Source: a virus. From it: a DNA stretch of 64,000 nt. Under the pieces are notes generated by a model. The model had not been told where the DNA came from. It did no database searches and was given only the letters and a program-made list of their open reading frames with translations. The stretch covers positions 45,676 through 109,675 of the IMG/VR virus record IMGVR_UViG_3300027752_001458. The stretch is one strand, 5' to 3'. A program made the position numbers and the translations under genes. This document shows, one piece after another, positions 1 through 64,000 of the stretch. Every line of letters begins with the position of its first letter. Positions within the stretch are counted from its first letter, which is position 1.

Positions 1-225
1 TTCAATATTGAGGTTGTCTATTTGCACACCAGTAACACCGGTCTGTGCAATAACAACTGTACGTCCTGGCTCTGCGGCATACTGTCCTCTAAGCCACTCC
101 TCTTCACCGATCATGTACAACTTAAGATTGTAACTGGTGTTTTCGTAGTGGTCTAGTATGTTACCCATCACTGCGTCTAGGTATACATTTTCTATCGCTT
201 CTTTTTTATCTTTCGTTTTTGCCAT
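1..225 (-). CDS. Phage structural protein, N-terminal part (runs off window)
   Basis: Partial gene: I translated 75 residues from the ATG at 223-225 (minus) to the window edge, starting MAKTKDKKEAIENVYLDAVM. The start overlaps the stop of the next upstream gene as TAATG, so it is translationally coupled to gp53. No catalytic motif is visible in this part. Its place behind gp48 and gp53 in one minus-strand operon makes a baseplate or virion structural role likely, but that rests on context only. Confidence 0.6.
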   Translation of the reverse strand, partial: MAKTKDKKEAIENVYLDAVMGNILDHYENTSYNLKLYMIGEEEWLRGQYAAEPGRTVVIAQTGVTGVQIDNLNIE

Positions 226-521
226 TATCTGAGTCTGTCTATTGCATTAGTTGAAGGTATATAAATTTCTTTACCTGAAGTAAAATCTTCAAGCGGGTCC
301 ACTAACAAATCTGGATTTCTTAATGCAAACACCCACCACAGTTTCGTAGTGCCGAATAATTTATTAGACAACAGATCTGGTCTCTTGTCAAATTTACTTT
401 CAATAACATAGACCTGGTCAGCAGGCGATGATCCAATTTTTGGTAGCGTGTTAACATCTAAGTAAAACTTATTAACAGGCGCTCCTCGTAAGAAACTGTT
501 AGTGTCGTGGAAGGAAGCCAT
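225..521 (-). CDS. 53: Baseplate wedge protein gp53-like
   Basis: A 98-residue protein resembling the T4 gp53 family, which joins neighbouring baseplate wedges. The diagnostic part is residues 45-95: a LysM-like pattern with RPDLLSNKLFGTTKLWWVF followed by an asparagine, then DPLEDFTSGKEIYIPS. T4 gp53 is about twice this length, so this is the compact marine form. It starts at the ATG at 519-521, which overlaps the stop of gp48 as TAATG, and its own stop overlaps the next gene the same way. The three genes therefore form one tightly coupled minus-strand baseplate operon. The family call is from remembered motifs, not alignment. Confidence 0.7.
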   Translation of the reverse strand: MASFHDTNSFLRGAPVNKFYLDVNTLPKIGSSPADQVYVIESKFDKRPDLLSNKLFGTTKLWWVFALRNPDLLVDPLEDFTSGKEIYIPSTNAIDRLR

Positions 522-1276
522 TATACAAACCCTTTATTGAATTGTGCACCACTGGAAAAAGCATTTAAGTCAAACTGACTTCTTAGTTTCTTCTGTGTAT
601 ACTGCGGTACCATTTCGATCATGATGTCTGTCTCTGTGGGCATGTACGTTATTGTCTTGCCCTGTGTAGGGTGATTGTATTCAACTGGTACATAGTCCAC
701 GCCGTCCGGTAATTGTATGTTAAAACTTCTAATAATTACTGGCACTTTGTTGAATCCAAAATGACCCAAGTATTCAAAAATTAGTACAGGAGGTGGAGTA
801 CCATAGTACCCTTGCTCAACTGCTGAATCTCCGTAGTAACCTTTTGTCACACTCCTTAAAAAATGGAATATGGACAACAGGTACTGTGCTTCTTCTAGTG
901 TGTTTGCTGTAAACTGTCCTTGTACTGGCAATGTTGCAGGCTTACTATTAAGGTAAGTGTAAAACGGATAGTTAGATCCGTGTTGGCTATGCTCATCATA
1001 GTCCACTTGACCTTGTAAAAATATGTTTGGTGTATAAGGATACACAATTCCGCCACGTTCTTTCAGAGGACTTAATATACTAGGCTGGTCTTCGCCCTTA
1101 TGGTTCTTGGTACCATAGGCAATGTCTTCTCCGCCTTTCTTAGGTCGGATCCTAGCTCTCCAATCGAAATTACCTATATCTTTTCTGTTTGATGGTAATT
1201 CGTTTATGTTTAGTCCGATTCCCCCAGCCTTGCCTTGTCCTGCTGGTTCTCCGTCAATTAATATGTCATCTGCCAT
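521..1276 (-). CDS. 48: Baseplate/tail-tube cap protein gp48-like
   Basis: A 251-residue protein read from ATG 1276, chosen because AAGGAG lies just upstream; the open frame extends 9 codons further but without a ribosome site. Features: a glycine-rich N terminus, GGIVYPYTPNIFLQGQVDY near residue 75, and a region near residue 190 (VPVIIRSFNIQLPDGVDYVP) typical of tube-fold proteins that cap the baseplate hub. In T4, gp48 and gp54 form the platform on which the tail tube polymerises. It is first in the operon with gp53 and sits behind a minus-strand late promoter motif. gp54 is the main alternative identity. Confidence 0.6.
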   Translation of the reverse strand: MADDILIDGEPAGQGKAGGIGLNINELPSNRKDIGNFDWRARIRPKKGGEDIAYGTKNHKGEDQPSILSPLKERGGIVYPYTPNIFLQGQVDYDEHSQHGSNYPFYTYLNSKPATLPVQGQFTANTLEEAQYLLSIFHFLRSVTKGYYGDSAVEQGYYGTPPPVLIFEYLGHFGFNKVPVIIRSFNIQLPDGVDYVPVEYNHPTQGKTITYMPTETDIMIEMVPQYTQKKLRSQFDLNAFSSGAQFNKGFV

Positions 1277-1293
1277 TATATGCTCCTTGCTAT

Positions 1294-1301
1294 TATTTAT
1301 C
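1294..1301 (-). promoter_or_regulatory. Late promoter motif for gp48-gp53 operon
   Basis: GATAAATA read on minus, matching the T4-type late -10 element, 17 nt before the gp48 start. With T4 spacing the transcript would start near 1288, just ahead of the AAGGAG ribosome site. Confidence 0.6.
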
Positions 1302-1349
1302 ATAATAAATAAAAACGTATTTTAATTATCATAACCTTTAGAATAAACA

Positions 1350-1377
1350 TTGACATCGGTACATTTTAGTGTATAAT
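1350..1377 (+). promoter_or_regulatory. Consensus sigma70 promoter for gp55-gp47-gp46
   Basis: TTGACA at 1350-1355, 16-nt spacer, TATAAT at 1372-1377. Both hexamers match the bacterial consensus. It points at gp55, whose ATG is at 1413 with GAGGAG upstream, so host RNA polymerase should transcribe the late sigma and recombination genes early. Confidence 0.85.
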
Positions 1378-1412
1378 ACAATATAAACGAATTATAGTTT
1401 TGAGGAGACAAA

Positions 1413-2288
1413 ATGACTACAACAGGCAGAAAAGTTAATTATCTTAATAATAAAGATATTTTAAAAGAAATTCACAAGAGCAAGTTAAGTTACTGTTATG
1501 TAACTGATGACGACTACATCCAGCAAGACATTATCTTAACAGACGTGTCAGAAATTAACGCAGAAACAATTGAACAAGCAAAACTGAACAAAGCACATGT
1601 GCAGTCTAGGGCCGCATACGAACAAGCTATTAAAGAAGGGAAATGGGTTAAGAAGCCTAAGCAGAAAGAATTTGCTGTTGATCCTGAAAGTTTAGCTGTT
1701 GATGGGTTAGTGTTTAGAGTTATGGGATATGATCATATTCCGGATGAGCCAGGCAGGAAGAAGACTACAAAAACTGTTGCTGACACAAAAGCAAAAGTAA
1801 ACTTCCCTCCGTTCAAGCATTATATTTTAGATAGTGCTGGTGCTAATCCTAGAGAAGTTGTGCGTAGCCACTGGATAGGTGGACTACACAATGGACACTT
1901 TAGCGTTACCCACGGTAACATCAATAACGAGCTAGGCAAGATGTTTATGAAACTTGTTGAGCGTTACAGTCAGCGAGGTAACTGGAGAGGTTACACTTAT
2001 GTTGATGAGATGCGTGGACAAGCATTAGTGCAACTTGCACAAATTGGCTTACAGTTTAACGAAGCAAAATCAGACAACCCGTTTGCATATTATACGGCTA
2101 CTGTTAATAATAGTTTTACTAGAGTACTGAACTTAGAGAAACGAAATCAAACTATCAGAGATGATATTTTAATCGAGCAGGGACATTTACCCAGTTACGG
2201 CAGACAGATTGCACATGAAAACTCGCTAAGAGAAATGCGAGCAAGTGCAGAAGCAGAATTGGAAAACTCCGGCAACGCAACTAAGTAG
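1413..2288 (+). CDS. 55: RNA polymerase sigma factor for late transcription (gp55)
   Basis: A 291-residue gp55 homologue, the divergent sigma that directs host RNA polymerase to late promoters of the TATAAATA type. The conserved core is residues 180-265: MFMKLVERYSQRGNWRGYTY, then DEMRGQALVQLAQIGLQF, NPFAYYTATVNNSFTRVLN, EKRNQ and a PSYGRQ tail. These are region-2-like helices shared by T4 and cyanophage gp55. The protein is about 100 residues longer than T4 gp55; the extra part is N-terminal. It is first in an operon with gp47 and gp46 behind a consensus sigma70 promoter. The many ATAAATA motifs in the window are its expected targets. Confidence 0.9.
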   Translation: MTTTGRKVNYLNNKDILKEIHKSKLSYCYVTDDDYIQQDIILTDVSEINAETIEQAKLNKAHVQSRAAYEQAIKEGKWVKKPKQKEFAVDPESLAVDGLVFRVMGYDHIPDEPGRKKTTKTVADTKAKVNFPPFKHYILDSAGANPREVVRSHWIGGLHNGHFSVTHGNINNELGKMFMKLVERYSQRGNWRGYTYVDEMRGQALVQLAQIGLQFNEAKSDNPFAYYTATVNNSFTRVLNLEKRNQTIRDDILIEQGHLPSYGRQIAHENSLREMRASAEAELENSGNATK

Positions 2289-2296
2289 GGACTCAT

Positions 2297-3316
2297 ATGG
2301 CAAACCTTTTTGAAAGGGCCGCATGTTTTACAGATATACATTACGGCTTAAAACAAAACAGTAGACAGCATCTTAAAGACTGTCACAATTTTATAGATTG
2401 GTTTATAGCAGAAGCAAAGGCTCGAGATTGTGAGACTTGCTTCTTCTTAGGCGACTGGCATCATCACAGAGCAAGTATTAATATTGCTACGATGAATGCT
2501 ACTATTAAAGATCTTAAAAAGCTGAACGACAACTTTAGCAAAGTTTACTTTATAACTGGTAATCACGATTTGTACTATAGAGAGAAACGTGATCTTAACA
2601 GTGTAGAATTTGCTAGGGATTTAGAAAACTTTGTTATGGTAGACGAACACTTCTTGCAAGACGGTGTTGCTATTATTCCATGGCTAGTCGGTGACGAACA
2701 TAAACTGTTAAACAAAGTAGATTGCAAGTACATGTTTGGGCATTTTGAGTTACCATACTTTAAAATGAATGCAATGGTAGAGATGCCAGACCATGGTGGT
2801 ATCACAGCAAAAGACTTGTCTAATCCAGAATATGTATTCAGTGGTCACTTCCACAAGCGACAATACAAAGGCAATATCCATTATATGGGTAATGCGTTCC
2901 CGCACAACTATGCTGATGCACAAGATAACGAGCGTGGTGCTATGTTCCTCGAATGGGACCAAGAGCCACAATATGTTAATTGGGCAGAATGTCCTAAGTA
3001 TGTTACTATGGGACTTAGAGAATTACTAGAAGCACCTGAGAAATTCTTAGACGAGAATACACATGCTAGGATTAAATTAGACGTTGCTATTAGTTACGAA
3101 GAGGCAAACTTTATAAGAGAAACATTTGCTGAAAAGTTTAGTGTTAGAGAACTACAACTTATTGTCGTAAAAGAAGAAGACGAAGTTTTCGATGGAGAAG
3201 AAATTAATTTTGAGAGTGTTGACCAAATTGTAATTAGTCAATTGGAAACAATCGAAAGTCAATTGGTAGAAACACATCGACTAATTGAAATTTATAGGAA
3301 TATTGAAATTGCTTAA
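2297..3316 (+). CDS. 47: Recombination endonuclease subunit gp47 (Mre11-like)
   Basis: A 339-residue calcineurin-type metallophosphoesterase, partner of gp46 in the T4 Mre11/Rad50-type nuclease that resects DNA ends for recombination-dependent replication. Metal-binding motifs appear in order: TDIHYG (12-17), a GDWHHH motif (about 53-58), GNHD (about 93-96) and SGHFHKR (about 184-190). Length matches T4 gp47 (339 aa). The ribosome site AGGGA precedes the ATG by 8 nt. It lies 8 nt after gp55 and overlaps gp46. Confidence 0.93.
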   Translation: MANLFERAACFTDIHYGLKQNSRQHLKDCHNFIDWFIAEAKARDCETCFFLGDWHHHRASINIATMNATIKDLKKLNDNFSKVYFITGNHDLYYREKRDLNSVEFARDLENFVMVDEHFLQDGVAIIPWLVGDEHKLLNKVDCKYMFGHFELPYFKMNAMVEMPDHGGITAKDLSNPEYVFSGHFHKRQYKGNIHYMGNAFPHNYADAQDNERGAMFLEWDQEPQYVNWAECPKYVTMGLRELLEAPEKFLDENTHARIKLDVAISYEEANFIRETFAEKFSVRELQLIVVKEEDEVFDGEEINFESVDQIVISQLETIESQLVETHRLIEIYRNIEIA

Positions 3317-5084
3317 AATTAAAAATGTAACAGCCAAGAACTTTATGAGTGTAGGTAACAACTTGCAAGCCGTAACGTTCGATACTGATTCATTGACATT
3401 AGTGTTAGGTCATAACTTAGACCTAGGTGGCGATGGTAGTAGGAACGGTACAGGTAAGACTACTATTATTAACGCACTCAGCTATGCACTTTACGGCGAG
3501 GCACTGACTAACATCAGAAAAGATAATCTTATTAATAAGACAAATGGTAAAGGAATGATTACCACTGTTGACTTTGAGATTAAAGGAACTGAGTATAGAA
3601 TTGAACGTGGTCGAAGACCTAACGTGTTAAAGTTCTATATCGATGGTAACGAATCGGCTGACAACGAACAGCAAGGTGATATGCGTGAAACTCAAAAAGA
3701 CATCGAGCGTGTCATTGGGTTCCCACATAATATGTTTAAGCATTTAATTGCATTAAACACATACACTGAACCGTTCCTCAGTATGAAAACAAATGACCAA
3801 CGAGACATGATTGAACAGTTGTTGGGCATTACTGAAATTAGTTCTAAGGCAGAAGTGCTAAAGGAATTACTCAAGTCTACTAAAGACAGTATTAAAGACG
3901 AAGAGTCTAGGATACATGCAGTACAGAATGCTAACAAACGTATCGAGTCCAGTATTAAAGACATCGAAAGTCGGAGTAAGGCTTGGGGCAGACTCAAAGG
4001 AGATAAAGTTCATGGATTGCAAACTAGTTTAGATACATTAGAACACACTGACATTAAAGCAGAGCTAGACTGTCACAGAAAGATTGTGGATATTAATGAA
4101 AAACAAGCAAAGCTAACGGCACTTAAAACAGACTTGACCACAAGAACAACGTCAATGAATCGAAGTGACAATAAACTTACTACCTTAGAAGCTAACTTAA
4201 CAAAAGCACTCGAAGGTGTATGTCCTACATGCGAGCAAGGTACTGCACATTTAAGCACACATGAAAAGTATACTGATGATTTGAGTGAAGAGATTAAAGA
4301 AGAGCAACGGTACAATGTTGAGCTAGTTGATAAAATTAGAGAGATTACTTCTACTATTAAAACACTTGGCAATATTCCTGAGACGCCTATTACGTTTTAT
4401 AACAAAATGGAAGATGCGTTACAGCACAAACATAATGTTGAAACGTTACAGGCACAAATTGAAGAAAAGATTAAAGAAGAAAATCCGTATGTCGAGCAAG
4501 TAGATCAACTTAGAACATCGGGTATCGAAGAAGTAAGTTATGAATCAATAAACGATTTCACTAGTTTAAAAGAACACCAAGAGTTCTTGCATAAACTATT
4601 AACCAGTAAAGACAGTTTTATTCGTAAAAAGATTATTGACCAAAACTTACAATACTTAAACTACCGACTGAACTACTATTTAGAAAAGTTGGGCTTACCA
4701 CACGATGTTAAATTTAACAGTGACTTAACTGTTGATATTACAGAGTACGGTAGAGACTTAGACTTTGATAATTTAAGTAGGGGCGAACGTAACAGACTTA
4801 TACTAGGTATGAGTTGGGCGTTTAGAGACATTTACGAAAGTCTTAACCAGCCTATGAACTTGATGTGTATCGACGAACTAGTAGATAGTGGCATGGACAC
4901 AACAGGTGTCGAGAATGCACTAGCAGTTCTTAAGAAGATGGGCCGAGAGTCAAACAAGAATGTATTCCTTATTTCGCACAAAGAAGAATTACAAGGGCGT
5001 GTTAACAATGTCTTGTATGTTGTTAAAGAAGGAGGATTCACTAGTTACAGTAATGACATAGAAATCCTTGATGAGAATACGTGA
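3309..5084 (+). CDS. 46: Recombination endonuclease subunit gp46 (Rad50-like ATPase)
   Basis: SMC/Rad50-type ATPase, partner of gp47. From the chosen start: Walker A RNGTGKTT (45-52), a coiled coil, a zinc-hook CPTC (Cys305, Cys308), a second coiled coil, an ABC signature LSRGERNR near 488 and a Walker B-like MCIDELVDSG near 520. There is no ATG in frame at the N terminus. TTG codons lie at 3285, 3303 and 3309; I chose 3309 because AGGA at 3296-3299 is 9 nt upstream of it. Any of them makes the gene overlap the end of gp47, implying coupled translation. Confidence 0.92.
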   Translation: MLKIKNVTAKNFMSVGNNLQAVTFDTDSLTLVLGHNLDLGGDGSRNGTGKTTIINALSYALYGEALTNIRKDNLINKTNGKGMITTVDFEIKGTEYRIERGRRPNVLKFYIDGNESADNEQQGDMRETQKDIERVIGFPHNMFKHLIALNTYTEPFLSMKTNDQRDMIEQLLGITEISSKAEVLKELLKSTKDSIKDEESRIHAVQNANKRIESSIKDIESRSKAWGRLKGDKVHGLQTSLDTLEHTDIKAELDCHRKIVDINEKQAKLTALKTDLTTRTTSMNRSDNKLTTLEANLTKALEGVCPTCEQGTAHLSTHEKYTDDLSEEIKEEQRYNVELVDKIREITSTIKTLGNIPETPITFYNKMEDALQHKHNVETLQAQIEEKIKEENPYVEQVDQLRTSGIEEVSYESINDFTSLKEHQEFLHKLLTSKDSFIRKKIIDQNLQYLNYRLNYYLEKLGLPHDVKFNSDLTVDITEYGRDLDFDNLSRGERNRLILGMSWAFRDIYESLNQPMNLMCIDELVDSGMDTTGVENALAVLKKMGRESNKNVFLISHKEELQGRVNNVLYVVKEGGFTSYSNDIEILDENT

Positions 5085-5506
5085 GCCAGTGGACATATAA
5101 AGGTAAACAAGTAGACGAGCTACCGACAGACTGCGAAGCATTTGTTTACCTAATCACAAACTTAACTAGCGATAAGAAGTACGTTGGTAAAAAGTTAGCA
5201 AAGTTCAAAACAACCAAGCCTCCCTTAAAGGGAAAGAAGAATAAACGCCGTGGCACTAAAGAAAGTGACTGGCGTACATATTGGGGCAGTTCGGATCACT
5301 TAAATGCTGATGTGTTAGAGCTAGGCGAAGATAAGTTTACAAGAGAAATATTGCATTATTGCCCAACTAGAGGCATAGCAAGTTACATCGAAGCAGAAGA
5401 ACAATTTAATCGAAATGTTCTCTTGACAGATGAGTATTATAATGGTATAATAAACGTCAGAGTAGGCGGTTCAAAAATACTAAAGGAACATTTTGGAAAG
5501 ACATAA
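5081..5506 (+). CDS. GIY-YIG-like nuclease domain protein
   Basis: 141 residues, GTG start overlapping the gp46 stop as GTGA. Near the N terminus FVYLITN and KKYVGKK form the two halves of a degenerate GIY-YIG motif (residues 21-37). YWGSS near 66 and a Glu at about 105-108 (EAEEQFNR) fit the arginine/glutamate region of that fold, though the assignment is weak. A basic segment (KGKKNKRRGTK) may bind nucleic acid. Phage proteins of this type include homing endonucleases and DNA-processing enzymes. A perfect sigma70 promoter sits inside its 3' end and points into the RNA-like region downstream. Confidence 0.65.
   Translation: MSQWTYKGKQVDELPTDCEAFVYLITNLTSDKKYVGKKLAKFKTTKPPLKGKKNKRRGTKESDWRTYWGSSDHLNADVLELGEDKFTREILHYCPTRGIASYIEAEEQFNRNVLLTDEYYNGIINVRVGGSKILKEHFGKT
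5423..5451 (+). promoter_or_regulatory. Perfect-consensus sigma70 promoter inside the GIY-YIG gene
   Basis: TTGACA at 5423-5428, spacer of exactly 17 nt, TATAAT at 5446-5451: the ideal bacterial sigma70 promoter. It lies within the last 85 nt of the GIY-YIG coding region and no protein gene follows on plus for more than 1.5 kb, so a non-coding transcript starting near 5458 is the natural reading. Confidence 0.8.
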
Positions 5507-5961
5507 CTATATATTGAACATGGCACACACCGACACCCAGTCTCGCTAATAAAAACGATCCCAGACACAAAGTCAAACTAATAAAGTACAACACATAGGA
5601 CTATGCACCAGCCCCAACCGAGGCCAATATCGGACTCTTCGACAAACCTGAACAAGGTGCGAGAATTAGAGATGCATAGCGGTAAAGATACGACACATAC
5701 GAAAAACTGTATTAGAAGGATGTAGGCACTGAGAAAAAGCAACCTACAAGTTTGTATAACTAAACTCTACAAGGTTATACAAATTTCCGTGAGATGAGAC
5801 GGTAGTGTATGGGGACAGAAAGCTCACTGGTTCCTTTAAGCACCCGAGTTAGAGATGATGATGGCTCATATGATGACAATATGACCGAACAGCTTCTCCT
5901 TGCAATAGGAGAAGTATGACTCCAACTATATGATAACTTTAAATTACTTCTTTAATTTAAA
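5458..5961 (+). ncRNA. Candidate structured non-coding RNA (about 500 nt), new or unrecognised
   Basis: No ORF of useful size occurs here, but the plus strand has many well-paired stems: CTATGCA/TGCATAG enclosing GCACC/GGTGC (about 5584-5678); TGTAGG/CCTACA (5721-5748); a 13-bp stem with one G-U pair at 5748-5760/5774-5786; GTGAG/CTCAC (5789-5793/5823-5827); CATAT/ATATG (5867-5883); a 7-bp CTTCTCC/GGAGAAG hairpin (5893-5914); and a 9-bp A/T hairpin (5938-5961). The motif TTAGAGATG occurs twice (5666, 5849). A perfect sigma70 promoter lies directly upstream. I could not match it to tmRNA, RNase P RNA or group I/II intron cores. Both ends are inferred; no U-tract terminator is seen. Confidence 0.55.
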
Positions 5962-6027
5962 AAAGTTACTTCAAGAACTGAAATGAATGAAATGATTGAA
6001 GTTAGTAGAAGTAAAGATACGAAGTAT

Positions 6028-6546
6028 CTATAAAGTATTAAACAATTCAACAGTATCTCTGTAAGACAAACGTAAATTAACTGTATACAAATAAAAGTCT
6101 TTGTTTAATGAATGTAATGAAGCTCCATGGAATTTAGTTACGTCTAGTATACACACTTCACCTGGATGTAACATTTTATTGTGTTCTGAGTCTTTATGTA
6201 TTATTTCAATTGGAACATCTTCTAAGTTAAACATTATATTAGTTTTTCTTGTTAGAGGGTTCTTCCATCCCATTAACCAATCCTGATGTAGTTTCACCAT
6301 TGTACCTTGCTTAACAGTTTCTATTGCTACACTATGCTCCGCAATGTCTAACGGCAACGGAGTAGCGTCTATTATTTGTTGTTGTAGGCTTTGAGGCATG
6401 TCGCGGAGTAAAAAAATGTGCTGATCCATTTCAGCACGGTCTTCTACTAAATGAAACTCACTAGCCTCTTTGAACTGCGTTATAGGTTCAACAAGTTGTC
6501 GCATTGCGTCAACATCATAGTCCCACTTTAAAATTGTGCTATACAT
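6028..6546 (-). CDS. 2OG-Fe(II) oxygenase-like protein
   Basis: 172 residues with the double-stranded beta-helix signature of 2-oxoglutarate/Fe(II) dioxygenases: metal ligands H87-x-D89 (KLHQDW), distal His140 (TKFHGAS) and Arg159 (NLRLSY) as the likely 2OG anchor. The strand pattern KTNIMFNLED...GEVCILDV between them fits. The substrate is unknown; phage members could hydroxylate protein, nucleotide or lipid groups. It overlaps the upstream minus gene, a second and diverged protein of the same fold, by 19 nt, so the two are co-translated. It ends against the candidate RNA region, convergent with it. Confidence 0.6.
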   Translation of the reverse strand: MYSTILKWDYDVDAMRQLVEPITQFKEASEFHLVEDRAEMDQHIFLLRDMPQSLQQQIIDATPLPLDIAEHSVAIETVKQGTMVKLHQDWLMGWKNPLTRKTNIMFNLEDVPIEIIHKDSEHNKMLHPGEVCILDVTKFHGASLHSLNKDFYLYTVNLRLSYRDTVELFNTL

Positions 6547-6977
6547 TCGCTGTAGAACATCCTATTATTGACTGTTACAAACTCAGCTTTGAAGGGATTT
6601 TCGCGGTTATCACACCCATGTTCTTTAGTAGTATCTATTATAAAGAACTCGCCTACTTGTATAGTGTGGTCTTCTATTACACCATTATTAGTGTGCTGTA
6701 CTGTAGCAGGCCCCTCTCCCACGTTAATCAGTATATTACTGTTTCTCCCACCGATATCTATGTGCAAGTGCAGTTGATCATGTTCCATAATATACTCTAA
6801 TCCCACGTGGTGTAACGGCTCAATATGGTACTTTTCGATGAAGTCAGCAGGCATCCTGCTCCATAACTGCTGGGCAGAATACAGCTTTTGGCGAATCTTC
6901 CTAAGCTGTACTACGCTACTCAGCATCTTGTCTGTACGCAAAAACTCGAGGAATTGCTTAAATTCTATACTTTCCAT
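6528..6977 (-). CDS. 2OG-Fe(II) oxygenase-like protein, diverged paralogue
   Basis: 149 residues. H72-x-D74 (LHIDIG) and distal His120 (TTKEHGCDN) sit at the spacing expected for the Fe(II) facial triad, on either side of strands resembling those of the downstream gene (NILINVGEGPA, VGEFFIID). A clear 2OG-binding Arg after the distal His is not obvious, so it could be an inactive or cupin-like relative. The start codon lies exactly 5 nt behind a GGTAAATA late motif, so the message is predicted to be leaderless. It forms a two-gene operon with the 172-aa gene. Confidence 0.5.
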   Translation of the reverse strand: MESIEFKQFLEFLRTDKMLSSVVQLRKIRQKLYSAQQLWSRMPADFIEKYHIEPLHHVGLEYIMEHDQLHLHIDIGGRNSNILINVGEGPATVQHTNNGVIEDHTIQVGEFFIIDTTKEHGCDNRENPFKAEFVTVNNRMFYSECIAQF

Positions 6978-6982
6978 ACCAG

Positions 6983-6990
6983 TATTTACC
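6983..6990 (-). promoter_or_regulatory. Late promoter motif, leaderless geometry
   Basis: GGTAAATA on minus followed by CTGGT and then ATG. The 5-nt gap puts the predicted +1 on the A of the start codon. Confidence 0.5.
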
Positions 6991-7021
6991 TAATTAGGAG
7001 CCAGAAAGAATGGTAAAAAGG

Positions 7022-7050
7022 TTGACTTTGGTACTAGATACCAGTATAAT
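7022..7050 (+). promoter_or_regulatory. Sigma70 promoter of the 7-10.4 kb operon
   Basis: TTGACT at 7022-7027, 17-nt spacer, TATAAT at 7045-7050. The ATG of the first gene is at 7084 with AAGGAA upstream. Only the last base of the -35 deviates from consensus, so early transcription by host polymerase is expected. Confidence 0.8.
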
Positions 7051-7083
7051 ACATGTATATTAAGCAAATAAGGAAAGAGAACT

Positions 7084-7551
7084 ATGTACAATATATACCA
7101 AATCAAACTAAGCGAAGCAGTATACAACTTTGTTAACGGTCCAGAAGGCGGACACACAAAGACTGCTGAAAAGTACCCAGAGTACAACACTCATATGGAA
7201 GTAATGCACAAGGGTTCAAAAGGATATACTCCTGAGATGTTTGCACATTACACTAAGGTTTGTGAGGTTGCTAACTTTGAACCTTCAGATCAAATTCTAG
7301 AAGAAGTGTTTAAAATCTTAAACGGTTACTACTTCGATGAAGAGACTGAGACAGACGAGACATTTGATGCTTTCGTTAGTGGTTTTAAAATGAAGACAGT
7401 CACTCGCAAGAACGGTGAAGTTGTAACTTTCAGAGACATGCATTCACTATCACTTGGTGACATTGTTGAAGACACTTCAACTGGTGAGTTCCACATGGTA
7501 GACGGCATGGGCTTTAAGCAAATTCAAACTAAAATAGCGGAGTTAGTGTAA
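7084..7551 (+). CDS. Hypothetical protein, first gene of early operon
   Basis: 155 residues, not recognised. The N-terminal half carries a helical segment around EAVYNFVNG and the C-terminal third is beta-rich (KMKTVTRKNGEVVTFRDMH, then SLGDIVEDTSTGEFHMVDG), resembling a small SH3-like or hydrolase-associated barrel. No signal peptide or membrane segment. The ribosome site AAGGAAAGAG sits upstream and a sigma70 promoter ends 34 nt before the ATG. It abuts the next gene as TAAATG. A role in early takeover would fit the promoter but is inference. Confidence 0.75.
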   Translation: MYNIYQIKLSEAVYNFVNGPEGGHTKTAEKYPEYNTHMEVMHKGSKGYTPEMFAHYTKVCEVANFEPSDQILEEVFKILNGYYFDEETETDETFDAFVSGFKMKTVTRKNGEVVTFRDMHSLSLGDIVEDTSTGEFHMVDGMGFKQIQTKIAELV

Positions 7552-7782
7552 ATGGCTGTTAAGACTAAAAAGTATGTGCGTATTGATTCATACAACGACT
7601 TGTTAATGCCACTTGAGGTGTTTGAGCGTGTTGCTGATCAAATTATGTTTGTGCGAACTGTATACGAAGACGGTGCAACACACCTTTCTGAGATAACTGA
7701 AATTGATAAGTTTCACTTGCACACTCCTGCAGAAGTTGAAAATTTACTGATGCACGACAAGTTGAGTAAATCGAATGATTGA
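7552..7782 (+). CDS. Small hypothetical protein
   Basis: 76 residues, starting directly after the stop of the preceding gene (TAAATG) and overlapping the following SWIM-domain gene by 8 nt. The sequence reads as a compact alpha/beta protein (VRIDSYNDLLMPLEVFERV, then MFVRTVYEDG, then AEVENLLMHDKLS). No cysteine cluster, signal or membrane segment. Function not recognised; tight packing in the early operon is the only context. Confidence 0.7.
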   Translation: MAVKTKKYVRIDSYNDLLMPLEVFERVADQIMFVRTVYEDGATHLSEITEIDKFHLHTPAEVENLLMHDKLSKSND

Positions 7783-8089
7783 TATATTACAAGAAGTAAC
7801 AGACTGGGGCAAGTACTCAGTTAACAACGGCATTTATCATGTGAACGGTGCAGGACAGTTAGTTGCATATAAGCCATCAGATGATGCTGAACTTAAAACG
7901 TTTATTAACCCATTAAAGCAGTTTAGCAAAAGTAGACGTAAGTTTGTTAAGCTCGGGCAAGTAGAAGAGCAGTTAGCAGATGACGTTATTGTTGTACAAG
8001 GCAGTAACGGAAAAACTTACACAATCCAAGATGGCAAATGTAGTTGCCCTGGTTACACTTACAGAGGAGATTGTAAACATGTTAAATAA
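7775..8089 (+). CDS. SWIM zinc-finger protein
   Basis: 104 residues ending in KCSCPGYTYRGDCKHVK, a textbook SWIM zinc motif (C-x-C-x(8)-C-x-H) at residues 88-103. SWIM domains bind zinc and mediate DNA or protein contacts, for example in helicases, transposases and Shu2-type recombination factors. The preceding 80 residues include a basic stretch (FSKSRRKFVKLG). The stop codon lies inside the start of the lipoprotein gene (ATG 8079), so the two are translationally coupled. DNA binding during replication or recombination is likely but not shown. Confidence 0.75.
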   Translation: MIDILQEVTDWGKYSVNNGIYHVNGAGQLVAYKPSDDAELKTFINPLKQFSKSRRKFVKLGQVEEQLADDVIVVQGSNGKTYTIQDGKCSCPGYTYRGDCKHVK

Positions 8090-10430
8090 AATTATTAGTG
8101 TATCAGCAGTATTATTGTTAGGAGCATGTGCAAGCGGCGGTGGGTCATCCCCTGCTCCAGTGACACCTGTAGTATCTACTTCACAAGCAACTACTACACC
8201 CACAGACCAACGGCATGCGTTTGACACATGGTCTAAAGTGTTCACTACTAATTTGTCAGGCTACAGTGCTAGTGTAACACAAAAGTATGACATGACGGAT
8301 TATACCACAACAGGTTTGCCTGCTCCAACTGAAAAATATAAAATAGCAGACTATGGTTTTTTCCGTTCTACTATTACAGGCAGTCATCCTGGGTTTGACT
8401 ACGAAGACACAACACCTATTTTAAGTTTCATGCAACATGGTCAGATTATCAGAGCTGACTTAAATGGCGATGGATGGCAAGACTTTTACTTGGCGAATTG
8501 GGTCGGCAATGACAGGTCTGAATTTGAACCTGACAGTATGTTGTTTGCATTTTTAAATGATGGTGACGGTAACTTTATATTAAGCAACGATTTGTTTCCA
8601 GAAGGCAACCCTTGTTTTAGGGGCTCCGGTTGTGACAACAATACTGAACACCAAAAAGGTTTAGTGGTTGCAGACTTTAATGGAGACGGCATTGACGACA
8701 TCTATCAAGGCACTACACTTGTGCTCAGCGACAACGGAAAGTTATACGATAAAGGCGACACCCATTTGCCTATGGCAGAGTTGTTTGAGAAGTGTATGCC
8801 TGGTCAATATAACAGTATGTGTTTCCAGCACGATGCTGATGTAGGCGATGCAGACGGTGACGGTGACATAGACATTTTTATTCCTATCTCGTCAGCACAT
8901 GTTGATAACTATCCTATGCCTTGGGCAATGTTAATAAATGACGGCACTGGTAAGTTTACTGCTAATCAAAACTTCCCAACACAGGCGGCAAATGTGTTTG
9001 CTACAGCGGCTACTATAGGCGACTTCGATGGTGACGGACACGGTGATGTTGCTGTTGGGTGGTTTATGACAGCCGAAGCAAAAGCAAATGGCTTTAGCGA
9101 AAACTATGACAATAGTGCAGGCACGGTATTTTGGAATGATGGAAATAATGATTGGAGAAACAGAGCATGGACAGAGCTTCCTGACAACTACTACGGTGCA
9201 AACGGAAATGCAAACGACATAAAAGCATTTGATTTTAACGGAGACGGCTTACTTGATATTATACTTGCGTCTACTAAGCACGAACCATATTACGATGGCA
9301 GGGTTGTACAGTTTTTCTTAAACAACGGTGATGAGACATTTAGTGATGTTACAAGCACAGTTAATCCAGACACAAAATATGTTAACGGTTTGTGCCCAGA
9401 CTCAACTGGTCCTTGCTATTGGAACGGAGACGGCAACTTAGAAATATTAGACTTTGATGCAGACGGTGATTTAGATATCGTCGACACAGTGTTTGGTACT
9501 TATGCGTTAATAAACGAAGACGGCACGTTTACAATATACGATGACTTTCCTACTTTTGACGACAGCACATCTTACTACCCAGTAGAAATAGACAACAAGT
9601 ATTTCTATGACTTTATTGCTTCAACTACGGAATACAGCGACACAGAAAGTATCCAAACATTTTATCAAGTGTTAGATCCGCCTTTTGTAAAAATGATGGA
9701 AGAGATTACTAACAAGCCTAAAGCATACGTTGAAGGTATATTTGAAAGTAAGATGTTGTTTAGCGACTTACGACAGAACCAACGCTCAACCTCATTGTTT
9801 GCTACTGATATGGAAACATACGGTATGGCAGGAGTGACACACAGAACAGACACGTTCGGATTTAATGCAGGTAAACTTACTGGTGATAACAATGGTAGTT
9901 TTGTTGGACTTGACTATGTAAGCAATAACATACACGTTGGCATTAACTATGTTAACAACACTATGTCAATGTATAATCCTACAGAATATTACGGCACAGG
10001 TTCAGCTGATGTTGACTACGACACTGTTAGTGTGTTTGCAGAACAAGTGACTTATTTGACAGACACATGGTATACATCATACGGTGTTGAACTTTACCAC
10101 ACTGAAGTAGATAGCTTTACTGAACAGAACAGTACACACAATGTTACAGTGGATGCATTTAATATGTCTGACGCAAAACTGTTTGCTGATATTACAGGCA
10201 AGTTTAATTCTAAATTAGGCTCAACGTTTGTAAGTTTAGGGTATGAAGTTTATCGTGGACTAGGTAGCAGTACTGTTAACTTTGCTGATGTACTAGAGTA
10301 TGATTCATCGCGTGAACTGGACTTAGGTAAGATTTCGGTATTACACATGTATAACTCTTTTTATGCAAGAGCTTCTATGAATACAGAAGAGTATAACACT
10401 TTTGAAGTTGGTTTTTTAATTAACTGGTAG
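8079..10430 (+). CDS. Large FG-GAP/VCBS beta-propeller lipoprotein with barrel-like C terminus
   Basis: 783 residues from ATG 8079, chosen because GAGGAG is 9 nt upstream and a lipoprotein signal follows directly (MLNKIISVSAVLLLGAC, lipobox LGAC). The mature part has at least six Ca-binding FG-GAP/VCBS loops: DLNGDGWQD (~126), DFNGDGIDD (~198), DADGDGDID (~256), DFDGDGHGD (~314), DFNGDGLLD (~384) and DFDADGDLD (~457), consistent with an integrin-alpha-like propeller. From about residue 600 alternating beta strands run to a terminal Trp (VGFLINW), resembling an outer-membrane barrel or autotransporter end. It is last in an operon driven by a sigma70 promoter, so probably expressed early. Lipid-anchored display on the infected cell, perhaps for superinfection exclusion or adhesion, is inference. 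Confidence 0.85.
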   Translation: MLNKIISVSAVLLLGACASGGGSSPAPVTPVVSTSQATTTPTDQRHAFDTWSKVFTTNLSGYSASVTQKYDMTDYTTTGLPAPTEKYKIADYGFFRSTITGSHPGFDYEDTTPILSFMQHGQIIRADLNGDGWQDFYLANWVGNDRSEFEPDSMLFAFLNDGDGNFILSNDLFPEGNPCFRGSGCDNNTEHQKGLVVADFNGDGIDDIYQGTTLVLSDNGKLYDKGDTHLPMAELFEKCMPGQYNSMCFQHDADVGDADGDGDIDIFIPISSAHVDNYPMPWAMLINDGTGKFTANQNFPTQAANVFATAATIGDFDGDGHGDVAVGWFMTAEAKANGFSENYDNSAGTVFWNDGNNDWRNRAWTELPDNYYGANGNANDIKAFDFNGDGLLDIILASTKHEPYYDGRVVQFFLNNGDETFSDVTSTVNPDTKYVNGLCPDSTGPCYWNGDGNLEILDFDADGDLDIVDTVFGTYALINEDGTFTIYDDFPTFDDSTSYYPVEIDNKYFYDFIASTTEYSDTESIQTFYQVLDPPFVKMMEEITNKPKAYVEGIFESKMLFSDLRQNQRSTSLFATDMETYGMAGVTHRTDTFGFNAGKLTGDNNGSFVGLDYVSNNIHVGINYVNNTMSMYNPTEYYGTGSADVDYDTVSVFAEQVTYLTDTWYTSYGVELYHTEVDSFTEQNSTHNVTVDAFNMSDAKLFADITGKFNSKLGSTFVSLGYEVYRGLGSSTVNFADVLEYDSSRELDLGKISVLHMYNSFYARASMNTEEYNTFEVGFLINW

Positions 10431-10440
10431 GTATTACACT

Positions 10441-10752
10441 TTACTCGGGCGGCATTGATGGAGCATCACCGCCCCAATTAGCTTCACCACCCTCGTTAGA
10501 CCCCCAATCATCTCCATCGTAACTAGCACCTTTGTCGCCACCCTTAATTTTATTATATCTATTAAGTGTTTTGATTAGTGTTTCCCGCTCAGCAGGACTA
10601 AGATGCCATCCCTCAGTATATGAGACAGCCCCTTCGCTAAAAATTGCCAGCTCTGCAACTTGACGAGTGATTAGTTTTTGTTCTTTATCGAGTCTGCCTA
10701 GGTAGCCCGTAATTTCTTCAGGCTCAGCCGATCCTAGGAACCCGTGAAAAAA
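10441..10752 (-). CDS. 51: gp51-like tail chaperone domain, made by -1 frameshift from gp26
   Basis: This minus-strand frame codes for about 100 residues (EPEEITGYLGRLDKEQKLIT, later SEGAVSYTEGWHLSPAERET, then an acidic Gly/Asp/Trp-rich tail ending PSMPPE) but has no ATG, GTG or TTG start. Its frame is -1 to gp26 and is open from a TGA just before the slippery T TTT TTC near the gp26 end. P2 makes its E+E' tail chaperone by -1 slipping at a nearly identical heptamer, and T4 gp26/gp51 are considered the equivalents. A gp26-gp51 fusion protein is therefore expected. Its role is to chaperone the tape measure encoded divergently next door. Confidence 0.7.
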   Translation of the reverse strand, partial: FFHGFLGSAEPEEITGYLGRLDKEQKLITRQVAELAIFSEGAVSYTEGWHLSPAERETLIKTLNRYNKIKGGDKGASYDGDDWGSNEGGEANWGGDAPSMPPE

Positions 10753-11603
10753 TTTACAGGATCAAAGTTAATAGGTGCATCGAATTGGTTATCGCACTTT
10801 TCATTTTGACAATCTATATATACTGATTGCTTAACACCTTTAGCATTAATCTCATTAACAAACTCTTCAATTTGTTTACCAGTTACACTGTCTGTATTTT
10901 CCAGAAACTGCCTAATTTGTTTAACGTCACTAACAATGCCGATCTCACCATCTTCATCTGTGTATCGAATTTCTTTCACACTGTCAATTATCATTTCAAA
11001 ATTTAAGTCTGCTAATTTAACAAAACTTGTATTGAATGCTTTTAGACGTTCCATATCATCTGTTAGCTCTGAAATAGCCTGCATACTTCTAGTACTTTGG
11101 AAACTGGCTAAACCAGCTTTAATTGTACTACCATATGTAAACGGCAATGTTACTAACGTAAGACCATTTGAAAGTTCTTTAACATATTCATTTTCAAGTG
11201 ATTCCATAGTTGCTAATGAACTATCAATGCTAACCATAACAGTACTTAACTCTTTACAAGTCGGGCACTCTGCGTTAACTGTGACTTCGTCACCGCCACT
11301 TGCACCTCGAATAGCAATTAAGATTGCATCAACGTCTGCACTAAAAAGTAACTTAGGCTTCTTGATTTCAGGAACACATGACTTAATTAAATTAGAAACA
11401 GCTTCACCATTTAATAATGCATCTGGGTTCTTAAGCATCAGTTCGTCTTTAGTAGTCATTGGATAAATTGCAAACTCACCAGATTCTGGTGTTGCACATA
11501 TATCATCAGTATAAAATTTAGCACTACTAGGAATATCTAAATACATCTTAGGTGCTCTAAAGTAAGCACTTAACGGATTACTTTGATTTTTTTGTTCGCT
11601 CAT
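10734..11603 (-). CDS. 26: Baseplate hub/tail assembly chaperone gp26-like
   Basis: 289 residues, similar in organisation to T4-type gp26 of marine phages. The N terminus NPLSAYFRAPKMYLDIPSSA precedes a predicted folded core (EFAIYPMTTKDELMLKNPDALLNG), a CxxC pair (CPTCKEL, ~103-106) and a C-terminal pair (CQNEKCDNQF) that may bind zinc. It ends in NFFTGS, whose AAT TTT TTC codons form the frameshift site into the gp51-like frame. A minus-strand late promoter lies 40 nt upstream. The divergent neighbour is the tape measure gene, which fits a tape-measure chaperone role. Confidence 0.75.
   Translation of the reverse strand: MSEQKNQSNPLSAYFRAPKMYLDIPSSAKFYTDDICATPESGEFAIYPMTTKDELMLKNPDALLNGEAVSNLIKSCVPEIKKPKLLFSADVDAILIAIRGASGGDEVTVNAECPTCKELSTVMVSIDSSLATMESLENEYVKELSNGLTLVTLPFTYGSTIKAGLASFQSTRSMQAISELTDDMERLKAFNTSFVKLADLNFEMIIDSVKEIRYTDEDGEIGIVSDVKQIRQFLENTDSVTGKQIEEFVNEINAKGVKQSVYIDCQNEKCDNQFDAPINFDPVNFFTGS
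10746..10752 (-). other. Probable -1 ribosomal frameshift site (T TTT TTC)
   Basis: On minus, gp26 codons GTA AAT TTT TTC ACG contain the slippery heptamer T TTT TTC, and overlapping A AAT TTT also satisfies X XXY YYZ. Slippage by -1 enters the gp51-like frame before the gp26 TAG at 10734-10736. P2 tail gene E uses a T-run of the same type. Confidence 0.65.
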
Positions 11604-11642
11604 TTTTGCTCCATATAATCCTTTGTGGATTAACTATGTACT

Positions 11643-11650
11643 TATTTATC
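11643..11650 (-). promoter_or_regulatory. Late promoter motif for gp26-gp51
   Basis: GATAAATA on minus, about 40 nt before the gp26 ATG, in the divergent spacer with the tape measure gene. Confidence 0.6.
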
Positions 11651-11716
11651 TATATTAACAATAGTTTTAATGAATTTATTGAAAACTCCTCATTAAAAGC
11701 AGTTTTAATAATAGTT

Positions 11717-11724
11717 GATAAATA
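11717..11724 (+). promoter_or_regulatory. Late promoter motif for tape measure gene
   Basis: GATAAATA, 25 nt before the TTG start, with a GAGGA ribosome site between. It is the plus-strand counterpart of the minus late motif at 11643-11650. Confidence 0.65.
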
Positions 11725-11749
11725 TGATTAGTAACAGAGGATACCCAAA

Positions 11750-14700
11750 TTGGCAGTTTCATTTAACTTAGACGGACAAGCCTTAACATTCCCAGACTGG
11801 GCGAGTGAGGCAACAGCGGAGCAGATGCTAGATATACTGAAAGGTATAGCTAAGTCATCAGGTGCTTCAGAGAAAGATCAAAAGAAAGTTACAGATTCTG
11901 CTAAGAAGACGTTAGATGAACTGAAGAAAGGTAACGCAAATGATGACGTTACAGCAGAAGATCAAAAGAAGCGAGACGAGAAACTACTTAAAGAAAATAA
12001 AAAACTAGGAGACGGCTTTAAGGAACTGGGCAATCAATTAGAGCAATATAAAGTAGACAAAGCATTTGATGCCTCGTTCTTAGGTACATTAAAAGCATCG
12101 TTTGAAAGCGAAGGTGAGAATGTCGGCAGGGCTATAATGACCACCGGCGAACACTTGTATAAAGGTGCGGCATACGTTGGCGGTGCAGTTCAGCAATATG
12201 GTGCAATGCTGGGCAACAGCATATTAGGTGCAGGCGAAAGTTTAAATGACTTAGCTAAGGTAGGTGTTGGCTTTAACGATACCTATTCCGGTATGGCAGA
12301 AACAGCTGGCTTGGGCGTGGCCCAACTAGCAGGACTAACAGGAAGTTTCGGCGGAGCGGCGGCACTAATTTCAGCATCAGCAAAAGTTGTAGCAACACAA
12401 GGCTTTGGCAACTTCACTAAATCAATGAGATTTGCTTCAGATATATCTGAAGAATTAGGCATGAGTTTAGAAGACAGCATGGGTGTGTTCTCAGAATCAT
12501 TAAAGTCACGTCAGATGTTGATGAACGTAGGTAATGCTGACCAAGGCAGAATGAACAAACAAATTCAGAAGTCGACAAAAATGCAGATGGCGTATGCTAC
12601 TGCTATAGGTGTCTCAACAGAAGAGATGTCAGCGTTTGTCGAAAGTTTAACCCGCAACAACGGTCTATTAACATCATCGCTATTGAGATTCGACGATACA
12701 CTACGAGGCGATGTAATTGCTGGTATCGAAGTATTTGCTAGTGGACTAGCAGGTATGGGCGGACAAGCAGGACAAGACATTGCATCAGCATTCCTAGAAG
12801 CAGGTACGGCAGGTGCAATTGGTATGAGCCAAGCGGCAACAGGCTTTGTTACAGCATTGCCAAGTTTAGCAGGCCCAATGAACGAGTTTGCAAATGCAAT
12901 GAAAGACGGCACACTTACCCAAGAACAATCAAAAGATATGGTTAACAGTTTAACCGGTCAACTAGGAAATTTAAGTGCAGGTGAAAAAGATCGTATCTAC
13001 CAAATGGCTAGAATCGGTGATGAGTCTGCAAAAACAATGGCTAATGCTATTGCACAGTTTGAACAAAGCGAAGACAAGTTAAAAGAAGTAAACGAAAAGT
13101 TCGGCACAGCATTCAATATGGACGCAGTGCAAAAAGGTACTAACCAGTTTAATAAGATGATGACAAACATATCAGGTGGCGCCTCGAATGCGTTCTACAG
13201 TTTGTTTGCAGATCCCGAAATAATGAAAGTTATTGAAGACGGGATGGCGGAAATATTTGCCATGTTTGGCATGGGTGTAGATGATCTAGCAGGCTCGGCA
13301 ATGGATGCAGGCGGCATGGTTAAGAGCATGGTCCCTGCTGTTAAGAGCTTTGTTGGATTTATAGTAGACATTGGTAAATCAGTAGCAGGCTTTTTTGCAA
13401 AATTTAAAACAGATGAAGGCTTTGACTTTGGTGCAATGTTTAGCGGCATCATAGGTAAGGCTAAATCGGCATTGTTCACAGCAATATTGACTTTTGTGGG
13501 TATATGGCTAGGTGCAACAGTTGCCACACATTATGCAAAAACTGTATTAGGTCCAGCAATCGGAAAATTTGGCAAAGAACTATTTGCTAAACACAAAGGC
13601 CCAGCAATGGCTATGGCCAAAAATGCCCTTGAATATACCAAAGGCATGTTTGCAAAACATGGACCAGCCGCAATGAACATGGCTAAAAATGCACTTAACT
13701 ACTCCAAAGGTCTGTTTGCAGGTGGAGCCACAACAGGCAAAAATATTCTCAATAATTCTATAGCTTATGCAAAAGACGTATTTAACACTTCTGGTGCAAA
13801 AGGTGTAGCAAGTAAAATGAGCGGTTACGCATCAGCATTTGGTAAAAAAATATTCAGTGGCGGCGACAAAATAGCAAAAACAGTTGCCAGTGCCGCCTCA
13901 TCCTTTATGGGCAAACTTACAAAAGGTGGCGCACCTGATGTTGTAGGCAAAGGCGTGGCAAAAGCTGGTGGCCTAGTGTCTAGTTTAGGTGCAAAAGCAA
14001 AAGCACTTGTGCCAAAAGGATTGAGTGACAAAGTAAGTGGCATGGGCGGTAAAGTATCAGGCATGTTAAAAGGTGCGTCAGACAATGCAGACAAGGCCAC
14101 AATGCCAATGGGCAAAGGCGGCGGCTTCTTACAAACAATAGCAGATGCAGTTAAAAAATTCGGCGATAGCAAAGTTCTTAAAGGAGCGGCGGCTATTGCA
14201 TTGTTGGGAGCTTCAGTTGGTATAGCAGGTGTAGGACTTAAACAATTTAACGATGTTGACTTTGCATCAATAGTTAAAGGCACATTGGCGTTAGGCGGCT
14301 TAGCCGCATTGGCGCAAGTATTAGGTAAAGGTTCTATGGGAATGATACAGGGCGCCGCGGCAATAGTATTGTTAGGAGCCGCAGTTATACCATTAGCATT
14401 CGGTCTTAGTTTAATGAAAGACGTCGGATTTAAAACAATTGGCGTATTGGCGGCAGGACTTCTTACACTAGGTGGTGCGGCGGCAATACTTAGTTTTGCA
14501 TCACCATTTATAATAGCAGGGTCTTTTGCAATCGCGGCATTGGGCGTAGCACTTGGCGTGTTCGGCGTAGGAATGTCACTGGTAACTGGTCCACTAAATG
14601 AGTTTATAACCGGTATGAGTAACCTTGCAGAAGTTAACGGAAAAGGACTAGCATCTGCGGCTGGCGGAGTATTAGCAGTAGGTGCCGCAATGGCGTTATT

Positions 14701-15982
14701 AGCCCCAATGCTTCCGTTCATGCTGATAGGCGCATTAGCGGGCCCGGCTATTGAAAAGATAGCACTAGCCACAATGATGTTTAACTTTACTGATATGAAA
14801 AACTTAGCGTTGGCAGGTCCGGCATTAAAATCATTAGGTGAGGGCATGAGTTCATTGAGTGGCGGCTCATTAATGAGCAGTATCAAAGATGGCATTGGCT
14901 CATTGTTCGGTGCAGATAGTCCTATAGAAAAAATAAAAAACTTTATTGAAGGCTTCAAAGGCATTGACTATTCAGGTTTATTCTTTGCATCTGAAGGCTT
15001 ACTACTATTACAGTCATCTATATTAGGCTTGCCTAAAGCATTAGACTTAGCAATGTCATACATGAATGTGCTGGGCGAGCATTTCCTTACTCTTGCAGAC
15101 AGCTCAAGGTCAATAGGCATATTTGGATCTAGGATTGGTCCTTTTGCACAACACATGGAAACACTTGCGATTTCGTTCATGTTATTAGGCGATAGACCGT
15201 TTAGTGCATTTGATGGTGTAGAAGAACAAGCTAAAGGCATGGATATGTTCGCAACATCAACTGAAAGACTTTCCTCGGCACTAGGTAGTATAGAATTCGA
15301 CTATATAGCGGATGGGTTTCAGGAAATCGCTTACAGTATAGAGGACATGGCGGCTGCCATGTCAGATATTAGCATGGGAGACATGCTAAAAATGGGTGCA
15401 ATGAGACTGCTCGGTCCTAGCAAAGAAGAGATTCAAGAGGACGATAAACAAACAGCAGTTAAACATGTTGCAGGAGAGAAACTCCGCGGCACCTTCGGTT
15501 CAGATGAAGGCCTTCAAGGGCTAATGGACAACATATCCATGTCATCCGGTAAGAACACTTACGCCCCAGGAGAAAGTGCTAAAGAACAAATGTTACTCCG
15601 CCTGCCTGAGATAGGTGCGGCAGGTATTGATCTTGATGTTAAAAAAATGCAAAGTAAGGAACTAGGTGTTGCGGCAACGGAAATGCAACGGGTTACAGGA
15701 CTCTTACAATCACAAATTGACATGTACAGGATGCAAGAAAGCTCAGGTGTTATTGTTGCAAAAGACGTTCCTACTACAGCACAACCAGTCAAAGAAGAAT
15801 TGGTAGCTACACCAGGTAAAATATCGCCTAACTCTCCCACAGCAGATAAGAAAAAATTGGAAGAAGCTATTGGCGGCGACATGACACAATCAGAATTACT
15901 TACAGAGTTAGTTAGGTTAACGCAACTTAATAACAACTTGCTCAAGAAAGGCAACAAAATCACTGCTGAAATAGAAGTTTAA
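11750..15982 (+). CDS. Tail tape measure protein (gp29 functional analogue)
   Basis: 1410 residues, TTG start supported by GAGGA 9 nt upstream. Charged helical N terminus (SEKDQKKVTDSAKKTLDELK), then Ala/Gly-rich segments, helical KHGPAAMNMAKNAL-type repeats near 620-680, and a long strongly hydrophobic stretch at about 810-1030 with several membrane-like segments. This is the usual build of phage tape measures, which set tail length and help DNA cross the inner membrane. Tail chaperones gp26/gp51 are encoded divergently. It is much longer than T4 gp29, suggesting a longer tail or extra domains. The C-terminal 300 residues are less repetitive and may be hub-proximal. Confidence 0.8.
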   Translation: MAVSFNLDGQALTFPDWASEATAEQMLDILKGIAKSSGASEKDQKKVTDSAKKTLDELKKGNANDDVTAEDQKKRDEKLLKENKKLGDGFKELGNQLEQYKVDKAFDASFLGTLKASFESEGENVGRAIMTTGEHLYKGAAYVGGAVQQYGAMLGNSILGAGESLNDLAKVGVGFNDTYSGMAETAGLGVAQLAGLTGSFGGAAALISASAKVVATQGFGNFTKSMRFASDISEELGMSLEDSMGVFSESLKSRQMLMNVGNADQGRMNKQIQKSTKMQMAYATAIGVSTEEMSAFVESLTRNNGLLTSSLLRFDDTLRGDVIAGIEVFASGLAGMGGQAGQDIASAFLEAGTAGAIGMSQAATGFVTALPSLAGPMNEFANAMKDGTLTQEQSKDMVNSLTGQLGNLSAGEKDRIYQMARIGDESAKTMANAIAQFEQSEDKLKEVNEKFGTAFNMDAVQKGTNQFNKMMTNISGGASNAFYSLFADPEIMKVIEDGMAEIFAMFGMGVDDLAGSAMDAGGMVKSMVPAVKSFVGFIVDIGKSVAGFFAKFKTDEGFDFGAMFSGIIGKAKSALFTAILTFVGIWLGATVATHYAKTVLGPAIGKFGKELFAKHKGPAMAMAKNALEYTKGMFAKHGPAAMNMAKNALNYSKGLFAGGATTGKNILNNSIAYAKDVFNTSGAKGVASKMSGYASAFGKKIFSGGDKIAKTVASAASSFMGKLTKGGAPDVVGKGVAKAGGLVSSLGAKAKALVPKGLSDKVSGMGGKVSGMLKGASDNADKATMPMGKGGGFLQTIADAVKKFGDSKVLKGAAAIALLGASVGIAGVGLKQFNDVDFASIVKGTLALGGLAALAQVLGKGSMGMIQGAAAIVLLGAAVIPLAFGLSLMKDVGFKTIGVLAAGLLTLGGAAAILSFASPFIIAGSFAIAALGVALGVFGVGMSLVTGPLNEFITGMSNLAEVNGKGLASAAGGVLAVGAAMALLAPMLPFMLIGALAGPAIEKIALATMMFNFTDMKNLALAGPALKSLGEGMSSLSGGSLMSSIKDGIGSLFGADSPIEKIKNFIEGFKGIDYSGLFFASEGLLLLQSSILGLPKALDLAMSYMNVLGEHFLTLADSSRSIGIFGSRIGPFAQHMETLAISFMLLGDRPFSAFDGVEEQAKGMDMFATSTERLSSALGSIEFDYIADGFQEIAYSIEDMAAAMSDISMGDMLKMGAMRLLGPSKEEIQEDDKQTAVKHVAGEKLRGTFGSDEGLQGLMDNISMSSGKNTYAPGESAKEQMLLRLPEIGAAGIDLDVKKMQSKELGVAATEMQRVTGLLQSQIDMYRMQESSGVIVAKDVPTTAQPVKEELVATPGKISPNSPTADKKKLEEAIGGDMTQSELLTELVRLTQLNNNLLKKGNKITAEIEV

Positions 15983-16002
15983 TAAAAACTTTTCCGTTTT
16001 GC

Positions 16003-16031
16003 TTGACATTATTCCTATGAAGTGATAAATA
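16003..16031 (+). promoter_or_regulatory. Promoter of the head module; late motif with a -35-like TTGACA
   Basis: GATAAATA at 16024-16031 is a late motif. TTGACA at 16003-16008 lies 17 nt upstream of TAAATA (16026-16031), so the site could also be read as a weak sigma70 promoter. gp20 starts at 16053 with AGAGGA upstream. Confidence 0.65.
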
Positions 16032-16052
16032 TACACATATAAAGAGGATTTT

Positions 16053-17738
16053 ATGGCTACTTGGCGAAAATATTTTAACAGTGCAAACGGCGGATTACCT
16101 GTAAACGTTACAGGCAACAACACCGACGGATACAGTGCAACACATTCTAGATACAGCAGTTGGCTCCCAGAAGTCTATGCTGGCAGTCCTAACAGGTTAA
16201 TGAGATACATGCAGTATGACCAAATGGACAATGACTTAGAGATTAATGCGGCGCTAGATATTCTAGCAGAATTTTCTACTCAAGAAGATGACACAACTAA
16301 AACTCCGTTTAGATTTAGATTTACTGAAGACCCTAGTGAAACTGAAATGAAAATTTTAAGTAAAACACTAGACCAGTGGAACAACTTAAATGATTTTAGT
16401 CGTAGAGCTTTTAAAATGGTAAGAAGTACATTAAAGTACGGAGACCAATTTTTAATTAGAGATCCTGAAACATACAAGTTATACTGGACTGATCCAGCAA
16501 ACATTGAAAAAGTTATTGTTAACGAAAGTAAAGGCAAGAAAATTGAAACTTACTTTGTTAAAAACTTAGAAGCAAACTTTGAGCAACTAGCGGCAACATC
16601 TGCGGCGGCACTACACTCCAGACCATATGGCGCTGGCGGCGGAATGTTAGCAGGCGGAAACATTGGCACTAGTGCAGGCGCACGAAACGATACAAGTCAA
16701 GGCGCAAGCCAAGGCATGCCTGTTGATGCAACACATGTTGTACAACTAAGTTTAACAGAAGGCATGGACCACAACTGGCCCTTTGGTATTAGTATTCTAG
16801 AACCTGTATTTAAAGTATTCAAGCAAAAAGAATTGCTGGAAGACAGCATTATTATTTACAGAGTGCATAGAGCACCTGAAAGAAGAGTGTTCTTTATTGA
16901 CGTAGGTAATATGCCTCCGCATAAAGCACAACAGTACTTAGAAAAAGTTAAGTACGAAGTACAGCAAAAGCGTGTGCCCAACAAGAATAAAGATGGACAG
17001 AATGTTGCAGATGCGGCATACAATCCAATGAGCATGTTAGAAGATTATTTCTTTGCTCAAACGGCAGACGGCAGAGGTTCGAAAGTTGACACATTACCAG
17101 GTGGTACAAACTTAGGTGAGATTGACGACTTAAAATACTTCAACAATAAACTGTTAAGAGGACTTAGAGTACCAAGCAGTTATTTGCCTACTGGTCCAGA
17201 TGACGGAACAGCACAGCATAACGATGGTAAAGTGGGTGTAGCATACATTCAAGAACACCAGTTTGCAAAGTACTGTCAGCGTCTACAAAGACAAATTATT
17301 AGAAATTTAGATAGAGAATTTAAGATGTATCTAAATTATAAAGGCATCGAAATTGATAACAGTACGTTCAGTGTAGAATTTACTGACCCTCAGAACTTTA
17401 GTAGTTACAGAGAGTTAGACTTAGATACACAAAGAGCTCAACTGTTTACAGGTTTAGAAGCAGTACCATATTTAAGTCAGCAGTTCAAGTTGAAGAAGTA
17501 CTTAGGTCTTTCTGAAGAAGAAATGAGAGACAACGAGCATTACTGGAAACAAGAGAACAAGTATAACACGTCAGGCGCTGGCACTGAAGATGTTGGTTTA
17601 AGAAACGTAGGTGTTAGACCCGGTCCAAGCATGGACTTGGACATTGATGCACCAATAGATGATATTCCTGATCCAGCATTAGATGCAGAAACACCGGATG
17701 TTGATGTTATGCCACCGGTGACTCCAGGGGAACTATAA
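16053..17738 (+). CDS. 20: Portal vertex protein gp20
   Basis: 561 residues, close to the T4 gp20 length (524). Typical portal sequences are visible: YMQYDQMDNDLEINAALDIL (~50-70), FSRRAFKMVRSTLKYGDQFL (~112-132), EDSIIIYRVHRAPERRVFFI (~265), GNMPPHKAQQYLEKVK and LPGGTNLGEIDDLKYFNNKL (~350). The portal is the dodecameric ring at one capsid vertex that nucleates head assembly and passes DNA. An extra Gly/Ala-rich stretch (GGGMLAGGNIGTSAGARND, ~195-215) looks like a flexible insertion. It starts the head operon and abuts the next small gene. Confidence 0.95.
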   Translation: MATWRKYFNSANGGLPVNVTGNNTDGYSATHSRYSSWLPEVYAGSPNRLMRYMQYDQMDNDLEINAALDILAEFSTQEDDTTKTPFRFRFTEDPSETEMKILSKTLDQWNNLNDFSRRAFKMVRSTLKYGDQFLIRDPETYKLYWTDPANIEKVIVNESKGKKIETYFVKNLEANFEQLAATSAAALHSRPYGAGGGMLAGGNIGTSAGARNDTSQGASQGMPVDATHVVQLSLTEGMDHNWPFGISILEPVFKVFKQKELLEDSIIIYRVHRAPERRVFFIDVGNMPPHKAQQYLEKVKYEVQQKRVPNKNKDGQNVADAAYNPMSMLEDYFFAQTADGRGSKVDTLPGGTNLGEIDDLKYFNNKLLRGLRVPSSYLPTGPDDGTAQHNDGKVGVAYIQEHQFAKYCQRLQRQIIRNLDREFKMYLNYKGIEIDNSTFSVEFTDPQNFSSYRELDLDTQRAQLFTGLEAVPYLSQQFKLKKYLGLSEEEMRDNEHYWKQENKYNTSGAGTEDVGLRNVGVRPGPSMDLDIDAPIDDIPDPALDAETPDVDVMPPVTPGEL

Positions 17739-17941
17739 TGAAATTAACAGAATTTTATAATCCGGAAGCAGATAGATCAGCAACAAGAGACTTTGACGAT
17801 ACTCGTAAAACTAAACTTACTTTACTATCTCTTAATAAATTAAGAAAGTACAGAGAGTTAAAGAAGAAAGAGAATATCGAACAGGCAGAGTTTGCATCTA
17901 TTATGTATTCCAAAGCACAAGAATCAGACGCGGCCCTATAA
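17738..17941 (+). CDS. Small basic protein in the head operon (possible gp67-like prohead core)
   Basis: 67 residues starting one base into the gp20 stop (TAATG). Helical and charged (TKLTLLSLNKLRKYRELKKK, then NIEQAEFASIMYSKAQ). In T4 the small core protein gp67 follows gp20, and this gene has the same place and size class, but gp67 is strongly acidic and I see no shared motif. The position supports a prohead or core role; the name is not secure. Confidence 0.6.
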   Translation: MKLTEFYNPEADRSATRDFDDTRKTKLTLLSLNKLRKYRELKKKENIEQAEFASIMYSKAQESDAAL

Positions 17942-18805
17942 ATGAAATTAGCTGTTGTAGGCTGTAGCTGGTCTAGCCGAGATGTAGATTATCCTGATGT
18001 GGAATTTGGCAAGTTAGTAGCAGACTATTACGATGCTGAATACATTAACATGGGAAAGCCTGCATGTAGTAACCCAGGTATAGCACTCCAAATAGATTAC
18101 ATCCTCGATGGTCACATGGGCCCACTACCTGACTTAGTATTGATCAATGCTACCACAGTAACCAGAACAGAACTTAAACTAAACAGTAAACGCAGATTTG
18201 ATCCTAAAGCAAGTTGGGATAATGTGCAGTTCAACATGATGTTTGGAGAGAAGCTTAGAGACATACATGCACCTGGGTACGGCAAAGGATACGATCCTAG
18301 TATTGTAATAGACAGTTTCTCTACTATATTTGGTGAGGACATGCAGAAGTCGTTCGGCGAAGCATACTTCCATCCTAGATACGAAGATGCATTTACACCA
18401 AAGTCATATGAAGCAATGAAAAAATGGTTTTTATACTTCTTTGACGCTGACTTAGAAAGATATAAACAGCAAATGATACTGCTTGGTTCCTGCTTAAAAC
18501 TAAAAAAGAAAGGTGTTAAATTTATCTTTTGTCCTAATACATTTGACTGGGCCGAAGACTTATACTTACAAAAAGACAAGCCTAGTACTGAAAATCCAGA
18601 GAAATCAGTGACATGGGAAGTGCTAGAAAATAGCGAACTACTATGGTCAGGCATTGCAGAATCTTTATGGTTAGAAAATGAAATTTACGGCAGTTATGAA
18701 AAGAGTCCAGGCAGTTATATGGACAATCACTTGCCAGTAGAATGCCATATGGACTTTGCTTACAAAGTTATATCACATGTAAATCAGCATGGATTGGCTA
18801 AATAA
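17942..18805 (+). CDS. SGNH/GDSL-hydrolase-like protein inserted in head operon
   Basis: 287 residues, start adjacent to the previous stop (TAAATG). The N-terminal VVGCSWSS (residues 4-11) resembles block I of SGNH hydrolases (GDSxS, here GCSWS). LVLINATTVTR (~60-70) fits the block III Asn region, and DNHLPVECHMDFA (~263-275) the C-terminal D-x-x-H block. The fold class would be an esterase, acyltransferase or glycan deacetylase, but the catalytic Ser is uncertain and the substrate unknown. T4 has no such gene between gp20 and the core genes, so it is an accessory insertion in a conserved operon. Confidence 0.5.
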   Translation: MKLAVVGCSWSSRDVDYPDVEFGKLVADYYDAEYINMGKPACSNPGIALQIDYILDGHMGPLPDLVLINATTVTRTELKLNSKRRFDPKASWDNVQFNMMFGEKLRDIHAPGYGKGYDPSIVIDSFSTIFGEDMQKSFGEAYFHPRYEDAFTPKSYEAMKKWFLYFFDADLERYKQQMILLGSCLKLKKKGVKFIFCPNTFDWAEDLYLQKDKPSTENPEKSVTWEVLENSELLWSGIAESLWLENEIYGSYEKSPGSYMDNHLPVECHMDFAYKVISHVNQHGLAK

Positions 18806-18982
18806 ACGTATATACAAAAACATCAGATACTCACATCAAACGCAAAAATGGTTCAAAAAAGCCTGCTTTGCAAACAAAAACACATCTTTTAATAAGTAAA
18901 CATACATTATATTGTGTATAGTCGTTTGACTGTCTATGCATAATCATTTAAATGAAAACTTTTTTATTATTAGGAGCTCATA

Positions 18983-19756
18983 ATGTCAGAACGCAGTAAA
19001 TTAGAACAGGTCTTAGAATTCCTACTTGCGGAAGATAACGAGCGTGCCGAAGAGCTACTTCACGAATATGTCGTTGAAACTGCTCGTCAAGAGTACGAAC
19101 GTATATTGGACGAAGATGAAGTAGAAGCTAAAGACGAAGACGAAGCTGATTTAGACGAATCAGAAGAAACTGAAGAAGAAGCAGTCGAAGAAACTATTGA
19201 TCAAGCTGATCCTGAAAACGATTTTATTACAGATGTTGAAGAAACAGATGACGAAATTGAATCAGACGAAGTTGGTGAAATGGAATTAGACGGAGAAGGT
19301 GAAGAGGGCGAAGGAGAAGAGGAAGAGTTAGAAGACAAAGTCGACGAACTTGAATCAGAACTAGAAGACCTAAGAGCTGAATTTGAAAAATTACTTTCAG
19401 GTGACGACTCAGGTGACGAAGAAATTGAAGGCGACATGGAACCAGAAATGGGAATGGAACCAGAAATGGAAGAAGAATCCGTTGAATACGATTTAGACGA
19501 AGAAGTAGCAGAAGACGATGACGAAGTTGTCGAAGAAGCAACTAAACTTCAAGACGCAGTAGCGGCACCAAAAGGTGGCGATGCAGGCGAAGGTGAATCA
19601 CCATTCAGCAAACAGCCAAAAAGCACAACAGTAAGCGGACCAAACGGTGGCGGAAGCCCAGTTAAGTCTACAGACGGTGGCGAAGGTAACAAAGGCGAAG
19701 GCGCTAAAGTTAACCCAACTACTGACAACATTAAAGTTGAGCCTAAAACGGCGTAA
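18983..19756 (+). CDS. Acidic prohead core protein (gp68-like)
   Basis: 257 residues. The first 45 (EQVLEFLLAEDNERAEELLH, then EYVVETARQEYERIL) resemble the N-terminal helical part of prohead core proteins gp67/gp68 of T4-like phages. The middle (50-190) is extremely Glu/Asp-rich and includes a coiled coil (LEDKVDELESELEDLRAEFE). The tail is Gly/Lys-rich and flexible. Prohead core proteins fill the capsid interior and are cut by gp21 during maturation. It sits directly before the gp21 protease, matching T4 order. The ribosome site TTAGGAGC precedes the ATG. Confidence 0.7.
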   Translation: MSERSKLEQVLEFLLAEDNERAEELLHEYVVETARQEYERILDEDEVEAKDEDEADLDESEETEEEAVEETIDQADPENDFITDVEETDDEIESDEVGEMELDGEGEEGEGEEEELEDKVDELESELEDLRAEFEKLLSGDDSGDEEIEGDMEPEMGMEPEMEEESVEYDLDEEVAEDDDEVVEEATKLQDAVAAPKGGDAGEGESPFSKQPKSTTVSGPNGGGSPVKSTDGGEGNKGEGAKVNPTTDNIKVEPKTA

Positions 19757-19784
19757 TGTTTATTAATATTAGGAGTTTTTAACA

Positions 19785-20414
19785 GTGCGTAAACTATACG
19801 AATATATGAGTTCAGAACAAAGTAAGATTCAATTACTTGAATCAAACGATGGTAAGGACTTATTCATGCAAGGACTATTCATCCAGGGTGACGTAAAAAA
19901 TCAAAATGGAAGAGTATATCCGAAGGATGAGATTCAACGTGCTGTTGAGAACGTAACTAGTAGATTAAGTACAGGCGAAACTGTAATGGGCGAGTTAGAT
20001 CACCCAGAAGAGTTACAAATAAACCTAGACCGAGTAAGTCATATCATTACAGAAATGCAATGTGATGGCTCTAATGGTTTAGGTAAACTTAAAATAATAG
20101 ATACACCAATGGGGAATATTGCAAGAGCGTTATTAAAAGCAGGAGCAAAGTTAGGTGTGTCAAGCAGAGGGAGTGGTAATGTTAATGAAAGCGGTAAAGT
20201 TTCCGATTTTGATATCATTACTGTAGATATAGTTGCCCAACCAAGTGCCCCAGATGCGTATCCAAAGACCATTTATGAGTCTTTGTTTAACATGAAAGGT
20301 GGTAGTATGATACATACTATTGCAGAAGACTATACACATAACAAAAACCAAGATGTTGAAATGCATCTAAGTAAACAAATCGTTAATTTTATTAACGAAT
20401 TAAAATTGAGGTAG
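19785..20414 (+). CDS. 21: Prohead core protease gp21
   Basis: 209 residues, GTG start with AGGAG 8 nt upstream. A serine protease of the T4 gp21/herpes-assemblin fold that cleaves capsid and core proteins during head maturation. Visible motifs: LFIQGDVKNQNGRVYPKDEI (~31-48), GELDHPEE with catalytic His73, and LGVSSRGSG with the catalytic Ser at 126/127. Length is close to T4 gp21 (212). It stands between the core protein and the scaffold gp22 as in T4. Confidence 0.94.
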   Translation: MRKLYEYMSSEQSKIQLLESNDGKDLFMQGLFIQGDVKNQNGRVYPKDEIQRAVENVTSRLSTGETVMGELDHPEELQINLDRVSHIITEMQCDGSNGLGKLKIIDTPMGNIARALLKAGAKLGVSSRGSGNVNESGKVSDFDIITVDIVAQPSAPDAYPKTIYESLFNMKGGSMIHTIAEDYTHNKNQDVEMHLSKQIVNFINELKLR

Positions 20415-20423
20415 GAGACTACT

Positions 20424-21533
20424 ATGGCAGTAAACTTTAAAGACCTTATCGAGTCTAGCGATATGAACGAAGAAGTTCGTACAAGTATCGTTGAGGCCTG
20501 GGAAAGTCGTCTTGCCGAAGCCCGTGAGGAACTAACAGCAGAATTAAGAGAAGAGTTTGCTCAAAGATATGAGCATGACAAAGGCTTAATTGTTGAAGCA
20601 GTTGATGGATTTATCAAAGAAAGAGTTGAAGCAGAAATGCTTGAGCTTGCTGAAGATAAGCAAACAGTTGCTAAAGAAATAGTTACTTACAAAAAGGCTG
20701 TTAGCGAACATGCTGTTAAATTAGAGAAGTTTATCGCTGAGCAACTTGCAAAAGAAGTTAAAGAGTTAAGAACAGATAGAACTAACGTTCAATCACATGT
20801 TACTAAACTTGATGATTTTGTAGTTGAGCAGTTAAGCAGTGAACTCAAAGAGTTCCATGCGGATAAGCAGGCTTTAGTTGAACAGAAAGTGAAAATGGTT
20901 AGAGAAGGCAAAAAACAACTTGCTGAATCCAAAGCAGATTTCATTAAACGTGCCGCTGACAAGGTGGAAACTGTTGTCAACAAGATTGTAAAAGAGAATG
21001 TTGGAACGTTTAGAGATGATATCACAGCCGCAAGAGAGAACGATTTCGGTCGTAGAATATTCGAATCATTTGCAAATGAGTATAGATCAAGTTACTTGAA
21101 CGAAAACTCAGCAGTAAAAGATTTGCAGAAGGAAATCGCTGAAGTGAAAAACCAGTTAGCAGAAAGTAAAACAGAAGTTAAAGCGAAAGCTAAGACATCT
21201 GCTATTACAGAAAGCAAACTAAGAGTATCAGAAGACAGATATGCTCGTAAGGAGCAACTGGATGAGTTACTCAGACCTTTAGCTAAAGGAAAGAAAGAGA
21301 TAATGGTGGACCTTCTTGAAAGTGTAAAAACTGAGAATTTAGAGAAGCAGTTTAATAAGTATCTTCCTAGTGTTTTAGACGGCGAAAGCACACTTAAAGA
21401 AGATCGTAAACCATTAACAGAATCAGTGAGACAAGAACACACTGGTAATAAAAGCGTACAGCCTTCAACTGAAGATGTACAGGGCGTAGTCGAAATTGAC
21501 GAAATCCGTAAATTAGCCGGACTTTCAAATTAG
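20424..21533 (+). CDS. 22: Prohead scaffold protein gp22
   Basis: 369 residues, almost wholly alpha-helical and charged, as expected for the internal scaffold. The N terminus NFKDLIESSDMNEEVRTSIV and the repeated VKLEKFIAEQLAKEVKELRT / KLDDFVVEQLSSELKEFHAD segments match the T4-type scaffold pattern. It ends with EIDEIRKLAGLSN, a short C-terminal helix of the kind that contacts the shell. Lies 9 nt after gp21 and 10 nt before gp23; GGAG precedes the start. T4 gp22 is 269 aa, so this version is longer. Confidence 0.92.
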   Translation: MAVNFKDLIESSDMNEEVRTSIVEAWESRLAEAREELTAELREEFAQRYEHDKGLIVEAVDGFIKERVEAEMLELAEDKQTVAKEIVTYKKAVSEHAVKLEKFIAEQLAKEVKELRTDRTNVQSHVTKLDDFVVEQLSSELKEFHADKQALVEQKVKMVREGKKQLAESKADFIKRAADKVETVVNKIVKENVGTFRDDITAARENDFGRRIFESFANEYRSSYLNENSAVKDLQKEIAEVKNQLAESKTEVKAKAKTSAITESKLRVSEDRYARKEQLDELLRPLAKGKKEIMVDLLESVKTENLEKQFNKYLPSVLDGESTLKEDRKPLTESVRQEHTGNKSVQPSTEDVQGVVEIDEIRKLAGLSN

Positions 21534-21543
21534 GAGATAAGAA

Positions 21544-22689
21544 ATGGCAGAATTATTTGAGAGCAATTGGTCAGCAACTAAGGATGCACTACTTGAGGGT
21601 TTAAGTGGTTCACGAAAAAGTTCATTGGATGTGGTCCTTGAAAACACTAAGAGACATCTTCAGGAATCAGCTTCAGGTGGAGCGACACAGGCTGGCAATA
21701 TTGCTACATTAAACAAGGTTATGTTACCTTTAATCAGAAGGGTTATGCCTTCCGTGATTGCAAACGAACTAGTAGGCGTACAGCCTATGACTGGCCCAGT
21801 AGGGCAGATTCACACATTAAGAGTGAGATATGCAGACAACACTTCGGGTACTAACCCAGGTGATGAAGCATTAAGCCCATTCAAGATTGCAAATCAATAT
21901 TCAGGCAACCCAGACGCTACTGCAAGTAGTGAAGGAACTGCTGGTAATAAGATGAGCATCCAAATCTTGAAGCAAACTGTTGAAGCTAAAACTAGACGTT
22001 TAAGTGCAAGATGGACTTTTGAGTCAGCTCAAGATGCCGAAGCTATGCACGGTTTAGATGTTGAAGCAGAAATCATGCAGGCACTAGCACAAGAAATCGT
22101 AGTTGAAATCGACCAAGAAATTATCGGTTCACTAAGAACTCTAGCTGGAACAGGTACTGCGTTAAACTTTAACGGTATTAGCACTGACTACAAACCAACT
22201 TACGTTGGTGACAGACATGCTCTATTAGCTGTTGAAATTAACAGAGCGGCAAACAGAATTGCGGCAAGAACAAGACGTGGCGCTGGTAACTACATCGTAG
22301 TTAGTCCAGAAGCGTTGACTATTTTACAGTCAGCATCTACTTCTACTTTTGCTAGAACAACAGAAGGTTCATTCGATGCACCTACTAACACTAAACTTGC
22401 TGGTACTTTAAACGGTTCCATCAAAGTGTTTGTTGATTCTTATGCGGCAGACGGTACTAAGGTACTAGTAGGATATAAAGGTTCATCAGAAACTGATGCT
22501 CCTGCGTTCTATTGTCCTTACATCCCATTAATGAGCACAGGTCCAGTTATGGATCCGAGCACATTTGAACCAGTAGTTTCGTTCATGACTAGATATGGTT
22601 ATATTGAACTTACTAACACTGCTTCATCTTTGGGTAACGCGGCAGATTACGTTGACGCAATTACATTGTCAAACGTAGCATTCCAGTAA
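21544..22689 (+). CDS. 23: Major capsid protein gp23
   Basis: 381 residues with HK97-fold gp23 hallmarks: LNKVMLPLIRRVMPSVIANE (~58-77), VGVQPMTGPVGQIHTLRVRY (~79-98), EAKTRRLSARWTFESAQDAE (~146), LAQEIVVEIDQEIIGSLRT and RRGAGNYIVVSPEAL. T4 gp23 is 521 aa and cyanophage versions are roughly 450-470. This one is compact, so the gp23 insertion domain is probably reduced or absent. The N terminus has the gp23-like propeptide region cut by gp21. It ends the head operon before a strong terminator. Confidence 0.95.
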   Translation: MAELFESNWSATKDALLEGLSGSRKSSLDVVLENTKRHLQESASGGATQAGNIATLNKVMLPLIRRVMPSVIANELVGVQPMTGPVGQIHTLRVRYADNTSGTNPGDEALSPFKIANQYSGNPDATASSEGTAGNKMSIQILKQTVEAKTRRLSARWTFESAQDAEAMHGLDVEAEIMQALAQEIVVEIDQEIIGSLRTLAGTGTALNFNGISTDYKPTYVGDRHALLAVEINRAANRIAARTRRGAGNYIVVSPEALTILQSASTSTFARTTEGSFDAPTNTKLAGTLNGSIKVFVDSYAADGTKVLVGYKGSSETDAPAFYCPYIPLMSTGPVMDPSTFEPVVSFMTRYGYIELTNTASSLGNAADYVDAITLSNVAFQ

Positions 22690-22712
22690 GTCTTACTTAA
22701 CGGAATAAAATT

Positions 22713-22744
22713 AAAAGCACTTCCTTCGGGAGGTGCTTTTTTTT
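22713..22744 (+). terminator. Rho-independent terminator after gp23
   Basis: A 12-bp stem (AAAAGCACTTCC with GGAGGTGCTTTT, one G-U pair) closed by a TTCG tetraloop and followed by a T run. It lies 23 nt after the gp23 stop. Confidence 0.93.
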
Positions 22745-22761
22745 GAGTTTTTGTTCAAAAA

Positions 22762-22769
22762 GATAAATA
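22762..22769 (+). promoter_or_regulatory. Late promoter motif for first fibre gene
   Basis: GATAAATA followed by C, 32 nt before the ATG at 22802, directly after the gp23 terminator. Confidence 0.7.
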
Positions 22770-22801
22770 CAACATATAAAGTTGAACTTTAGGCGAGCTA
22801 T

Positions 22802-25800
22802 ATGACAAACAAAACTAATTTTAATCCAGACGGCAATCTATTTGTAAAAGGCGGTATAACTGCCGAAGGAACAGTAGTTGCTTCCGGAACTGGAATATCC
22901 AGTATTGCAGGAGAACTTGTAGTTCTCGGCACAGGTAACACTACAATCGCAGGCGACCTTGTTGTTGCAGGCAAGATGGAAGTTACCGGAGACATAGTAT
23001 TTAAAAGCGATACACAAACTGTTAACGAAGCAGACGGTTACGTTATTAACAGTGACAGTGATGTTGCCACAGCATACTTACAAATCAATTCAGATGTAAG
23101 CAACATAAGATTATCATACAGCACAAATAGTGCTACAATTGGTTATGCAGGCATAACAGAACATGTAAACGTCAACGCCACTTCGTTCCATGTGTCAAAC
23201 AACATATCAGCTGGTGGTAACTTATCAGCTGATGGACAATTAGCAGTTACTGGTAACACTACTTTAAGTAACTTAACAGTTAACAGTGGATTAACAGTAA
23301 CAGGCGAAACAGGCTTTGCTGAATCCATTACTCTGCCAAATGACAAGTCAGTAATTTTTACAGGCGGCTCGACCCTTACTTCAACTAGATGGTCAGGTAC
23401 AGCCAATATAGCAGATAAGTTAACTACCCCAAGAACAATTACAACCCAATTGACAGGTGATGTTGTTGGTACAGGTTCAATAGCATTTGACGGACAAACT
23501 GATGTTACAATAGCCATTGCTACTACTGGGTACAGAGACGATTCAGTGATACTTGGCACAGATACAACGGGTAACTATGTTGCCACAATAGCAGATTCAG
23601 GTAACGGTAGATTAGTAGTAACAAACAGTGGTAGCGAAGATGCCGCAGTTATTTTAGAATTAGGCGACACAGCCGTTACTCCTAAAACATACGGACAAGC
23701 AGATTCTATACCACAAGTAACAGTCGACCAGCAAGGTAGATTAACTAACGCATCTAATGTGTCAATACAGATAGCAACAAGTCAGGTTACAGACTTAGAC
23801 TTAGCTATCCAGAGCAATGTTAGTGCAGGTACAGGACTCACGTACACGTCAGCTACAGGTGTTTTCAACATCACTGATACTATTACAGGTGCAAGTTTTG
23901 GTAGTGCTACAGCAGTACCTACGTTCACTGTAAATGACCAAGGACAACTAACAGCGGCGGCAGATCAAAACATAGCAATACCTCATACGCAAGTTACAGA
24001 CTTTGACACAGAAGTTAGAGCATTAGTAAGCCATGTAGATGCAGGTGGCGATGGTAGTTTAGCATATGATAGTTCAACTGGTGTAATTACTTATACAGGT
24101 CCAAGTGCCGCAGAAGCAAGAGCACATATTAGTGTTACAGATGCTGGTGGAGACGGAAGTGCGGCTTATAATAGTTCAACTGGTGTAATTACTTACACAG
24201 GTCCAAGTGCTACAGAAGTTAGAGCCCACTCGTCAGGTGGTGACGGTATTGATTATGCTTCAGGTGTAATTGATGTAGATGCTACAGTTGTAAGAACAAA
24301 CACCGCAGGTGTACAAACAATTTCTAAAGATACAACATTTACTGGCACAGTTGACTTAACAGGTTCAACAGTAACAGCATTAACTCAAGCAAACAGCGAT
24401 ACAACAACTAAAGTTGCAACAACACAATATGTTGAAAACAGAATTGCAACAGTGTTAGGTGATGCTCCAGCGGCATTAGATACTTTAGGCGAAATTGCAA
24501 ACGCATTAATAGATGATAACAACATTGGTAACGTACTAACAGCAAGTATATCTAACACAGATTCAAATGCTATAGTTAAGCAAGGTACAATGGCAATGAT
24601 AGGTGACCTAGACTTAGGCACAAATAAAATTGTAAGTGTTGGAGATCCTACAGCGGCACAAGACGGAGCCACAAAGAATTATGTCGACACAGCAAACTCT
24701 GAAATGCTTAGTTATGTTAACACAGCAAACTCTGAAATGCTTAGTTATGTTGACACAGCAAATACTAATATGCAAAGTTATGTTGACACAGCAAATACTA
24801 ATTTGCAAAGTTATGCAGATGATGGAAAAGTAGCCAAGACGTTTAATATTGGCGCTTCATACTCATTTAACTTGTCTACTAAACTTGCTAACGGACTAAT
24901 TGTTTCTGCGGAATCGGCATCATTGGCAAGTCCAGCAACAGCGAACAACACAGTAGCATTTAGTAATCTAGATGATACACAAAATCTATTCATTAACACT
25001 GTAAAGTTTGACCATTCATATGCAGTACTGCATGAAGGCGAACAAACTGTTAGCGGAAAAGTAAGCACACTAGTAGGCGATGGAACAACAACTACTATTG
25101 TAACACCTACAGCTCACAGAGCTACAACAGGCGAAGCATACGCCATTTATAATACTAGTGATGTGGCAACGCACGGCATATTTATTGCAACAGTTATTAA
25201 CGCAACAACGTTCACAGTACCTAGCAGTTTTAATGGTTCAGCAACTGGTTCAGCAAGTTTACCTGGGTTTGTAGATTCAAACGCAACAGCAGATAATCAG
25301 ACCAGAAATGGTAACTTGTTTATACACGGTGACGTAGTATTTTCTAGAGGAATCGATGCAGGTGAAACGGAAGGCAGAAAACAAGGTACAGGTAAGATAA
25401 CTTCGGCTGGCGATATAGTGCATGCCAAATCCGCAAACGCAACATATGCCGCGGCACAGAGTTTTATATCAAATGTGCCACAGTATCATTACAAAAGCAC
25501 AATCGGTGCATTAACAGGTGCCACGTCGGTGTCAGCAATGGCATTCACAGGGTCGAATATATTTGTAGTAACAGGTGCCGCTGACACCACCGATACTTAC
25601 TTGGGTGCAGAAGCAACAGGTAACATTAATGCAGTAGCAGGATATGCCAGCACAGAAATTGGTGTAGCAAGAGCTCACTATCAGAACTGGGGCAAAACAA
25701 CAGCATTCGTCGGCGACTTTGCTAATGTAACAAACTTTACAAATGTTTACGACAAGTCCACAGAATCAGACCAAGCAAATAATTCAGGTGACGGTAGTAC

Positions 25801-28600
25801 ATTTACTACTGGTTCGAGACCATTAGAAAGATTAACAGTAGACGGTGCTATACAACTAGGTCCAAGGCATACGCCAACAGACTTACTAGTTAACGGTACA
25901 ATGTTCTACGATGACAATGATAACAAATTAAAAGGTGTACAAAACAATAGAATTATTGAACTTTCAGCTGAAACTGTTAGTACAATACACCCAGGTGACG
26001 GTACAGGTGACCACGCTATAACTAATCCATTAAGTGGATCAACTTATTACTTGAAACAGCTATCAGCTGGAACAGGTATTAGCATGGCAAATGCCGGCTC
26101 TAACAGTGCAGACATAATCACTGTATCAACAAACGATGCTCACATTAGAACATTGTTAACTGGTACAAGTAATATAACTTATAATAACACAACCGGTGTA
26201 ATAAGTCAAGCATTGACAACAACAGACGTTACAGAAGGCGACAACTTATACTTTACAAACGAGAGAGTTGACGACAGAGTAGGCGCATTAATTGTAGGCG
26301 GTGCAAACATCAGTGTAACATATGATGATGCCGCTGGTACGTTAACAGTTGCCGCAGACTTAGATGGCGATGTTACAAGTGTTGTAGCAGGCGCAGGTCT
26401 TATTACAGGCGGCACATCGGGTGACGTAACTTTAGACATTGGAGCAGGAACTGGTATAACAGTTAATGCAAACGATATAGCAATAACAAATTCAGGTGTT
26501 ACAGCAGGTACATATGGTACTGCTTCACAAACACCAACACTCACTGTTAACGCACAAGGACAATTAACAGCCGCAAGCCACCAAGCGATTAGTATTACAG
26601 CATCGCAAGTTAGTGACTTCGACGAAGCACTTGACGACAGAGTAAATGGGCTAGTAGTTGGTGGTAGTAACATCACTGTAACATATAATGATGTTGCAAA
26701 CACATTTACAATTGATGCAGATGACACAGGCGACATTACAGCCGTAACAGCAGGCACAGGATTAACAGGCGGTGGCTCCGACGGAGACGTTTCACTTAAC
26801 GTTATAGGCGGAAAAGGTATTACTGCTAGTGCAGATGAAATTGCATTAGACTTTACAGATTTCAATACAAGCAATATTACAGAAGATACAAATTTATATT
26901 ATACTGAGGCAAGAGCAGATGCTAGAGTAGACGCAGGATTTACTGCTAAGTCAACAAGTGATTTAAGTGAAGGAACTAACTTATACTATACAGATGTAAG
27001 AGCAGATGCAAGAATTACAGCGTCTGACACTGATGCATTAAGCGAAGGTTCAACTAACTTATACTTTACAAACGCAAGAGCAGACGCTAGAGCAGATAGT
27101 AGGTTTGCAACTCAATTAGCGGCATCTGATACAGACGATTTAAGTGAAGGTTCAACTAACTTATACTTTACAAACGCAAGAGCAGATGCAAGATTTGATG
27201 TTAAAATTGCGGCGGCTGACACTGCCGATTTAAGTGAAGGCACTAACTTATACTATACAAATGCAAGAGCAGACGCTAGAATAACTAACGCATTAATTGA
27301 CGAAGATAGCATGGTAACTAACAGTGCTACTAGAATTCCTTCACAGCAATCTGTTAAAGCATACGTTGATGCACAGGTAGATACAAAAGATGCACTTAGC
27401 GAATTAAGTGGCGATACAGATGATGTATCAGAAGGCTCAACAAACTTATACTATACAAATGCAAGAGCAGATGCAAGAATTTCAAATGCAATACTAGATT
27501 CAGATGCATTTACTGGTGCAACTGCAACTAACATACCATCAGCAGAATCAACAAAAGCATACGTTGATACAGCGGTTCTTGGCGTAGTTGGTGGATCGCT
27601 AGATTTAAGCAGTAAAACTACAGACGACTTATCTGAAGGTACAAGCAACTTATACTATACAAATGCAAGAGCAGATGCAAGAATTTCAGCGGCTAGTACA
27701 AGTGATTTAAGTGAAGGAACTAACTTATATTATACCCAAGGTAGATTTAATACTGCCTTTACAGCAAAAGATACGGATGCGTTAAGTGAAGGATCAACTA
27801 ACTTATACTTTACAAATACCCGAGCAGATGCAAGAGTAAGTGCAACATTACCTAACACAGATAGTTTAACTGAAGGTACGAGCAACTTATACTTTACAAA
27901 TGCCAGAGCAGATGCAAGAATTACAGCGGCTAGTACAAGTGATTTAAGTGAAGGAACAAACGAGTACCACACAGCGGCAAGAGTTAATACACTAGTAGAC
28001 AATAGAGTTACCACTGCATTCGTCGATGCACTAAATGTTGATGCTGATACATTGGATAGTATTTCAAGTGCAAGTTTCATGAGAAGCGATGCGGCAGACA
28101 CGCATACTCATACTATTACACCAGCAGTAGACAACAGTATTGACTTAGGATCAGGTTCTTTACGATACAATGAAGTACACGCAGTAACTTTCCAAGGAAC
28201 AGCAAGTTCGGCGAATTTTGCGGATTTGGCAGAGCGATATGTTGCAGACGAATCTTATACTCCAGGAACAGTTGTTGAATTTGGTGGAGCCAATGAAGTA
28301 ACAGCAGTTACTAGAGAAGGGACACCAGCAGTAGCAGGCGTTGTTTCAACAGATCCAGCATACTTAATGAATGCTCAACTAGAAGGCACGAATGTTATAG
28401 CAGTTGCACTTAGAGGAAGAGTTCCGTGTAAAGTGCTTGGGCCTATTAGAAAAGGTGATGTACTCATAGCAAGTAGTACAAAAGGCTTTGCAAAAGCGGC
28501 ACCGTTTAGAGGATATCAAACTCCTGCGGCAAGTATTGTAGGCAAAGCAGTCGGCGAGTTCCTACAAATAGGCGAAGGCGTAATTGAAATCGTAGTATAA
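22802..28600 (+). CDS. Large repetitive tail fibre/structural protein
   Basis: 1932 residues, rich in Thr, Ser, Ala, Asn and Asp with almost no Cys. N-terminal part is beta-repeat-like (GNTTIAGDLVVAGKMEVTGD). YVDTANTNMQSY-type repeats occur near 626-676 and GGDGSxAYxSSTGVITYTGPS-type units near 415-480. A block of about a dozen DLSEGTNLYYTNARADAR-type units spans about 1356-1720. The C-terminal 190 residues (VDALNVDADTLDSISSASFM, LRYNEVHAVTFQGTASS, FADLAERY) are shared with the second fibre gene. This fits a trimeric fibre that binds the host surface. A weak GGCGAGC precedes the ATG. Confidence 0.8.
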   Translation: MTNKTNFNPDGNLFVKGGITAEGTVVASGTGISSIAGELVVLGTGNTTIAGDLVVAGKMEVTGDIVFKSDTQTVNEADGYVINSDSDVATAYLQINSDVSNIRLSYSTNSATIGYAGITEHVNVNATSFHVSNNISAGGNLSADGQLAVTGNTTLSNLTVNSGLTVTGETGFAESITLPNDKSVIFTGGSTLTSTRWSGTANIADKLTTPRTITTQLTGDVVGTGSIAFDGQTDVTIAIATTGYRDDSVILGTDTTGNYVATIADSGNGRLVVTNSGSEDAAVILELGDTAVTPKTYGQADSIPQVTVDQQGRLTNASNVSIQIATSQVTDLDLAIQSNVSAGTGLTYTSATGVFNITDTITGASFGSATAVPTFTVNDQGQLTAAADQNIAIPHTQVTDFDTEVRALVSHVDAGGDGSLAYDSSTGVITYTGPSAAEARAHISVTDAGGDGSAAYNSSTGVITYTGPSATEVRAHSSGGDGIDYASGVIDVDATVVRTNTAGVQTISKDTTFTGTVDLTGSTVTALTQANSDTTTKVATTQYVENRIATVLGDAPAALDTLGEIANALIDDNNIGNVLTASISNTDSNAIVKQGTMAMIGDLDLGTNKIVSVGDPTAAQDGATKNYVDTANSEMLSYVNTANSEMLSYVDTANTNMQSYVDTANTNLQSYADDGKVAKTFNIGASYSFNLSTKLANGLIVSAESASLASPATANNTVAFSNLDDTQNLFINTVKFDHSYAVLHEGEQTVSGKVSTLVGDGTTTTIVTPTAHRATTGEAYAIYNTSDVATHGIFIATVINATTFTVPSSFNGSATGSASLPGFVDSNATADNQTRNGNLFIHGDVVFSRGIDAGETEGRKQGTGKITSAGDIVHAKSANATYAAAQSFISNVPQYHYKSTIGALTGATSVSAMAFTGSNIFVVTGAADTTDTYLGAEATGNINAVAGYASTEIGVARAHYQNWGKTTAFVGDFANVTNFTNVYDKSTESDQANNSGDGSTFTTGSRPLERLTVDGAIQLGPRHTPTDLLVNGTMFYDDNDNKLKGVQNNRIIELSAETVSTIHPGDGTGDHAITNPLSGSTYYLKQLSAGTGISMANAGSNSADIITVSTNDAHIRTLLTGTSNITYNNTTGVISQALTTTDVTEGDNLYFTNERVDDRVGALIVGGANISVTYDDAAGTLTVAADLDGDVTSVVAGAGLITGGTSGDVTLDIGAGTGITVNANDIAITNSGVTAGTYGTASQTPTLTVNAQGQLTAASHQAISITASQVSDFDEALDDRVNGLVVGGSNITVTYNDVANTFTIDADDTGDITAVTAGTGLTGGGSDGDVSLNVIGGKGITASADEIALDFTDFNTSNITEDTNLYYTEARADARVDAGFTAKSTSDLSEGTNLYYTDVRADARITASDTDALSEGSTNLYFTNARADARADSRFATQLAASDTDDLSEGSTNLYFTNARADARFDVKIAAADTADLSEGTNLYYTNARADARITNALIDEDSMVTNSATRIPSQQSVKAYVDAQVDTKDALSELSGDTDDVSEGSTNLYYTNARADARISNAILDSDAFTGATATNIPSAESTKAYVDTAVLGVVGGSLDLSSKTTDDLSEGTSNLYYTNARADARISAASTSDLSEGTNLYYTQGRFNTAFTAKDTDALSEGSTNLYFTNTRADARVSATLPNTDSLTEGTSNLYFTNARADARITAASTSDLSEGTNEYHTAARVNTLVDNRVTTAFVDALNVDADTLDSISSASFMRSDAADTHTHTITPAVDNSIDLGSGSLRYNEVHAVTFQGTASSANFADLAERYVADESYTPGTVVEFGGANEVTAVTREGTPAVAGVVSTDPAYLMNAQLEGTNVIAVALRGRVPCKVLGPIRKGDVLIASSTKGFAKAAPFRGYQTPAASIVGKAVGEFLQIGEGVIEIVV
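24680..24830 (+). repeat. Tandem in-frame repeats in fibre gene (YVDTAN units)
   Basis: Four or five copies of a 36-nt coding unit reading SYVDTANTNMQ-like peptides. Adjacent copies differ by few bases, suggesting recent expansion by slippage or recombination. Confidence 0.8.
26870..27960 (+). repeat. Degenerate repeats in fibre gene (SEGTNLYYTNARADAR units)
   Basis: About a dozen related coding units of roughly 60-120 nt, each containing a form of DLSEGTNLYYTNARADARI. They likely fold into a regular beta/coiled fibre shaft. Related units also occur in the second fibre gene near 30630-30760. Confidence 0.85.
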
Positions 28601-28618
28601 AAATCGGATAACAAGTTA

Positions 28619-29071
28619 ATGAGATTTATTATAATCGGTGTATTATTATCTATGTTCTCAGCAAGCGTTTTAGCAATGCCTGTACTAGAAGAACCGGAAT
28701 TAATATTTACTAATAGGTTAAACCCACTAAGTATATTCAATCCACCAAAAGAACCAGAATTGGTATTTACTAAACCTTTCGACACCACTCTTCGTCTCAA
28801 ACATTATGAAGATGGTCGTAAGGCTAAGATGTATTGGTATGCTATCAATGCTCTAGATGTGTACACTACTTATAGTGGATTGAGACAAAATGGAAATTTG
28901 TATGAAGTCAATCCATTGCTACCAGACAGACCTAGTTTATCACAGTTGATTTTACACAAGGCAGTGCTATTAACTGTATATGATCGCCATCTTGCATTTA
29001 CGAAACAGGATTATCGCTATTTGAATTTCATCCTTACTACTGTTGTCATTAATAATAAATCACTTTACTAG
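28619..29071 (+). CDS. Secreted/membrane protein with DUF5658-like segment
   Basis: 150 residues. A signal peptide (MRFIIIGVLLSMFSASVLAM) is followed by two copies of a PExxFTxxLxPLxIF-like motif (EPELIFTNRLNPLSIFNPPK and EPELVFTKPFD). Then comes YWYAINALDVYTTYSGLRQN with EVNPLLPDRPS, resembling the small DUF5658-type membrane domain (a LDxxTT helix and a NPLL turn). The C-terminal helix is moderately hydrophobic. Function unknown. It lies between the two fibre genes, so a tail-associated or envelope role is possible. No strong ribosome site is visible. Confidence 0.6.
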   Translation: MRFIIIGVLLSMFSASVLAMPVLEEPELIFTNRLNPLSIFNPPKEPELVFTKPFDTTLRLKHYEDGRKAKMYWYAINALDVYTTYSGLRQNGNLYEVNPLLPDRPSLSQLILHKAVLLTVYDRHLAFTKQDYRYLNFILTTVVINNKSLY

Positions 29072-29120
29072 AAGAAATAGTAGTTTAGTGTTTTAAAACA
29101 CACCCCTTTCTAACTTTCTC

Positions 29121-29141
29121 GATAAATACTGTTTATAAATA
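29121..29141 (+). promoter_or_regulatory. Tandem late promoter motifs for second fibre gene
   Basis: GATAAATA at 29121-29128 and a perfect T4-type TATAAATA at 29134-29141, 13 nt apart. The ATG follows at 29225 behind AGGAAG. Confidence 0.7.
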
Positions 29142-29224
29142 ATGCGTTAGCATTAATTATGACTAGGCACTCGACGGAATGTCTAGACTACATAAACGTA
29201 GAACATAAAAATAGGAAGAATACG

Positions 29225-32200
29225 ATGGCCACAGCAATTCAATGGAGACGAGGTAACACTTCTCAAACCGCTAGTTTTACAGGTTTGGTCGGTGAGATTA
29301 CAGTCGATACAGACTTATCTACCGTTATTGTCCACGACGGCTCAACAAGCGGCGGACATAGGTTAGCGAAATTCTCAGAGCTTTCAGCATTTGGTGATGG
29401 AGATATTACAAGCGTAGTAGCAGGTACAGGTTTATCTGGTGGTACTACTAGCGGTGACGCTACAATTAATATCGACAACTCAGTTGTTGCAACTTTGACA
29501 GACTCGCAAACTTTAACAAATAAAACATTAACTAGTCCAGTTTTAAACACTGGGATAAGCGGTAGTGCATTAATCGATGATGATTCGATGGGTACAGCTA
29601 CAGCAACAACAATTTCAAGTTCGGAATCAATTAAAGCATACGTTGACGCAGTCGAAACAGATGACGTAGCAGAAGGTTCAACAAACGTATATTTCAGCAC
29701 AGCAAGAGCAAGAGCTTCTGTTAGTGGTGGAACAGGTATTACATATACGCAAGGCACAGGTGTTATTGCATTAACAGATGAAGATTTCATCTCAGGTGTA
29801 ACAGCAGGATCAGGTATAACAGGCGGCGGAGCCACTGGTAACATTACTGTTGCTTTAGACTATGAAAACATGGCAGGCAACTTAATACCAACAGCAAACG
29901 TAACATACGATTTGGGTTCTACAACAATGATGTGGAAAGACATTTATGTTGGTCCAGGTTCTTTATATGTTAACGGACAGAAAGTATTAGAAGATGACGC
30001 AGGTACAATTACAATTAGTGCAGATGCAGATCAGAACGTTGCAGTTAAGACATCCGGTTCAGGTGATGTTGAATTAAACGCATCAGGTACTGGCGTAATT
30101 AACGCACAATCGAGCATGTTGTTTGATGCTTCTAAAACACTAGGCGGCACAGGCGGATTACAGTTATCAAGTAACATCAATGCAAGTAGTAACTACATTA
30201 ATAACGTAGGTGCTCCAGCAGTTGCCGGCGATGCTACAAACAAAACGTATGTAGACGGCACATCTTATCTTACTGGCGGTGACGGTATTGATAACGATTC
30301 AAGCACACTTAACCTTGATGCTACTGTTGTAAGAACAGCAGGCGCTCAAACTATTGGTGGTGCAAAGACATTTAGTAGCGATGTTATATTTAACGGTGAC
30401 TTTACTGTTAACGGTACAACATCAACAGTTAATACTGAAACAATTTACTTAGAAGATAACATTATTACTTTGAACTACGGTACTTCCGGCGCTCCAACAG
30501 AGAACGCAGGTCTTACAGTTGACAGAGGTAGTAGTGCAGATGTAAACATTCAGTGGAACGAAACAAGTGATCAGTGGGAAATTACTACAGACGGTAGTGC
30601 GTACACTAAGATTGCACAATCAACTACAGACTTAACTGAAGGAACTAACTTATACTATACAACAGGACGTTGGGATACCAAATTAGCTTCTGCAGATACA
30701 GACGATTTAAGCGAAGGTTCAACTAACCTTTATCACACAACGGCAAGAGCAAGAGCGGCAATTAGTGTTTCTGGTGACTTAGGTTACAACAGCACAACTG
30801 GTGTTATTAGCTTCACAAATGACGCAGGTGATATTGAAAGTGTTGTAGCTGGAGCTGGTATGATTGGTGGCGGAACGTCAGGTGATGTTACACTTAACGT
30901 TGCAGGCGGATTTGGTATTACTGCAAATGCAGACGATATCCAAATTGCTAACTCAGATGTTAGAGCATTGTTTACAGCATCAGGCGATATCAGCTATAAT
31001 AACAGCACAGGTGTTTTTAGCTTCACAAATGACGCAGGTGACATTGAAAGTGTTACAGCAGGAAATGGTTTAACAGGCGGCGGTGCAACCGGCGCTATCA
31101 CTATAGCATTAGACGACTCTCATGTAAAAGGACTTGTTAGTGCTGGCGGAGACTTATCATACAATAGCTCAACAGGTGCTTTCAGTTTTAGTCATCCTAC
31201 TATGTACAATGATGCAGACGCAACTGACGCGGCAAGAGCGGCAGTATCAGCAGGTGGCGATATAGCATACAATAGTTCAACTGGTGTAATTAGTTACACA
31301 ACACCAACAGAGCGAACTGATGCAGAAGTCAGAGGCTTAATTAGTGCAGGTGGTGACTTGGCATACAACAGCACAACTGGTGTTATTAGCTTCACAAATG
31401 ACGCAGGTGATATTGAAAGTGTTGTAGCAGGTACATTGTTAGACGGTGGCGGCACAAGTGGTGCAGTTACACTAAACGTTGACCTTTCAGAACTAACAGA
31501 TATGACAGATGCAGTTGTTGGTACAGCAGATGAGATGGTACTACTAGACAGTGGTGTACAGAAGCGTAAACTTATTAGCGAAATCACACTAAGTGACTTC
31601 AGTAATGACTTAGGCAACTACGGTGGTTATACAAGTAACGTAGGTGACATCACAGGTGTTACAGCAGGAACTGGTTTAACAGGCGGCGGCGCAAGCGGCA
31701 GTGTTACAGTATCATTAAGCCACTTAGGTTTAGAGAACTTAACAGATCCAAACGATGATAGAATTGTGTTCTGGGACGACAGTGCAAGTGCTTTATCCTA
31801 CCTAGATGCTGGTACAGGTATTAGTATTAGTGGTGCTACAATGTCAGTGAACATGGGTGCATTTGATACAGCCGATCTAACTGAAGGCACTAACCAGTAC
31901 CACACTAGTGCAAGAGTTAACTCACTGATTGATACTAGAGTTACTAATGCTTTTGTAGACGCATTGAATGTAGATGCAGATACATTAGACGGAATTAGTA
32001 GTGCAAGTTTCATGAGAAGCGATGCAACTGATTCACATAGTGGAACATTTACTCCAAGTACAGATAACTCAATTGACTTAGGTTCAAGTTCTTTACGATA
32101 TAATGAAGTATACGCAGTAACTTTCCAAGGAACAGCAAGTTCGGCGCAGTTTGCGGATTTGGCTGAGAAATACGAAAGTGATGCAGAACTAGATGCTGGT

Positions 32201-32515
32201 ACAGTTGTTATGTTTGGCGGTGAAAAAGAAATTACTGCATGTGATAGTGAAAACTGTCATGCAGTTGCAGGTGTTATTAGTACAGATCCAGCATACATGA
32301 TGAATGCAGGCGGCGAAGGTCAATATGTAGCATTAACAGGAAGAGTACCTACTAAGGTTACTGGACCAGTTGCTAAAGGTGACTTGATGGTTTCCGCAGG
32401 AAACGGTATGGCTAAATCAAATAACGAAGCACAAGCAGGAAGAATAATTGGTAAAGCAGTTGAATCTTCTGAAGGTGGCGAAGCAGTTATTGAAGTATTA
32501 GTTAACATGATGTAA
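29225..32515 (+). CDS. Second repetitive tail fibre protein
   Basis: 1096 residues from ATG 29225 (AGGAAG upstream); the open frame reaches 22 codons further back without a ribosome site. The N terminus IQWRRGNTSQTASFTGLVGE with VIVHDGSTSGGHRLA is the head of many marine phage fibres. The middle has SGGDLAYNSSTGVISFTNDA-type repeats alternating with TAGTGLTGGGASGSVTV-type turns. The C-terminal 190 residues match those of the first fibre gene almost motif for motif (FADLAEKY, then VVMFGGEKEI, ending IIGKAVESSEGGEAVIEVLV). The shared tail may be a chaperone or trimerisation domain. Two terminators follow. Confidence 0.85.
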   Translation: MATAIQWRRGNTSQTASFTGLVGEITVDTDLSTVIVHDGSTSGGHRLAKFSELSAFGDGDITSVVAGTGLSGGTTSGDATINIDNSVVATLTDSQTLTNKTLTSPVLNTGISGSALIDDDSMGTATATTISSSESIKAYVDAVETDDVAEGSTNVYFSTARARASVSGGTGITYTQGTGVIALTDEDFISGVTAGSGITGGGATGNITVALDYENMAGNLIPTANVTYDLGSTTMMWKDIYVGPGSLYVNGQKVLEDDAGTITISADADQNVAVKTSGSGDVELNASGTGVINAQSSMLFDASKTLGGTGGLQLSSNINASSNYINNVGAPAVAGDATNKTYVDGTSYLTGGDGIDNDSSTLNLDATVVRTAGAQTIGGAKTFSSDVIFNGDFTVNGTTSTVNTETIYLEDNIITLNYGTSGAPTENAGLTVDRGSSADVNIQWNETSDQWEITTDGSAYTKIAQSTTDLTEGTNLYYTTGRWDTKLASADTDDLSEGSTNLYHTTARARAAISVSGDLGYNSTTGVISFTNDAGDIESVVAGAGMIGGGTSGDVTLNVAGGFGITANADDIQIANSDVRALFTASGDISYNNSTGVFSFTNDAGDIESVTAGNGLTGGGATGAITIALDDSHVKGLVSAGGDLSYNSSTGAFSFSHPTMYNDADATDAARAAVSAGGDIAYNSSTGVISYTTPTERTDAEVRGLISAGGDLAYNSTTGVISFTNDAGDIESVVAGTLLDGGGTSGAVTLNVDLSELTDMTDAVVGTADEMVLLDSGVQKRKLISEITLSDFSNDLGNYGGYTSNVGDITGVTAGTGLTGGGASGSVTVSLSHLGLENLTDPNDDRIVFWDDSASALSYLDAGTGISISGATMSVNMGAFDTADLTEGTNQYHTSARVNSLIDTRVTNAFVDALNVDADTLDGISSASFMRSDATDSHSGTFTPSTDNSIDLGSSSLRYNEVYAVTFQGTASSAQFADLAEKYESDAELDAGTVVMFGGEKEITACDSENCHAVAGVISTDPAYMMNAGGEGQYVALTGRVPTKVTGPVAKGDLMVSAGNGMAKSNNEAQAGRIIGKAVESSEGGEAVIEVLVNMM

Positions 32516-32561
32516 AGAATCCTAACTACCTTAGGCTCGTGATGTTGCAAGGCGTCACACT

Positions 32562-32591
32562 AAAGGGAGGTGTTAAAACCTTCCTTTTTTT
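32562..32591 (+). terminator. Rho-independent terminator after second fibre gene
   Basis: A 10-bp stem AAAGGGAGGT/ACCTTCCTTT with a 6-nt loop, then a T run. First of two terminators in tandem. Confidence 0.85.
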
Positions 32592-32619
32592 ACGGCTATT
32601 AAATGCTAAAGTTTGGATT

Positions 32620-32650
32620 AAAAAGGGGAGTAGTTAACTCCCTTTTTTTT
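32620..32650 (+). terminator. Second tandem terminator
   Basis: A GGGAGT/AACTCCC hairpin flanked by A and T runs (AAAAAGGGGAGT, then CTCCCTTTTTTTT). It may also act on the minus strand to end the 41-codon gene that stops at 32653. Confidence 0.85.
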
Positions 32651-32652
32651 GA

Positions 32653-32778
32653 TTAAAGAAATACCCGTTGACTTATATTAACCAAGTTACCGGTTTTCAT
32701 CATGTTATCAAATTTGCGGAAGTAAAGCGATGCATAACTGTGAGTTAGCATGGCTACTGTCCCTATTGGGTTCACCAT
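32653..32778 (-). CDS. Small 41-residue protein
   Basis: Minus-strand ORF starting at ATG 32776-32778 with TAGGAG 6 nt upstream. It reads MVNPIGTVAMLTHSYASLYF and continues to a TAA just before the terminator. No known motif; weakly amphipathic with two Met-rich turns. The good ribosome site, a CATAAATA motif about 115 nt upstream and a terminator downstream make it a plausible real microgene in an otherwise non-coding 515-nt gap. Confidence 0.5.
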   Translation of the reverse strand: MVNPIGTVAMLTHSYASLYFRKFDNMMKTGNLVNISQRVFL

Positions 32779-32798
32779 ATTATTCTCCTAAAATGTGA

Positions 32799-32888
32799 TG
32801 TTACACACATGCACACATGTTTGGGGTAACCTCACCTCGAATGAGGAATGTTACAACTAATCAAACGCTATGTTACAGTTGTGTTACA
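32799..32888. repeat. Four TGTTACA repeats in the fibre-curli intergenic region
   Basis: TGTTACA occurs at 32799, 32849, 32871 and 32882, with TTACA cores also read on either side. The cluster lies between the 41-aa minus gene and the curli promoter, so it could be an operator or binding-site array. Apart from these, the late motif and the microgene, I see nothing else in 32651-33030. Confidence 0.45.
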
Positions 32889-32893
32889 ACAGG

Positions 32894-32901
32894 TATTTAT
32901 G
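32894..32901 (-). promoter_or_regulatory. Possible late promoter motif for the 41-aa gene
   Basis: CATAAATA followed by C on minus, matching the motif form used at 38000 and 63211. It lies 115 nt before the small gene, a longer leader than usual here. Confidence 0.4.
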
Positions 32902-32960
32902 CAACTGGTAATTTTTTGTGCTTAAACACGGCAGAGTTTAAATAATTAGACTAGCTAAAC

Positions 32961-32968
32961 GATAAATA
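32961..32968 (+). promoter_or_regulatory. Late promoter motif for the curli locus
   Basis: GATAAATA followed by C, 62 nt before the ATG at 33031. It is the only promoter-like signal found ahead of seven tightly packed genes ending at 37953, so the curli locus should be a late operon. Confidence 0.65.
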
Positions 32969-33030
32969 CATTTACATAACACATATCACACACTTAGATA
33001 ATAATAAAATAATAAAATCAGGTGAAGTGA

Positions 33031-33327
33031 ATGGAAGACATTTTTAAACTTATAGGCGAAGTTGGGTTGCCCATAGCAGGCTCCCTAACGATGGGCTTTT
33101 TTATATTCCTCATAATTAAACAAATGCTTGCCGGCATTGTCGGTCAAATTGAAACACTCACTATGTTCTGCAAAAGCCTAGAAGGCCGAGCAAGAACAAT
33201 GAGCAATGAGATGATAAAAATCGACTTGCTTGTTAGTAGTGCATTGAATTTAAGACCAGACATTGAACGTATAGCAAGAGCCGAAAACTTTGTTGAAGAC
33301 GGCAAATTAGATGTGAGGCGAGACTAA
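33031..33327 (+). CDS. Small membrane protein A of the curli locus
   Basis: 98 residues. One membrane segment (VGLPIAGSLTMGFFIFLIIK, about 11-30) then a helical coiled region (QIETLTMFCKSLEGRARTMS, NEMIKIDLLVSSAL). It is a clear relative of the next gene, so a tandem pair. The layout (short N-terminal anchor, then cytoplasmic coiled coil) resembles BhlA/UviB-type holin-like phage proteins, but no lysis gene is beside it. It could instead energise or anchor the secretion complex. TGAAGTGA precedes the ATG as a poor ribosome site. It overlaps the next start by one base. Confidence 0.65.
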   Translation: MEDIFKLIGEVGLPIAGSLTMGFFIFLIIKQMLAGIVGQIETLTMFCKSLEGRARTMSNEMIKIDLLVSSALNLRPDIERIARAENFVEDGKLDVRRD

Positions 33328-33626
33328 TGGATATGGCTCAACTGATATCCGACCACGGCTACCCAGTAGTAGCAACAGTGGGATTGGGATATTTTATTTT
33401 TTATGTATGGCGCTTTATAGGTTCAGAAATTAAACCTGCATTAGGCAACATGCATATGGCGTTAATAAGAGTTATTGATCAGACGAGGATGCTTGATCAA
33501 GACATGATTCGATTACAACAAAAAGTAAACGTTGTAATAGAGTACAGACAGAGACAAGAAGTTCTAGAAGATGCAGAAGAAAAGACTGCACTTAGAGAAC
33601 AAAAACAACAGGAAGTTAAAAAATGA
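33327..33626 (+). CDS. Small membrane protein B of the curli locus
   Basis: 99 residues, paralogue of the preceding gene: membrane segment YPVVATVGLGYFIFYVWRFI (about 11-30), then HMALIRVIDQTRMLDQDMIR and a highly charged C-terminal helix (VLEDAEEKTALREQKQQEVK). Start overlaps the previous stop (TAATG) and its own stop overlaps csgF (ATGA), so the three are co-translated. It is not CsgE: CsgE is a soluble periplasmic protein with a cleaved signal. Holin-like or pore-accessory function is possible. Confidence 0.65.
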   Translation: MDMAQLISDHGYPVVATVGLGYFIFYVWRFIGSEIKPALGNMHMALIRVIDQTRMLDQDMIRLQQKVNVVIEYRQRQEVLEDAEEKTALREQKQQEVKK

Positions 33627-34120
33627 GTAAGTTTTTATTAATAGCGGTTGGCTATTTTGTAATTGCTCTTGCACCAAGTGTACAAGCAGACCAACTAACA
33701 CATAAATTTAAGTCTCCGAGTTTCAGCGGCATTGGAACTGGAGCACATTACCTTACGATTGAGAATCAAGAGAAAAGTCGTAGGGACAAAATTGCAGACA
33801 ACATTGAATCGGCACTTAAAGCGGCAGAGCGAGCAGACTCAAACAGCACAATTAACAAATTCATTAGAAATTTAGAGAGTAGAATATACGCTCAAATCTC
33901 TAAAGGATTAGTTGACAGCATGTTTTGTGATCCGGCTACTGTAGTAGAGTGTACAGGTTCAGACTCAGGTGATTTTACAATTGAAGGTAATAATGTAAGT
34001 TACCAAATAGTTATAAGTGACGATGGATTAGAAGTAATGAGACTTACTATTGTTTCTCCAGATGGCACAATAACACAGATAGAAATACCGATTGGCATCG
34101 GCAGTATCGGCGGCGGATAG
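33623..34120 (+). CDS. csgF: Curli assembly protein CsgF
   Basis: 165 residues with signal peptide (MSKFLLIAVGYFVIALAPSV, cleavage near QA-DQ). The mature start LTHKFKSPSFSGIGTGAHYL matches the CsgF N terminus (F-x-F/K-NP-x-F-G), the part that plugs and narrows the CsgG pore in E. coli. Next come a helical NKFIRNLESRIYAQISKGLV segment and a beta-rich C terminus (VSYQIVISDDGLEVMRLTIV). CsgF couples curlin export to nucleation on the cell surface. It overlaps the membrane gene by 4 nt and csgG by 1 nt, preserving the csgF-csgG pairing of bacteria. Confidence 0.9.
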   Translation: MSKFLLIAVGYFVIALAPSVQADQLTHKFKSPSFSGIGTGAHYLTIENQEKSRRDKIADNIESALKAAERADSNSTINKFIRNLESRIYAQISKGLVDSMFCDPATVVECTGSDSGDFTIEGNNVSYQIVISDDGLEVMRLTIVSPDGTITQIEIPIGIGSIGGG

Positions 34121-35121
34121 TGAAAGATTTTTATAAACTTTTTGCCGTAGTGGCATTATTGCTAACTACTGGGTGTGCCAGTATTGCTATACCAGGTGAC
34201 AAGCAGTGCCAGGCTGATTTTTTAGAATGCATTGAAGAACCACAACAAGTAGAACTCCCAACTTATAGAAAGTTACGTTACCTACCTCCTGCGGAAACAA
34301 TGCCAGTAGTAGCAGTTTACCAATTCGCAGACTTAACAGGACAACGTTTAAGTTCGGACGGAGCGGCAAGTTTTAGCACAGCCGTAACACAAGGTGCAAA
34401 GGATTTACTAATTGACGCTCTTAAGGCGGCAGGCGCTGGAAAAGACCCTAAGGGTACTTGGTTCCGTGTCGTTGAAAGAGGATTAGGATTAGATAATTTA
34501 GTGCGGGAAAGGCAGATTATTCGAAGTACAAGAGAATCATATGCCAAAGATAGCGACCCCGCACAGCAAGTACAGCCATTATTATTTGCTGGGATGATAT
34601 TAGAAGGAGGAGTTGTAGGTTATGACTCGAATATCGAAACAGGTGGCTCAGGTGCAAGATATCTTGGTATAGGGACAACAAACCAATACCGAAGAGATAG
34701 TGTAGTGGTATCATTGAGAGCAGTAAGTACACTTACAGGCGAAGTGATATTGAACGTACAGACATACAAGACCATTCTAAGTGTAGGGCAAGCCGGCGAT
34801 GTGTTCAAGTTCCTTGACATGGACACTAAATTGCTTGAAATAGAAAGTGGTTTGACAGAAAATGAGAGTGTAACATGGGGTGTTCGTTCAGCGATTGAAG
34901 CCTCTGTTTTAGCTCTTGTTGAACAAGGTGACGAGAGAGGATTTTGGAAAATAGTTTACCCAGAAAATTGGGACCAACTAGTGGCTGAGCAAGAACAGGC
35001 ATATTGGACGAGGGAGTCTATTAAGTTACTTAAAGACCCTATTAGTAACGAAACGAAATCTAAACTCAACAAGAACGATGATTCTATTGTAAAGAAAATT
35101 TTTTACAAAAAGGAATCTTAA
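34120..35121 (+). CDS. csgG: Curli secretion channel lipoprotein CsgG
   Basis: 333 residues, GTG start overlapping the csgF stop. Lipoprotein signal with lipobox LTTGC (Cys19). CsgG family landmarks: VVAVYQFADLTGQRLS (~63-78), FSTAVTQGAKDLLIDALK, GTWFRVVERGLGLDNLVRER (~107-126), LLFAGMILEGGVVGYDSNIE (~148-167), YRRDSVVVSLRAVSTLTGEV (~187-206) and VLNVQTYKTILS, the transmembrane hairpins of the nonameric outer-membrane pore. Length is slightly above E. coli CsgG (277) because of a longer C terminus (WTRESIKLLKDPISNETKSK). With CsgF it should form a working outer-membrane export gate. Confidence 0.93.
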   Translation: MKDFYKLFAVVALLLTTGCASIAIPGDKQCQADFLECIEEPQQVELPTYRKLRYLPPAETMPVVAVYQFADLTGQRLSSDGAASFSTAVTQGAKDLLIDALKAAGAGKDPKGTWFRVVERGLGLDNLVRERQIIRSTRESYAKDSDPAQQVQPLLFAGMILEGGVVGYDSNIETGGSGARYLGIGTTNQYRRDSVVVSLRAVSTLTGEVILNVQTYKTILSVGQAGDVFKFLDMDTKLLEIESGLTENESVTWGVRSAIEASVLALVEQGDERGFWKIVYPENWDQLVAEQEQAYWTRESIKLLKDPISNETKSKLNKNDDSIVKKIFYKKES

Positions 35122-35143
35122 TTAACCATATATGGAGTAAGTT

Positions 35144-35944
35144 ATGAAGACAAATAAATTTTTTAAGAATACATTATTAACCGTCTTCGCTATAACAGGG
35201 ATATTATCAATTGACCTTGCGTCAGCGGATAATGAAGTTTTAATAGATCAAGTTGGTGACAACTTAACCTTAACAGTTTTACAAGCAGGCTACGGTAACA
35301 GTTTATCTGGAGATACAAGTCAGGGTACTGATTTAACTCTCACAGGCGGTAGTTTAATTGTAGATCTAATCCAAGACGGTAATTTAAACGAGATCTTCGG
35401 ATCTTGGGTACTCGATGGATCAGGGTCAAGTGTATTAGATTTTTACTTTCAGGGTAACAGCAATATCTGGGATATGAATATTGGTGCTACAGGCAGTAGT
35501 GATTATACTGATATTTTATCAAACATTACTGGCGACAGTAACCTTTTTGATATTGATATTGGTGGTAACAACACAGCTGAAAGTTCAAATATGGATCTAG
35601 TAGTACTCGGATCAAGAAACGATTTCTCAACTAGTTTTACTAATAGTAAAGTTTGGGCCGCAGGCTCTGGCAACAATTCTACTGGTACACAGACTATGTC
35701 AGGAATTTTAATTGATTCAAGTTACAACACTTGGAACTTTGATATCACAGGATCAGACAATGCGTTTGCCACAAAGCAACAAGGCAATGACGCACATCTA
35801 TTAACTGTGGAATTAGACGGTAGCGATGGTGATTTCCAATTTATACAAGATATGACAACCACATGCTCACCTGCTTGTAACGGTGTCATTAATTTAAATA
35901 TAAATAGTGAAAATGCGTCAGTTAGTGTTAAGCAGACAGACTAG
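35144..35944 (+). CDS. Curlin-like secreted protein 1
   Basis: 266 residues. Signal peptide, then mature start ADNEVLIDQVGDN, which is nearly the same in the second curlin. Repeats of the curlin type with Gly-Asn turns and Gln/Asn-ended strands follow: VLQAGYGNSL, LIQDGNLNEIF, FQGNSNIWDMNIG, ITGDSNLFDIDIG, LGSRNDFSTSF, QQGNDAHLLTVEL. The C terminus carries two Cys (TTCSPACNG) and ends ASVSVKQTD. It is the likely export substrate of CsgG and amyloid subunit. It is less regular than CsgA, so fibre formation is not certain. It overlaps the FecR gene. Confidence 0.8.
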   Translation: MKTNKFFKNTLLTVFAITGILSIDLASADNEVLIDQVGDNLTLTVLQAGYGNSLSGDTSQGTDLTLTGGSLIVDLIQDGNLNEIFGSWVLDGSGSSVLDFYFQGNSNIWDMNIGATGSSDYTDILSNITGDSNLFDIDIGGNNTAESSNMDLVVLGSRNDFSTSFTNSKVWAAGSGNNSTGTQTMSGILIDSSYNTWNFDITGSDNAFATKQQGNDAHLLTVELDGSDGDFQFIQDMTTTCSPACNGVINLNINSENASVSVKQTD

Positions 35945-37088
35945 TACATTAGCATTTATGCTTTTGTTTGCGTTTAATGTGCAAGCCTCCGTCGGCTCAA
36001 TCGGCGGAGTGCTTGAACAATCTGGAAGTGTAGCACAAATACAACGAAATAAAGAAAACATACGAGCAGTTTTAAACGAAGAGATTGCTAGTATGGATGA
36101 AGTAGAAACAAAGAACGGACGATTGAAAATTAAATTTGTCGATGATACACTAGTGAGTTTAACAGAACACACTTACATGGTCATCGACGAATATGTGTAC
36201 GACCCGAACCCAAGTAAAAGCAAAATGGCATTAAATTTTGTGTCAGGTACAGCAAGATTTGCCACAGGCGGCTTAGGTTTAGTACCCAGAGAGAACATTA
36301 CAATACAAACTCCTACAGCAAGTATAGGCATAAGGGGAACAGATTTTACTACCACAGTCGATGAACTGGGTAGAAGCCTAGTAATACTATTACCAGACGA
36401 TAATTGTACTGATAAGGTATCACTAGAAGAAGGTTGTGCACCTAGTGGGAGTATAACAGTCACTAATGCAGGCGGAACTCAAGTGCTCACAGAAGCATAC
36501 CAGGCAGTAATGGTAAGCACTTTTGAGACTATACCGACCACTCCGGTTACACTTGTTAATTTAGATTTAAATATGATTGACAATATGTTCATTGTAAGCG
36601 AACCTGTAGAAATTAAAGAGGCAGTTGAGGAACAACAAAGCGAGTTAAAAGGTAGCGCCGGACTTCTAACTTTTAACGGGCTAGACCAGGACTTGCTAGA
36701 TATAGAAGGACTGGAATCTAATACGGCAGATAATTATGAATTTACAGAATTAGATATAGATTTTTTAGATGTTGAATTCTTAAATGATTTATTAGACATC
36801 CTAGAGGATAATATAGATTCGCTAGGCGAAGAACTTAACAATCAAGGTGACGGCACCGACAAACTAATAGGCACACGCTTTGGTAACGATCCAGGTACGC
36901 AGTTTAATACGTTTGCAGATTACGATGGTAAAGTATTCTTTTTAAGACAAGTATCAAACAAAATTGGAATTAAATTAGAAAAAGGTAGTCAAGCAAGAAT
37001 TGAATTGTTTGACTCAGATGTAGGAGAAAACTTAATATGCCTAAACAGTTGTGACGGCATATACATTAGTATTACACAAAATGATTAA
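35913..37088 (+). CDS. Secreted FecR-domain protein with curlin-like C terminus
   Basis: 391 residues from ATG 35913 (a GTG at 35907 is also possible); it begins inside the end of the curlin 1 gene. Signal peptide TLAFMLLFAFNVQASVG. FecR domain at about 30-145: VAQIQRNKENIRAVLNEEI, then LVSLTEHTYMVIDEYVYDP, LNFVSGTARFATGGLG and NITIQTPTASIGIRGTDF. FecR domains act in periplasmic sensing. The last 40 residues (VFFLRQVSNKIGIKLEKGSQ, then ICLNSCDGIYISITQND) look like a curlin end with two Cys. It may be a fibre-linked sensor or anchor. FecR genes often neighbour CHASE2 cyclases in bacteria, as here. Confidence 0.8.
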   Translation: MRQLVLSRQTSTLAFMLLFAFNVQASVGSIGGVLEQSGSVAQIQRNKENIRAVLNEEIASMDEVETKNGRLKIKFVDDTLVSLTEHTYMVIDEYVYDPNPSKSKMALNFVSGTARFATGGLGLVPRENITIQTPTASIGIRGTDFTTTVDELGRSLVILLPDDNCTDKVSLEEGCAPSGSITVTNAGGTQVLTEAYQAVMVSTFETIPTTPVTLVNLDLNMIDNMFIVSEPVEIKEAVEEQQSELKGSAGLLTFNGLDQDLLDIEGLESNTADNYEFTELDIDFLDVEFLNDLLDILEDNIDSLGEELNNQGDGTDKLIGTRFGNDPGTQFNTFADYDGKVFFLRQVSNKIGIKLEKGSQARIELFDSDVGENLICLNSCDGIYISITQND

Positions 37089-37953
37089 AATATTACAGAC
37101 AATTATATTAGTAGCAGGACTTGTATTTGCAGAACAAGTAGCAAGTGCTGACAACGAAGTGCTTATAGACCAGACTGGCGACAACGTTGTTATTGGTATC
37201 TTACAGGAAGGATACAATAACAGTATTGATGTAGATTTAGGATTAGCTACTTTTGATACTTCCAACACATTTGAAGTAAAACAGGAAGGCCATAATAACG
37301 AAGTTTTCCTTAGTGTAGGTGGAACTGACAATACGTTGGTGCTGATACAAGAAGGCAACAACAATGATATCAGTTGGACAGATTCTTGGGGCAGTGGTAA
37401 AGCATGGGGCGGAGACTTAGACGGCAATTATAATAACATACACATTCAGCAAAAATGTAGTTTTACAACATGTAATCCAAACGAGGCTCAATTTCATATA
37501 TGGGGCAACAGTAACACCGTTCTATTTGGGCAAGGCTATTATCTAACAGGCCCTAGCGATACAACATTTGATTATGATAACTGGGAACCAGGTGGCAACT
37601 TTCTCCGGTTAGACATTCACGGCAGTAGTAATAGTTTTAAAGGTGGTCAAAAAATGGATAGCACTAGTACTAATCATAATATGACTGTAGACATACATGG
37701 TAACAGCAACAATGTATTTGCACAGCAATGGGCCAATGGTAACAAGACACTTACTTTAAACGTTGACAGCAACAGCAATTCTGTTGCCATTGAACAAAAC
37801 AATAGCGGTAATCACACCGCAACAGTAACACTTGATGGTTCGTACCCTACAAGTTTGAACTTGCTACAAACAGGATCAGGTAATCAGTCATACACACTAT
37901 TCCAAAACTGCCAAACAGTTGGCGGATGTAGTGTGTCTATAACACAGGACTAA
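37081..37953 (+). CDS. Curlin-like secreted protein 2 (best CsgA/CsgB-like)
   Basis: 290 residues from ATG 37081, overlapping the FecR stop. Signal peptide MIKILQTIILVAGLVFAEQV and mature start ADNEVLIDQTGDN. About nine curlin-type repeats with strand-GxxN-turn pattern: ILQEGYNNSIDV, VKQEGHNNEVFLS, LIQEGNNNDISW, DGNYNNIHIQQ, WGNSNTVLFGQG, HGSSNSFKGGQ, HGNSNNVFAQQ, DSNSNSVAIEQN, QTGSGNQSYTLFQ. The spacing (about 20-30 residues) matches amyloid curlin repeats. It ends CQTVGGCSVSITQD, sharing the Cys-pair and ITQD ending of the FecR protein. Likely the main fibre subunit or nucleator exported by CsgG. Confidence 0.85.
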   Translation: MIKILQTIILVAGLVFAEQVASADNEVLIDQTGDNVVIGILQEGYNNSIDVDLGLATFDTSNTFEVKQEGHNNEVFLSVGGTDNTLVLIQEGNNNDISWTDSWGSGKAWGGDLDGNYNNIHIQQKCSFTTCNPNEAQFHIWGNSNTVLFGQGYYLTGPSDTTFDYDNWEPGGNFLRLDIHGSSNSFKGGQKMDSTSTNHNMTVDIHGNSNNVFAQQWANGNKTLTLNVDSNSNSVAIEQNNSGNHTATVTLDGSYPTSLNLLQTGSGNQSYTLFQNCQTVGGCSVSITQD

Positions 37954-37999
37954 AACGCAAGTGAATCACGTATTTCATTGATCTGCGCCAACAAATTTG

Positions 38000-38007
38000 C
38001 ATAAATA
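38000..38007 (+). promoter_or_regulatory. Late promoter motif for small lipoprotein
   Basis: CATAAATA, 46 nt before the ATG at 38054, with TAAGGAGAA as ribosome site. Confidence 0.6.
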
Positions 38008-38053
38008 AACTTTGTAAAAGGGTTAACCTTTTCGACAACCTAAGGAGAACGCT

Positions 38054-38341
38054 ATGAATAGATTACTATCTATTACAGCAGTCCTCGGTTTTGTTGTTTT
38101 TCTTCCGTCATGTGCGTCAGTTGGCGCAGTAATTGAAGGTGGGAAAGAGTTTACTACAGGCGTAGTAGATGGATCCGTTAATGCAGTTTCTACAATAGCA
38201 GGAGCAGTATTAACAGATGTATCTAGTATCACAAGCACAGCGGCACAAGCCGCTACAGGTGTAATTGACACCGTTGCGACTGAAGTAGATAAACAAACCG
38301 ATGCATTGCAAGAACCAAAAGCAAAGCCAGAGGGAAAGTAG
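38054..38341 (+). CDS. Small lipoprotein, zero-frame product
   Basis: 95 residues: lipoprotein signal MNRLLSITAVLGFVVFLPSC (lipobox LPSC, Cys20), then a low-complexity Val/Thr/Ala helix (STIAGAVLTDVSSITSTAAQ, then VIDTVATEVDKQTDALQ). The ribosome site TAAGGAG lies 9 nt upstream. The zero frame stops at TAG 38339-38341 right behind a G GGA AAG heptamer, and the -1 frame continues for 37 codons (next entry). It lies between the curli operon and the CHASE2 cyclase. It may serve the secretion complex at the outer membrane, but no family was recognised. Confidence 0.75.
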   Translation: MNRLLSITAVLGFVVFLPSCASVGAVIEGGKEFTTGVVDGSVNAVSTIAGAVLTDVSSITSTAAQAATGVIDTVATEVDKQTDALQEPKAKPEGK

Positions 38342-38451
38342 TAACTTCATCAGCCAGGAAGGTAGATGAAGAAATTGCTGAACAAGACATTAAAGTTATA
38401 GTACGCAGTATTATGATGTATTGTTCTAAAAATCCCAAGGAATGCGAATAA
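38332..38451 (+). CDS. C-terminal extension of the lipoprotein by probable -1 frameshift
   Basis: Slippery heptamer G GGA AAG (38332-38338), identical to the lambda G/GT site, sits in phase (GAG GGA AAG) directly before TAG. A 7-bp hairpin CTTCATC/GATGAAG (38345-38351/38365-38371) begins 6 nt later, the usual distance for a stimulator. Slippage gives GTA GTA ACT and on to a TAA at 38449-38451, adding a charged tail (VVTSSARKVDEEIAEQDIKV, ending CSKNPKECE). This frame has no start codon of its own. A simple indel is the alternative. A terminator follows 2 nt later. Confidence 0.65.
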   Translation, partial: GKVVTSSARKVDEEIAEQDIKVIVRSIMMYCSKNPKECE

Positions 38452-38452
38452 C

Positions 38453-38480
38453 AAAAGCACACTACGGTGTGCTTTTTTTT
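38453..38480 (+). terminator. Rho-independent terminator after the lipoprotein
   Basis: A 10-bp stem AAAAGCACAC/GTGTGCTTTT closed by TACG, then T run. It is directly followed by a late promoter motif, so transcripts are cleanly separated. Confidence 0.93.
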
Positions 38481-38488
38481 GATAAATA
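38481..38488 (+). promoter_or_regulatory. Late promoter motif, leaderless geometry
   Basis: GATAAATA then TATTA then ATG (38494). The 5-nt gap places +1 at the start codon; there is no ribosome site. Confidence 0.65.
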
Positions 38489-38493
38489 TATTA

Positions 38494-40551
38494 ATGAAAT
38501 GGTTACTAAGCGGCTGGACCGTAGCAATATCTATATTACTATTAACGACTTTACGAGTTGCCGACCCTACACCATTACAGAGTTTGCGTAGTCAAACATT
38601 CGATGCATTACAGCAATTAGATGTTAAAAAAGAAAGCAACGAAGTTGTTATAATTAACATTGGCGAAAAAAGTTTACAACAATGGGGGCAATGGGCATGG
38701 CCAAGACAGAACATAGCACAGTTGATATCAGATTTGCGGAGCAAGAACGCTGGAATAATTGGTTTAACGATTATGTTTCCGGAAACAGACCGATTTGGCG
38801 GGGACGCAGTTTTGTCAAGTTGGATGTCGGAGAACGGGGTAGTTTTATCCCAGACCCCATCTGGCAGAGGAATAAAGAGTACAGGTCCTCATATTGGTAC
38901 AGCAACGATAGGCCCAGTATCCGCTACGGACTACTTGCTGACATGGCCGAATCTCGTAACGAATATTGATATATTAGAGAAGTCAGCCGCAGGCATTGGC
39001 GTAGTAGCAAGCGAGCCACAAGCAGACAATCAGACGAGAACATATCCACTAGCAGTCGCTGTTGAAGGAAACATATATCCTAGTTTTGCTATTGAAATGC
39101 TTAGGGTGTATACAGGCAAACCTAGTTATATTCTAAAGACATCCGAGATCGGCATTAAAGAATTTGCAGTACCTCCGTTTGATCCTATTGTGACATCCGG
39201 AAGAGGTTCTGCATACATAAGATTTAATAACATATTTGAAGAACACGAGTATGTTCAAGCGAGTGAACTGCCTGACTTAGGCGGAAAGTTCGTAATAGTG
39301 GGAGTAAGTGCTGAGGGTGTTGCTAATCCGGTTCCCACTCCGGTAGGCAACATATATCCACAGTACATACAAGCTCATATGCTACAGAACTTTATTGATG
39401 GTAGTAACATTACCAGGAGTGAACTAAGTGCTGTGTACGAGCTTCTGTGTGCGTTGTTGAGCATGATCCTAGTGGCTCTTGCGATATATAAGTTACCCAT
39501 ATGGGCAGGACTGTTTACTACAGTAAGTATTGTAGGAGCAATTGCCTATTCTACTGTACACTTTTATACTGCAAACTTATATTTGTTCGATGCAACCTTC
39601 CCTGCAATAGCAACATTCTTAATTTTTACACAGGCAAGTTTTAATAACTTCTGGGTACAGTTTAAATTGAGACAAGAAATACAGAAACAATTTGCTGGAT
39701 ATGCCTCACCTACCGTTGTTAGAATGTTACAAGATAACCCGGACTTAATTAAACAAGGCATGAAGAAAGAAGTTAGTATATGCTTTTCAGACTTACGTGG
39801 CTTTACTCCACTAGGTGAGAGCTTTGGCGATGATGTACAGGGCTTAACAAAAATGATGAACGAGTATATGGATGCTATTACACAACCTATACTTGATGCA
39901 GACGGCATGGTGATTAAATATATCGGCGATGCAAGTATGCACATACACAATGCTCCTATGGACGACCCAGATCATCCTAAGAGTGCGGTGCAAACAGGAT
40001 TACAAATGCTTAGGGCAGTGGAGAAGTTTAATGATAAAATTGTTAAAGAGGGCAGACCACCCATTGGTATGGGTGCTGGTATTAATACTGGGCTCGGTTA
40101 TATTGGGGAAATGGGCTCCACTGCAAGACACTCATATGACATACTCGGAGACGCAGTTAGTACTGCCGCGAGAATAGAAAGCAAGTGTAAAGAGTATGGG
40201 TGCTTATTACTTGTAGGTGGAGACACATACAAGCATACTAAGAGTGATTTCTTTTATCTAAAAGTAGATGACTTGCAAGTAAAAGGTAAAAGTGTTGGAA
40301 TAGAAATATACACTGTACTGGATATTAAGCGAACTAAGTATGTTAAAGGTAAGCAACTACACGCACAGATGCATAAACATTATCGTAACCAAGACTTTAA
40401 TAAAGCAATTAAATTGTGTAATCAACTGTCTAAAACCTTTGATGGTAAGATGAAAGATTATTATGCTATGTGGATTGAACGTTGTGAATTTCAACTAACA
40501 CAAGACTTACCTAAAGATTGGAACGGGATATTTATTGCCACAGGCAAGTAG
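38494..40551 (+). CDS. CHASE2-domain class III adenylate/guanylate cyclase
   Basis: 685 residues from ATG 38494. N-terminal membrane anchor (MKWLLSGWTVAISILLLTTL), extracytoplasmic CHASE2 sensor (~25-300; VVIINIGEKSLQQWGQWAWP, then PRQNIAQLISDL), three membrane helices (~310-380) and a class III cyclase domain (~426-600). Metal Asp433 (FSDLRGFT) and Asp479 (KYIGDAS) are present, with the Lys and Asp associated with ATP specificity (KYIGD, LGDAV). Arg560 is kept, but the transition-state Asn is replaced by Ser556 (GDAVSTAAR), so activity may be reduced. It probably makes cAMP in response to an envelope signal and forms a signalling arm with the FecR protein. Cyclases of this class are rare in phages. 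Confidence 0.88.
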   Translation: MKWLLSGWTVAISILLLTTLRVADPTPLQSLRSQTFDALQQLDVKKESNEVVIINIGEKSLQQWGQWAWPRQNIAQLISDLRSKNAGIIGLTIMFPETDRFGGDAVLSSWMSENGVVLSQTPSGRGIKSTGPHIGTATIGPVSATDYLLTWPNLVTNIDILEKSAAGIGVVASEPQADNQTRTYPLAVAVEGNIYPSFAIEMLRVYTGKPSYILKTSEIGIKEFAVPPFDPIVTSGRGSAYIRFNNIFEEHEYVQASELPDLGGKFVIVGVSAEGVANPVPTPVGNIYPQYIQAHMLQNFIDGSNITRSELSAVYELLCALLSMILVALAIYKLPIWAGLFTTVSIVGAIAYSTVHFYTANLYLFDATFPAIATFLIFTQASFNNFWVQFKLRQEIQKQFAGYASPTVVRMLQDNPDLIKQGMKKEVSICFSDLRGFTPLGESFGDDVQGLTKMMNEYMDAITQPILDADGMVIKYIGDASMHIHNAPMDDPDHPKSAVQTGLQMLRAVEKFNDKIVKEGRPPIGMGAGINTGLGYIGEMGSTARHSYDILGDAVSTAARIESKCKEYGCLLLVGGDTYKHTKSDFFYLKVDDLQVKGKSVGIEIYTVLDIKRTKYVKGKQLHAQMHKHYRNQDFNKAIKLCNQLSKTFDGKMKDYYAMWIERCEFQLTQDLPKDWNGIFIATGK

Positions 40552-41178
40552 TTAGTCGTCCGGAGTCCATTGCCTAACAGCAGTAAATAGATTTGCATAG
40601 TCAAGCAAATCAGACCTCAATGTTTTTAAATGTGTTAACTCAATAGGAATACGTAGACCCGAAGCTTCGTATAGCGGAAGATAGAAGTTTATAATTTTAT
40701 CAACACGTTGTCGGTCAGTTAAAATTGCTTTCATTACTCGTTGATGCCATTCGTTGCTAGACACTATATCAAATAGCCACCCATGATGTGGACTATGACT
40801 GTTAAACTTCTTAACCATTTCTTTTGTTTCGTAGTACACTGCTCGCACAGGATTTATATTTACTCTGTATTTTTTCATCACGGCAGGGTATACCCACCAG
40901 TGTTCTCTACAACGTTGGTTTTTTAAGAATCCTCTATACTCGTTCTCCATGCTCTTTGCTAAACCATCTGCACTTTCCCTAATTTCCACTTCATAGACTT
41001 TTATTAACCTGTCTGCTATCCTCTTATGTTTAGCAGAAAAGTCTTCGTAGTTCTCCTTAAGGTCAAGTATAGAGAACGTACCGTCTAAAAATGTGTTGGG
41101 AATTGTTTTGTGTAGTTTGAATTTATTAAGCTCAGTAGTCAAACGTATAGAGTCAAAATTTATAATATCCTTTGACAT
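40552..41178 (-). CDS. Hypothetical alpha-helical protein
   Basis: 208 residues from ATG 41178 (5 more codons are open upstream). Mostly helical and basic with many aromatic residues (REHWWVYPAVMKKYRVNINP, then HHGWLFDIVSSNEWHQRVMK). No known motif. The ATG lies exactly 5 nt behind a GATAAGTA late-type motif, again a leaderless arrangement. It ends directly against the convergent cyclase gene. Function unknown. Confidence 0.7.
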   Translation of the reverse strand: MSKDIINFDSIRLTTELNKFKLHKTIPNTFLDGTFSILDLKENYEDFSAKHKRIADRLIKVYEVEIRESADGLAKSMENEYRGFLKNQRCREHWWVYPAVMKKYRVNINPVRAVYYETKEMVKKFNSHSPHHGWLFDIVSSNEWHQRVMKAILTDRQRVDKIINFYLPLYEASGLRIPIELTHLKTLRSDLLDYANLFTAVRQWTPDD

Positions 41179-41183
41179 GCTAT

Positions 41184-41191
41184 TACTTATC
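41184..41191 (-). promoter_or_regulatory. Late promoter motif variant, leaderless geometry
   Basis: GATAAGTA on minus, then ATAGC, then ATG (41178). Same 5-nt gap as at seven other genes. It overlaps the end of the Nudix gene. Confidence 0.5.
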
Positions 41192-41741
41192 ACATATTGA
41201 TCTTTAGGATAGTGCGTAGTTTATTAACGCCCTTGTTTCTTCCTAAAGTGCTCTTAGCACCAAAGTGTAGTGGCATAGGCCAATTACCTATATCGACCCA
41301 AGCATACCCGGCACTCTCTTTATTAAGATTGGGGATAAATTCATCGTCGACTAGGTATACAAAACTGTAGTACATAAAGTTTTTATCTTTACTTTGGTAT
41401 ACATCAATGGGATTTAATTTTTTTAGTTCTGGGACGAGACCTATTTCTTCCATAAGTTCACGTTGAATAGTATCGTAAGTAGTCTCACCGTCATCCATCA
41501 TACCTCCCCAAAAACCCCAGGTGTGTTTTCCTTTCTTGTCGGAGTTGCGGAGTTGGAATAAGCATCTGCCTGTAGACTTGGATAAGAACAAAACACCAGC
41601 GGCACTTATGCCGTTGTGTCTAGATAAGTTAGTCATCGGGTTAAGTGTTTGTAGAACGCTCTCTTTGATTATACGTTCAGGCGCCAGAACCCTGGGTTGT
41701 ACTTCCCTTCGTATGTGCTTGTCCATTGAACGTTTTCCCAT
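41190..41741 (-). CDS. Nudix hydrolase
   Basis: 183 residues with a complete Nudix box G-x5-E-x7-RELMEEIG (GGMMDDGETTYDTIQRELME), which binds Mg and cleaves X-linked nucleoside diphosphates. The preceding strand ISAAGVLFLSKSTGRCLFQL is also typical. The longest frame starts at 41741 and would overlap gp15 by 73 nt; ATG 41636 (MTNLSRHNGISAAGV) avoids this but neither start has a good ribosome site. T4 NudE is a Nudix enzyme, as are cyanophage MazG-like partners. Substrate (ADP-ribose, NADH, Ap4A or RNA cap) cannot be read from sequence. Confidence 0.9.
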   Translation of the reverse strand: MGKRSMDKHIRREVQPRVLAPERIIKESVLQTLNPMTNLSRHNGISAAGVLFLSKSTGRCLFQLRNSDKKGKHTWGFWGGMMDDGETTYDTIQRELMEEIGLVPELKKLNPIDVYQSKDKNFMYYSFVYLVDDEFIPNLNKESAGYAWVDIGNWPMPLHFGAKSTLGRNKGVNKLRTILKINM

Positions 41742-43069
41742 TTGTATTGTTTGTTTGTGTATAAGTTTTTAACATAATGAACACTTTCTTGGTTTGCTGA
41801 TGTAGAAGCATCAAATGATATAATCCATGCAGTGCCGTTGTATTCAATAATGTCATTAGCGTCTGCGGATATACCCCAACTAGCGCCATGTAACTCTGTA
41901 GTAAGTAAGTAACGTTGTCCTGTTGTTGCTACGGCTAAAGTGCCATCACCTGGATAGTTTGCTGTAGCATCGACTATTCTTGTTACGTTTGTTTGTGTTG
42001 TTGAAGGCAAAGTGTCAGTATCCAATGTAAATATAAGTTTAGATGCATCCGCTGGATTTCTTGCCACTAAGCCAGTTATCAATGTAGACGAGTCTACATC
42101 GTTCGATATATTAAGTTGTAATGTACTTGCTGTAGTTAACGGAATGTCTGAAATACTTATGTTAGCATTCGCTGTACCGGTTCCCTGTGGGGAGAGTACT
42201 TCTAGTAAATCATTCCAGTTAGCTTCTGTGGCACCGTTTTTATATAACTTGGCCACTGTACCAGTAAGTTCAACTTCATAATTGTTAGGTGATATTGTGT
42301 GCAACTCAAAGTCTTGATCCAAGTCTCTAAAGAAGTCGTACATATCTTCGTCATAACCTAAATCTCCGACACTGCCTGTGTCGTAAATATTTGTTATAAT
42401 AGTATTAATAATTTTTTGTCTTTTAACTTTAGCGGGAGGACTTACCCATATAGGTAACACAAATGTTAGTGTAGCAACATCAATTGTTTCATCAACTCCT
42501 GCAGGAACACTTCTGTTGCTCCATTGTATATCAGTTAATTCGACTTCGTATAAACTAGTCCAGTCTAATGGATTGTTTCCTTGCTGTAGTTGTATACTAG
42601 GATTAAATAGGATTAAAATTTGTTCTAGTAATTGTAATTTTTGATCTGTGTTCCCACTCCAAATATCAATGTTCATTGTTAAGTTGTAAGGAACAGGCAT
42701 ATATCTATCTGTTGTATATAAATTTCCAGGAAACTCTGCCGAACTGTAAGTAGCATTGCCAGAGTCATATTGTCTTTCAGCAACTTGTACTTTACTAACA
42801 AGCATTGGATCTTGTGCTCTGTCTCTAGCAATAAGCAAACTTGAAATGTTACATGATATAAACGGTGTACTATTAACCATGTTCTCCGAACCTTTGGTCA
42901 ATATATGTGCAACCATACGTTGCATGTCTGCATATCTTACTGGAACTTTTTGGTAGTTCGTAACACCATCACGTTTACCTTCTGCAACTGTAAAGCCACT
43001 GAATATTCTCATGAACTGAAGCAAGTATCTTCTTAACTGTGCGTCATAAAAGTAATCCATATTTGCCAT
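41669..43069 (-). CDS. 15: Tail terminator/sheath stabiliser gp15 with extra C-terminal domain
   Basis: 466 residues. The first 230 match the gp15 family: YFYDAQLRRYLLQFMRIFSG (~5-24), VPVRYADMQRMVAHIL, LYTTDRYMPVPYNLTMNIDI and LEQILILFNPSIQLQQ. gp15 caps the top of the contracted tail and joins it to the neck. T4 gp15 is 272 aa; the additional ~190 C-terminal residues (from NNYEVELTGTVAKLYKNG, then GWTSTYEGKY-like end) look like a beta-rich decoration domain. It starts one base after the gp14 stop and shares its promoter. Confidence 0.85.
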   Translation of the reverse strand: MANMDYFYDAQLRRYLLQFMRIFSGFTVAEGKRDGVTNYQKVPVRYADMQRMVAHILTKGSENMVNSTPFISCNISSLLIARDRAQDPMLVSKVQVAERQYDSGNATYSSAEFPGNLYTTDRYMPVPYNLTMNIDIWSGNTDQKLQLLEQILILFNPSIQLQQGNNPLDWTSLYEVELTDIQWSNRSVPAGVDETIDVATLTFVLPIWVSPPAKVKRQKIINTIITNIYDTGSVGDLGYDEDMYDFFRDLDQDFELHTISPNNYEVELTGTVAKLYKNGATEANWNDLLEVLSPQGTGTANANISISDIPLTTASTLQLNISNDVDSSTLITGLVARNPADASKLIFTLDTDTLPSTTQTNVTRIVDATANYPGDGTLAVATTGQRYLLTTELHGASWGISADANDIIEYNGTAWIISFDASTSANQESVHYVKNLYTNKQYKWENVQWTSTYEGKYNPGFWRLNV

Positions 43070-43070
43070 A

Positions 43071-44099
43071 TTAATCTGCCTTAGGTTTCACAGCCTTACT
43101 CATATTAGTCTTTTCTGACTGAGTAGTACCGTCTGTGTTAGTAGTTATTTTATCATTGTTAACGAATGATGTGAGTAGTTTATTGGCGGCACTCCAGACA
43201 TTCTTGTTGTCATCGCTCACCTTAATCCATCTAGTACCTTGCTTCTTAAACAGTCTGTGTGGACTGAAGTCAGTTCTCAAGTAGTACTCTCCGTCATTTG
43301 CATCTAGTGGCATTGCATCGCCACTGCCTACTATTGATATACCGTTAGGAGCTTCACCGTCACCGGGGAAGTATACACCAGGCTTGTCTTGCGAATTAGG
43401 ATCAACATATAAGTGTCCACCTTCATAATAACCAGCGTCATATTGAACTTCTGAATTTGCTAGTTCTATAACCTTATCCGATATTGCAATCTCAGTGCTG
43501 TATGTACTTAAAATATTTCTAAGGTCGTCAGCTTGTTCACCTGTACCGAGTATGTCTCTGTACTCAGGACTATCTGTAATATTTTTAAGTTTGACTTTCC
43601 ATAAGTGAGGCCACCATCTAGCATCGTAACCTTCTGCTGGTCTGCCAGCATCACTTACAACGAAGAATCTATTAACTGCGGCTCCACCGCCTAAGAGTAA
43701 ATCATCTCTTAAATGCGGAAGCTCAAGCACATCGCCTGCCATCAATCGCCTACCCAACATGTTAGCACAGGTATTCATATGGAAAGTCATAGATAACGAA
43801 TCGTTATTTACAAATAGTCCAAACTGTGTTAAATCGAAGTCGGGGTCTGCAATTTGATATGCACCACGTAGCTCGTAAATGTCAGCGTCATACTTTCTAT
43901 CCCTGTTCTCTAAAAAGACAACGTCTTGGATATACAGTTCCTCGCTTCCAATACTTGCAGATGTGTCATCTTTATAAGTGCCTACATACTTATGTACATA
44001 AACTCCTGTGCCACCTGCGTTGACAGACTCGGCTACAACTCTATCAATAAAGTCATAATCGTTTCCTTTGTTCTTGTTCCATAAACTTAATCTAGGCAT
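43071..44099 (-). CDS. 14: Neck protein gp14
   Basis: 342 residues from ATG 44099. Family features: the early VVAESVNAGGTGVYVHKYVG segment, an acidic RDRKYDADIYELRGAYQIAD region, FGLFVNNDSLSMTFHMNTCA and ARWWPHLWKVKLKNITDSPE. T4 gp14 (256 aa) forms the neck collar with gp13. The last ~100 residues (DGEYYLRTDFSPHRLFKKQG) form a small added domain. It precedes gp15 as in T4. The late motif on minus lies 7 nt before the ATG, so the leader is a few bases at most. Confidence 0.78.
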   Translation of the reverse strand: MPRLSLWNKNKGNDYDFIDRVVAESVNAGGTGVYVHKYVGTYKDDTSASIGSEELYIQDVVFLENRDRKYDADIYELRGAYQIADPDFDLTQFGLFVNNDSLSMTFHMNTCANMLGRRLMAGDVLELPHLRDDLLLGGGAAVNRFFVVSDAGRPAEGYDARWWPHLWKVKLKNITDSPEYRDILGTGEQADDLRNILSTYSTEIAISDKVIELANSEVQYDAGYYEGGHLYVDPNSQDKPGVYFPGDGEAPNGISIVGSGDAMPLDANDGEYYLRTDFSPHRLFKKQGTRWIKVSDDNKNVWSAANKLLTSFVNNDKITTNTDGTTQSEKTNMSKAVKPKAD

Positions 44100-44106
44100 A
44101 ATGTAG

Positions 44107-44114
44107 TATTTATC
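44107..44114 (-). promoter_or_regulatory. Late promoter motif for gp14-gp15-Nudix operon
   Basis: GATAAATA on minus, 7 nt before the gp14 start; predicted leader 0-2 nt. It lies back to back with the tRNA promoter. Confidence 0.65.
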
Positions 44115-44128
44115 ACTTCCTGAAGTTC

Positions 44129-44157
44129 TTGACAAATACTTTGATAACTATTATACT
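44129..44157 (+). promoter_or_regulatory. Sigma70 promoter of the tRNA operon
   Basis: TTGACA at 44129-44134, 17-nt spacer, TATACT at 44152-44157. tRNA-Ser begins at 44172, so the transcript start lies a few bases before it. Confidence 0.85.
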
Positions 44158-44171
44158 GTATAAGTAATTTC

Positions 44172-44261
44172 GGAGAGTTGGCTGAGTGGTCGAAAGTACC
44201 TCCCTGCTAAGGAGGCGTCTGGGTAACTGGACCGAGGGTTCGAATCCCTCACTCTCCGCCA
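44172..44261 (+). tRNA. tRNA-Ser(GCT)
   Basis: A 90-nt class II tRNA. Acceptor GGAGAGT pairs with ACTCTCC, discriminator G and encoded CCA; anticodon loop CTGCTAA gives GCT, reading AGC/AGT. A long variable arm (TCTGGGTAACTGGACC region) identifies serine. T loop GGTTCGAATCC is canonical. Confidence 0.95.
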
Positions 44262-44306
44262 CTATTTTAGAGCATTGGCAATGCTGGTGGTAAATATACG
44301 CAGTAA

Positions 44307-44381
44307 GCGAGTATAGTATAACGGTTATTACAAGACGTTGCCAACGTTTGGATATCGGTTCGATTCCGATTACCCGCTCCA
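44307..44381 (+). tRNA. tRNA-Gly(GCC)
   Basis: 75 nt. Anticodon loop TTGCCAA gives GCC (GGC/GGT). Acceptor GCGAGTA with TACCCGC pairs except an A-C mismatch at the fourth pair; discriminator T and encoded CCA fit bacterial tRNA-Gly. T arm CGGTTCGATTCCG is good. The D arm is short. Confidence 0.88.
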
Positions 44382-44431
44382 ACTACGAATAGTTCGTAGG
44401 CATTGTTACAAGTGTAACAGGAAGGTATAAC

Positions 44432-44674
44432 ATGGTTAATGCAATAACAACCAAAAAAGTAAGTAAGGCAACAACACCAGCAGTGTTAAAAAGAAAAGAA
44501 ATCGTAGATATTGATTTTGACTTTTCTAAGATTGGTGAGAATGTCCAGAAGAACGCAGAACAGATTAGCAAGAACCTTATGAGGAATGCTGAAATGATCG
44601 GTGAAAATGTTAAAAGAAACTCAGCGAGAGTTGGCGATAACATGAAGAAATACTTAAATAGAAATATTAAGTAA
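44432..44674 (+). CDS. Small basic coiled protein between tRNAs
   Basis: 80 residues, AGGAAGG ribosome site 6 nt upstream. After a basic start (TTKKVSKATTPAVLKRKE) it has near-repeats of IGENVQKNAEQISKNLMR, MIGENVKRNSARVGDNMK: an amphipathic helix with an 11- to 15-residue period, reminiscent of LEA- or phasin-like helices. It sits between tRNA-Gly and tRNA-Ala in the sigma70-driven operon, so early. Function unknown; nucleic acid or membrane surface binding is possible. Confidence 0.65.
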   Translation: MVNAITTKKVSKATTPAVLKRKEIVDIDFDFSKIGENVQKNAEQISKNLMRNAEMIGENVKRNSARVGDNMKKYLNRNIK

Positions 44675-44688
44675 GCAAGAAAATATCT

Positions 44689-44764
44689 GGGGCTGTAGCT
44701 CAGTTGGGAGAGCGGTTCCCTTGCACGGAACAGGTCGTAGGTTCGATCCCTATCAGCTCCACCA
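44689..44764 (+). tRNA. tRNA-Ala(TGC)
   Basis: 76 nt. Acceptor GGGGCTG with CAGCTCC (one G-T), discriminator A, encoded CCA. D arm GCTCAGTTGGGAGAGC, anticodon loop CTTGCAC gives TGC (GCN), T arm GTAGGTTCGATCCCTAT. A textbook structure. Confidence 0.97.
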
Positions 44765-44790
44765 GGTATTTTACATCACAAGGATTAAGA

Positions 44791-45516
44791 ATGTATACAG
44801 AAAAAGTTACATGGGTACATCATTGGACAGACAAGACCTTCAGCTTTAAAACAACACGCAACCAGAGTTTTCGATTCATAAACGGCGAGTTTGCTATGAT
44901 TGGATTAAAAGGCGAAGAGGAAGGATCTCGACCATTGCTTAGAGCATATAGCATTGCTAGTGCTAACTATGAAGACGAAATCGAGTTCCTAAGTATTAAG
45001 GTACCGGATGGACCTCTAACAAGCCGTCTACAGCATTTAAAAGTCGGAGACGAAATAGTAGTAATGCCTAAGACAACGGGCACTCTAACGATTGATAACG
45101 TAACCTCAGCGAAGAATCTGTATTTGCTTTCAACAGGAACAGGTCTTGCTCCGTTTTTAAGTATTATTAGAGATCCCGGCACTTACGAAAAGTTTGAAAA
45201 CGTTATTGTAGTACACACCACTCGAACACATGCTGAACATACATACACTGACTTGATGGTAGAGTTAGCAGAAACATTTTCATTTACATATTACGATACT
45301 TGCACCCAAGAAGATTATGTGCGTAAAGGACGTTTTTGGGAACATGTAGAACACTTTACTGACAACGGATTCAATAAAGACACTGACAGGGTTATGGTTT
45401 GTGGCGGCCCAGAGATGAATTATCAATGTAGAGACTACTTTGAAGGTAACGGATTTATAGAAGGAAACTTGGGCGAACCAAATGACTTTGTATTAGAACG
45501 TGCATTCGTAGACTAG
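44791..45516 (+). CDS. fpr: Ferredoxin/flavodoxin-NADP+ reductase
   Basis: 241 residues from ATG 44791 (AAGGAT upstream; the longer open frame runs into tRNA-Ala). FAD motif R51-A-Y-S, NADP motif LLSTGTGLAPFLS (112-124) and VMVCGGPEMN (~207-216) with the C-terminal VLERAFVD ending, the alphaproteobacterial FPR type. It moves electrons between NADPH and ferredoxin or flavodoxin. In E. coli Fpr with flavodoxin reduces radical SAM enzymes, and three radical SAM genes start 48 nt downstream. Probably acquired from an alphaproteobacterial host, which is inference. Confidence 0.92.
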   Translation: MYTEKVTWVHHWTDKTFSFKTTRNQSFRFINGEFAMIGLKGEEEGSRPLLRAYSIASANYEDEIEFLSIKVPDGPLTSRLQHLKVGDEIVVMPKTTGTLTIDNVTSAKNLYLLSTGTGLAPFLSIIRDPGTYEKFENVIVVHTTRTHAEHTYTDLMVELAETFSFTYYDTCTQEDYVRKGRFWEHVEHFTDNGFNKDTDRVMVCGGPEMNYQCRDYFEGNGFIEGNLGEPNDFVLERAFVD

Positions 45517-45550
45517 CCGCCGTAACAACATTCAAGCCTTTGTAAAAAAC

Positions 45551-45558
45551 AATAAATA
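45551..45558 (+). promoter_or_regulatory. Late promoter motif, leaderless geometry, radical SAM operon
   Basis: AATAAATA then CATGT then ATG (45564). The 5-nt gap puts +1 on the start codon; no ribosome site. Confidence 0.6.
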
Positions 45559-45563
45559 CATGT

Positions 45564-47414
45564 ATGTCAAAAATAAATCCGTTTAAAGACTTTGAAGTCA
45601 CTAACCACACACCAGTAGATTTTATTATACTTACAGACCCATACGGACTGTATAATGCACAGAACTGGGGCACACACATGCAGGCAGTGTTCAAGATGAC
45701 TGGGCAGGAGCTTGATCCTGATGTTGCTAGAGCACTACAGACTCGCAAAACAGACGACTCGTATAGTCCTAATGCTATATCTCATTCCCGTGGCCCGTCA
45801 AATTCTTACCATTTACGAACATTGGGTGCATATAAAGTTGCACATGAATGTAGGTTACGTGGATACACTGTACAAGTTGTAGATTACCAAAGTTTTTATG
45901 ATTTAGAAACGTTAAAACGAATTATGGACAAGTATGTAGGCAAAAACACATTGGCAATCGGCATATCGGTATCATTCTACATGCGATATCCTTGGATGTT
46001 GAATATGGTGACAAAAGAAATGCCTGTATTGCCACTTGAAGGCGTAAAAGATGAAGGCAAAATATTTGACGACTGGACTCTTAACTATTCCGGCTTCTTA
46101 ACACACGGTGAAGAGATTGATGATGCCTTTGTTAACTATGTAAAAGACATTAACCCTAATGTAAAGTTTATTAAAGGCGGAACTAGAGCAAGAGAAGATA
46201 TAGTTCACCGGAATGTCGACTACATAAATGTGGGCTGGGGCGATGTGACTATGCCGGAGATGCTTGATGAAATAAAAGCAGGCACGTCTGACGATATGCC
46301 AGTTCACACTAAGCACCCTTACAAGTTAGACCTGCTCAGTAAGTTAGCAATGGAGCACAGTACCATGAAATTTACAAAGTCAGATTTGTTATTCCCTGGC
46401 GAACTGATGCCACTTGAGTCCGGACGAGGTTGTATTTTTAAATGTACATTTTGTAGTCTTGAATTAGTTGGTAAAGAGAAAGGCACATACATTAAGTCAG
46501 AAGAAAGCATCAGACAAGAATTTATACACAATTACGAAGAACATGGCATAAAAGATTACTGGTTTGTCGAAGATACTTTCAACGATGACCATGACAAAAT
46601 GATACACTTGCATGAGATTATTACTAGTTTACCATTTAAAATTACGTTCTCATGTTATTTAAGATTAGATTTACTTTTCATTGGCAACAAACATAACCCT
46701 CCACAGCATCAGCTACTACTAGAGATGGGATTGAAGCGAGTGGAGTTCGGTATTGAGACGACTAACCATGACAGTGGAAAGGATATCGGCAAAGGATTGA
46801 ATCCACAAATACAATTACAATTTTTAAGAGACTTAAAAGCGGATCACGGTTGGAAAGATATTTTAATCGGGTCAGGTTTTATTATGGGTCTACCTAGCGA
46901 CACAAAGGAAAGTATCCAAGAAATGTTTAAGATAATGAGTCGAGATGATTTCCCAGTAGACAGACCTACAATTAGGTCATTGCACATTAGACCTGAAGAA
47001 ACAGGTAACAATGCTATTGAGGAACGTGGGCTTAGTGAATTTTCCAAGAATTGGGAAGAGCATGGGTACACTATGTCGTACGACAACCAGCATGGCATAT
47101 TTAAAACTTGGACAAATAGAAATGGTGTGTCTTTAGAGATGTGTGAAAAAATGCTATTGAATTATTTTAGACGCCACGACTTCAAACCGTTTAAGTCCGC
47201 CAAAGCTCAACAAATGAACATGGCAATATTAGCCACAATAGGCGTTGCAGAATTAGTGGCCCAAGGATTGCATTGGCCCACAGTTAGTGAAGACATCAAA
47301 TTCGATCTATTAGAATTCGAGCAAACAAATCCTAAACACACAAAACAGTTATCAGAAATACAAGCACTGAAGTTCTTAAAGTATACTGAATTACTACTGA
47401 CACAGGATCTATAG
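45564..47414 (+). CDS. B12-binding-like radical SAM protein 1
   Basis: 616 residues. The N-terminal ~230 residues have a Rossmann/B12-binding-like layout (VAHECRLRGYTVQVVDYQSF, then YINVGWGDVTMPEML) but lack the DxHxxG cobalamin motif. The radical SAM core has the cluster motif C290-IFK-C294-TF-C297 in a GRGC context, then WFVEDTFNDDHDKM and EFGIETTN typical of the TIM barrel in B12-radical SAM (PF04055/Elp3-like) enzymes. It could be a methylase, cyclase or P-methylase-like enzyme; substrate unknown. First of three tandem paralogues, close to copy 3. Confidence 0.85.
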   Translation: MSKINPFKDFEVTNHTPVDFIILTDPYGLYNAQNWGTHMQAVFKMTGQELDPDVARALQTRKTDDSYSPNAISHSRGPSNSYHLRTLGAYKVAHECRLRGYTVQVVDYQSFYDLETLKRIMDKYVGKNTLAIGISVSFYMRYPWMLNMVTKEMPVLPLEGVKDEGKIFDDWTLNYSGFLTHGEEIDDAFVNYVKDINPNVKFIKGGTRAREDIVHRNVDYINVGWGDVTMPEMLDEIKAGTSDDMPVHTKHPYKLDLLSKLAMEHSTMKFTKSDLLFPGELMPLESGRGCIFKCTFCSLELVGKEKGTYIKSEESIRQEFIHNYEEHGIKDYWFVEDTFNDDHDKMIHLHEIITSLPFKITFSCYLRLDLLFIGNKHNPPQHQLLLEMGLKRVEFGIETTNHDSGKDIGKGLNPQIQLQFLRDLKADHGWKDILIGSGFIMGLPSDTKESIQEMFKIMSRDDFPVDRPTIRSLHIRPEETGNNAIEERGLSEFSKNWEEHGYTMSYDNQHGIFKTWTNRNGVSLEMCEKMLLNYFRRHDFKPFKSAKAQQMNMAILATIGVAELVAQGLHWPTVSEDIKFDLLEFEQTNPKHTKQLSEIQALKFLKYTELLLTQDL

Positions 47415-49204
47415 TGGCATTATCTAGGCTAAATCCGTTTAAAGACTTCAAAGTTACCAATCACACACCAATGAATTTTATTATATTCACTGATCCTATT
47501 GGCGCAAACAGTCTAGCACAAACGTACACAGATGTTAACGTGTTGCTGTTACACAACGGCAAACACCCATGGGAAGTATCTAGAGACATACTATCTAACC
47601 CAACTGCTACACGCCCACACGCATTTAATGCTCGTTACCAACATAAGGCGTTAGGTGCCTATAAACTTGCACACGAATGTAGGCTTGCCGGCTTCACGGT
47701 ACAAGTAGTTGACAATACATCAGCGATGGATGTTGAAACATTAAAACGTGTTGTAGACAAGTATGTCGGAGAAGAGACATTGGCAATGGGCAAGTCAAAT
47801 ACATTTAGTGTAAAAATGCCCTGGACTCTAAATGCATTACCCATCGAATACCCATTTGTGCCTTTAGATGGAGCAACTGATTTAGATAAACTGTTCAATC
47901 CATTTCCCGGAGCAAAGGATCACGGGTTCTTACCTCACGGAAAGGAATTGGATGATGAATTTGTAAACTATGTAAAAGGTATTAACCCTAATGTAAAATT
48001 TATAACGGGCGGGGCGTTTACAAGAGAGGATGCCGAGTATAGTAATACTGATTTTATAAATGTAGGCTGGGGAGATGTAACATTGCCCGGGTTACTAACA
48101 AGATTGCGAGATGGCACAGCAAATGAACTGCCGGTACACACGAAACATCCTTATACATTGGATACTATAAGTAAAATTGAGATGGAACACTCGTCAATGG
48201 AGTTTATTCAATCGGATGTAGTAATACAAGGCGAACCTTTACCGCTTGAGACTGCTAGAGGGTGTATATTTAAGTGTAAGTTTTGCAACTTTGGACTATT
48301 AGGAAAAGAAAAAGGCTCGTACTTTAAGAGTTGTGAAAATATTAAAGCAGAAATTGAGCATAATTATTATGAACTTGGCGTTACTGATTACTGGATAGTC
48401 GAAGACACGTTCAACGATGACCACGAGAAGATAATTAGGCTACATGAGATTATTACGAACTTGCCTTTCAAAATTCAGTTTACTTGCTACTTGAGATTAG
48501 ATTTACTGTATGCTAACAGGAATCAACCAGTACCACAGCACCAGTTATTATTAGAGATGGGGCTGAAACATGTAGAGTTTGGCATTGAAACAACAAATCC
48601 GGAGAGTGCAAAGGACATTGGCAAAGGACTGCACCCAGAAATACAATTTTCCTTTCTTAGAGAACTACGAGACAAGCATGGCTGGGAGGATATGGTTCTG
48701 TCATCGGGCTTTATTGTAGGACTACCCAGCGACACAATAGAGTCACTCGCTAAAATGAGTAAGTTTCTTCTTAGCACAAACACTGTGTTAGATAGGATAG
48801 CAATACGACCACTTCGACTTGATCCAGTAACATTGAACCCGGCTCTTGACAGTCGCGACAGTAGTGAGTTTTCTCGTAACTGGCAGGACTACGGATACAC
48901 GTTAATTGGAACTAATACCGGCGGCTCACCTAATTATATAAACAAGAACGGATTAACATTAGCAGACTGCGAGAAGTTTTGCAAAAATATTAATATTCGT
49001 TCAGAAGGTCGCCTACAATCACTGTTTGAAGTAGAGTTAAAAGCAAAAGGACTCGCTTTCCCTACGATAACTGCCTTACAATTTTCACCAGGTGAATGGG
49101 ATGGATCAAAAAAGCATCAGCAACGACTTACTGAAATGCAACGTAGTAAGATACTGCATTACATCAAAACTTTGCTGACACAGGATATTAATTATGAAAC
49201 TTAA
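47414..49204 (+). CDS. B12-binding-like radical SAM protein 2 (divergent copy)
   Basis: 596 residues, GTG start overlapping the stop of copy 1 (TAGTG). Same two-domain build. Cluster motif C284-IFK-C288-KF-C291 in ARGC context, WIVEDTFNDDHEKI and EFGIETTNPES. It differs from copies 1 and 3 in the N-terminal domain (IFTDPIGANSLAQTYTDVNV) and in the C-terminal 100 residues, so it probably acts on another substrate or step. No DxHxxG. Overlaps copy 3 by 11 nt, so all three should be translated together. Confidence 0.85.
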   Translation: MALSRLNPFKDFKVTNHTPMNFIIFTDPIGANSLAQTYTDVNVLLLHNGKHPWEVSRDILSNPTATRPHAFNARYQHKALGAYKLAHECRLAGFTVQVVDNTSAMDVETLKRVVDKYVGEETLAMGKSNTFSVKMPWTLNALPIEYPFVPLDGATDLDKLFNPFPGAKDHGFLPHGKELDDEFVNYVKGINPNVKFITGGAFTREDAEYSNTDFINVGWGDVTLPGLLTRLRDGTANELPVHTKHPYTLDTISKIEMEHSSMEFIQSDVVIQGEPLPLETARGCIFKCKFCNFGLLGKEKGSYFKSCENIKAEIEHNYYELGVTDYWIVEDTFNDDHEKIIRLHEIITNLPFKIQFTCYLRLDLLYANRNQPVPQHQLLLEMGLKHVEFGIETTNPESAKDIGKGLHPEIQFSFLRELRDKHGWEDMVLSSGFIVGLPSDTIESLAKMSKFLLSTNTVLDRIAIRPLRLDPVTLNPALDSRDSSEFSRNWQDYGYTLIGTNTGGSPNYINKNGLTLADCEKFCKNINIRSEGRLQSLFEVELKAKGLAFPTITALQFSPGEWDGSKKHQQRLTEMQRSKILHYIKTLLTQDINYET

Positions 49205-51029
49205 TCCGTTTAAAGACTTTGAAGTCACTAACCACACACCCGTAGACTTTATTATACTCACAGATCCAGCTGGACTATACAATGCACAGAACTATAATGT
49301 GCTTATGCACAAGATGGCATCAACACAAGGGCAAGAACCAGACCCGGACATATCTAAATCATTAATGACACGAAAATTGGACCCAGACTACGACCCACTT
49401 GCCGTACATCACTCACAAAGTAAGTGTAATTCACTTTATCTTAAAACAATGGGTGCATATAAAGTTGCACATGAATGTAGATTGCGTGGGTATACAGTAC
49501 AAGTGGTAGATTATCAGAGCTTCTACGATATAGAAACATTGAAACGTATTGCAGACAAGTATGTCGGAGAGAACACACTCGCTATAGGTATTTCAATATC
49601 ATTTTATATGCGGTATCCTTGGATGTTAAACATGTTGCCCAAGGAAATGCCAGCCTTGCCACTTGAAGGCATAAAGGATTTAGGTAAAATATACGATGAC
49701 CCATTGTATGCGTACCAAGGTTTCCTAACACATGGTGAAGAAATAGATGATGCTTTCACAAGTTATGTAAAAAGTATTAATCCTGACGTAAAGTTTGTAA
49801 AAGGCGGAACTAGGGCTAGAGAAGATGTTGAATTAAAGAATGTCGACTACATAAATGTGGGTTGGGGCGATGTGACTATGCCTGACATGTTAGATGAGAT
49901 GAAAAACCACACAGCAGACGATATGCCAGTTCATACTACACACCCTTATAAGTTAGATTTACTTAGCCAGTTAGAAATGAAGCACAGTACCATGAAATTT
50001 ATAAAGTCTGATATATTGATACCCGGAGAGATAGTACCGTTAGAGTCGGCAAGGGGTTGTATATTTAAATGTTCGTTCTGTAGTTTTGAATTAACCGGTA
50101 AAGAAAAAGGCACATACTATAAGTCTGCAGAGAACATTAAACAAGAGTTCATTGATAACTATGAACAGCATGGCATATCGGATTATTGGTTTGTAGAGGA
50201 TACATTCAATGATGACCACGCAAAAATGATACACTTGCATGAAATTATTACTAACTTGCCCTTCAAGATTACATTCTCATGTTATTTAAGATTAGATATG
50301 CTGTGGGTTAACCGTAATCAGGACGTACCACAACACCAATTACTCATAGAGATGGGGTTGAAACGTGCAGAGTTTGGAGTTGAAACAACAAATCCGGAGA
50401 GTGCAAAAGATATCGGCAAAGGATTGAATCCAGCACTGCAAATGTCCTTCCTTAGAGACTTAAAAGATAATCATGGCTGGAAAGACATAGTAACCGGCTC
50501 AGGTTTTATTCTAGGATTGCCCAGTGACACAAAGGAAAGTATACAAGAGACGTTTAAGATATTAAGTAGCGATGAATTTCCAATAGACAGACCTACGTTG
50601 CGAGTTTTACATATTGCACCTGAAGAAATGCACAATAAGGATATTGAGGAACGTGGTCTTAGCGAATTTTCTAAAAATTGGAAGGCACACGGGTACACAA
50701 TGTCCGGAGAGTTGCATAACGGTGTGTTTAAAACCTGGACAAATAGAAATGGCGTGTCATTAGCTATGTGTGAAAAAATGATATTGAATTATTTTAGACG
50801 TAAAGGCATGAAGCCGTACAAAGATAATGGCATGACCTCGATACTAGACACCATAGGGATAGTAGAATTAGTAGCACAAGGATTACATTGGCCCACAATT
50901 AGTGAAGATGTTAAATGGGCACCAAAAGAATTTCATCAAGGCATACCTGAGCATACGCAACAGTTAGCCCAACTACAAGCATTGAAGTTTCTAAAATACA
51001 CAGAATTATTACTGACACAGGATATATAG
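49194..51029 (+). CDS. B12-binding-like radical SAM protein 3
   Basis: 611 residues, ATG inside the end of copy 2. Closely related to copy 1 along the whole length (NPFKDFEVTNHTPVDFIILT, then MRYPWMLNMLPKEMPALPLE, WFVEDTFNDDHAKM, and ending LKFLKYTELLLTQDI). Cluster Cys at 289, 293 and 296. The 5' ends of copies 1 and 3 are nearly identical in DNA too (38 nt without mismatch from AATCCG). A duplicate with either the same or a subtly different substrate. Four nt precede the hot-dog gene. Confidence 0.85.
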   Translation: MKLNPFKDFEVTNHTPVDFIILTDPAGLYNAQNYNVLMHKMASTQGQEPDPDISKSLMTRKLDPDYDPLAVHHSQSKCNSLYLKTMGAYKVAHECRLRGYTVQVVDYQSFYDIETLKRIADKYVGENTLAIGISISFYMRYPWMLNMLPKEMPALPLEGIKDLGKIYDDPLYAYQGFLTHGEEIDDAFTSYVKSINPDVKFVKGGTRAREDVELKNVDYINVGWGDVTMPDMLDEMKNHTADDMPVHTTHPYKLDLLSQLEMKHSTMKFIKSDILIPGEIVPLESARGCIFKCSFCSFELTGKEKGTYYKSAENIKQEFIDNYEQHGISDYWFVEDTFNDDHAKMIHLHEIITNLPFKITFSCYLRLDMLWVNRNQDVPQHQLLIEMGLKRAEFGVETTNPESAKDIGKGLNPALQMSFLRDLKDNHGWKDIVTGSGFILGLPSDTKESIQETFKILSSDEFPIDRPTLRVLHIAPEEMHNKDIEERGLSEFSKNWKAHGYTMSGELHNGVFKTWTNRNGVSLAMCEKMILNYFRRKGMKPYKDNGMTSILDTIGIVELVAQGLHWPTISEDVKWAPKEFHQGIPEHTQQLAQLQALKFLKYTELLLTQDI

Positions 51030-51033
51030 TTAC

Positions 51034-51456
51034 ATGAACCTACCCCATGCTCACCCTATACTGTTAATTGACAGCCACGAAATAGGCCCCGGCCCAGTTG
51101 TTAAAGCCACATACACAGTTCCGTTAGATCACCCAGTACTTGAGGGACACTTCCCACACATCAAGATATGGCCAGGTGTTTATATGATAGAAGGTATGAA
51201 TCAAACAGCAGGACTCCATGCATTGAATACTGCGAAAGAACAGTTTGGTGATGTTGACCTTTCAAAGATAGTGACATTTGTTACTAGTATAGACAAAGTA
51301 AAATTTAGACAGCCTGTCTTCCCTGGCGACATACTCACTTACACTGCTGAATTAGTAGCAAAGAAGCGTTCACACTTGTTTTATGAGTGTGTAACATACA
51401 AAGATGCAGTTAGAGTATCACAGGCAACCATCGGTTTAACAGCAAAAGCACTTTAA
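51034..51456 (+). CDS. FabZ/FabA-like hot-dog dehydratase
   Basis: 140 residues. The FabZ-type catalytic signature is intact: PHAHPILLIDS at the N terminus, then EGHFPHIKIWPGVYMIEGMN with His39 (GHFP) and Glu53 at the expected spacing, and VKFRQPVFPGDIL at ~88-100. FabZ dehydrates 3-hydroxyacyl-ACP; related hot-dog proteins act on other acyl thioesters. It is the last gene of the radical SAM operon, so an acyl or lipid-like substrate is a reasonable guess for that pathway. No promoter of its own. Confidence 0.88.
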   Translation: MNLPHAHPILLIDSHEIGPGPVVKATYTVPLDHPVLEGHFPHIKIWPGVYMIEGMNQTAGLHALNTAKEQFGDVDLSKIVTFVTSIDKVKFRQPVFPGDILTYTAELVAKKRSHLFYECVTYKDAVRVSQATIGLTAKAL

Positions 51457-51502
51457 TCCAGCTTTCAGTCATTTTTTGCTCTTTTGATTCAAAAATTACC
51501 AG

Positions 51503-51531
51503 TTGACACAGGATTTATTTTAAGTTATACT
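51503..51531 (+). promoter_or_regulatory. Sigma70 promoter for 386-aa unknown gene
   Basis: TTGACA at 51503-51508, 17-nt spacer, TATACT at 51526-51531; ATG at 51570. Early transcription expected in the middle of late genes. Confidence 0.82.
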
Positions 51532-51569
51532 AATTATCGTTTGTAACCCAAAAAACATAAGATGATAAT

Positions 51570-52730
51570 ATGGCTAAAAGAAAAGCAAAGAACGTCTACT
51601 TAATGCCCGAACCTAAATGGTCGGACTTAGCACTAATTGATGACGAAGCAAAAAAACTTAAAATGGTACGAGACATGGAATACTTTGTCCATTATGAAGT
51701 TGCTGATAAGAAATGCTCGGCAACCATCCAGCCCTGGCTTGAAAAAGCAAGTGGACTCGATGCAGAACTTCTTAAAAAGTTAAAGCGAGTCCCTGACGTT
51801 TGGTTCAGCACATTTGCAAAGCATACATTCATATGGTCCAAGACTGGATACATGCACGATGATGTAAAGCAACACTTACTTAAAAAGATACCGCCACTTG
51901 AAGACAAGGCAGAGGCCATCATGGAAAAGCTGGAAGAGAAGAAAGCAGACGCAAAGCCTAAGATTAGTATACAACAACGTATGCTAGAACAAATAACAGA
52001 TTTGTGTGGCGCTTGGGACGAAATACTAGATGGATACGTTGTTGCTAACAAATTTGATGTTAGTTCGTTTGATCCTGAAAAAGATATGAAAATATTCAGC
52101 GGTGGGGTAATTAAACCAGCACACGCAAAACTAGTAAAAGACCAATACGAGCCTCAACATGCTGAAGCAGTTGAAAGTTTAGCAGGAACATGTGAGCAAC
52201 TGAACGAAGCATACGATTTTATGAACAAGAAAATGAAGAAAGAGTATATACAATACTTCGAAAAGATTATGAATGCCTGCGATGCAATTATCCTAACAGG
52301 TAAGGCAACTCGCAAGACTAGAAAGCCTAAAGCAAGAAGCAAAGATGTTATTGTTAAGAAGATGAAGTTTCAAGTAGCCGACGGCACACTAGGAATAGCA
52401 TCTATAACGCCCACAGATGTCGTGTACGCTAATGAAGTTTGGATCTACAATACTAAGTCCCGTAAGATTGGCGTTTATCATGCGAGCAATAAGGACCCTA
52501 AAGCACTAGGTAGGGAAGGCGCAGGCTTAATGGTCAAAGGAACCTCTATACTAGGATACGATATAGACACTAGTATGCAGAAAACATTGCGTAAACCAGC
52601 AGAGCAGATTAACAACTGGACTGGTAAAGCCAAAACAAAGTTCAACAAATCATTCGAAGAAGTTAAAACAACACCCACACGGTTAACTGGTAGATTAAAT
52701 GATACTACAATCATACTTAGAGCATTCTAG
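51570..52730 (+). CDS. Hypothetical protein, early-type promoter
   Basis: 386 residues, not recognised. The N-terminal 250 residues are helical and charged (EAIMEKLEEKKADAKPKISI, then ISIQQRMLEQITDLCGAWDE). A Lys/Arg linker (KATRKTRKPKARSKDVIVKK, ~246-265) leads to a beta-rich C-terminal domain (VADGTLGIASITPTDVVYAN, VWIYNTKSRKIGVYHASNKD). The basic linker suggests nucleic acid binding. It is one of the few non-structural genes in this region and has its own sigma70 promoter. No clear ribosome site (ATAAGATGAT upstream). Confidence 0.75.
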   Translation: MAKRKAKNVYLMPEPKWSDLALIDDEAKKLKMVRDMEYFVHYEVADKKCSATIQPWLEKASGLDAELLKKLKRVPDVWFSTFAKHTFIWSKTGYMHDDVKQHLLKKIPPLEDKAEAIMEKLEEKKADAKPKISIQQRMLEQITDLCGAWDEILDGYVVANKFDVSSFDPEKDMKIFSGGVIKPAHAKLVKDQYEPQHAEAVESLAGTCEQLNEAYDFMNKKMKKEYIQYFEKIMNACDAIILTGKATRKTRKPKARSKDVIVKKMKFQVADGTLGIASITPTDVVYANEVWIYNTKSRKIGVYHASNKDPKALGREGAGLMVKGTSILGYDIDTSMQKTLRKPAEQINNWTGKAKTKFNKSFEEVKTTPTRLTGRLNDTTIILRAF

Positions 52731-52741
52731 ATACTATAAAA

Positions 52742-52749
52742 GATAAATA
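52742..52749 (+). promoter_or_regulatory. Late promoter motif, leaderless geometry
   Basis: GATAAATA, then CATGT, then ATG (52755). Same layout as the radical SAM operon. Note an out-of-frame ATG inside the gap. Confidence 0.65.
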
Positions 52750-52754
52750 CATGT

Positions 52755-53522
52755 ATGGCTACTAAAATTGATCAAATAGGTTACAACAATAGAGACGAAC
52801 TTATCACAGAGATAGGATTGCGTCTAGCAGATGGAATGGTGGATGTCGAGTTAGACAGAGCCCATTATGACGTTGCAATTAACAAAGCAATCGCAAAATA
52901 TAGACAACTTAGTTCAGGTTCAGTCGAAGAAGCGGTTATTTTTATTCAGACTCAAGCAGGTGTTGTAAAATATACATTACCTGACGAAGTAATTGATGTA
53001 AAACGATTGTATAGACGTGGCGTTGGCACTAATAGTGGCGGCGGTACAAACTTTGATCCGTTTGATGTCGCATTTAATAACATGTACATGTTACAAGCAG
53101 GGCAAATGGGCGGACTTGCAGTATTTGATGCATTTGCACAATACAAAGAAACCATTGGTCGTATATTTGGTAGCGAGTACAACTTTAACTTCAACAGAAA
53201 TTCAAAAGAACTTACTATTTTAAGAAATGTAAATCACGCAGAAGATATTGCAGTAGGTGTACACAACTTTATTCCAGAAAGTGTACTAATAAAAGATGTA
53301 TATGCAAGCGACTGGTTATCTGCTTATGCTTTAGCCCAGAGTAAAATGATGCTCGGCGAAGCAAGAAGCAAATTCCCTGGAGGACTTCCAGGACCTGGTG
53401 GCGCAACTACACTTAACGGTGATGCTCTAAAAGCAGAAGCCCTTACTGAATTAGATTCATTAATTGCTGGACTCCATAACATGGAAGAAGGTAATGCTCC
53501 TCTCGGTTTTGTTCTTGGATAG
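52755..53522 (+). CDS. 13: Neck/head completion protein gp13-like
   Basis: 255 residues. ELITEIGLRLADGMVDVELD then AINKAIAKYRQLSSGSVEEA, then VIFIQTQAGVVKYTLPDEVI match the N-terminal pattern of gp13-type neck proteins (helical LGxPxVxVEL-x-DxxIxxAIxxA-xxY block). The C-terminal region (LIKDVYASDWLSAYALAQSK, then GGLPGPGGATTLNG) is characteristic of virion connector proteins with a glycine-rich wedge. T4 gp13 is 309 aa. It stands apart from gp14/gp15, which lie 9 kb upstream on the other strand. Confidence 0.7.
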   Translation: MATKIDQIGYNNRDELITEIGLRLADGMVDVELDRAHYDVAINKAIAKYRQLSSGSVEEAVIFIQTQAGVVKYTLPDEVIDVKRLYRRGVGTNSGGGTNFDPFDVAFNNMYMLQAGQMGGLAVFDAFAQYKETIGRIFGSEYNFNFNRNSKELTILRNVNHAEDIAVGVHNFIPESVLIKDVYASDWLSAYALAQSKMMLGEARSKFPGGLPGPGGATTLNGDALKAEALTELDSLIAGLHNMEEGNAPLGFVLG

Positions 53523-53527
53523 AGTTA

Positions 53528-54364
53528 ATGAACAACTGTTTTTGTGAACTTCCAGACTTAGACAATCCGTTCACTGTAGACGATATACTGTGTGAAGAAG
53601 ATCTAGAACTTATACACAACTACTCCTCAAAATCAAACTTAGGTGCTAACAAAGTACAGTGGCACGATTCAACTTCAGATTTTTACTCCGGCAAAGAACT
53701 TAAACAAAACTTTAGCGGTGTAGGTTACATCACTGACAAGAAAGTTATGCGTATGATGAATGAGTTTGTTAGGGATAATTTTCCAGACGAGTTTATTAAA
53801 AGTATGTGGTCAACTGGCATGGGACATAAATTTTTCCCTTGCACACTATTAGCATGGAACGATCCGTCGGATTGGCATTGTGAAGGATTACAGTATCCAG
53901 CACACCACGATCCTATAATGACTGAACAACGTTACAGCACAGTTTGTAATTTTAGATTGATCGGCGATCCAATTAATTCCCAAATACTATTTGCAGACGG
54001 TGATGATGAATTACAACAAGCAACTGAAGAAATCGTCACAGATTATATCACAAAAGAAGTGACAGGCACAAGTTCAAAAAATATATTTAGTAACATTAAG
54101 CCTAGGTCTTATACAGCAGACGGCAGTTTAATGACAAGTAGTCCCAATGATTATTTCTGCAAGCCAGAAGTTTGGGAACCTCATTTAACACAGGTAGCAG
54201 TAAAAGAGGGTTTCGATAATCCTTTCTTACTTAACTTAGCAAAGTGGCACAAAGTAAAAATACAAGACAATACCCCAAGAGTAACACTACGACTAATGGC
54301 TGAAAAGGACATTCCGTTCAGTACATGGGAAAAAATGGTTGACAACGGCACCTTTTTAAAGTAA
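53528..54364 (+). CDS. 2OG-Fe(II) oxygenase-like protein
   Basis: 278 residues. TVCNFRLIGDPINSQILFAD and NLAKWHKVKIQDNTPRVTLR resemble the strand-ligand-strand arrangement of 2OG oxygenases, with distal His (KWHKV) and Arg (PRVTLRL) in the usual 8-12 residue relation. The first His-x-Asp is less clear (DWHCEG or HHD in AHHDPIM). The family resembles prolyl/asparaginyl hydroxylase-like proteins of marine phages. Six nt after gp13, no promoter of its own. Third oxygenase-like gene in the window. Confidence 0.5.
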   Translation: MNNCFCELPDLDNPFTVDDILCEEDLELIHNYSSKSNLGANKVQWHDSTSDFYSGKELKQNFSGVGYITDKKVMRMMNEFVRDNFPDEFIKSMWSTGMGHKFFPCTLLAWNDPSDWHCEGLQYPAHHDPIMTEQRYSTVCNFRLIGDPINSQILFADGDDELQQATEEIVTDYITKEVTGTSSKNIFSNIKPRSYTADGSLMTSSPNDYFCKPEVWEPHLTQVAVKEGFDNPFLLNLAKWHKVKIQDNTPRVTLRLMAEKDIPFSTWEKMVDNGTFLK

Positions 54365-54381
54365 TATAAACGAAACTATAA

Positions 54382-54389
54382 TATAAGTA
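54382..54389 (+). promoter_or_regulatory. Late promoter motif variant, leaderless geometry
   Basis: TATAAGTA, then ACAGT, then ATG (54395). The 5-nt gap again. Confidence 0.5.
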
Positions 54390-54394
54390 ACAGT

Positions 54395-55063
54395 ATGAGT
54401 AATTTAATAGGCATCTGCGGCTTTATCGGAAGTGGCAAAGACACTGTGGCAAAAATGTTCGTAGAACAGGGTTGTGTACAGGATAGTTTTGCGGCACCGT
54501 TAAAGGATATGTGTTCTAGCATCTTTGGCTGGGACAGAGACCTGCTGGAAGGTGATACAACACACAGCAGAGAGTTCAGAGAAACTACTGATTTATATTG
54601 GACTAGTAAACTTGGTATTGATAAATTTACTCCTAGACTAGCACTTCAGTTGTTAGGCACAGATATTATTCGCACACACTTTAGTCAAGACATGTGGTTA
54701 AACAGTTTAGAATACAGAATACGAAAACAGCGACAAGAAGAGATATGTGTCGTAGTTAGCGATGCTAGGTTTAAAAACGAACTTAACCTAATTAAAGACT
54801 TGGGCGGAGTTGTAATACATGTAAAACGTACTGAGTTACCTGAATGGTATGACTCTGCAGTTTGGGCCAACAACGGTAGTATAATTGCACATAAGACAAT
54901 GGAAACTAAATACAGTCATGTACATGCTAGTGAATGGAAATGGGTAGGCTATGAGTTTGACTATGAAATTGAGAACACTGGCACTTTATCTGACCTAGAA
55001 GCATCTGTACTTAAAATATGTGTAGACTTAGAAAATAATACCGATATCCAAGTTAGTAAATAA
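54395..55063 (+). CDS. 1: Deoxynucleoside monophosphate kinase (gp1-like)
   Basis: 222 residues. P-loop GFIGSGKDT (9-17) at the N terminus, FAAPLKDMCSSIFGWDRDLL (nucleotide-base region), PRLALQLLGTDIIRTHFSQD and VVVSDARFKNELNLIKDLGG, matching the T4 gp1 dNMP kinase family (241 aa). It phosphorylates dGMP, dTMP and modified dCMP to feed phage DNA synthesis. Sits between gp13 and the sheath gene, preceded by a late-type motif rather than an early promoter, which is unusual for a nucleotide metabolism gene. Confidence 0.9.
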   Translation: MSNLIGICGFIGSGKDTVAKMFVEQGCVQDSFAAPLKDMCSSIFGWDRDLLEGDTTHSREFRETTDLYWTSKLGIDKFTPRLALQLLGTDIIRTHFSQDMWLNSLEYRIRKQRQEEICVVVSDARFKNELNLIKDLGGVVIHVKRTELPEWYDSAVWANNGSIIAHKTMETKYSHVHASEWKWVGYEFDYEIENTGTLSDLEASVLKICVDLENNTDIQVSK

Positions 55064-55137
55064 AATTCGCATATTTATCAAACCACTCCTAAATTTAGAA
55101 AACCGCTGGCATAATAATACCTTTTTAACACTTCTTT

Positions 55138-55145
55138 GATAAATA
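55138..55145 (+). promoter_or_regulatory. Late promoter motif for tail sheath gene
   Basis: GATAAATA, 44 nt before the ATG at 55190, with TTAGGAG as ribosome site. Confidence 0.7.
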
Positions 55146-55189
55146 TCTATACATAATACTATGTAGCGAAATTAAATTAGGAGATTATA

Positions 55190-57967
55190 ATGGCAGAATT
55201 AGTATCACCTGGTGTTAGCATTAGTGTTAATGATGAATCGTTTTACGCCTCAGCAGGCGCTGGAACTGTTCCTTTACTAATCATAGCGACCGCTCAAGAT
55301 AAGAGCAGTCCAGATGGATCAGGGACTTCAGCATTCACTTCGAAAGCACAAGCAGGAAAATTAAAATTAATCACGAGTCAAAGAGAGTTATTACAGAACT
55401 ACGGTAATCCGTTGTTTTACAGCAGTGGCAGTACAGCACTAAATGGTTATGATCTCAACGAATACGGCTTACTAGCGGCTCACAGTTTCTTGGGTTTAGC
55501 CAACAGAGCATTCATTGTCAGAGCAGATATTGACCTAGGTCAATTGGCGGCGACAGCAACAGCACCAACAGGCGCTATTGCAGATGGTTCATATTGGTTT
55601 GACACAGCAAGTTCAAAGTTTGGACTTAGAGAATGGTCAGGCACAGCATGGGTAAAGAAATCCGTATCAGTTGTAGATAAAATCAATATCAGAGCATCCG
55701 GCGCACCAAGTCAAGCATTTGGTCTTAACGGTGATTACGCAGTAGTGGCTAACACAGCCGCTGGCGGAACAGCATCTGCAGTCAAGTACTACGAAAAGTA
55801 CAGTGATGACTGGCAGGAAGTTGGTTCAGCAAGTTGGGTATCTGCTACAAGCAGTGACTTCCAATTTGGAACACACCTTGCAGTACCAACATTACAAAGC
55901 GATGGTGTAACATCATTGTCAACAGGTGACATTTTCATTCAGAGAACTACACCTAACACTGGAGCAGATCTAAGTGTTAAATTATACAGTCTAGCAAGTA
56001 AGTCTTTCAGTGCAGTAGCAACACCGTTCTACGCAAATACTGATACAGCTTACACAACTATTGGCACTGCCAATGTAACAGTTGGACAGGTAGTTGCAGT
56101 TCACGGAACTTCAGCAAGCCTAGAATTAAAAAGACATAACGGTAAATCAACTAATACTGGTACTGGTGCTACTAAAACGTCTATTGATGTTTCAGGTAAC
56201 TCTAGCATTGATATTGTTTATAATGGCGCAACAGTTGTTGTAACATTAACTGGTTCTATATCAAGCACTCCAGCAACTTCGACAGTTGAAGATGCAGTGT
56301 TTGACATTAACAGTGCTCTTGCAGGAGCTGGCATATCAGAAGTTGTTGCTTCACAGGGTAGTGACACAAATGTTGTGTTAGTATCATCTACAGGCAGAGA
56401 CATAGCAGTTAATAGTAACCATGCTGACTTTGGTCCAAGTTCAATAGGATTTGGCACAGGCGCGGCAACAGTTGATGTTGTATTTTCTAACTTCGGAGCA
56501 TTAAGTTACGAAGCAAGTAAATCAACAATTACAGGTACATTAGCAGAAAATACATATTGGTATGATGCGGCTGTATCCTTAGCAAAAACAGATATTTTAG
56601 AAAACGATGCATCTGCTGGTTGGCAGACACTTTCGACTGAATTACTAGTGGCTTCAACAGCACCAAGTGTACAGGCAGACGGTACAGCATTGGTCAATGG
56701 CGATGTATGGTTAGATTCAGATGATACTGAAAACTATCCAGCACTTTACAAACGTGCTTCAAGCAAGTGGGTAAAAATTGACGGAAAAGATCAAGTAACT
56801 GCTGAAGGTATTATTTACGCAGACTTTAGACAAACTAAAACAAGTGCTTTGGACGCTGATGCTCCATTAAGAACTGCATACCCACAAGGTATGATAGCTT
56901 TTAACAAACGTGCTTCAAGTGGTAGTGTTAAGCAGTATAAGATTAATTATACTCCGGCGGCTACTAACATTGGTAACGTTTGGGTTGATGCATCAAAGAA
57001 CCAAGTAGACGGCAAAATGTTCGGCTTAAGAAAAGCAGTACACAATGTAGTTAAAGTTGCAATGCAAAGTGCTATCGTAAGTAACGATGACCTTAGAGCA
57101 GAAACTAACTCGTTTAACTTAATAGCATCTCCAGGCTTTCCTGAGCTATTAGATGAGATGGTTGCATTAAGTGGTGATAGAAGAAATACAGCATTCGTTA
57201 TTGGCGACACACCATTTAGACTTAAAGCAGACGCAACAAGCACTAAGAATTGGGCAACTAATGCCAATACTGCTAGTGAAAACGGTGAAGATGGATTGCT
57301 AACAAGCTCTCCGTATGCCGCAGTTTACTATCCAAGTGCTTTATCAACAAACTTAGACGGTACTAACGTAGTTGTACCAGCAAGTCATGTTGCTTTAAGA
57401 ACTCTTGCTTATAATGACCAAGTTGCATTCCCTTGGTTTGCACCAGCTGGTTTCCAAAGAGGACTAGTACAGAACGCAACTTCAGTAGGTTTTGTTAACC
57501 CAGCTGATGGCGAGTACACTCCAGTATCACTAAACGAAGGACAGAGAGATAATTTATACTTGAACAAAGTTAATCCTATCGCATCTTTCCCAGGCAGAGG
57601 ATTAGTTGTTTTCGGTCAGAAGACACTTAACCCAGTTGCTAGTGCTTTGGATAGAATCAACGTTGCAAGACTAGTTGTTCACATTAGAGAAAGACTTGAC
57701 GACATCGTTAAGCCATTCTTGTTTGAACCGAATGACGATATCACAAGACAGAACGCAAAGGGCGTAGTAGATAGTTTCCTATCTAACTTAGTAGTCCAAA
57801 GAGGATTATTTGATTATGTTACAGTATGTGACGGATCAAACAACACTCCGACAAGAATCGATAGAAACGAACTTTATATCGATATTGCGATCCAACCAGT
57901 GAAAGCGATTGAGTTTATTTATATACCAATCAGAATCCAGAACACTTTGGGTTCAACAGCGTCTTAA
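55190..57967 (+). CDS. 18: Tail sheath protein gp18
   Basis: 925 residues (T4 gp18 has 659). N terminus LVSPGVSISVNDESFYASAG and C-terminal block VASALDRINVARLVVHIRER, then LDDIVKPFLFEPNDDITRQN and YIDIAIQPVKAIEFIYIPIR are the conserved sheath ends that form the contractile core. The middle (~190-560) has inserted surface domains rich in Ser, Thr and Ala (TGTGATKTSIDVSGNSSIDI) that account for the greater size. Strong TTAGGAG ribosome site, late promoter, and terminator follow a high-level structural gene pattern. Confidence 0.94.
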   Translation: MAELVSPGVSISVNDESFYASAGAGTVPLLIIATAQDKSSPDGSGTSAFTSKAQAGKLKLITSQRELLQNYGNPLFYSSGSTALNGYDLNEYGLLAAHSFLGLANRAFIVRADIDLGQLAATATAPTGAIADGSYWFDTASSKFGLREWSGTAWVKKSVSVVDKINIRASGAPSQAFGLNGDYAVVANTAAGGTASAVKYYEKYSDDWQEVGSASWVSATSSDFQFGTHLAVPTLQSDGVTSLSTGDIFIQRTTPNTGADLSVKLYSLASKSFSAVATPFYANTDTAYTTIGTANVTVGQVVAVHGTSASLELKRHNGKSTNTGTGATKTSIDVSGNSSIDIVYNGATVVVTLTGSISSTPATSTVEDAVFDINSALAGAGISEVVASQGSDTNVVLVSSTGRDIAVNSNHADFGPSSIGFGTGAATVDVVFSNFGALSYEASKSTITGTLAENTYWYDAAVSLAKTDILENDASAGWQTLSTELLVASTAPSVQADGTALVNGDVWLDSDDTENYPALYKRASSKWVKIDGKDQVTAEGIIYADFRQTKTSALDADAPLRTAYPQGMIAFNKRASSGSVKQYKINYTPAATNIGNVWVDASKNQVDGKMFGLRKAVHNVVKVAMQSAIVSNDDLRAETNSFNLIASPGFPELLDEMVALSGDRRNTAFVIGDTPFRLKADATSTKNWATNANTASENGEDGLLTSSPYAAVYYPSALSTNLDGTNVVVPASHVALRTLAYNDQVAFPWFAPAGFQRGLVQNATSVGFVNPADGEYTPVSLNEGQRDNLYLNKVNPIASFPGRGLVVFGQKTLNPVASALDRINVARLVVHIRERLDDIVKPFLFEPNDDITRQNAKGVVDSFLSNLVVQRGLFDYVTVCDGSNNTPTRIDRNELYIDIAIQPVKAIEFIYIPIRIQNTLGSTAS

Positions 57968-57985
57968 TAAGAAGCTAACGTAAGT

Positions 57986-58018
57986 AAAAAAGGGGTCTTT
58001 TAGGCCCCTTTTTTTTGT
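57986..58018 (+). terminator. Rho-independent terminator after sheath gene
   Basis: An A run, GGGGTC/GGCCCC stem (one T-G pair) with a TTTTA loop, then eight Ts. It isolates gp18 from gp19. Confidence 0.9.
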
Positions 58019-58056
58019 CTTGTTAAAACGCACTTTAAAGAAAATACGCTAAATTA

Positions 58057-58064
58057 GATAAATA
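58057..58064 (+). promoter_or_regulatory. Late promoter motif for tail tube operon
   Basis: GATAAATA, 45 nt before the gp19 ATG, with TTAGGAG as ribosome site. Confidence 0.7.
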
Positions 58065-58109
58065 ACTGTAACATAAATCCATAAGGATTTAAAGTTAGGA
58101 GAAAAACAA

Positions 58110-58751
58110 ATGGCAGATTTATTTGGAAACAAAAATAAGTTCGGTGTTCCGGTAGATGAAAGTGGCACAGCAGGCATCCTCATGCCTAAACTCAAATTTC
58201 GATTTAGAGTTAAGGTTGAAGGTTTCGGCAACGAGAACCGTGCTACAGAATTTACACAGAACGTTATGAATGTCAGCAGACCTAAAATTAATTTTGAAGA
58301 AGTAGAAATTCATTCTTACAACTCTAAAGTTTATGTACAAGGCAAGCACACATGGGAAACAATTCAACTTGTTATTCGTGATGATATTCAGAACACCGTA
58401 TCTAGATTAGCTGGTAAGCAAGTCCAAAGACAGTTAAACCACTTTAATCAACAGTCACCGTTGGCTGGATCAGATTATAAGTTTAATACTAGACTTGAGA
58501 TACTAGATGGTCAAAGCACAGCACCTATGGAAACATGGGGAATGGAAGGTTGTTTCTTACAAAATGTTGATTACAGTGATTCCGACTATTCAACCAACGA
58601 ACCAGTAACAGTTACTATGACTATCAGATTTGATAACGCAGTACATGTTGCAGGCGATGGTCAGGGTGGTGGTTCATCTAGAGCTGGTGGTACAGCAGAT
58701 ATATTCGCTGAAACGAACGTATTTACTGCAACTGGCGATGATACAGCATAG
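58110..58751 (+). CDS. 19: Tail tube protein gp19
   Basis: 213 residues. The tube fold signature is clear: KLKFRFRVKVEGFGNENRAT, then VMNVSRPKINFEEVEIHSYN, KHTWETIQLVIRDDI, WGMEGCFLQNVDYSDSDYST and VTVTMTIRFDNAVHV. T4 gp19 has 163 aa; the extra residues include a Gly/Ser-rich C terminus (GDGQGGGSSRAGGTADIFAE). It polymerises on the baseplate to make the inner tube. Follows gp18 as in T4, separated by a terminator and promoter. Confidence 0.92.
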   Translation: MADLFGNKNKFGVPVDESGTAGILMPKLKFRFRVKVEGFGNENRATEFTQNVMNVSRPKINFEEVEIHSYNSKVYVQGKHTWETIQLVIRDDIQNTVSRLAGKQVQRQLNHFNQQSPLAGSDYKFNTRLEILDGQSTAPMETWGMEGCFLQNVDYSDSDYSTNEPVTVTMTIRFDNAVHVAGDGQGGGSSRAGGTADIFAETNVFTATGDDTA

Positions 58752-58774
58752 TAAGACTACAATAGGGTAAAATA

Positions 58775-60019
58775 ATGGCTTTTGATTGGAAACAGTTAGT
58801 AAAAACCGGGTTGCGTGAATGGGAAACCAGACAGAGCGACCCGACTAAGCTAGACTCGGACAATGACCCATATACATATGGAGATGGCCCCGGTAAATTC
58901 CTTCAAGGAATAAACCATGCTACTCCATTTAACCCAAGCAACAATCCAGTAAGACAGAAGTTTAACGGGTATGTTAATTTTCACTTTAACGGTGATATTG
59001 ATATACCCGGTATTTCTGATTTAAGCAAGTCCGGACAACAAACAACACTTAGCAGTATGATTAAAACTGCTGACATACCTAGTGCAGAAATACAAACTGA
59101 CGTAAAAAACCAATACAACAAGAAACGAATTACTGTAACTCATGCAGAATTTAAGCCCATAACAATATCGGCTTATGATACTGTGGACAGTGCTTGGGTT
59201 ATTTTGTTAATGAGAATGTATTCGCACCTATTTTCAAATGCTATGGGACAGTATGATTTTGATACAACAGGAAAAGCAACTCCTAGGAAAATCCCATATG
59301 ATGTAGTACCTAGTGCAATACCGACAGGTAGCACAGAAGGCCCAACATACGGATTTAATAGTACATATTCAGATAACAACATGGGCTATAATTTAAGACC
59401 TGGAAAAGAAAAATATATGGTATCACATATAGACATAGTAATGTTTCATGCACAACGAACCATAGTGTACACTATGTTCAATCCTATAGTAACAGGCTTC
59501 ACTGTAGACGGAATAGATCATGCGTCATCAGACGCAGTTATGATTAACATGGATATCACTTACGAAAACTTCACTATCAGTCCTGTTGTTAATGGATTTA
59601 TTCCAGAATCAGACATGGCACGTTTTTTAGTCTCTGGTAGCGGGGACAAAGAATTATATAAAGGAGCCAGAGAAGTAGGCAACGATATTGCGGCAGGTCA
59701 GATTGCAGGAACACAGAGTGGCCAGCAAACAAGTAAAATGGCATCTCTAAAATCAAAAACATTAGGGTACTTAGCATCCGGAAATGGACAGAATTCAACG
59801 AGTAGATTAACAACAGACCAAAACAACAATTTTTGGAAAACAGTTGCCCAACCTGCAGGACAGGCACAAGCAAATCCAGGCGGTCAACAGTCAGACCCAG
59901 CCGATACAGAATCAAACAAAACGTATACAGTAAATGGTGAAGTAGTCACTAAAGAAGAGTACGATGAAGCAACAAGAATAGCGGCTAAGATTGGCGCGAC
60001 ACCCGGATCGTTCTCATAA
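58775..60019 (+). CDS. Tail tube-like structural protein (possible gp54-type initiator)
   Basis: 414 residues. The central part (KRITVTHAEFKPITISAYDT, then VDSAWVILLMRMYSHLF) and MFNPIVTGFTVDGIDHASSD repeat the tube-fold pattern of gp19, so this is a tube relative. In T4 gp54 is the tube initiator on the baseplate; here the gene lies directly downstream of gp19. The C-terminal 120 residues are disordered and Gln/Ser-rich (GTQSGQQTSKMASLKSKTLG, ending RIAAKIGATPGSFS). Start has a weak ribosome site. Overlaps the next gene by one base (TAATG). Confidence 0.65.
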   Translation: MAFDWKQLVKTGLREWETRQSDPTKLDSDNDPYTYGDGPGKFLQGINHATPFNPSNNPVRQKFNGYVNFHFNGDIDIPGISDLSKSGQQTTLSSMIKTADIPSAEIQTDVKNQYNKKRITVTHAEFKPITISAYDTVDSAWVILLMRMYSHLFSNAMGQYDFDTTGKATPRKIPYDVVPSAIPTGSTEGPTYGFNSTYSDNNMGYNLRPGKEKYMVSHIDIVMFHAQRTIVYTMFNPIVTGFTVDGIDHASSDAVMINMDITYENFTISPVVNGFIPESDMARFLVSGSGDKELYKGAREVGNDIAAGQIAGTQSGQQTSKMASLKSKTLGYLASGNGQNSTSRLTTDQNNNFWKTVAQPAGQAQANPGGQQSDPADTESNKTYTVNGEVVTKEEYDEATRIAAKIGATPGSFS

Positions 60020-60453
60020 TGTTAAGTATGTATGAAACATTCGGCAACGAAATAAGTTACGAGAAAAGACGAGACAAAGTTGTACAGTTCTTAGAGAATA
60101 GTACGATTGCTTTTCCATTGCCTGAGGCAAGTGTAGATATATTAACTACAATGCTAGAAGGTCAGAACCCAAACGGTATGGACGCAACTAAAATACAAAT
60201 GGTTGAAGGTCGTTTAGAAGATATCGGATTTAACAAGCCTACAGCAACAACACTTGCACAGGCATTAATTAAGGTTGCACATCAGCAAGGTGTACACCCT
60301 ATATCATACTTCGAACTAAATGAAAGTAGTATAAAGTTAGCAGAAAACACATATAAAGCATTGAACACAATCAGACCAAAAGGCAATCTTGTTGGTTTAA
60401 CAGTTGAGAAACAAAACAAATTCAGTAAAATTGCTAATTTAATCAGGCCGTAA
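60019..60453 (+). CDS. Hypothetical virion protein, possible tail-completion role
   Basis: 144 residues, overlapping the previous stop (TAATG). Helical: VVQFLENSTIAFPLPEASVD, then MVEGRLEDIGFNKPTATTLA, then NTYKALNTIRPKGNLVGLTV. No catalytic motif. It stands between a tube-like protein and gp4, where T4-like marine phages have tail or neck completion genes. I cannot assign it to gp3 with confidence. Confidence 0.6.
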   Translation: MLSMYETFGNEISYEKRRDKVVQFLENSTIAFPLPEASVDILTTMLEGQNPNGMDATKIQMVEGRLEDIGFNKPTATTLAQALIKVAHQQGVHPISYFELNESSIKLAENTYKALNTIRPKGNLVGLTVEKQNKFSKIANLIRP

Positions 60454-60462
60454 GGACTTAGC

Positions 60463-60924
60463 ATGGCGTCTAAATATTCCCAAGGAAAATACATTGTCGA
60501 GAATCCTAGTAAGTATATAGGATCAAAGGCACCCTTTGCTCGTAGCAGTTGGGAAACGGCGTTTATGAGGTTCTGTGATAGCCATCCAAACATAATCAAG
60601 TGGGCAAGTGAGAACGTTAAGATACCTTATATGCATCCTTTCACAGGAAAGATAACTAACTATGTACCCGACTTTATGGTTCAATATGAAGATAAGAACG
60701 GTAAAACACGAGTAGAGTTAATCGAAGTTAAGCCTAAAAGCCAAACTGTAATTGAAAATGCTAGAGGCAGGGGCGACAAGTTAGCAACACAAATTAATGC
60801 TGTAAAATGGGAAGCCGCCGCGGCATGGGCAAAAAGTAAAGGTATACATTTTAAAGTTATTACTGAAGATCAGATATTTAACAAGCCTAAACGAACTACC
60901 AAACCAAGACGCAAAATGCGTTAA
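60463..60924 (+). CDS. 4: Head completion protein gp4
   Basis: 153 residues: PSKYIGSKAPFARSSWETAF, then MRFCDSHPNIIKWASENVKI, then NYVPDFMVQYEDKNGKTRVE and LIEVKPKSQ. This is the gp4 (50/65-type) head completion family, with the PD-(D/E)xK nuclease-like core (PDFMV...ELIEVK) typical of it. Length equals T4 gp4 (150). Basic C-terminal tail (KPKRTTKPRRKMR) suits DNA contact. The GTAAGGA ribosome site precedes the ATG. Confidence 0.92.
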   Translation: MASKYSQGKYIVENPSKYIGSKAPFARSSWETAFMRFCDSHPNIIKWASENVKIPYMHPFTGKITNYVPDFMVQYEDKNGKTRVELIEVKPKSQTVIENARGRGDKLATQINAVKWEAAAAWAKSKGIHFKVITEDQIFNKPKRTTKPRRKMR

Positions 60925-60929
60925 CAACA

Positions 60930-60937
60930 ACTAAATA
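60930..60937 (+). promoter_or_regulatory. Late promoter motif, leaderless geometry, small terminase
   Basis: ACTAAATA then CTGTT then ATG (60943). Same 5-nt gap; no ribosome site. Confidence 0.5.
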
Positions 60938-60942
60938 CTGTT

Positions 60943-61431
60943 ATGACAAAGAAACTTGAAGAAGAATTTAATTTACCATCTATAGAAGACGCATTAGCAA
61001 CTGACGAAGTTGAAAAGTTTGATGTGCAACCTAAACCTGAAATGTTTGAAATAGCTGAAGTTGAGAAAGCACTTAGTAATGCAGAAAAGATAGACCATGC
61101 ACTACGAAATGTTGAAGGCTTGGACGACCATAACATTGACATGGATAGTATTGCCCAACAAGCAACAGACAGTTTTCAGCAGTTAATGAATTTAGGCATG
61201 AATGTTAGTGATAGAGATGCAGGTAGTATATTTGACAGTGCGTCTAAAATGTTAAACACAGCATTAACGGCAAAAGACAGTAAAATTAATTCAAAGTTAA
61301 AGCAAATTGATATGATGATTAAGAAAGCAAGATTGGATAACAATGCTGGAACAGGTTCTAGTAGTGATTCAAGCCCAGAACAAACGTTTGATAGAAACGA
61401 GTTGTTAAAGATTATCAATAATAAAGATTAA
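60943..61431 (+). CDS. 16: Small terminase subunit gp16
   Basis: 162 residues. Central coiled-coil helices (IAQQATDSFQQLMNLGMNVS, then DSASKMLNTALTAKDSKINS, KLKQIDMMIKKAR) followed by a short C terminus FDRNELLKIINNKD match the layout of gp16, which recognises DNA and stimulates gp17. T4 gp16 is 164 aa. It is separated from gp17 by a minus-strand gene and two unknown genes, whereas in T4 they overlap. Confidence 0.78.
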   Translation: MTKKLEEEFNLPSIEDALATDEVEKFDVQPKPEMFEIAEVEKALSNAEKIDHALRNVEGLDDHNIDMDSIAQQATDSFQQLMNLGMNVSDRDAGSIFDSASKMLNTALTAKDSKINSKLKQIDMMIKKARLDNNAGTGSSSDSSPEQTFDRNELLKIINNKD

Positions 61432-62042
61432 ATTCTCCAAGGTACTAGTTTAAACCTTTCTTTAGGCAATCCCAAAAACGTAGTAGTCCATGCACTTTGC
61501 CCAACAAAGTCTAAGTGAGCCCATTCATCCTTTCTAAGCAGTTTAGTTTTTGCAACATCGTTCCAGTCGTGTTCTTCGATTGCTAGTTCTATGGTCTCTT
61601 TCATTTCTAATACATTGCTTAAATTATGACAGTCCCATTCAAAGTGAAACAATTCCATACAGTTACTTTTTGAGTCAACATAATCTATACTAATGTCTAT
61701 CCCCCACTTGGGTTTTAGGTTAATCATTTTATATAGTAGTGGCATACCTGGTGCCCAATGACTTAGTTGTTCCAATGCATACCCGTGATAACCTTTACGT
61801 TCATATAAGTCTGCATGATTAATATGAGCACCTGTTTTTATCTTATCGTTGATATACCAGTCTTGTTTTATATTGGCATTATATGTATTTGCGTCAGCAT
61901 ATTCTTGCTCAAGCAAACATAAGTCATATCCGCTTTGGTCGAACCGCTGTAGGGCATCTGCGTTGGGACAAACCATGTTTTCAATAGCCGCACCCCATGT
62001 GCCTTGTTGGTTAAATTTATTTTGAGTTAGTTTAAACTGCAT
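61428..62042 (-). CDS. Hypothetical protein on the opposite strand in the terminase region
   Basis: 204 residues, convergent with gp16 (4-nt overlap). Mixed alpha/beta with many aromatic residues (YHGYALEQLSHWAPGMPLLY, then FEWDCHNLSNVLEMKETIEL, ending FLGLPKERFKLVPWRI). No known motif; a nucleotidyl or RNA-binding fold cannot be excluded. ATG at 62042 is 8 nt behind a minus CATAAATA late motif. Function unknown. Confidence 0.7.
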   Translation of the reverse strand: MQFKLTQNKFNQQGTWGAAIENMVCPNADALQRFDQSGYDLCLLEQEYADANTYNANIKQDWYINDKIKTGAHINHADLYERKGYHGYALEQLSHWAPGMPLLYKMINLKPKWGIDISIDYVDSKSNCMELFHFEWDCHNLSNVLEMKETIELAIEEHDWNDVAKTKLLRKDEWAHLDFVGQSAWTTTFLGLPKERFKLVPWRI

Positions 62043-62050
62043 ACTTTTAG

Positions 62051-62058
62051 TATTTATG
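62051..62058 (-). promoter_or_regulatory. Late promoter motif for the 204-aa gene
   Basis: CATAAATA followed by C on minus, 8 nt before the ATG. It shares base 62058 with the plus-strand motif. Confidence 0.6.
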
Positions 62059-62065
62059 ATAAATA
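62058..62065 (+). promoter_or_regulatory. Late promoter motif, divergent partner
   Basis: GATAAATA, 22 nt before the ATG at 62088 with AGGAG between. The two -10 elements face away from each other and share one base. Confidence 0.6.
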
Positions 62066-62087
62066 AGTGTAACAGGAGTTTTAGACT

Positions 62088-62792
62088 ATGAGAGAACTAA
62101 AAGACATCATTTCTGAATCATTCAGTAAAGAGTACGGCTACAAAATTAAAGTTGCCAAAGATTGCTCTAGTGAAGATTTAGCAAAATTAGAAGCAATATT
62201 GTCAAAGTACAATGTTGTAAGTGCTACTCCTTGGAAGAGAGCACCTATTCAAGAGAACCCAATTGAGTTTTCAAGATTGAAAGGCGCACACTTTACAAGT
62301 GAAGTAAGTAGTACAGACGTTATATTGAAGTACCCAGTCAATGATAGAGTACTAGAAGTATACGTTGCGGTAAACTTAGGCGTAGACCATGAACGTGTGT
62401 TATGTTATGCTGTTAAAGATCCGCGTAAAGCAGAATCGGAAATAGCCGCAGAAGTAGCGACTAGCGATGTAGACAGGCACGTCAACGAAGACGATGCAGA
62501 GTTAACAAAAGAAGAACAAGCACATTATGAAGCAGAAAACGTTGATGTCGATTTCAGTGAAGCATTGTTCGGTGAAGAGTACAATACAAAATTCCTAAAA
62601 GAGCTACAAAGAATTAAAGACGAGAAAGGTGCAGATTACTTCCGTAACTATCCTACTAAGGATAACTTAATGGGTGAGAAGCATGCCGCAACAATGGACA
62701 CATTGATGAACACTCCAAACATGGGTAAAGGCGCTGAATCAACAAAGCATGTACATGACGTAAGTCAAACTAGAGGCGCAAGAAGCTCGTGA
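62088..62792 (+). CDS. Hypothetical acidic protein upstream of terminase
   Basis: 234 residues, ribosome site AGGAG. N-terminal half: KDIISESFSKEYGYKIKVAK, then DLAKLEAILSKYNVVSATPW, a ferredoxin-like alpha/beta layout, and DRVLEVYVAVNLGVDHERVL. C-terminal half is charged (ELTKEEQAHYEAENVDVDFS) with an ISE/LFGEEY start-like element. No recognised function. Overlaps the next gene by 4 nt. Confidence 0.7.
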   Translation: MRELKDIISESFSKEYGYKIKVAKDCSSEDLAKLEAILSKYNVVSATPWKRAPIQENPIEFSRLKGAHFTSEVSSTDVILKYPVNDRVLEVYVAVNLGVDHERVLCYAVKDPRKAESEIAAEVATSDVDRHVNEDDAELTKEEQAHYEAENVDVDFSEALFGEEYNTKFLKELQRIKDEKGADYFRNYPTKDNLMGEKHAATMDTLMNTPNMGKGAESTKHVHDVSQTRGARSS

Positions 62793-63187
62793 ATGATATA
62801 GACTTAAATAAGCGATTACTTGAAGCGTGTGATCCAGGTGTTTCAGACGGCACTGCCGAAAGTCACTCTTACAAAAAAGAATTCAGTACACAAACAGGGT
62901 CTGTTGTTGTTGATGCAAGTGCTGATTCAGTTGACGAACTTAAAATGTTATTACAAAAAGTTGGTATTACATTACCCGGTGGTGAACCAGCGGCGACTCA
63001 AATGCATTACGCAGATCCAATTGAGCATGACCATGCTGAAGAGCCAATGCAAGTTGTTAGTGTTGATGTAGACGATGAACAAGAAGAACCTGTAAATCCA
63101 TACAACAGCGGCACACCAGATAAGCAAGTTTTAACCAACATCATTAGAGATAAACTTAAAGCATATCTCATGAACGGTTCTAAATAA
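62789..63187 (+). CDS. Hypothetical acidic protein before gp17
   Basis: 132 residues, GTG start overlapping the previous stop (GTGA). Acidic linker-rich middle (PIEHDHAEEPMQVVSVDVDD, then EQEEPVNPYNSGTPDK) and short helical end (NIIRDKLKAYLMNGSK). Its DELKMLLQKVGITLPGGEPA element resembles a linear motif repeated in marine phage head proteins. Function unknown. It is followed by the leaderless gp17 promoter. Confidence 0.7.
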   Translation: MNDIDLNKRLLEACDPGVSDGTAESHSYKKEFSTQTGSVVVDASADSVDELKMLLQKVGITLPGGEPAATQMHYADPIEHDHAEEPMQVVSVDVDDEQEEPVNPYNSGTPDKQVLTNIIRDKLKAYLMNGSK

Positions 63188-63210
63188 CAACAATCCCCCA
63201 CATAAATCTA

Positions 63211-63218
63211 CATAAATA
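63211..63218 (+). promoter_or_regulatory. Late promoter motif, leaderless geometry, gp17
   Basis: CATAAATA, then ACTGT, then ATG (63224). 5-nt gap; no ribosome site ahead of the large terminase. Confidence 0.65.
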
Positions 63219-63223
63219 ACTGT

Positions 63224-64000
63224 ATGCCAAAAGGAACAGTAGGTACAGAGCTTGTAAAAGGCGCATACGATAGAGTTAGTTATGACGCAACAATGCTGAA
63301 AGAATTTCAGGAATGTTGTGACCATGATACTGGCCCATCATTCTTTATGAATAACTTTGTAAAGATTCAACATCCTACAAAGGGCGGTATATCATTTACC
63401 CCGTTTGATTATCAGGACGACCTTATTGAAAACTACAACACATATAGATACAGTATTAACATGCTGGGCAGACAGATGGGTAAGACCACTGTTGCCGCAG
63501 GCTATCTTTTGTGGTTTGCTATGTTTAGACCAGACAGTACAATACTAGTTGCGGCCCACAAGGCGGCAGGCGCAATGGAAATTATGCAACGTATACGATA
63601 TGCATACGAAAGTGTACCTGATCATATTAGGGCAGGTGTAACTGAATATAACAAAATGAGCATAACGTTTGATAACGGAAGTAGAATTGTAGCAAGTACT
63701 ACAACTGAGAATACTGGACGTGGTATGTCGTTAACATTAGTTTACTTAGATGAGTTTGCATTTGTACCTCCACGTATTGCCGCAGAATTTTGGACAGCAC
63801 TATCTCCGACACTTAGTACAGGCGGTAAGTGTATTGTAACTAGCACACCTAACAGTGACGAAGACACGTTTGCTAGTATTTGGCACCAGTCACAGAAAAC
63901 AATTGATGAGTATGGCAATGAACTAGAATTAGGTATTAATGGTTTTAAAGGCTACATGGCTACTTGGGACCAACATCCTGATAGAGACCAAGAATGGGCA
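63224..64000 (+). CDS. 17: Large terminase subunit gp17, N-terminal part (runs off window)
   Basis: At least 259 residues of the DNA-packaging ATPase. Visible: FTPFDYQDDLIENYNTYRYS adenine-binding region, Walker A LGRQMGKTTVAAGYLLW (~80-96), Walker B SLTLVYLDEFAF (~167-178) with catalytic Glu, and coupling motif IVTSTPNSDEDTF (~203-215). T4 gp17 is 610 aa with a C-terminal nuclease that would lie beyond the window. The start is ATG 63224, exactly 5 nt after a late motif. Confidence 0.96.
   Translation, partial: MPKGTVGTELVKGAYDRVSYDATMLKEFQECCDHDTGPSFFMNNFVKIQHPTKGGISFTPFDYQDDLIENYNTYRYSINMLGRQMGKTTVAAGYLLWFAMFRPDSTILVAAHKAAGAMEIMQRIRYAYESVPDHIRAGVTEYNKMSITFDNGSRIVASTTTENTGRGMSLTLVYLDEFAFVPPRIAAEFWTALSPTLSTGGKCIVTSTPNSDEDTFASIWHQSQKTIDEYGNELELGINGFKGYMATWDQHPDRDQEWA

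What the first reader, a model, noticed from the sequence alone, without database searches (positions are those of the whole stretch)
5423..5961. Perfect sigma70 promoter driving a ~500-nt, heavily structured non-coding RNA
TTGACA-17-TATAAT is buried in the end of the GIY-YIG gene and points into 520 nt with no ORF but at least seven strong stems, including a 13-bp stem at 5748-5786, a 7-bp hairpin at 5893-5914 and long-range pairing CTATGCA/TGCATAG. TTAGAGATG occurs twice in comparable positions. I could not match it to tmRNA, RNase P RNA or introns. Large ornate phage RNAs (GOLLD, ROOL) exist, so a new phage RNA class is plausible. This is the strongest candidate here for an undescribed element.
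Basis: partly seen in the sequence, partly recalled or inferred. Interest (0 to 1): 0.85.

Follow-up and report, generated by a model that had tools for sequence, protein, structure and literature searches.

The report
Nuclease-linked phage RNA with twin repeats
A stretch of an uncultured phage genome with no protein in it makes a large, precisely folded RNA that is inherited together with a small nuclease gene and carries two copies of one short, changing word, which looks like an address label for an unknown target.

Summary
Window 5590-6029, downstream of a SegE-type GIY-YIG nuclease gene, has 90 unique full-length relatives (window included) in uncultured phage contigs. On 49 of them a 14-helix model with two pseudoknots pairs 92.4% of cells (slid controls 31-42%); 54 of 80 pairs show double changes. 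Rfam 15 has no match. Of the 80 nearest gp46 loci, all 56 with over 1.8 kb downstream hold nuclease and RNA; in 14 loci both are inverted together. RNA class follows the nuclease tree (19 changes, shuffled mean 88). More distant RNA classes (BC, D) also follow this nuclease. Strangest are direct repeats around a 3' hairpin: variable between phages, identical within each RNA over four letters (90 of 90), all 12 tree changes on shared branches, with a fixed G/A difference. No cis partner was found. I read it as a guide-like RNA acting with the nuclease (confidence 0.4; target unknown, nothing tested at the bench). The RNA is near certain; the perfect promoter is confined to 11 of 87 loci.

The parts
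5081..5506 (+). SegE-type GIY-YIG nuclease gene (141 aa), co-inherited with the RNA
   Evidence: Pfam PF19835 SegE_GIY-YIG E 1.2e-33, residues 4-124; 54 positions kept in 97% or more of 197 relatives, among them Y23, Y34, G36, R57, R88, E104
5423..5451 (+). perfect sigma70-like promoter inside the nuclease gene
   Evidence: perfect in 11 of 87 class A loci, control 0 of 75
5507..5589 (+). variable 5' leader between the GIY-YIG stop and the conserved RNA; short shared words only
   Evidence: alignment
5590..6029 (+). conserved structured non-coding RNA (class A)
5601..5679 (+). 5' domain closed by P1 (5601-5607/5673-5679) with P2 (5618-5621/5630-5633), P3 (5635-5638/5668-5671) and P3a (5646-5648/5656-5658)
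   Evidence: P1 99.4%, P2 99.0%, P3 73.5%, P3a 70.1% of cells paired
5687..5713 (+). P5 hairpin
   Evidence: 100% paired, 2 of 5 pairs with double changes
5722..5747 (+). P6 hairpin with almost invariant loop UGAGAAAAAGCAA
   Evidence: 98.8%; loop kept in classes A and A'
5751..5783 (+). P7, the long stem; its loop 5766-5770 pairs with 5848-5853 (pseudoknot PK-A)
   Evidence: P7 96.0%, PK-A 99.2%; all 15 pairs of the two helices have double changes
5789..5846 (+). second pseudoknot: P8 (5789-5793/5823-5827) crosses P10 (5800-5808/5840-5846) and P9 (5812-5816/5830-5834)
   Evidence: P8, P9, P10 each 100% paired
5865..5877 (+). repeat R1 (CTCATATGATGAC)
   Evidence: identity covariation with R2, top score
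5893..5914 (+). hairpin H between the repeats
   Evidence: 87.8% paired
5926..5937 (+). repeat R2 (CTATATGATAAC)
5966..6014 (+). P11 long stem in the 3' tail
   Evidence: 58.7% in the register; better register found by RNAalifold (columns 438-444/484-490)
6015..6029 (+). P12 terminal hairpin; on the minus strand a UUCG hairpin behind the convergent gene
   Evidence: 100% paired, 3 of 6 pairs with double changes

Best explanation
Shown: window 5590-6029 encodes a structured RNA (by covariation; no transcript seen) with two pseudoknots and, at its 3' end, a hairpin flanked by two copies of one short variable word. The RNA and the upstream GIY-YIG nuclease gene are inherited together, and are found inverted together. 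Inferred: the RNA is the partner of the nuclease. The pseudoknotted body and the near-invariant P6 loop would be what the small (141 aa, domain-only) nuclease binds, and the twin words would be short recognition segments that both read the same nucleic-acid target outside the cassette by base pairing, bringing the nuclease or its dimer to it. The likely use is against competing phage or host DNA, or for spread of the cassette. The target, the complex and any cleavage are untested.
For: RNA reality. Strand: G-U pairs on + (columns 263/281 in 49 of 49, 257/291 in 46 of 49, 117/143 in 43 of 49) would be C-A mismatches on -. Linkage: 56 of 56 long gp46 loci carry both parts, 14 loci show both inverted; 19 class changes on the nuclease tree against a shuffled mean of 88. 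Pairing logic of the repeats: 90 of 90 RNAs identical over four variable letters before GAT, 12 of 12 changes on shared branches, fixed G (R1) / A (R2), both able to pair with U/T; in class BC (22 distinct pairs) the tags ACTC and ATCT differ only by transitions and word positions 4-9 are identical in 22 of 22. No nuclease column tracks the repeat after correction (best p 0.002 of 74 columns, 63 sequences), which weakly argues against protein-read specificity.
Against: No target was found: no cis partner in the RNA, nuclease gene or near flanks, no convincing enrichment of the own word in the loci, only the two repeats themselves in the 109-kb own record. Two identical words of 8-12 nt are unlike the 20-nt guide of the TnpB system read here (PMC11061315, abstract). 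Related SegE genes in seven cultured phages have no room for such an RNA directly downstream, so the nuclease family does not need one in general. In class BC alone the identity covariation is only suggestive (E 0.28). No transcript or binding data.
Confidence: 0.4

Rival explanations
1. A trans-acting regulatory RNA with two equal seeds that pair with a host or phage RNA; the GIY-YIG gene is a linked selfish passenger or co-transcribed neighbour.
For: Twin seeds with mostly transition-type differences suit RNA-RNA pairing; SegE genes exist without RNA; in L068, L058 and L090 other sequence lies between gene and RNA.
Against: Gene and RNA stay together when inverted, and RNA class follows the nuclease tree; no exact complementary site in the own record.
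Confidence: 0.28
2. The twin words act as DNA: cleavage, recombination or immunity sites of the nuclease or of an unknown recombinase, which must stay equal, as overlap regions of recombination sites do; the RNA fold is a separate function.
For: Identity covariation is what overlap regions of recombination sites show (recalled, not tested); the cassette occurs in both orientations.
Against: No recombinase match among the nine proteins tested, though three of them have no match in either library; a fixed G/A difference persists in 90 of 90; the repeats lie inside the RNA; none of the 90 lacks the R1-R2 segment, but these were chosen as full-length hits.
Confidence: 0.14
3. A ribozyme or self-processing RNA that cuts or joins at the two repeats.
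For: Compact core with two pseudoknots, near-invariant loop, twin sites.
Against: An internal guide should covary with the repeats by Watson-Crick rules, and none does; no Rfam ribozyme or intron match; the neighbouring genes are intact.
Confidence: 0.08
4. A scaffold RNA like GOLLD or ROOL, serving as a cage or assembly platform.
For: Large, structured, phage-borne, function unknown.
Against: No match in Rfam; nuclease linkage and twin words have no counterpart there as far as I recall.
Confidence: 0.06
5. Decayed coding sequence or chance folding.
For: Single-sequence folding energy is unremarkable.
Against: 421 double-change cells against 34-92 in slid controls, 112 in shuffles.
Confidence: 0.01

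Closest known systems
SegE free-standing GIY-YIG homing endonucleases (PF19835)
   Same: The protein next door is a clear member.
   Different: In the seven cultured-phage relatives read (of 794 records with a match) the next ORF starts within about 150 nt, leaving no room for this RNA.
OMEGA-type systems: IS607 TnpB/reRNA (RAGATH-18) and IscB/HEARO
   Same: Conserved structured RNA downstream of a nuclease gene in stable co-occurrence; the IS607 TnpB/reRNA system was found this way (PMC11061315: abstract and section list seen; HEARO from recall and search listing).
   Different: Nuclease is GIY-YIG, not RuvC/HNH; no 20-nt guide recognised; no Rfam HEARO match.
TIGR-Tas dual-spacer guides and IS110 bridge RNAs
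   Same: Short split guides, in some arrays within stem-loops (PMC12045711: passages seen).
   Different: No Nop-domain or IS110 match among the nine proteins tested; single unit, not an array; here the two words are the same sense and identical, whereas tigRNA spacers target different strands.
GOLLD and ROOL ornate RNAs
   Same: Large structured RNAs of unknown function.
   Different: No Rfam match; the rest of the comparison is from recall.

Membership tests
SegE_GIY-YIG (protein 5081-5506) | profile match above curated cut-off | tested here: met
   116.4 bits against cut-off 25
SegE_GIY-YIG (protein 5081-5506) | site-specific DNA cleavage | not testable with these tools
   54 conserved positions in 197 relatives; which are catalytic is recalled
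Any Rfam 15 family (GOLLD, ROOL, HEARO, tmRNA, RNase P, group I/II introns) | covariance-model match at gathering score | tested here: not met
   window: only three tRNAs, elsewhere; 8 and 18 related loci: none; E<=5 scan of 5350-6050: three unrelated weak matches
tmRNA | tRNA-like domain and tag frame | tested here: not met
   ARAGORN on the window: three tRNAs, no tmRNA
OMEGA (TnpB/IscB) | RuvC or HNH nuclease | tested here: not met
   Pfam finds SegE_GIY-YIG in the neighbouring gene and no RuvC or HNH in the other eight proteins
OMEGA (TnpB/IscB) | structured RNA downstream of the nuclease gene | tested here: met
OMEGA (TnpB/IscB) | guide that matches element flank or target | tested here: not met
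   no column within 200 nt upstream of the gene or 500 nt downstream of the RNA covaries with the repeats; distant targets untested
TIGR-Tas | Nop-domain protein next to a spacer array | tested here: not met
   no Nop match in nine proteins; one unit only
Group I intron with endonuclease gene | intron core and interrupted gene | tested here: not met
   no RF00028 match; gp46 and GIY-YIG ORFs intact

The most novel reading that the evidence does not exclude
A previously undescribed RNA-directed GIY-YIG system of phages: a domain-only nuclease takes its specificity from a pseudoknotted RNA that carries two identical short recognition words, reprogrammed together during evolution, with at least two further RNA classes (BC, D) of the same plan.
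Probability: 0.3. Interest if true: 0.97.

Novelty: categorically new. Interest (0 to 1): 0.85.

Why it matters
It adds a well-supported phage RNA family with a pseudoknotted structure, tied to a nuclease family for which the searches made here show no RNA partner. The twin, identity-locked words are an unusual evolutionary signature: two places in one RNA must recognise the same thing while that thing changes. Finding the partner would give either a new kind of RNA-directed nuclease or a new kind of two-seed regulatory RNA.

Tried and rejected
Coding origin: no long ORF, free indels and compensatory changes. TTAGAGATG as a functional repeat: its two copies belong to different helices. Rfam, tmRNA, group I intron: no match. 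RNA in bacterial genomes: one exact 17-base motif gave 8 stretches in genome contigs, none with nhmmer E below 0.5, so chance; only that motif was searched. RNA in cultured phages: a class A query gave one chance hit; classes BC and D were not searched there. SegE loci of seven cultured phages leave no room for the RNA. PA5oct and Atu_ph07 share the late sigma-gp47-gp46 order; no GIY-YIG or gap for the RNA is annotated directly downstream of gp46 (only 8 kb either side read).

Partner of the repeats: covariation over -150 to +140 and over the nuclease gene, 200 nt upstream and 500 nt downstream: the best repeat-to-flank scores (28-29) lie below the background maximum (41-47). Own-word enrichment (and the cruder count: 101 against 59) is not interpretable: TCATGAT on the reverse strand is largely the palindrome in R1, and TCGTGAT reverse (7 in 131 kb against 9 in 608 kb) comes partly from near relatives sharing positions. 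Own record: 2 hits, both the repeats; G002: the same 2; G003: the 2 repeats plus one ACTTGATGAC at 45118. Protein co-change: none after correction; the R1 figures printed came from a faulty parse and were redone. In one search the two letters further upstream agree at a fixed offset in only 46 of 90, as R1 has one extra base there; their changes share a branch in 11 of 14. Class BC: the best identity pair has E 0.28 and no pair of that class is below 0.1, so BC supports the rule by inspection, not by that test. Class A': 15 distinct pairs were matched automatically; 10 are clear and 5 are visibly wrong pairings. Class D: 6 loci read by eye, 5 with matching words, L046 unclear. The hexamer tally looked at the wrong -10 and was replaced. 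On the nuclease tree L172 is labelled A' and L090 none because other sequence lies between gene and RNA.

Bias: the 143 full-length hits include the window, its own record and repeated contigs (hence 90 unique). Among 80 loci found by protein alone, 30 match the class A profile, and 58 of the 75 with enough downstream sequence fall in the A/BC or D similarity clusters. The other clusters (E, F and singles) showed no RNA-like alignment that I could recognise and were dropped. Habitat of the IMG/VR contigs is not shown by any search; marine origin is inferred from relatives.

Full report
OBSERVATION. The region 5423-5961 lies between gp46 (3285-5084) plus a GIY-YIG gene (5081-5506) and a convergent gene that ends at 6028. 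No Rfam family matches the region, and ARAGORN finds only three tRNAs elsewhere in the window. Folding the single sequence gives z -1.49, so energy alone would not have shown it.

HOMOLOGUES. A protein search with the GIY-YIG gene fetched 80 IMG/VR loci. blastn of 5458-6030 against them found strong non-coding homologues in part of them, and the alignment shows near-invariant blocks broken by free indels.

STRUCTURE. A tree-aware covariation test (my own script, in the manner of R-scape) on the 90 unique RNAs gave many Watson-Crick pairs that no null simulation reached. On 49 sequences below 93% identity the model of 80 pairs in 14 helices forms 92.4% of cells; sliding the partner by 1-3 columns gives 31-42%. 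54 pairs have a change on both sides (slid 14-22), in 421 cells (slid 34-92). The structure was drawn from these sequences, so the paired percentage leans towards it; the double changes are the stronger evidence. Two helices make pseudoknots: the loop of the long stem pairs with 5848-5853 (99.2%), and 5789-5793 pairs with 5823-5827 across P9 and P10 (100% each). Weak members are P3 (73.5%), P3a (70.1%) and P11 (58.7% in that register; RNAalifold finds a better one). Conserved G-U pairs place the RNA on the + strand.

CASSETTE. Among the 80 nearest gp46 loci, all 56 with more than 1.8 kb downstream carry GIY-YIG and RNA within 2.5 kb. Of the 24 shorter ones, 15 carry both, 5 only GIY-YIG, 2 only RNA, 2 neither. 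In 14 loci both parts are inverted together, and 2 truncated loci show the inverted RNA only; in 10 of the 14 both flanking genes (o273, o283) are visible, and L332 and L006 hold the cassette the other way round between the same genes. Some relatives have other sequence between gene and RNA (L068, L058, L090). On the nuclease tree (197 proteins) RNA class changes 19 times against a shuffled mean of 88. Around gp46 of PA5oct and Atu_ph07 the late sigma-gp47-gp46 order is the same but neither part is annotated. In seven cultured phages with SegE relatives the next ORF leaves no room for the RNA.

TWIN REPEATS. The two highest covariation scores are not base pairs but equal letters (5870/5930 and 5865/5926). 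In 90 of 90 unique RNAs the four letters before GAT are the same in R1 and R2 (last three: CAT 48, CGT 19, CTT 16, TAT 4, CGA 3), the letter after GAT is G in R1 and A in R2, and the available letters beyond agree. This triplet changes 12 times on the RNA tree in each repeat, all 12 on the same branches. A divergent group A' has R1 = ACTC + word and R2 = ATCT + nearly the same word (10 clear pairs). Class BC, which shares little sequence with A, has the same tags and rule in 22 distinct pairs, though its words vary too little for a significant test (E 0.28). In class D, 5 of 6 loci show matching words around a hairpin (by eye). The fixed differences in A and BC (G/A, C/T) are those that keep pairing with one common strand; the extra base in R1 of class A is not explained by this. 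I infer base pairing with a single target outside the RNA. No cis partner was detected, and the own 109-kb record holds the 10-letter word only twice.

MECHANISM. Shown by comparison: an RNA under structural selection, on the + strand, tied to the nuclease gene. Inferred: RNA and nuclease work together. The nuclease domain fills residues 4-124 of 141, leaving little room for a separate recognition domain, and 54 positions are kept in at least 97% of 197 relatives. In the IS607 TnpB/reRNA system, found by this kind of co-occurrence, the RNA supplies the specificity (PMC11061315, abstract), and TIGR-Tas shows that guides can be short and split (PMC12045711, passages). The weak point is the missing target. 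A two-seed regulatory RNA is the main rival.

PROMOTER. The perfect promoter lies in the codons for LLTDxYYNGII and is present in 11 of 87 loci, some of them near relatives, against 0 of 75 control stretches (3 controls reach 11 of 12); the other loci score 7-10. It may drive the RNA in one subclade; other loci must use something else or be co-transcribed with the gene.

NOVELTY. Five searches of the paper library showed no work on a GIY-YIG-linked structured RNA among the titles and abstract starts listed (20 of 158, 20 of 398, 12 of 12, 10 of 11, 12 of 18). For PMC9602691 (cyanophage S-SCSM1) and PMC9004378 (Melnitz) I read found passages only; these describe Rfam-predicted RNAs and a two-piece tmRNA, not this. 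The library misses most subscription journals and preprints, so absence there is not proof. I mark it categorically new because no known system met its defining tests as a whole; if it proves RNA-guided it would be a new branch of RNA-guided nucleases.

Noticed in passing
L016, L061, L070, L336 and relatives, downstream of GIY-YIG: Class BC RNA: conserved core GTCGACGTAGGTTGGGAAAGGTCAGAGCCCA and a hairpin flanked by ACTC/ATCT-tagged repeats; no Rfam match in the loci scanned.
   Followed up: partly
L029, L030, L046, L076, L341, L342: Class D RNA; shares a CACCTTGAGG...CTGGTG domain with some class BC members, which suggests modular exchange.
   Followed up: partly
L306-L314, L321, L324, L333, L092, L143: GIY-YIG plus RNA inverted together relative to gp46; the junctions were not mapped.
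   Followed up: partly
window 7022-7050: A second strong sigma70-like site (11 of 12) upstream of the ORF at 7084.
   Followed up: no
window 7980-10427: 816-aa ORF with FG-GAP repeats and a lipoprotein-like start; Pfam match but no PHROG match.
   Followed up: no
window 6028-6546 and 6528-6977, minus strand: Two proteins found beside the cassette in many relatives, without Pfam or PHROG match.
   Followed up: no
phages collection records: SegE-type GIY-YIG proteins are often annotated as NAD synthetase, as is phrog_447.
   Followed up: no

Follow-up and report, generated by a model that had tools for sequence, protein, structure and literature searches.

A putative late curli (type VIII secretion) cargo module in a marine PA5oct-related jumbo phage

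The window analyzed here (64,000 nt, positions 45,676 to 109,675 of the 109,675-bp IMG/VR record IMGVR_UViG_3300027752_001458) carries a curli-type export cluster in a single plus-strand run, 33031 to 40551: a pair of small membrane proteins (TM1 and TM2), CsgF, CsgG, a curlin-like protein, a FecR-domain protein, a second curlin-like protein, a small lipoprotein, and a CHASE2 cyclase. The carrier is a marine jumbo phage, related to PA5oct by its structural genes. From the gene content, family membership, conservation, insertion site, late-type promoter motifs, and cyclase mosaicism, all directly observed, we infer a late type VIII (curli) cargo module at the tail-fiber/sheath-stabilizer junction; that it would export proteins, form fibers, signal through FecR-CHASE2 contact, and thereby benefit the phage is a reading to which we give about an even chance. 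The features of the region are as follows (positions in the window).

29159-32515, plus strand: tail fiber gene, left flank, adjoining the same junction in PA5oct
32961-32968, plus strand: GATAAATA, T4-like late-promoter motif, 62 nt upstream of TM1
33031-33327, plus strand: TM1, 98 aa, one N-terminal membrane segment and a coiled coil, phrog_18771
33327-33626, plus strand: TM2, 99 aa, paralogue of TM1, phrog_18771
33623-34120, plus strand: CsgF, 165 aa, signal peptide, N-terminal F-x-x-P-x-F segment, Pfam PF10614 (1.5e-9)
34120-35121, plus strand: CsgG, outer-membrane pore lipoprotein, 333 aa, Pfam PF03783 (2.4e-43), lipobox LTTGCA
35144-35944, plus strand: curlin-like protein 1, 266 aa, Curlin_rpt below cut-off (14.8 bits, E 0.027)
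35907-37088, plus strand: FecR-domain protein, 393 aa, PF04773 (6.1e-10)
37081-37953, plus strand: curlin-like protein 2, 290 aa, Curlin_rpt narrowly above cut-off (2e-4)
38000-38007, plus strand: CATAAATA, late-type motif, 46 nt upstream of the lipoprotein gene
38054-38341, plus strand: small lipoprotein, 95 aa, lipobox LPSCAS
38453-38476, plus strand: terminator-like hairpin (by position) between the lipoprotein and cyclase genes
38481-38488, plus strand: GATAAATA, late-type motif, exactly 5 nt before the cyclase ATG
38494-40551, plus strand: CHASE2 receptor nucleotide cyclase, CHASE2 (6.8e-39), Guanylate_cyc (1e-17)
40552-44135, minus strand: right flank (hypothetical protein, NUDIX, tail sheath stabilizer, structural protein), common to PA5oct; insertion border

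An earlier note on this DNA had named these genes as a curli-type export cluster with a FecR protein and a CHASE2 cyclase. All of them are present, in order, on the plus strand, and the Pfam matches to CsgF, CsgG, FecR, CHASE2, and Guanylate_cyc all lie above the curated cut-offs. CsgE, CsgC, and CsgD, said to be absent, were indeed not matched by any of the nine cluster proteins in a Pfam search. CsgG is a homologue of the type VIII outer-membrane pore, with a profile E of 6.6e-69 against the solved E. coli CsgG, and CsgF is a homologue with the pore-binding N terminus, F29, P32, and F34 being invariant across 33 sequences; in E. coli, CsgF residues 20 to 31 line the pore (PMC7304575). Of the two curlin-like proteins proposed, curlin 2 provides the cluster with a curlin-repeat substrate, scoring 21.3 to 21.7 against a cut-off of 20.7 bits, and 31/38 members of its alignment match Curlin_rpt (best, 2.3e-14); curlin 1 stays below the cut-off. 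The curlin 2 start is most likely 37081, the mechanical open reading frame at 37051 beginning at an upstream GTG. Structure prediction, suggested in the note as a check on the curlins, gave a strand ladder for curlin 2 (pLDDT 80, pTM 0.79), for which a fold search matched solved beta-helices weakly, with no match under 1e-3.

A phage curli system as such is not new, since Wittmers et al. 2022 (PMC9599517) have already published the gene order from podo- and myophages of SAR11. Pelagiphage CsgF/CsgG had been noted before by Zaragoza-Solas et al. 2020 (PMC7029224), and both proteins also occur in the methylophage Melnitz (PMC9004378), so that the note's mention of such clusters in pelagimyophages is borne out by accounts more detailed than its own. 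The window cluster follows the published order HK/CsgF/CsgG/CsgAB/FecR/CsgAB/AC, i.e., one or two small "HK" proteins, CsgF, CsgG, curlin, FecR, curlin, and adenylate cyclase, likewise with CsgE, CsgC, and CsgD absent. HTVC008M (KC465899) and Melnitz (MZ577097) have a complete matching cluster by gene order, with CsgG proteins 42 to 45% identical to that of the window; their clusters are flanked by the gene for the ssDNA-binding protein and by baseplate/tail genes, whereas that of the window lies beside the tail fiber gene. csgA and csgB were stated to be missing in Melnitz (PMC9004378); the Melnitz record, to the contrary, annotates two curlin-repeat genes. What is new relative to the published accounts is the PA5oct-like carrier, which is not a SAR11 myo- or podophage, the conservation of the unit with an extra lipoprotein in part of the loci, the mapped late-type motifs, the domain mosaic of the cyclase, the FecR tail, the TM pair without a kinase domain, and a bacterial counterpart (L111; see below). 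A puzzling, abundant ocean phage system is thus extended to a jumbo-phage lineage.

Conservation was scored in those viral csgG loci that had enough flanking sequence to either side (n = 45). The two TM proteins, CsgF, at least one curlin, and FecR are kept in all 45, two curlins in 43/45, and the cyclase in 43/45, with two loci missing it; the small lipoprotein, found in 24/45, is an optional part. Since the loci are related, these counts do not represent independent events. In L069 and L071 to L073 the TM pair has been moved, not lost, lying beyond the cyclase on the opposite strand, and in L076 and L077 it flanks csgF. FecR and the cyclase thus travel with csgG (45/45 and 43/45), and the lack of conservation that would have spoken against the cluster as a unit was not encountered. 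These data point to a curli cluster inherited as a unit.

The carrier assignment relies on the structural genes. The major head protein of the window is 70% identical to that of the Pseudomonas jumbo phage PA5oct (Arenbergviridae, 286 kb), and the sheath and one structural protein are each 44% identical to their PA5oct counterparts, compared to 38% between the head proteins of HTVC008M and the window. Relatives with an 85 to 92% identical head protein and the same curli cluster include L018 (250,519 bp), L032 (339,794 bp), and others. A pelagimyophage identity of the window was therefore rejected, and the carrier falls outside the SAR11 myo- and podophages; the description "T4-like" in the earlier note holds at the superfamily level, the phage being PA5oct-like. 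In PA5oct, where no csgG match was found, the tail fiber gene (plus strand) is directly followed by the hypothetical, NUDIX, and sheath-stabilizer run (minus strand). In the window and in many loci of the jumbo lineage, the curli block sits between the two. The right-flank hypothetical protein has weak similarity to that of PA5oct, so the insertion border is drawn mainly from the order of the other genes. With nothing at the PA5oct junction, which gives a clean view of the block, the curli genes are best read from this comparison as inserted cargo beside the tail genes.

Of the 16 plus-strand NATAAATA copies in the window, 15 fall within 150 nt upstream of genes, a space covering approximately 10% of the window; this enrichment is partly post hoc, because the variant was chosen after seeing GATAAATA before TM1, and it holds in relatives. 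Upstream of the TM pair, 39/55 distinct loci have a motif (background, 0.047 per 150 nt). It also precedes the lipoprotein gene in 27/28 distinct upstream regions and the cyclase in 28/53 loci, mostly with the same 5-nt spacing, compared to none of 57 loci before csgG. A late-type motif is also found upstream of the cluster in HTVC008M and Melnitz. For exact TATAAATA, the window shows no enrichment (3 copies versus 6.5 expected), and scans for sigma-70 promoters and terminators gave no clear excess over shuffles. The number of sites in the region not being above shuffles, the 38453-38476 hairpin is recognized by its position. Overall, the motifs suggest that the cluster is apparently switched on late in infection.

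The FecR protein, as modeled from an alignment without the HTVC008M row (L082), consists of a signal peptide (signal-peptide-like helix, residues 2 to 23), a periplasmic-type FecR domain from residue 33, a linker of low confidence, and a C-terminal domain of six strands, predicted with confidence and ending in ISITQND. A cytoplasmic N-terminal anti-sigma domain is absent. In a fold search the model matched the PupR anti-sigma cell-surface-signaling domain and an adhesin cell-surface anchoring domain, the latter also matched by sequence (E 0.0017). Residues I387, I389, and Q391 are nearly invariant. A C-terminal strand motif is present in 46/50 FecR proteins and in many curlins (curlin 1, 31/48; curlin 2, 34/45), compared to 3/339 background open reading frames and no CsgF, CsgG, cyclase, lipoprotein, or TM protein. 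Because it ends in the terminal strand motif of the curlins, the FecR protein may be an export client or anchor and not an iron regulator. When the profiles of the FecR tail and curlin 2 were compared, no significant homology emerged (hhalign probability 3.6%, P 0.012, with CsgF as the control), tail-only comparisons with the curlins were equally weak, and no Curlin_rpt match was found among FecR relatives.

For the cyclase, ATG 38494 is the most likely start, given that the alternative GTG 38467 lies inside the hairpin and that GATAAATA precedes 38494 by 5 nt. The metal-binding pair D442 and D488, the substrate lysine K484, and the catalytic arginine R569 are all present, the metal and lysine positions being kept in 60/60 alignment rows and the arginine in the 58/58 rows that cover it. 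In the VN-x-A-x-R motif, S565 takes the place of the catalytic Asn; this position is Ser in 28/58 rows and Asn in 30/58, and, with about half of the catalytic domains so affected, cyclase activity is unsure. Compared to L013, the window cyclase is 73% identical in the sensor half and 40% in the catalytic half; compared to Melnitz, the values are 36% and 83%, with the breakpoint at about residues 385 to 420 of the 694-aa open reading frame (window, ~39620 to 39730). The three catalytic clades require 2 changes on the catalytic tree versus 9 on each of the sensor and CsgG trees, all of them quick trees with some long branches. The identity split and the tree changes therefore indicate that catalytic domains have been exchanged repeatedly at one slot between phages; within the jumbo lineage the sensor remains similar. 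A search for cNMP-binding domains drew a blank in nine phage records, among them the complete genomes of HTVC008M and Melnitz, and in 56/61 genomes of one Pelagibacter genus; no CRP-type receiver of the cyclase signal was found in these searches.

The published label of the TM pair, histidine kinase, is unsupported: the two paralogues are of 98 to 99 aa, and no kinase domain (HisKA/HATPase) was found in 39 TM-pair members among the 25/34 Pfam families listed. Four of the 39 show a weak YvrJ-like resemblance (best E 0.013). None of 385 alphaproteobacterial genomes yielded the pair, in a search run without a positive control.

Conjointly, these components suggest how the module might work. CsgG would form the outer-membrane pore, capped by CsgF, through which both curlin-like proteins, and perhaps FecR as client or anchor via its curlin-like C-terminal strand, would be exported late to form fibers on the dying cell or in its surroundings. 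The CHASE2 cyclase would act as an inner-membrane receptor making a cyclic nucleotide, its periplasmic sensor most plausibly reading the FecR protein or the state of the envelope. The likely benefit would be a late effect on surface or aggregation, keeping cells or virions close or adjusting release, and not the early exclusion of rivals. A more specific version, which we consider rather unlikely, has the FecR domain as a periplasmic plug and CHASE2 ligand and its C-terminal strand entering the fiber or the CsgG/CsgF pore, so that the receptor would report export status and be rewired by the catalytic-domain swaps. If FecR is indeed such a client or anchor, the CHASE2 receptor would be an export-sensing receptor; to our knowledge, none has been described for any known curli system. 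Testable handles are offered by the presumed late timing, by the tail of FecR, and by the exchanged catalytic domains.

The curli-module reading draws on the CsgF and CsgG families, the conservation of the unit at the same site across the jumbo lineage, the curlin strand ladder, the late-type motifs, the FecR C-terminal motif and fold, the kept cyclase residues, and the gene order of L111. Against it count the undemonstrated homology of the FecR and curlin tails, the weak beta-helix matches, the Ser in place of the catalytic Asn, the lack of a CRP-type receiver in the records searched, and the absence of clumping in Melnitz cultures (PMC9004378). The last observation would suit a pore without fibers, in which CsgG/CsgF would serve lysis timing or uptake with the TM pair as holin-like inner-membrane partners; a pinholin-like pore role has been proposed for Melnitz, and the late-type motifs, the presence of the TM pair in every scorable locus, and its YvrJ-like resemblance are all compatible. 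A bare pore, however, needs neither two curlins (43/45) nor FecR (45/45), and the CsgG lipobox and outer-membrane pore match do not fit an inner-membrane pinholin; we consider this explanation improbable. We consider similarly doubtful that the cyclase is a hitch-hiker acting independently of curli, e.g., against host defense or on host cyclic-nucleotide control. Its catalytic domains move independently of both sensor and CsgG, it has its own late-type motif behind a terminator-like hairpin, and two of 45 loci lack it; yet it is present in the other 43, its sensor stays close across the jumbo lineage, and L111 has a cyclase in the same place.

The late-type motifs also bear on superinfection exclusion, i.e., fibers masking infected-cell receptors from rival phages, a role suggested in PMC9599517, raised again in the earlier note, and compatible with a surface-fiber system. 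Because such motifs precede the cluster (39/55 loci), protection would come only late, and we regard this role as disfavored and quite improbable. Least probable of all, and indeed very unlikely, is that FecR is a conventional iron-responsive regulator, as its name in PMC9599517 would have it: the structural match to PupR is in its favor, but the protein starts with a signal-peptide-like helix with no cytoplasmic anti-sigma domain, ends in a curlin-type strand motif, and has no sigma factor or TonB receptor gene within the cluster. Two published readings, the histidine kinase and FecR as an iron regulator, are thereby questioned.

Compared to E. coli csgBAC/csgDEFG, the window cluster shares the CsgG pore, CsgF with its conserved N-terminal segment, and curlin repeats, and differs in lacking CsgC, CsgD, and CsgE and in the added FecR, CHASE2 cyclase, and TM pair. 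Curli systems of Alphaproteobacteria (PMC3521004) also have CsgF, CsgG, and curlins without CsgC, CsgD, or CsgE. The FecR and cyclase regulators were stated not to occur in canonical bacterial curli operons (PMC9599517). Among 80 loci from bacterial collections, the ones that combine FecR with a cyclase resemble phage contigs except for L111, a clearly cellular locus from one metagenome-assembled genome (Hyphomonas sp. TMED17, 705-kb contig), in which CsgF, CsgG, curlin, FecR, and CHASE2 cyclase lie between bacterial flanks with no TM pair. Since L111 has the same FecR-cyclase-curli arrangement, phages need not have invented the added regulators. FecR also adjoins CHASE2 without curli in 4/29 sampled bacterial loci, an adjacency compatible with a possible signaling pair.

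The phage-type module was also found on contigs from bacterial assemblies (csgG loci L104-L110, L112, L113, L115, L118, L120, L122, and L181), with assignment by similarity on the short contigs L118 and L120. The assemblies are named Saprospirales, Synechococcus, Planctomycetaceae, Rhodobacteraceae, and Pelagibacter, among others, and the contigs appear to come from phages and to have ended up in MAGs through binning.

The pair of small paralogous membrane/coiled-coil proteins that heads the cluster in the window is retained in L069, L071, L072, and L073 but shifted past the cyclase gene onto the opposite strand. The FecR protein of L016, which ends in EIRYNF, is among the few that lack the C-terminal motif resembling the terminal strand of the curlins.

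Further features of the window are as follows:

22802-28600, 1932-aa ORF that directly follows the gene for the major head protein
44172-44764, three tRNA genes (Ser-gct, Gly-gcc, Ala-tgc) adjoining the right flank of the insertion
38481, 45551, and 52742, copies of NATAAATA, each exactly 5 nt upstream of a gene start

PA5oct has smaller genes at the site of the 1932-aa ORF. The 5-nt spacing of NATAAATA upstream of the cyclase start recurs in many relatives; if the three window copies are late promoters, their transcripts could lack a leader.

A 1,499-base record labeled Salmonella phage (OR851715.1) encodes a CsgG 40% identical to that of the window.

Follow-up and report, generated by a model that had tools for sequence, protein, structure and literature searches.

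The question raised by this locus is what function, if any, joins a reductase, three radical SAM (rSAM) paralogues and a FabZ-like protein in a phage. The window analysed was a DNA stretch of 64,000 nucleotides of the virus record IMGVR_UViG_3300027752_001458 (positions 45,676 to 109,675), and the source is a giant marine phage. In this jumbo-type myovirus the genes of a ferredoxin/flavodoxin-NADP(+) reductase (FNR), of three overlapping rSAM paralogues and of a FabZ-like dehydratase are packed closely into a single block within the structural-gene region. All five genes are on the plus strand, at the coordinates given in the initial annotation; the FNR gene lies directly upstream of rSAM1, as described there, with a gap of 47 nt instead of the 48 nt reported. 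The overlaps are 1 nt (rSAM1/rSAM2) and 11 nt (rSAM2/rSAM3), and the gap between rSAM3 and the FabZ-like gene is 4 nt. A tandem-repeat artefact was rejected, as no such repeat was found.

ARAGORN predicted plus-strand genes for tRNA-Ser (gct) at 44172–44261, tRNA-Gly (gcc) at 44307–44381 and tRNA-Ala (tgc) at 44689–44764, the last of these separated from the FNR start by 26 nt. A putative sigma-70-like promoter, TTGACA-17-TATACT (44129–44157, plus strand, 11 of 12 consensus bases), recognised by consensus match only, precedes the unit of tRNA, FNR, rSAM and FabZ genes. The window has a single further exact copy of this site, at 51503–51531 on the same strand and likewise a consensus match only; it lies before the structural genes and suggests that the rSAM unit ends at FabZ. 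Promoter-like sites in the window as a whole are not enriched (32 versus 26.4 in shuffled sequences, sd 5.1). With the relative L041 as reference, dN/dS was 0.05–0.08 for four genes, namely FNR, rSAM3, FabZ and the one that follows it. The dS of rSAM1 was saturated, its pN/pS being 0.21, and rSAM2 has no orthologue in L041.

The FNR gene (44791–45516, plus strand, 241 aa) starts at the ATG at 44791, with AAGGA at 44780–44784, 6 nt before it; the reading frame delimited by the program opens earlier, at a TTG within tRNA-Ala. Both NAD_binding_1 (PF00175) and FAD_binding_6 (PF00970) were over the Pfam cut-off, the protein matched PDB 6rr3 over residues 4–241 (E 1e-71), and among solved structures its nearest relatives are other ferredoxin-NADP reductases. 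The RAYS and TGTG segments are invariant across 31 distinct phage FNRs. It scored 123.8 bits, below the cut-off of 390, against the NCBIfam ferredoxin--NADP(+) reductase model PRK10926, and all of its matches in INPHARED were under 60% identity. This full-length similarity and the FAD and NAD domains agree with the proposal of the initial annotation that a bacterial reductase of Fpr type is the likely electron source. A phage-encoded electron carrier of the 2Fe-2S ferredoxin (PF00111) or flavodoxin (PF00258) type was rejected: of the 17 records searched for these two families, none matched PF00111 and none was over the cut-off for PF00258, the single weak flavodoxin match falling inside an rSAM reading frame. 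The electron link between FNR and the rSAM proteins is therefore inferred.

The three rSAM genes, rSAM1 (45564–47414, 616 aa, cluster motif CIFKCTFC), rSAM2 (47414–49204, 596 aa) and rSAM3 (49194–51029, 611 aa), all on the plus strand, encode proteins that matched PF04055 with 49–53 bits over a cut-off of 29.5 (E 2e-13, 5e-14 and 8e-13, respectively). The CX3CX2C motif is invariant in 31 of 31 aligned family members. Identity to rSAM1 is 52% for rSAM2 and 74% for rSAM3, and in the tree rSAM2 diverges before the split of rSAM1 and rSAM3. The AF2 model of rSAM3 (pLDDT 76.6, pTM 0.82) resembles class-B rSAM enzymes and MiaB/RimO, and this model, which has the TIM-barrel core, matched rSAM enzymes in the PDB with Z up to 17. 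The family, composed of a B12-type Rossmann domain and a TIM barrel, is large (at least 588 viral stretches) and mainly of phage origin. No match to rSAM3 was obtained in INPHARED at E 1e-5. PHROGs gave no match for any of the five operon proteins, and one unnamed PHROGs family was matched by 6 of 25 short-form rSAM members. Plasmids yielded 28 records with weak, partial matches. Genome contigs yielded 61 rSAM loci, of which L087–L092 are strong (at least 206 bits), while the remaining ones, where the profile scored at E ≤ 1e-10, reached 41–143 bits; L087 and L089, which are short MAG contigs, may be phage.

The fold of the N-terminal domain is of B12 type according to the structural model, yet it is also similar to unrelated Rossmann-like domains. 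Searched alone, this domain matched TokK (Z 8.7), TsrM (8.5), MtaC (8.2) and MetH (8.0), tied with AdiA (8.8) and with solute-binding or repressor proteins (8.1–8.4). The Pfam B12-binding model gave 20–23 bits, under its cut-off of 32.1, in rSAM2 and rSAM3, rSAM1 not being among the listed matches. With similarities of both kinds, the proteins may or may not use cobalamin, which the initial annotation had considered doubtful.

Over its cut-off no NCBIfam family takes any of the three window proteins, so that by this measure they are not placed in a well-described family. The best match for all three was TIGR04072 (rSAM_ladder_B12), a "lipid biosynthesis B12-binding/radical SAM protein" that shares the B12-type domain, the rSAM barrel and, by its name, a lipid context; however, the scores were 67.6, 63.9 and 71.0 bits for rSAM1–3 against a cut-off of 360, with about half of the model aligned. 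The hopanoid rSAM HpnJ (TIGR03471) and the PhpK-type P-methyltransferases (TIGR04479) were matched at E ≤ 1e-3 by every member, 31 of long form and 25 of short form, although the window proteins scored 45–60 and 40–55 bits, respectively, against cut-offs of 577.6 and 600, and nothing here points to the substrates of those two families. Across the whole family the best E-value was that of PhpK, ahead of the lipid-labelled families, which speaks against an acyl substrate. Whole-chain fold matches were obtained with the class-B enzymes TsrM, OxsB, AprD4, TokK, CysS and MgmA (Z 13–17), but at only 10–16% identity, and AprD4, with the same fold, is named a diol dehydratase.

The last gene of the block (51034–51456, plus strand, 140 aa) encodes a FabZ-like 3-hydroxyacyl-ACP dehydratase with a FabA-like domain (PF07977, 63 bits over a cut-off of 23, E 2.5e-17). 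It matched the FabZ structure PDB 6ihc (E 4e-18), with which the active-site His and Glu align; both residues had been described as intact, and GHFPH and EGM are indeed invariant in 28 distinct phage copies. Because the NCBIfam FabZ equivalog cut-offs were not reached (94.1 versus 113 and 90.4 versus 155 bits), this hot-dog protein is, by sequence, FabZ-like and not a certified FabZ. All of its INPHARED matches were under 60% identity.

FNR and FabZ were both present in 59 of 79 loci, which collapse by FNR sequence, copy number and spacing to 26 distinct loci, near-copies such as L045 and L050 being counted apart and several loci coming from one contig; L009, L014 and L077, of a single contig, are nearly identical to the window itself. 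In 23 of these 26 the interval from FNR to FabZ contains one to three rSAM genes and is free of further plus-strand ORFs of at least 60 aa, the gaps being −44 to +104 nt. Two of the other three lack rSAM genes (L061- and L075-type) and in the third the genes are apart (L031). Since the order recurs in 23 distinct loci, it is not due to chance, its occurrence among phages is not scattered, and the view that the five genes constitute one operon is strengthened. On the other hand, the three paralogues that had been singled out in the initial annotation are the high end of a range of 0–3, and copy number is therefore not the point. The two loci without rSAM genes imply that neither FNR nor FabZ requires them.

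The substrate was approached through the genes adjacent to family members. Cyanophage lipid desaturases have reportedly been described by Roitman et al. A desaturase was the commonest neighbour family, within three genes in 21 of 75 rSAM clusters built at 70% identity. It stood immediately 5' of the rSAM gene, on the same strand and with a gap of at most 50 nt, in 10 of 63 phage clusters (the 75 minus 5 FNR-locus and 7 genome-collection rows, counting the 5' side only), compared with a mean of 1.03 and a maximum of 5 for random genes of the same loci in 5000 draws. Counted on either side and on the same strand, the value was 11 of 75, versus a random mean of 2.9 and a maximum of 9 in 2000 draws. 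When loci were collected from the desaturase, it was directly ahead of an rSAM gene in 6 of 22, equivalent to 4 distinct arrangements including that of the query's own contig, and in none of 10 in another such scan; a strong rSAM relative was present anywhere in 7 of the 22 records. No desaturase was found within the stretch fetched for 33 of 54 family loci. L224 carries a ketosynthase (KS), two ACPs, FabZ and AcpS beside the rSAM gene, L273 has the same kinds of genes, and one 193-kb record combines rSAM, desaturases, ACP and KS. Bacterial relatives are found in NRPS clusters, or beside ACP and desaturases. Further neighbours are ATP-PPase-like, GNAT-like and 2OG-oxygenase-like genes, which suggest other chemistry. 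As desaturases, ACP, ketosynthase and AcpS adjoin family members, acyl chains are the likely substrate, in line with the initial annotation.

Related contigs showed the same kinds of genes. The sheath protein of contig G050 is 86% identical to that of the window, and G050 carries a desaturase pair with complete His boxes. Its 680-bp end, compared with the window and eight chosen loci, matched L005, L006, L007 and L008 at 95.0–98.2% DNA identity and gave no match with L024; L005, L006 and L008 have two rSAM genes each, and L007 begins inside rSAM1 and holds rSAM3. Two desaturases are located about 65 kb downstream on this contig, which overlaps rSAM-bearing relatives. The long relatives G035 and G037, nearly the same phage, contain FNR, FabZ, desaturases, ACP and KS. 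For one desaturase of each pair (L297:9700-10509 and L339:927-1751) hmmscan gave no Pfam match; both have three His boxes, and that of G035 was over the cut-off in another Pfam search. G000 itself gave no match to a desaturase, ACP or ketosynthase, which counts against the acyl-chain reading, although only 12.5 kb is present downstream of FabZ; MetK is present in it.

Several rival readings were weighed against the acyl-chain interpretation. The substrate of the rSAM enzymes might be a small molecule attached to a carrier, destined to be a specialised metabolite or a signal, and not a membrane lipid, with FabZ and ACP serving that assembly line; we consider this unlikely. It would fit the relatives L088 and L092, which are in NRPS clusters (in L088 the rSAM gene immediately follows an ORF that encodes a PCP domain), the frequent ATP-PPase-like, GNAT-like and 2OG-oxygenase-like neighbours, and the pantetheinyl substrates used, by their structure titles, by the similarly folded TokK and CysS. 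However, the substrates of membrane desaturases are the chains of acyl-CoA, acyl-ACP or lipids, and a non-systematic reading by eye of gene starts in a number of the phage loci brought up no NRPS or PKS module. Rather improbable is a modification of host surface or virion protein (LPS, tail fibre) by cassettes of the hypervariable host-recognition pool of marine myophages: neither FabZ nor FNR has an evident part in modifying glycans or proteins, and the position from FNR to FabZ is fixed in the phage group, even though the block is inside the structural-gene region, glycosyltransferase-like genes were read from the G000 sequence, with two further rSAM proteins near its far end, and rSAM cassettes of a pelagimyophage are placed in a host-recognition cluster in PMC7029224.

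The absence of any functional link, with FNR and FabZ as separate auxiliary genes and the rSAM genes as cargo inserted between them, would explain the L061- and L075-type loci, the distance of 6.6 kb between FNR and FabZ in L031 with a queE-like gene near, and the identity of FNR (mostly 74–100%; 55% in L031, 49% in L081) versus about 30–45% for the rSAM proteins between clades. The FNR could then serve, for example, host ferredoxin pools or a queE-type enzyme. This reading is very improbable, given that the three-gene order, overlaps and short gaps are kept across deeply diverged rSAM types and that CX3CX2C is kept in all 31 aligned copies. Finally, the structural comparison places RimO and MiaB near the top (Z 16–17) and three tRNA genes lie just upstream, but methylthiotransferases of this type have three N-terminal Cys for a second cluster. 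Across the 31 aligned members no Cys is invariant apart from those of CX3CX2C, and the sole methylthiotransferase model listed for window proteins was RimO, with 18.7 and 26.2 bits versus 357. Because the N-terminal Cys have no counterpart, a tRNA or ribosomal-protein methylthiotransferase is scarcely credible and this identity was rejected.

On balance, we lean towards the block as a phage acyl-chain tailoring operon, in which FNR feeds the rSAM enzymes through a host carrier and these tailor acyl chains. FNR would draw electrons from NADPH and pass them to host ferredoxin or flavodoxin, and this carrier would reduce the rSAM [4Fe-4S] cluster. The rSAM enzymes would then split SAM, for which a phage-encoded synthetase is also present, and the radical would alter an acyl chain, bound to a carrier protein or part of a lipid, at an unactivated carbon; methylation, cyclisation, C–C coupling and dehydrogenation are candidate reactions. 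The three paralogues may serve different positions, chain lengths or steps. FabZ would dehydrate 3-hydroxyacyl-ACP, leaving a chain that can be extended or kept unsaturated, and the pair of membrane desaturases that lies some 65 kb downstream in this phage group would probably use the same electrons.

Single elements of this system have precedents. Excerpts of published studies report a phage acyl-CoA desaturase (PMC7678222), fabG/F/Z and desC auxiliary metabolic genes (PMC10653327), fabF and stearoyl-CoA desaturase in freshwater pelagimyophages (PMC7029224) and phage ACPs (PMC5463345); these share desaturase, FabZ, FabF or ACP genes with the present phages but, in those excerpts, neither tie rSAM genes to desaturases nor describe an FNR-rSAM-FabZ operon. 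Likewise, a marine T4-like genome with 12 rSAM genes (PMC5332604) and a Baikal phage population with rSAM and methionine adenosyltransferase, for which PQQ synthesis was proposed (PMC7678222), resemble our phages in many rSAM genes or in rSAM plus SAM synthesis. Those rSAM proteins may or may not belong to this family, and the excerpts propose no lipid function for them. None of the open-licence PMC papers listed or excerpted connected radical SAM enzymes of phages with desaturases or FabZ as a single system. As far as these sources extend, phage desaturases, fab genes and many rSAM genes were already known singly and the coupled FNR-rSAM-FabZ operon is new; phage lipid genes listed there one by one appear here as a coupled module.

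Judged by its relatives, the operon probably lets the phage chemically rework the fatty acids of the infected cell. Much more tentatively, the phage rSAM family, the desaturases and the type II fatty acid synthesis components (FabZ, ketosynthase, ACP, AcpS) might together install acyl structures foreign to the host, the tandem paralogues performing successive or position-specific steps, and the product being a virus-made lipid; methyl-branched, cyclised or cross-linked chains are examples of such structures. To our knowledge, few radical SAM enzymes act on unactivated acyl carbons, and these are of interest for lipid chemistry. If the acyl-chain reading is true, the anonymous rSAM genes of this phage family would gain a testable role, the remodelling of fatty acids by radical chemistry powered by the phage's own reductase. 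If the product is a lipid absent from the host, infected cells in the sea might also be recognised by it.

The gene for a Fpr-type reductase (FNR), three radical SAM paralogues (rSAM1 to rSAM3) and a FabZ-like gene are arranged on the plus strand at 44791–51456 of the window, which covers positions 45,676–109,675 of a source record of 109,675 bp (G000). The intergenic gaps were 47, -1, -11 and +4 nt, and each domain scored above its own Pfam cut-off. The closest tail sheath in the public phage collection was that of Pseudomonas phage PA5oct and its relatives (43.9% identity), thus indicating a jumbo-type myovirus. The exact site TTGACA-17-TATACT was present only twice in the window, once ahead of the tRNA genes upstream of FNR and once in the spacer that separates FabZ from the gene after it. 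Given these two flanking promoter-like sites, which match by consensus only, the tRNAs, FNR, rSAMs and FabZ would constitute one transcription unit; promoter-like sites overall were not enriched in the window (32 versus 26.4 in shuffles, sd 5.1). An 80-aa ORF whose sequence shows a repeated pattern rich in lysine and asparagine is located between the tRNA genes (44432–44674). A 278-aa protein without Pfam match is encoded at 53528–54364, and relatives of the phage carry up to five diverged tandem copies of it close to the head-tail adaptor (loci L054, L060 and L067); a deoxynucleotide monophosphate kinase gene (PF21448, 54395–55063) adjoins the tail sheath.

Viral contigs were scanned with rSAM3, FabZ and FNR, and 79 loci were obtained, 59 of them containing both FNR and FabZ, which were collapsed to 26 distinct arrangements. 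The operon is conserved: between FNR and FabZ, three rSAM genes were found in one arrangement, two in seven, one in 15 and none in three, and the rSAM-bearing arrangements had no further plus-strand ORF of at least 60 aa in this interval. FNR was directly beside FabZ in two of the rSAM-less arrangements (12 and 19 nt) and 6.6 kb apart in the third, L031. This locus belongs to another phage lineage, and its FNR and FabZ sit among queE-like, GMP-reductase-like and glutaredoxin-like genes, named by sequence reading. FNR was the best conserved of the three proteins (74–88% among most phages, 55% in L031 and 49% in L081), followed by FabZ, with identities between clades mostly of 55–68%, and the rSAMs, with about 30–45%; thus, FNR and FabZ form a constant framework in which the rSAMs vary. 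The tree of the rSAMs of this locus comprised two old types, with 18 and 13 sequences. Among the window copies, rSAM2 was the first branch, and rSAM1 and rSAM3 each paired with one of the two L041 copies. Purifying selection was seen in the genes compared with this locus, which lacks an rSAM2 orthologue.

FNR aligned over its full length to bacterial ferredoxin-NADP reductases of solved structure (6rr3, E 1e-71), and FabZ to solved FabZ enzymes (6ihc, E 4e-18) with His and Glu in register, both residues being invariant in 28 distinct phage copies. Since both proteins scored below the NCBI strict equivalog cut-offs, their names are limited to Fpr-type and FabZ-like.

The motif CX3CX2C was invariant in all 31 aligned rSAM sequences. 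The AlphaFold model (mean pLDDT 76.6, pTM 0.82, low confidence at residues 28–85) consisted of a Rossmann domain, a TIM barrel and a C-terminal part, and its best structural matches included RimO, AprD4, TsrM, MiaB, OxsB, MgmA and CysS (Z 15–17). Folded alone, the N-terminal domain matched cobalamin domains at Z 8.0–8.7, tied by unrelated domains. The initial annotation had doubted cobalamin use because DxHxxG is missing; this absence does not decide the matter, as solved class-B rSAM enzymes are not known to require it. The nearest NCBIfam models for the window rSAMs, all far under cut-off, were the lipid-labelled TIGR04072, HpnJ and PhpK. All three were matched at E ≤ 1e-3 by 31/31 long-form and 25/25 short-form members, with PhpK giving the best E-value across the whole family, so lipids are not singled out by sequence alone.

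At least 588 viral stretches with rSAM relatives were recovered by a profile scan, with the top 80 retained; scanning again with the shorter form of 500–540 aa recovered at least 531. Profile-profile comparison of both forms (probability 100%, E 3e-117, 482 columns) showed that they are one family. A scan across bacterial and archaeal species, each represented by one genome, detected 61 loci, six of them strong (L087–L092); the remaining ones look like generic B12-type rSAMs.

The commonest neighbour family of the rSAM relatives was membrane fatty-acid desaturase, within three genes in 21 of 75 clusters; these proteins have three His boxes, with His invariant in their alignment. A desaturase lay immediately upstream on the same strand, with a gap of at most 50 nt, in 10 of 63 phage clusters, versus a mean of 1.03 for random genes of the same loci, never above 5 in 5000 draws. 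The junctions were mostly of -4 to +9 nt (one of -52). No desaturase was present in the stretch fetched for 33 of 54 loci. Reciprocal scans were mixed: the desaturase-rSAM pair was found in 6/22 loci with one desaturase query and 0/10 with the other, and a strong rSAM relative somewhere in 7/22 desaturase records. In L219 (3300042484_002676), a phage locus, one rSAM gene is surrounded by eight desaturase-like genes.

Beside the rSAM, the IMG/VR locus L224 contained a ketosynthase, two ACPs, FabZ, AcpS, an SDR and three desaturases; L273, also from IMG/VR, had the same gene kinds, some assigned only through similarity to L224 or by reading. The 193-kb record G046 combined rSAM, desaturases, ACP and ketosynthase. 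From the genome collection, a Bdellovibrionales contig (L091) carried an ACP, two desaturases and an SDR close to the rSAM, and L088 and L092 were NRPS clusters; carrier-bound substrates therefore recur.

Within the phage group of the window, G000 had no desaturase, ACP or ketosynthase, though it stops 12.5 kb past FabZ. Desaturases and ACP (2/45 records each) and ketosynthase (2/14) were detected only in G035 (339.8 kb) and G037 (216.8 kb). These two, the longest of the relatives, are nearly one phage and have the rSAM-less arrangement. The record G050 (65.7 kb), whose sheath is 86% identical to that of the window, versus 66% for G035, has two desaturases at one end. Its other end overlaps ends or interiors of L005, L006, L007 and L008 (678–680 bp) with 98.2, 97.4, 96.2 and 95.0% DNA identity, respectively, and is 84.9% identical to the window and 72% to the rSAM-less L061. 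Two rSAMs lie between FNR and FabZ in L005, L006 and L008; L007 starts within rSAM1 and holds rSAM3. Judging by this contig end overlap, G050 is most likely a member of the rSAM-bearing clade, and its desaturases would be positioned about 65 kb downstream of FabZ, close to the spacing computed from coordinates in G035 (64.6 kb). A conserved jumbo-phage block, named by reading, was observed in L297 and L302–L311: nrdA, nrdB, PAAR-like (87 aa), 380 aa, 318 aa and two desaturases. Its 318-aa protein, without Pfam match, recalls ATP-PPase-like neighbours of rSAM loci.

In the mechanism considered most likely, FNR would transfer NADPH electrons to a ferredoxin or flavodoxin of the host; in 17 phage records, neither a 2Fe-2S ferredoxin nor a flavodoxin scored over cut-off. 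The reduced carrier would start rSAM catalysis, with SAM possibly supplied by the phage's own synthetase (L011, G000 2256–3356, outside the window, three Pfam domains). This gene is flanked by two other rSAM genes (G000 3–1700 and 3960–5603, outside the window), twitch type by reading and slightly under the Pfam Radical_SAM cut-off; an SDR gene is also adjacent. The rSAMs may alter an acyl chain, on ACP or within a lipid, and FabZ may supply or shape the acyl-ACP pool. Desaturases probably draw on the same electrons, which would explain the persistence of FNR and FabZ where rSAMs are absent. An apparent suf-type Fe-S cluster assembly operon was read in G035 (L299, about 14,400–19,600), and in this near-340-kb relative it would aid rSAM enzyme maturation.

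Desaturases, fab genes and ACPs have each been described from phages, as have phages rich in rSAM genes (PMC7678222, PMC10653327, PMC7029224, PMC5463345, PMC5332604); no paper coupling them was found among the open-licence PMC papers searched. The finding is best classed as a phage auxiliary metabolic module whose rSAM family is named in none of the family libraries used.
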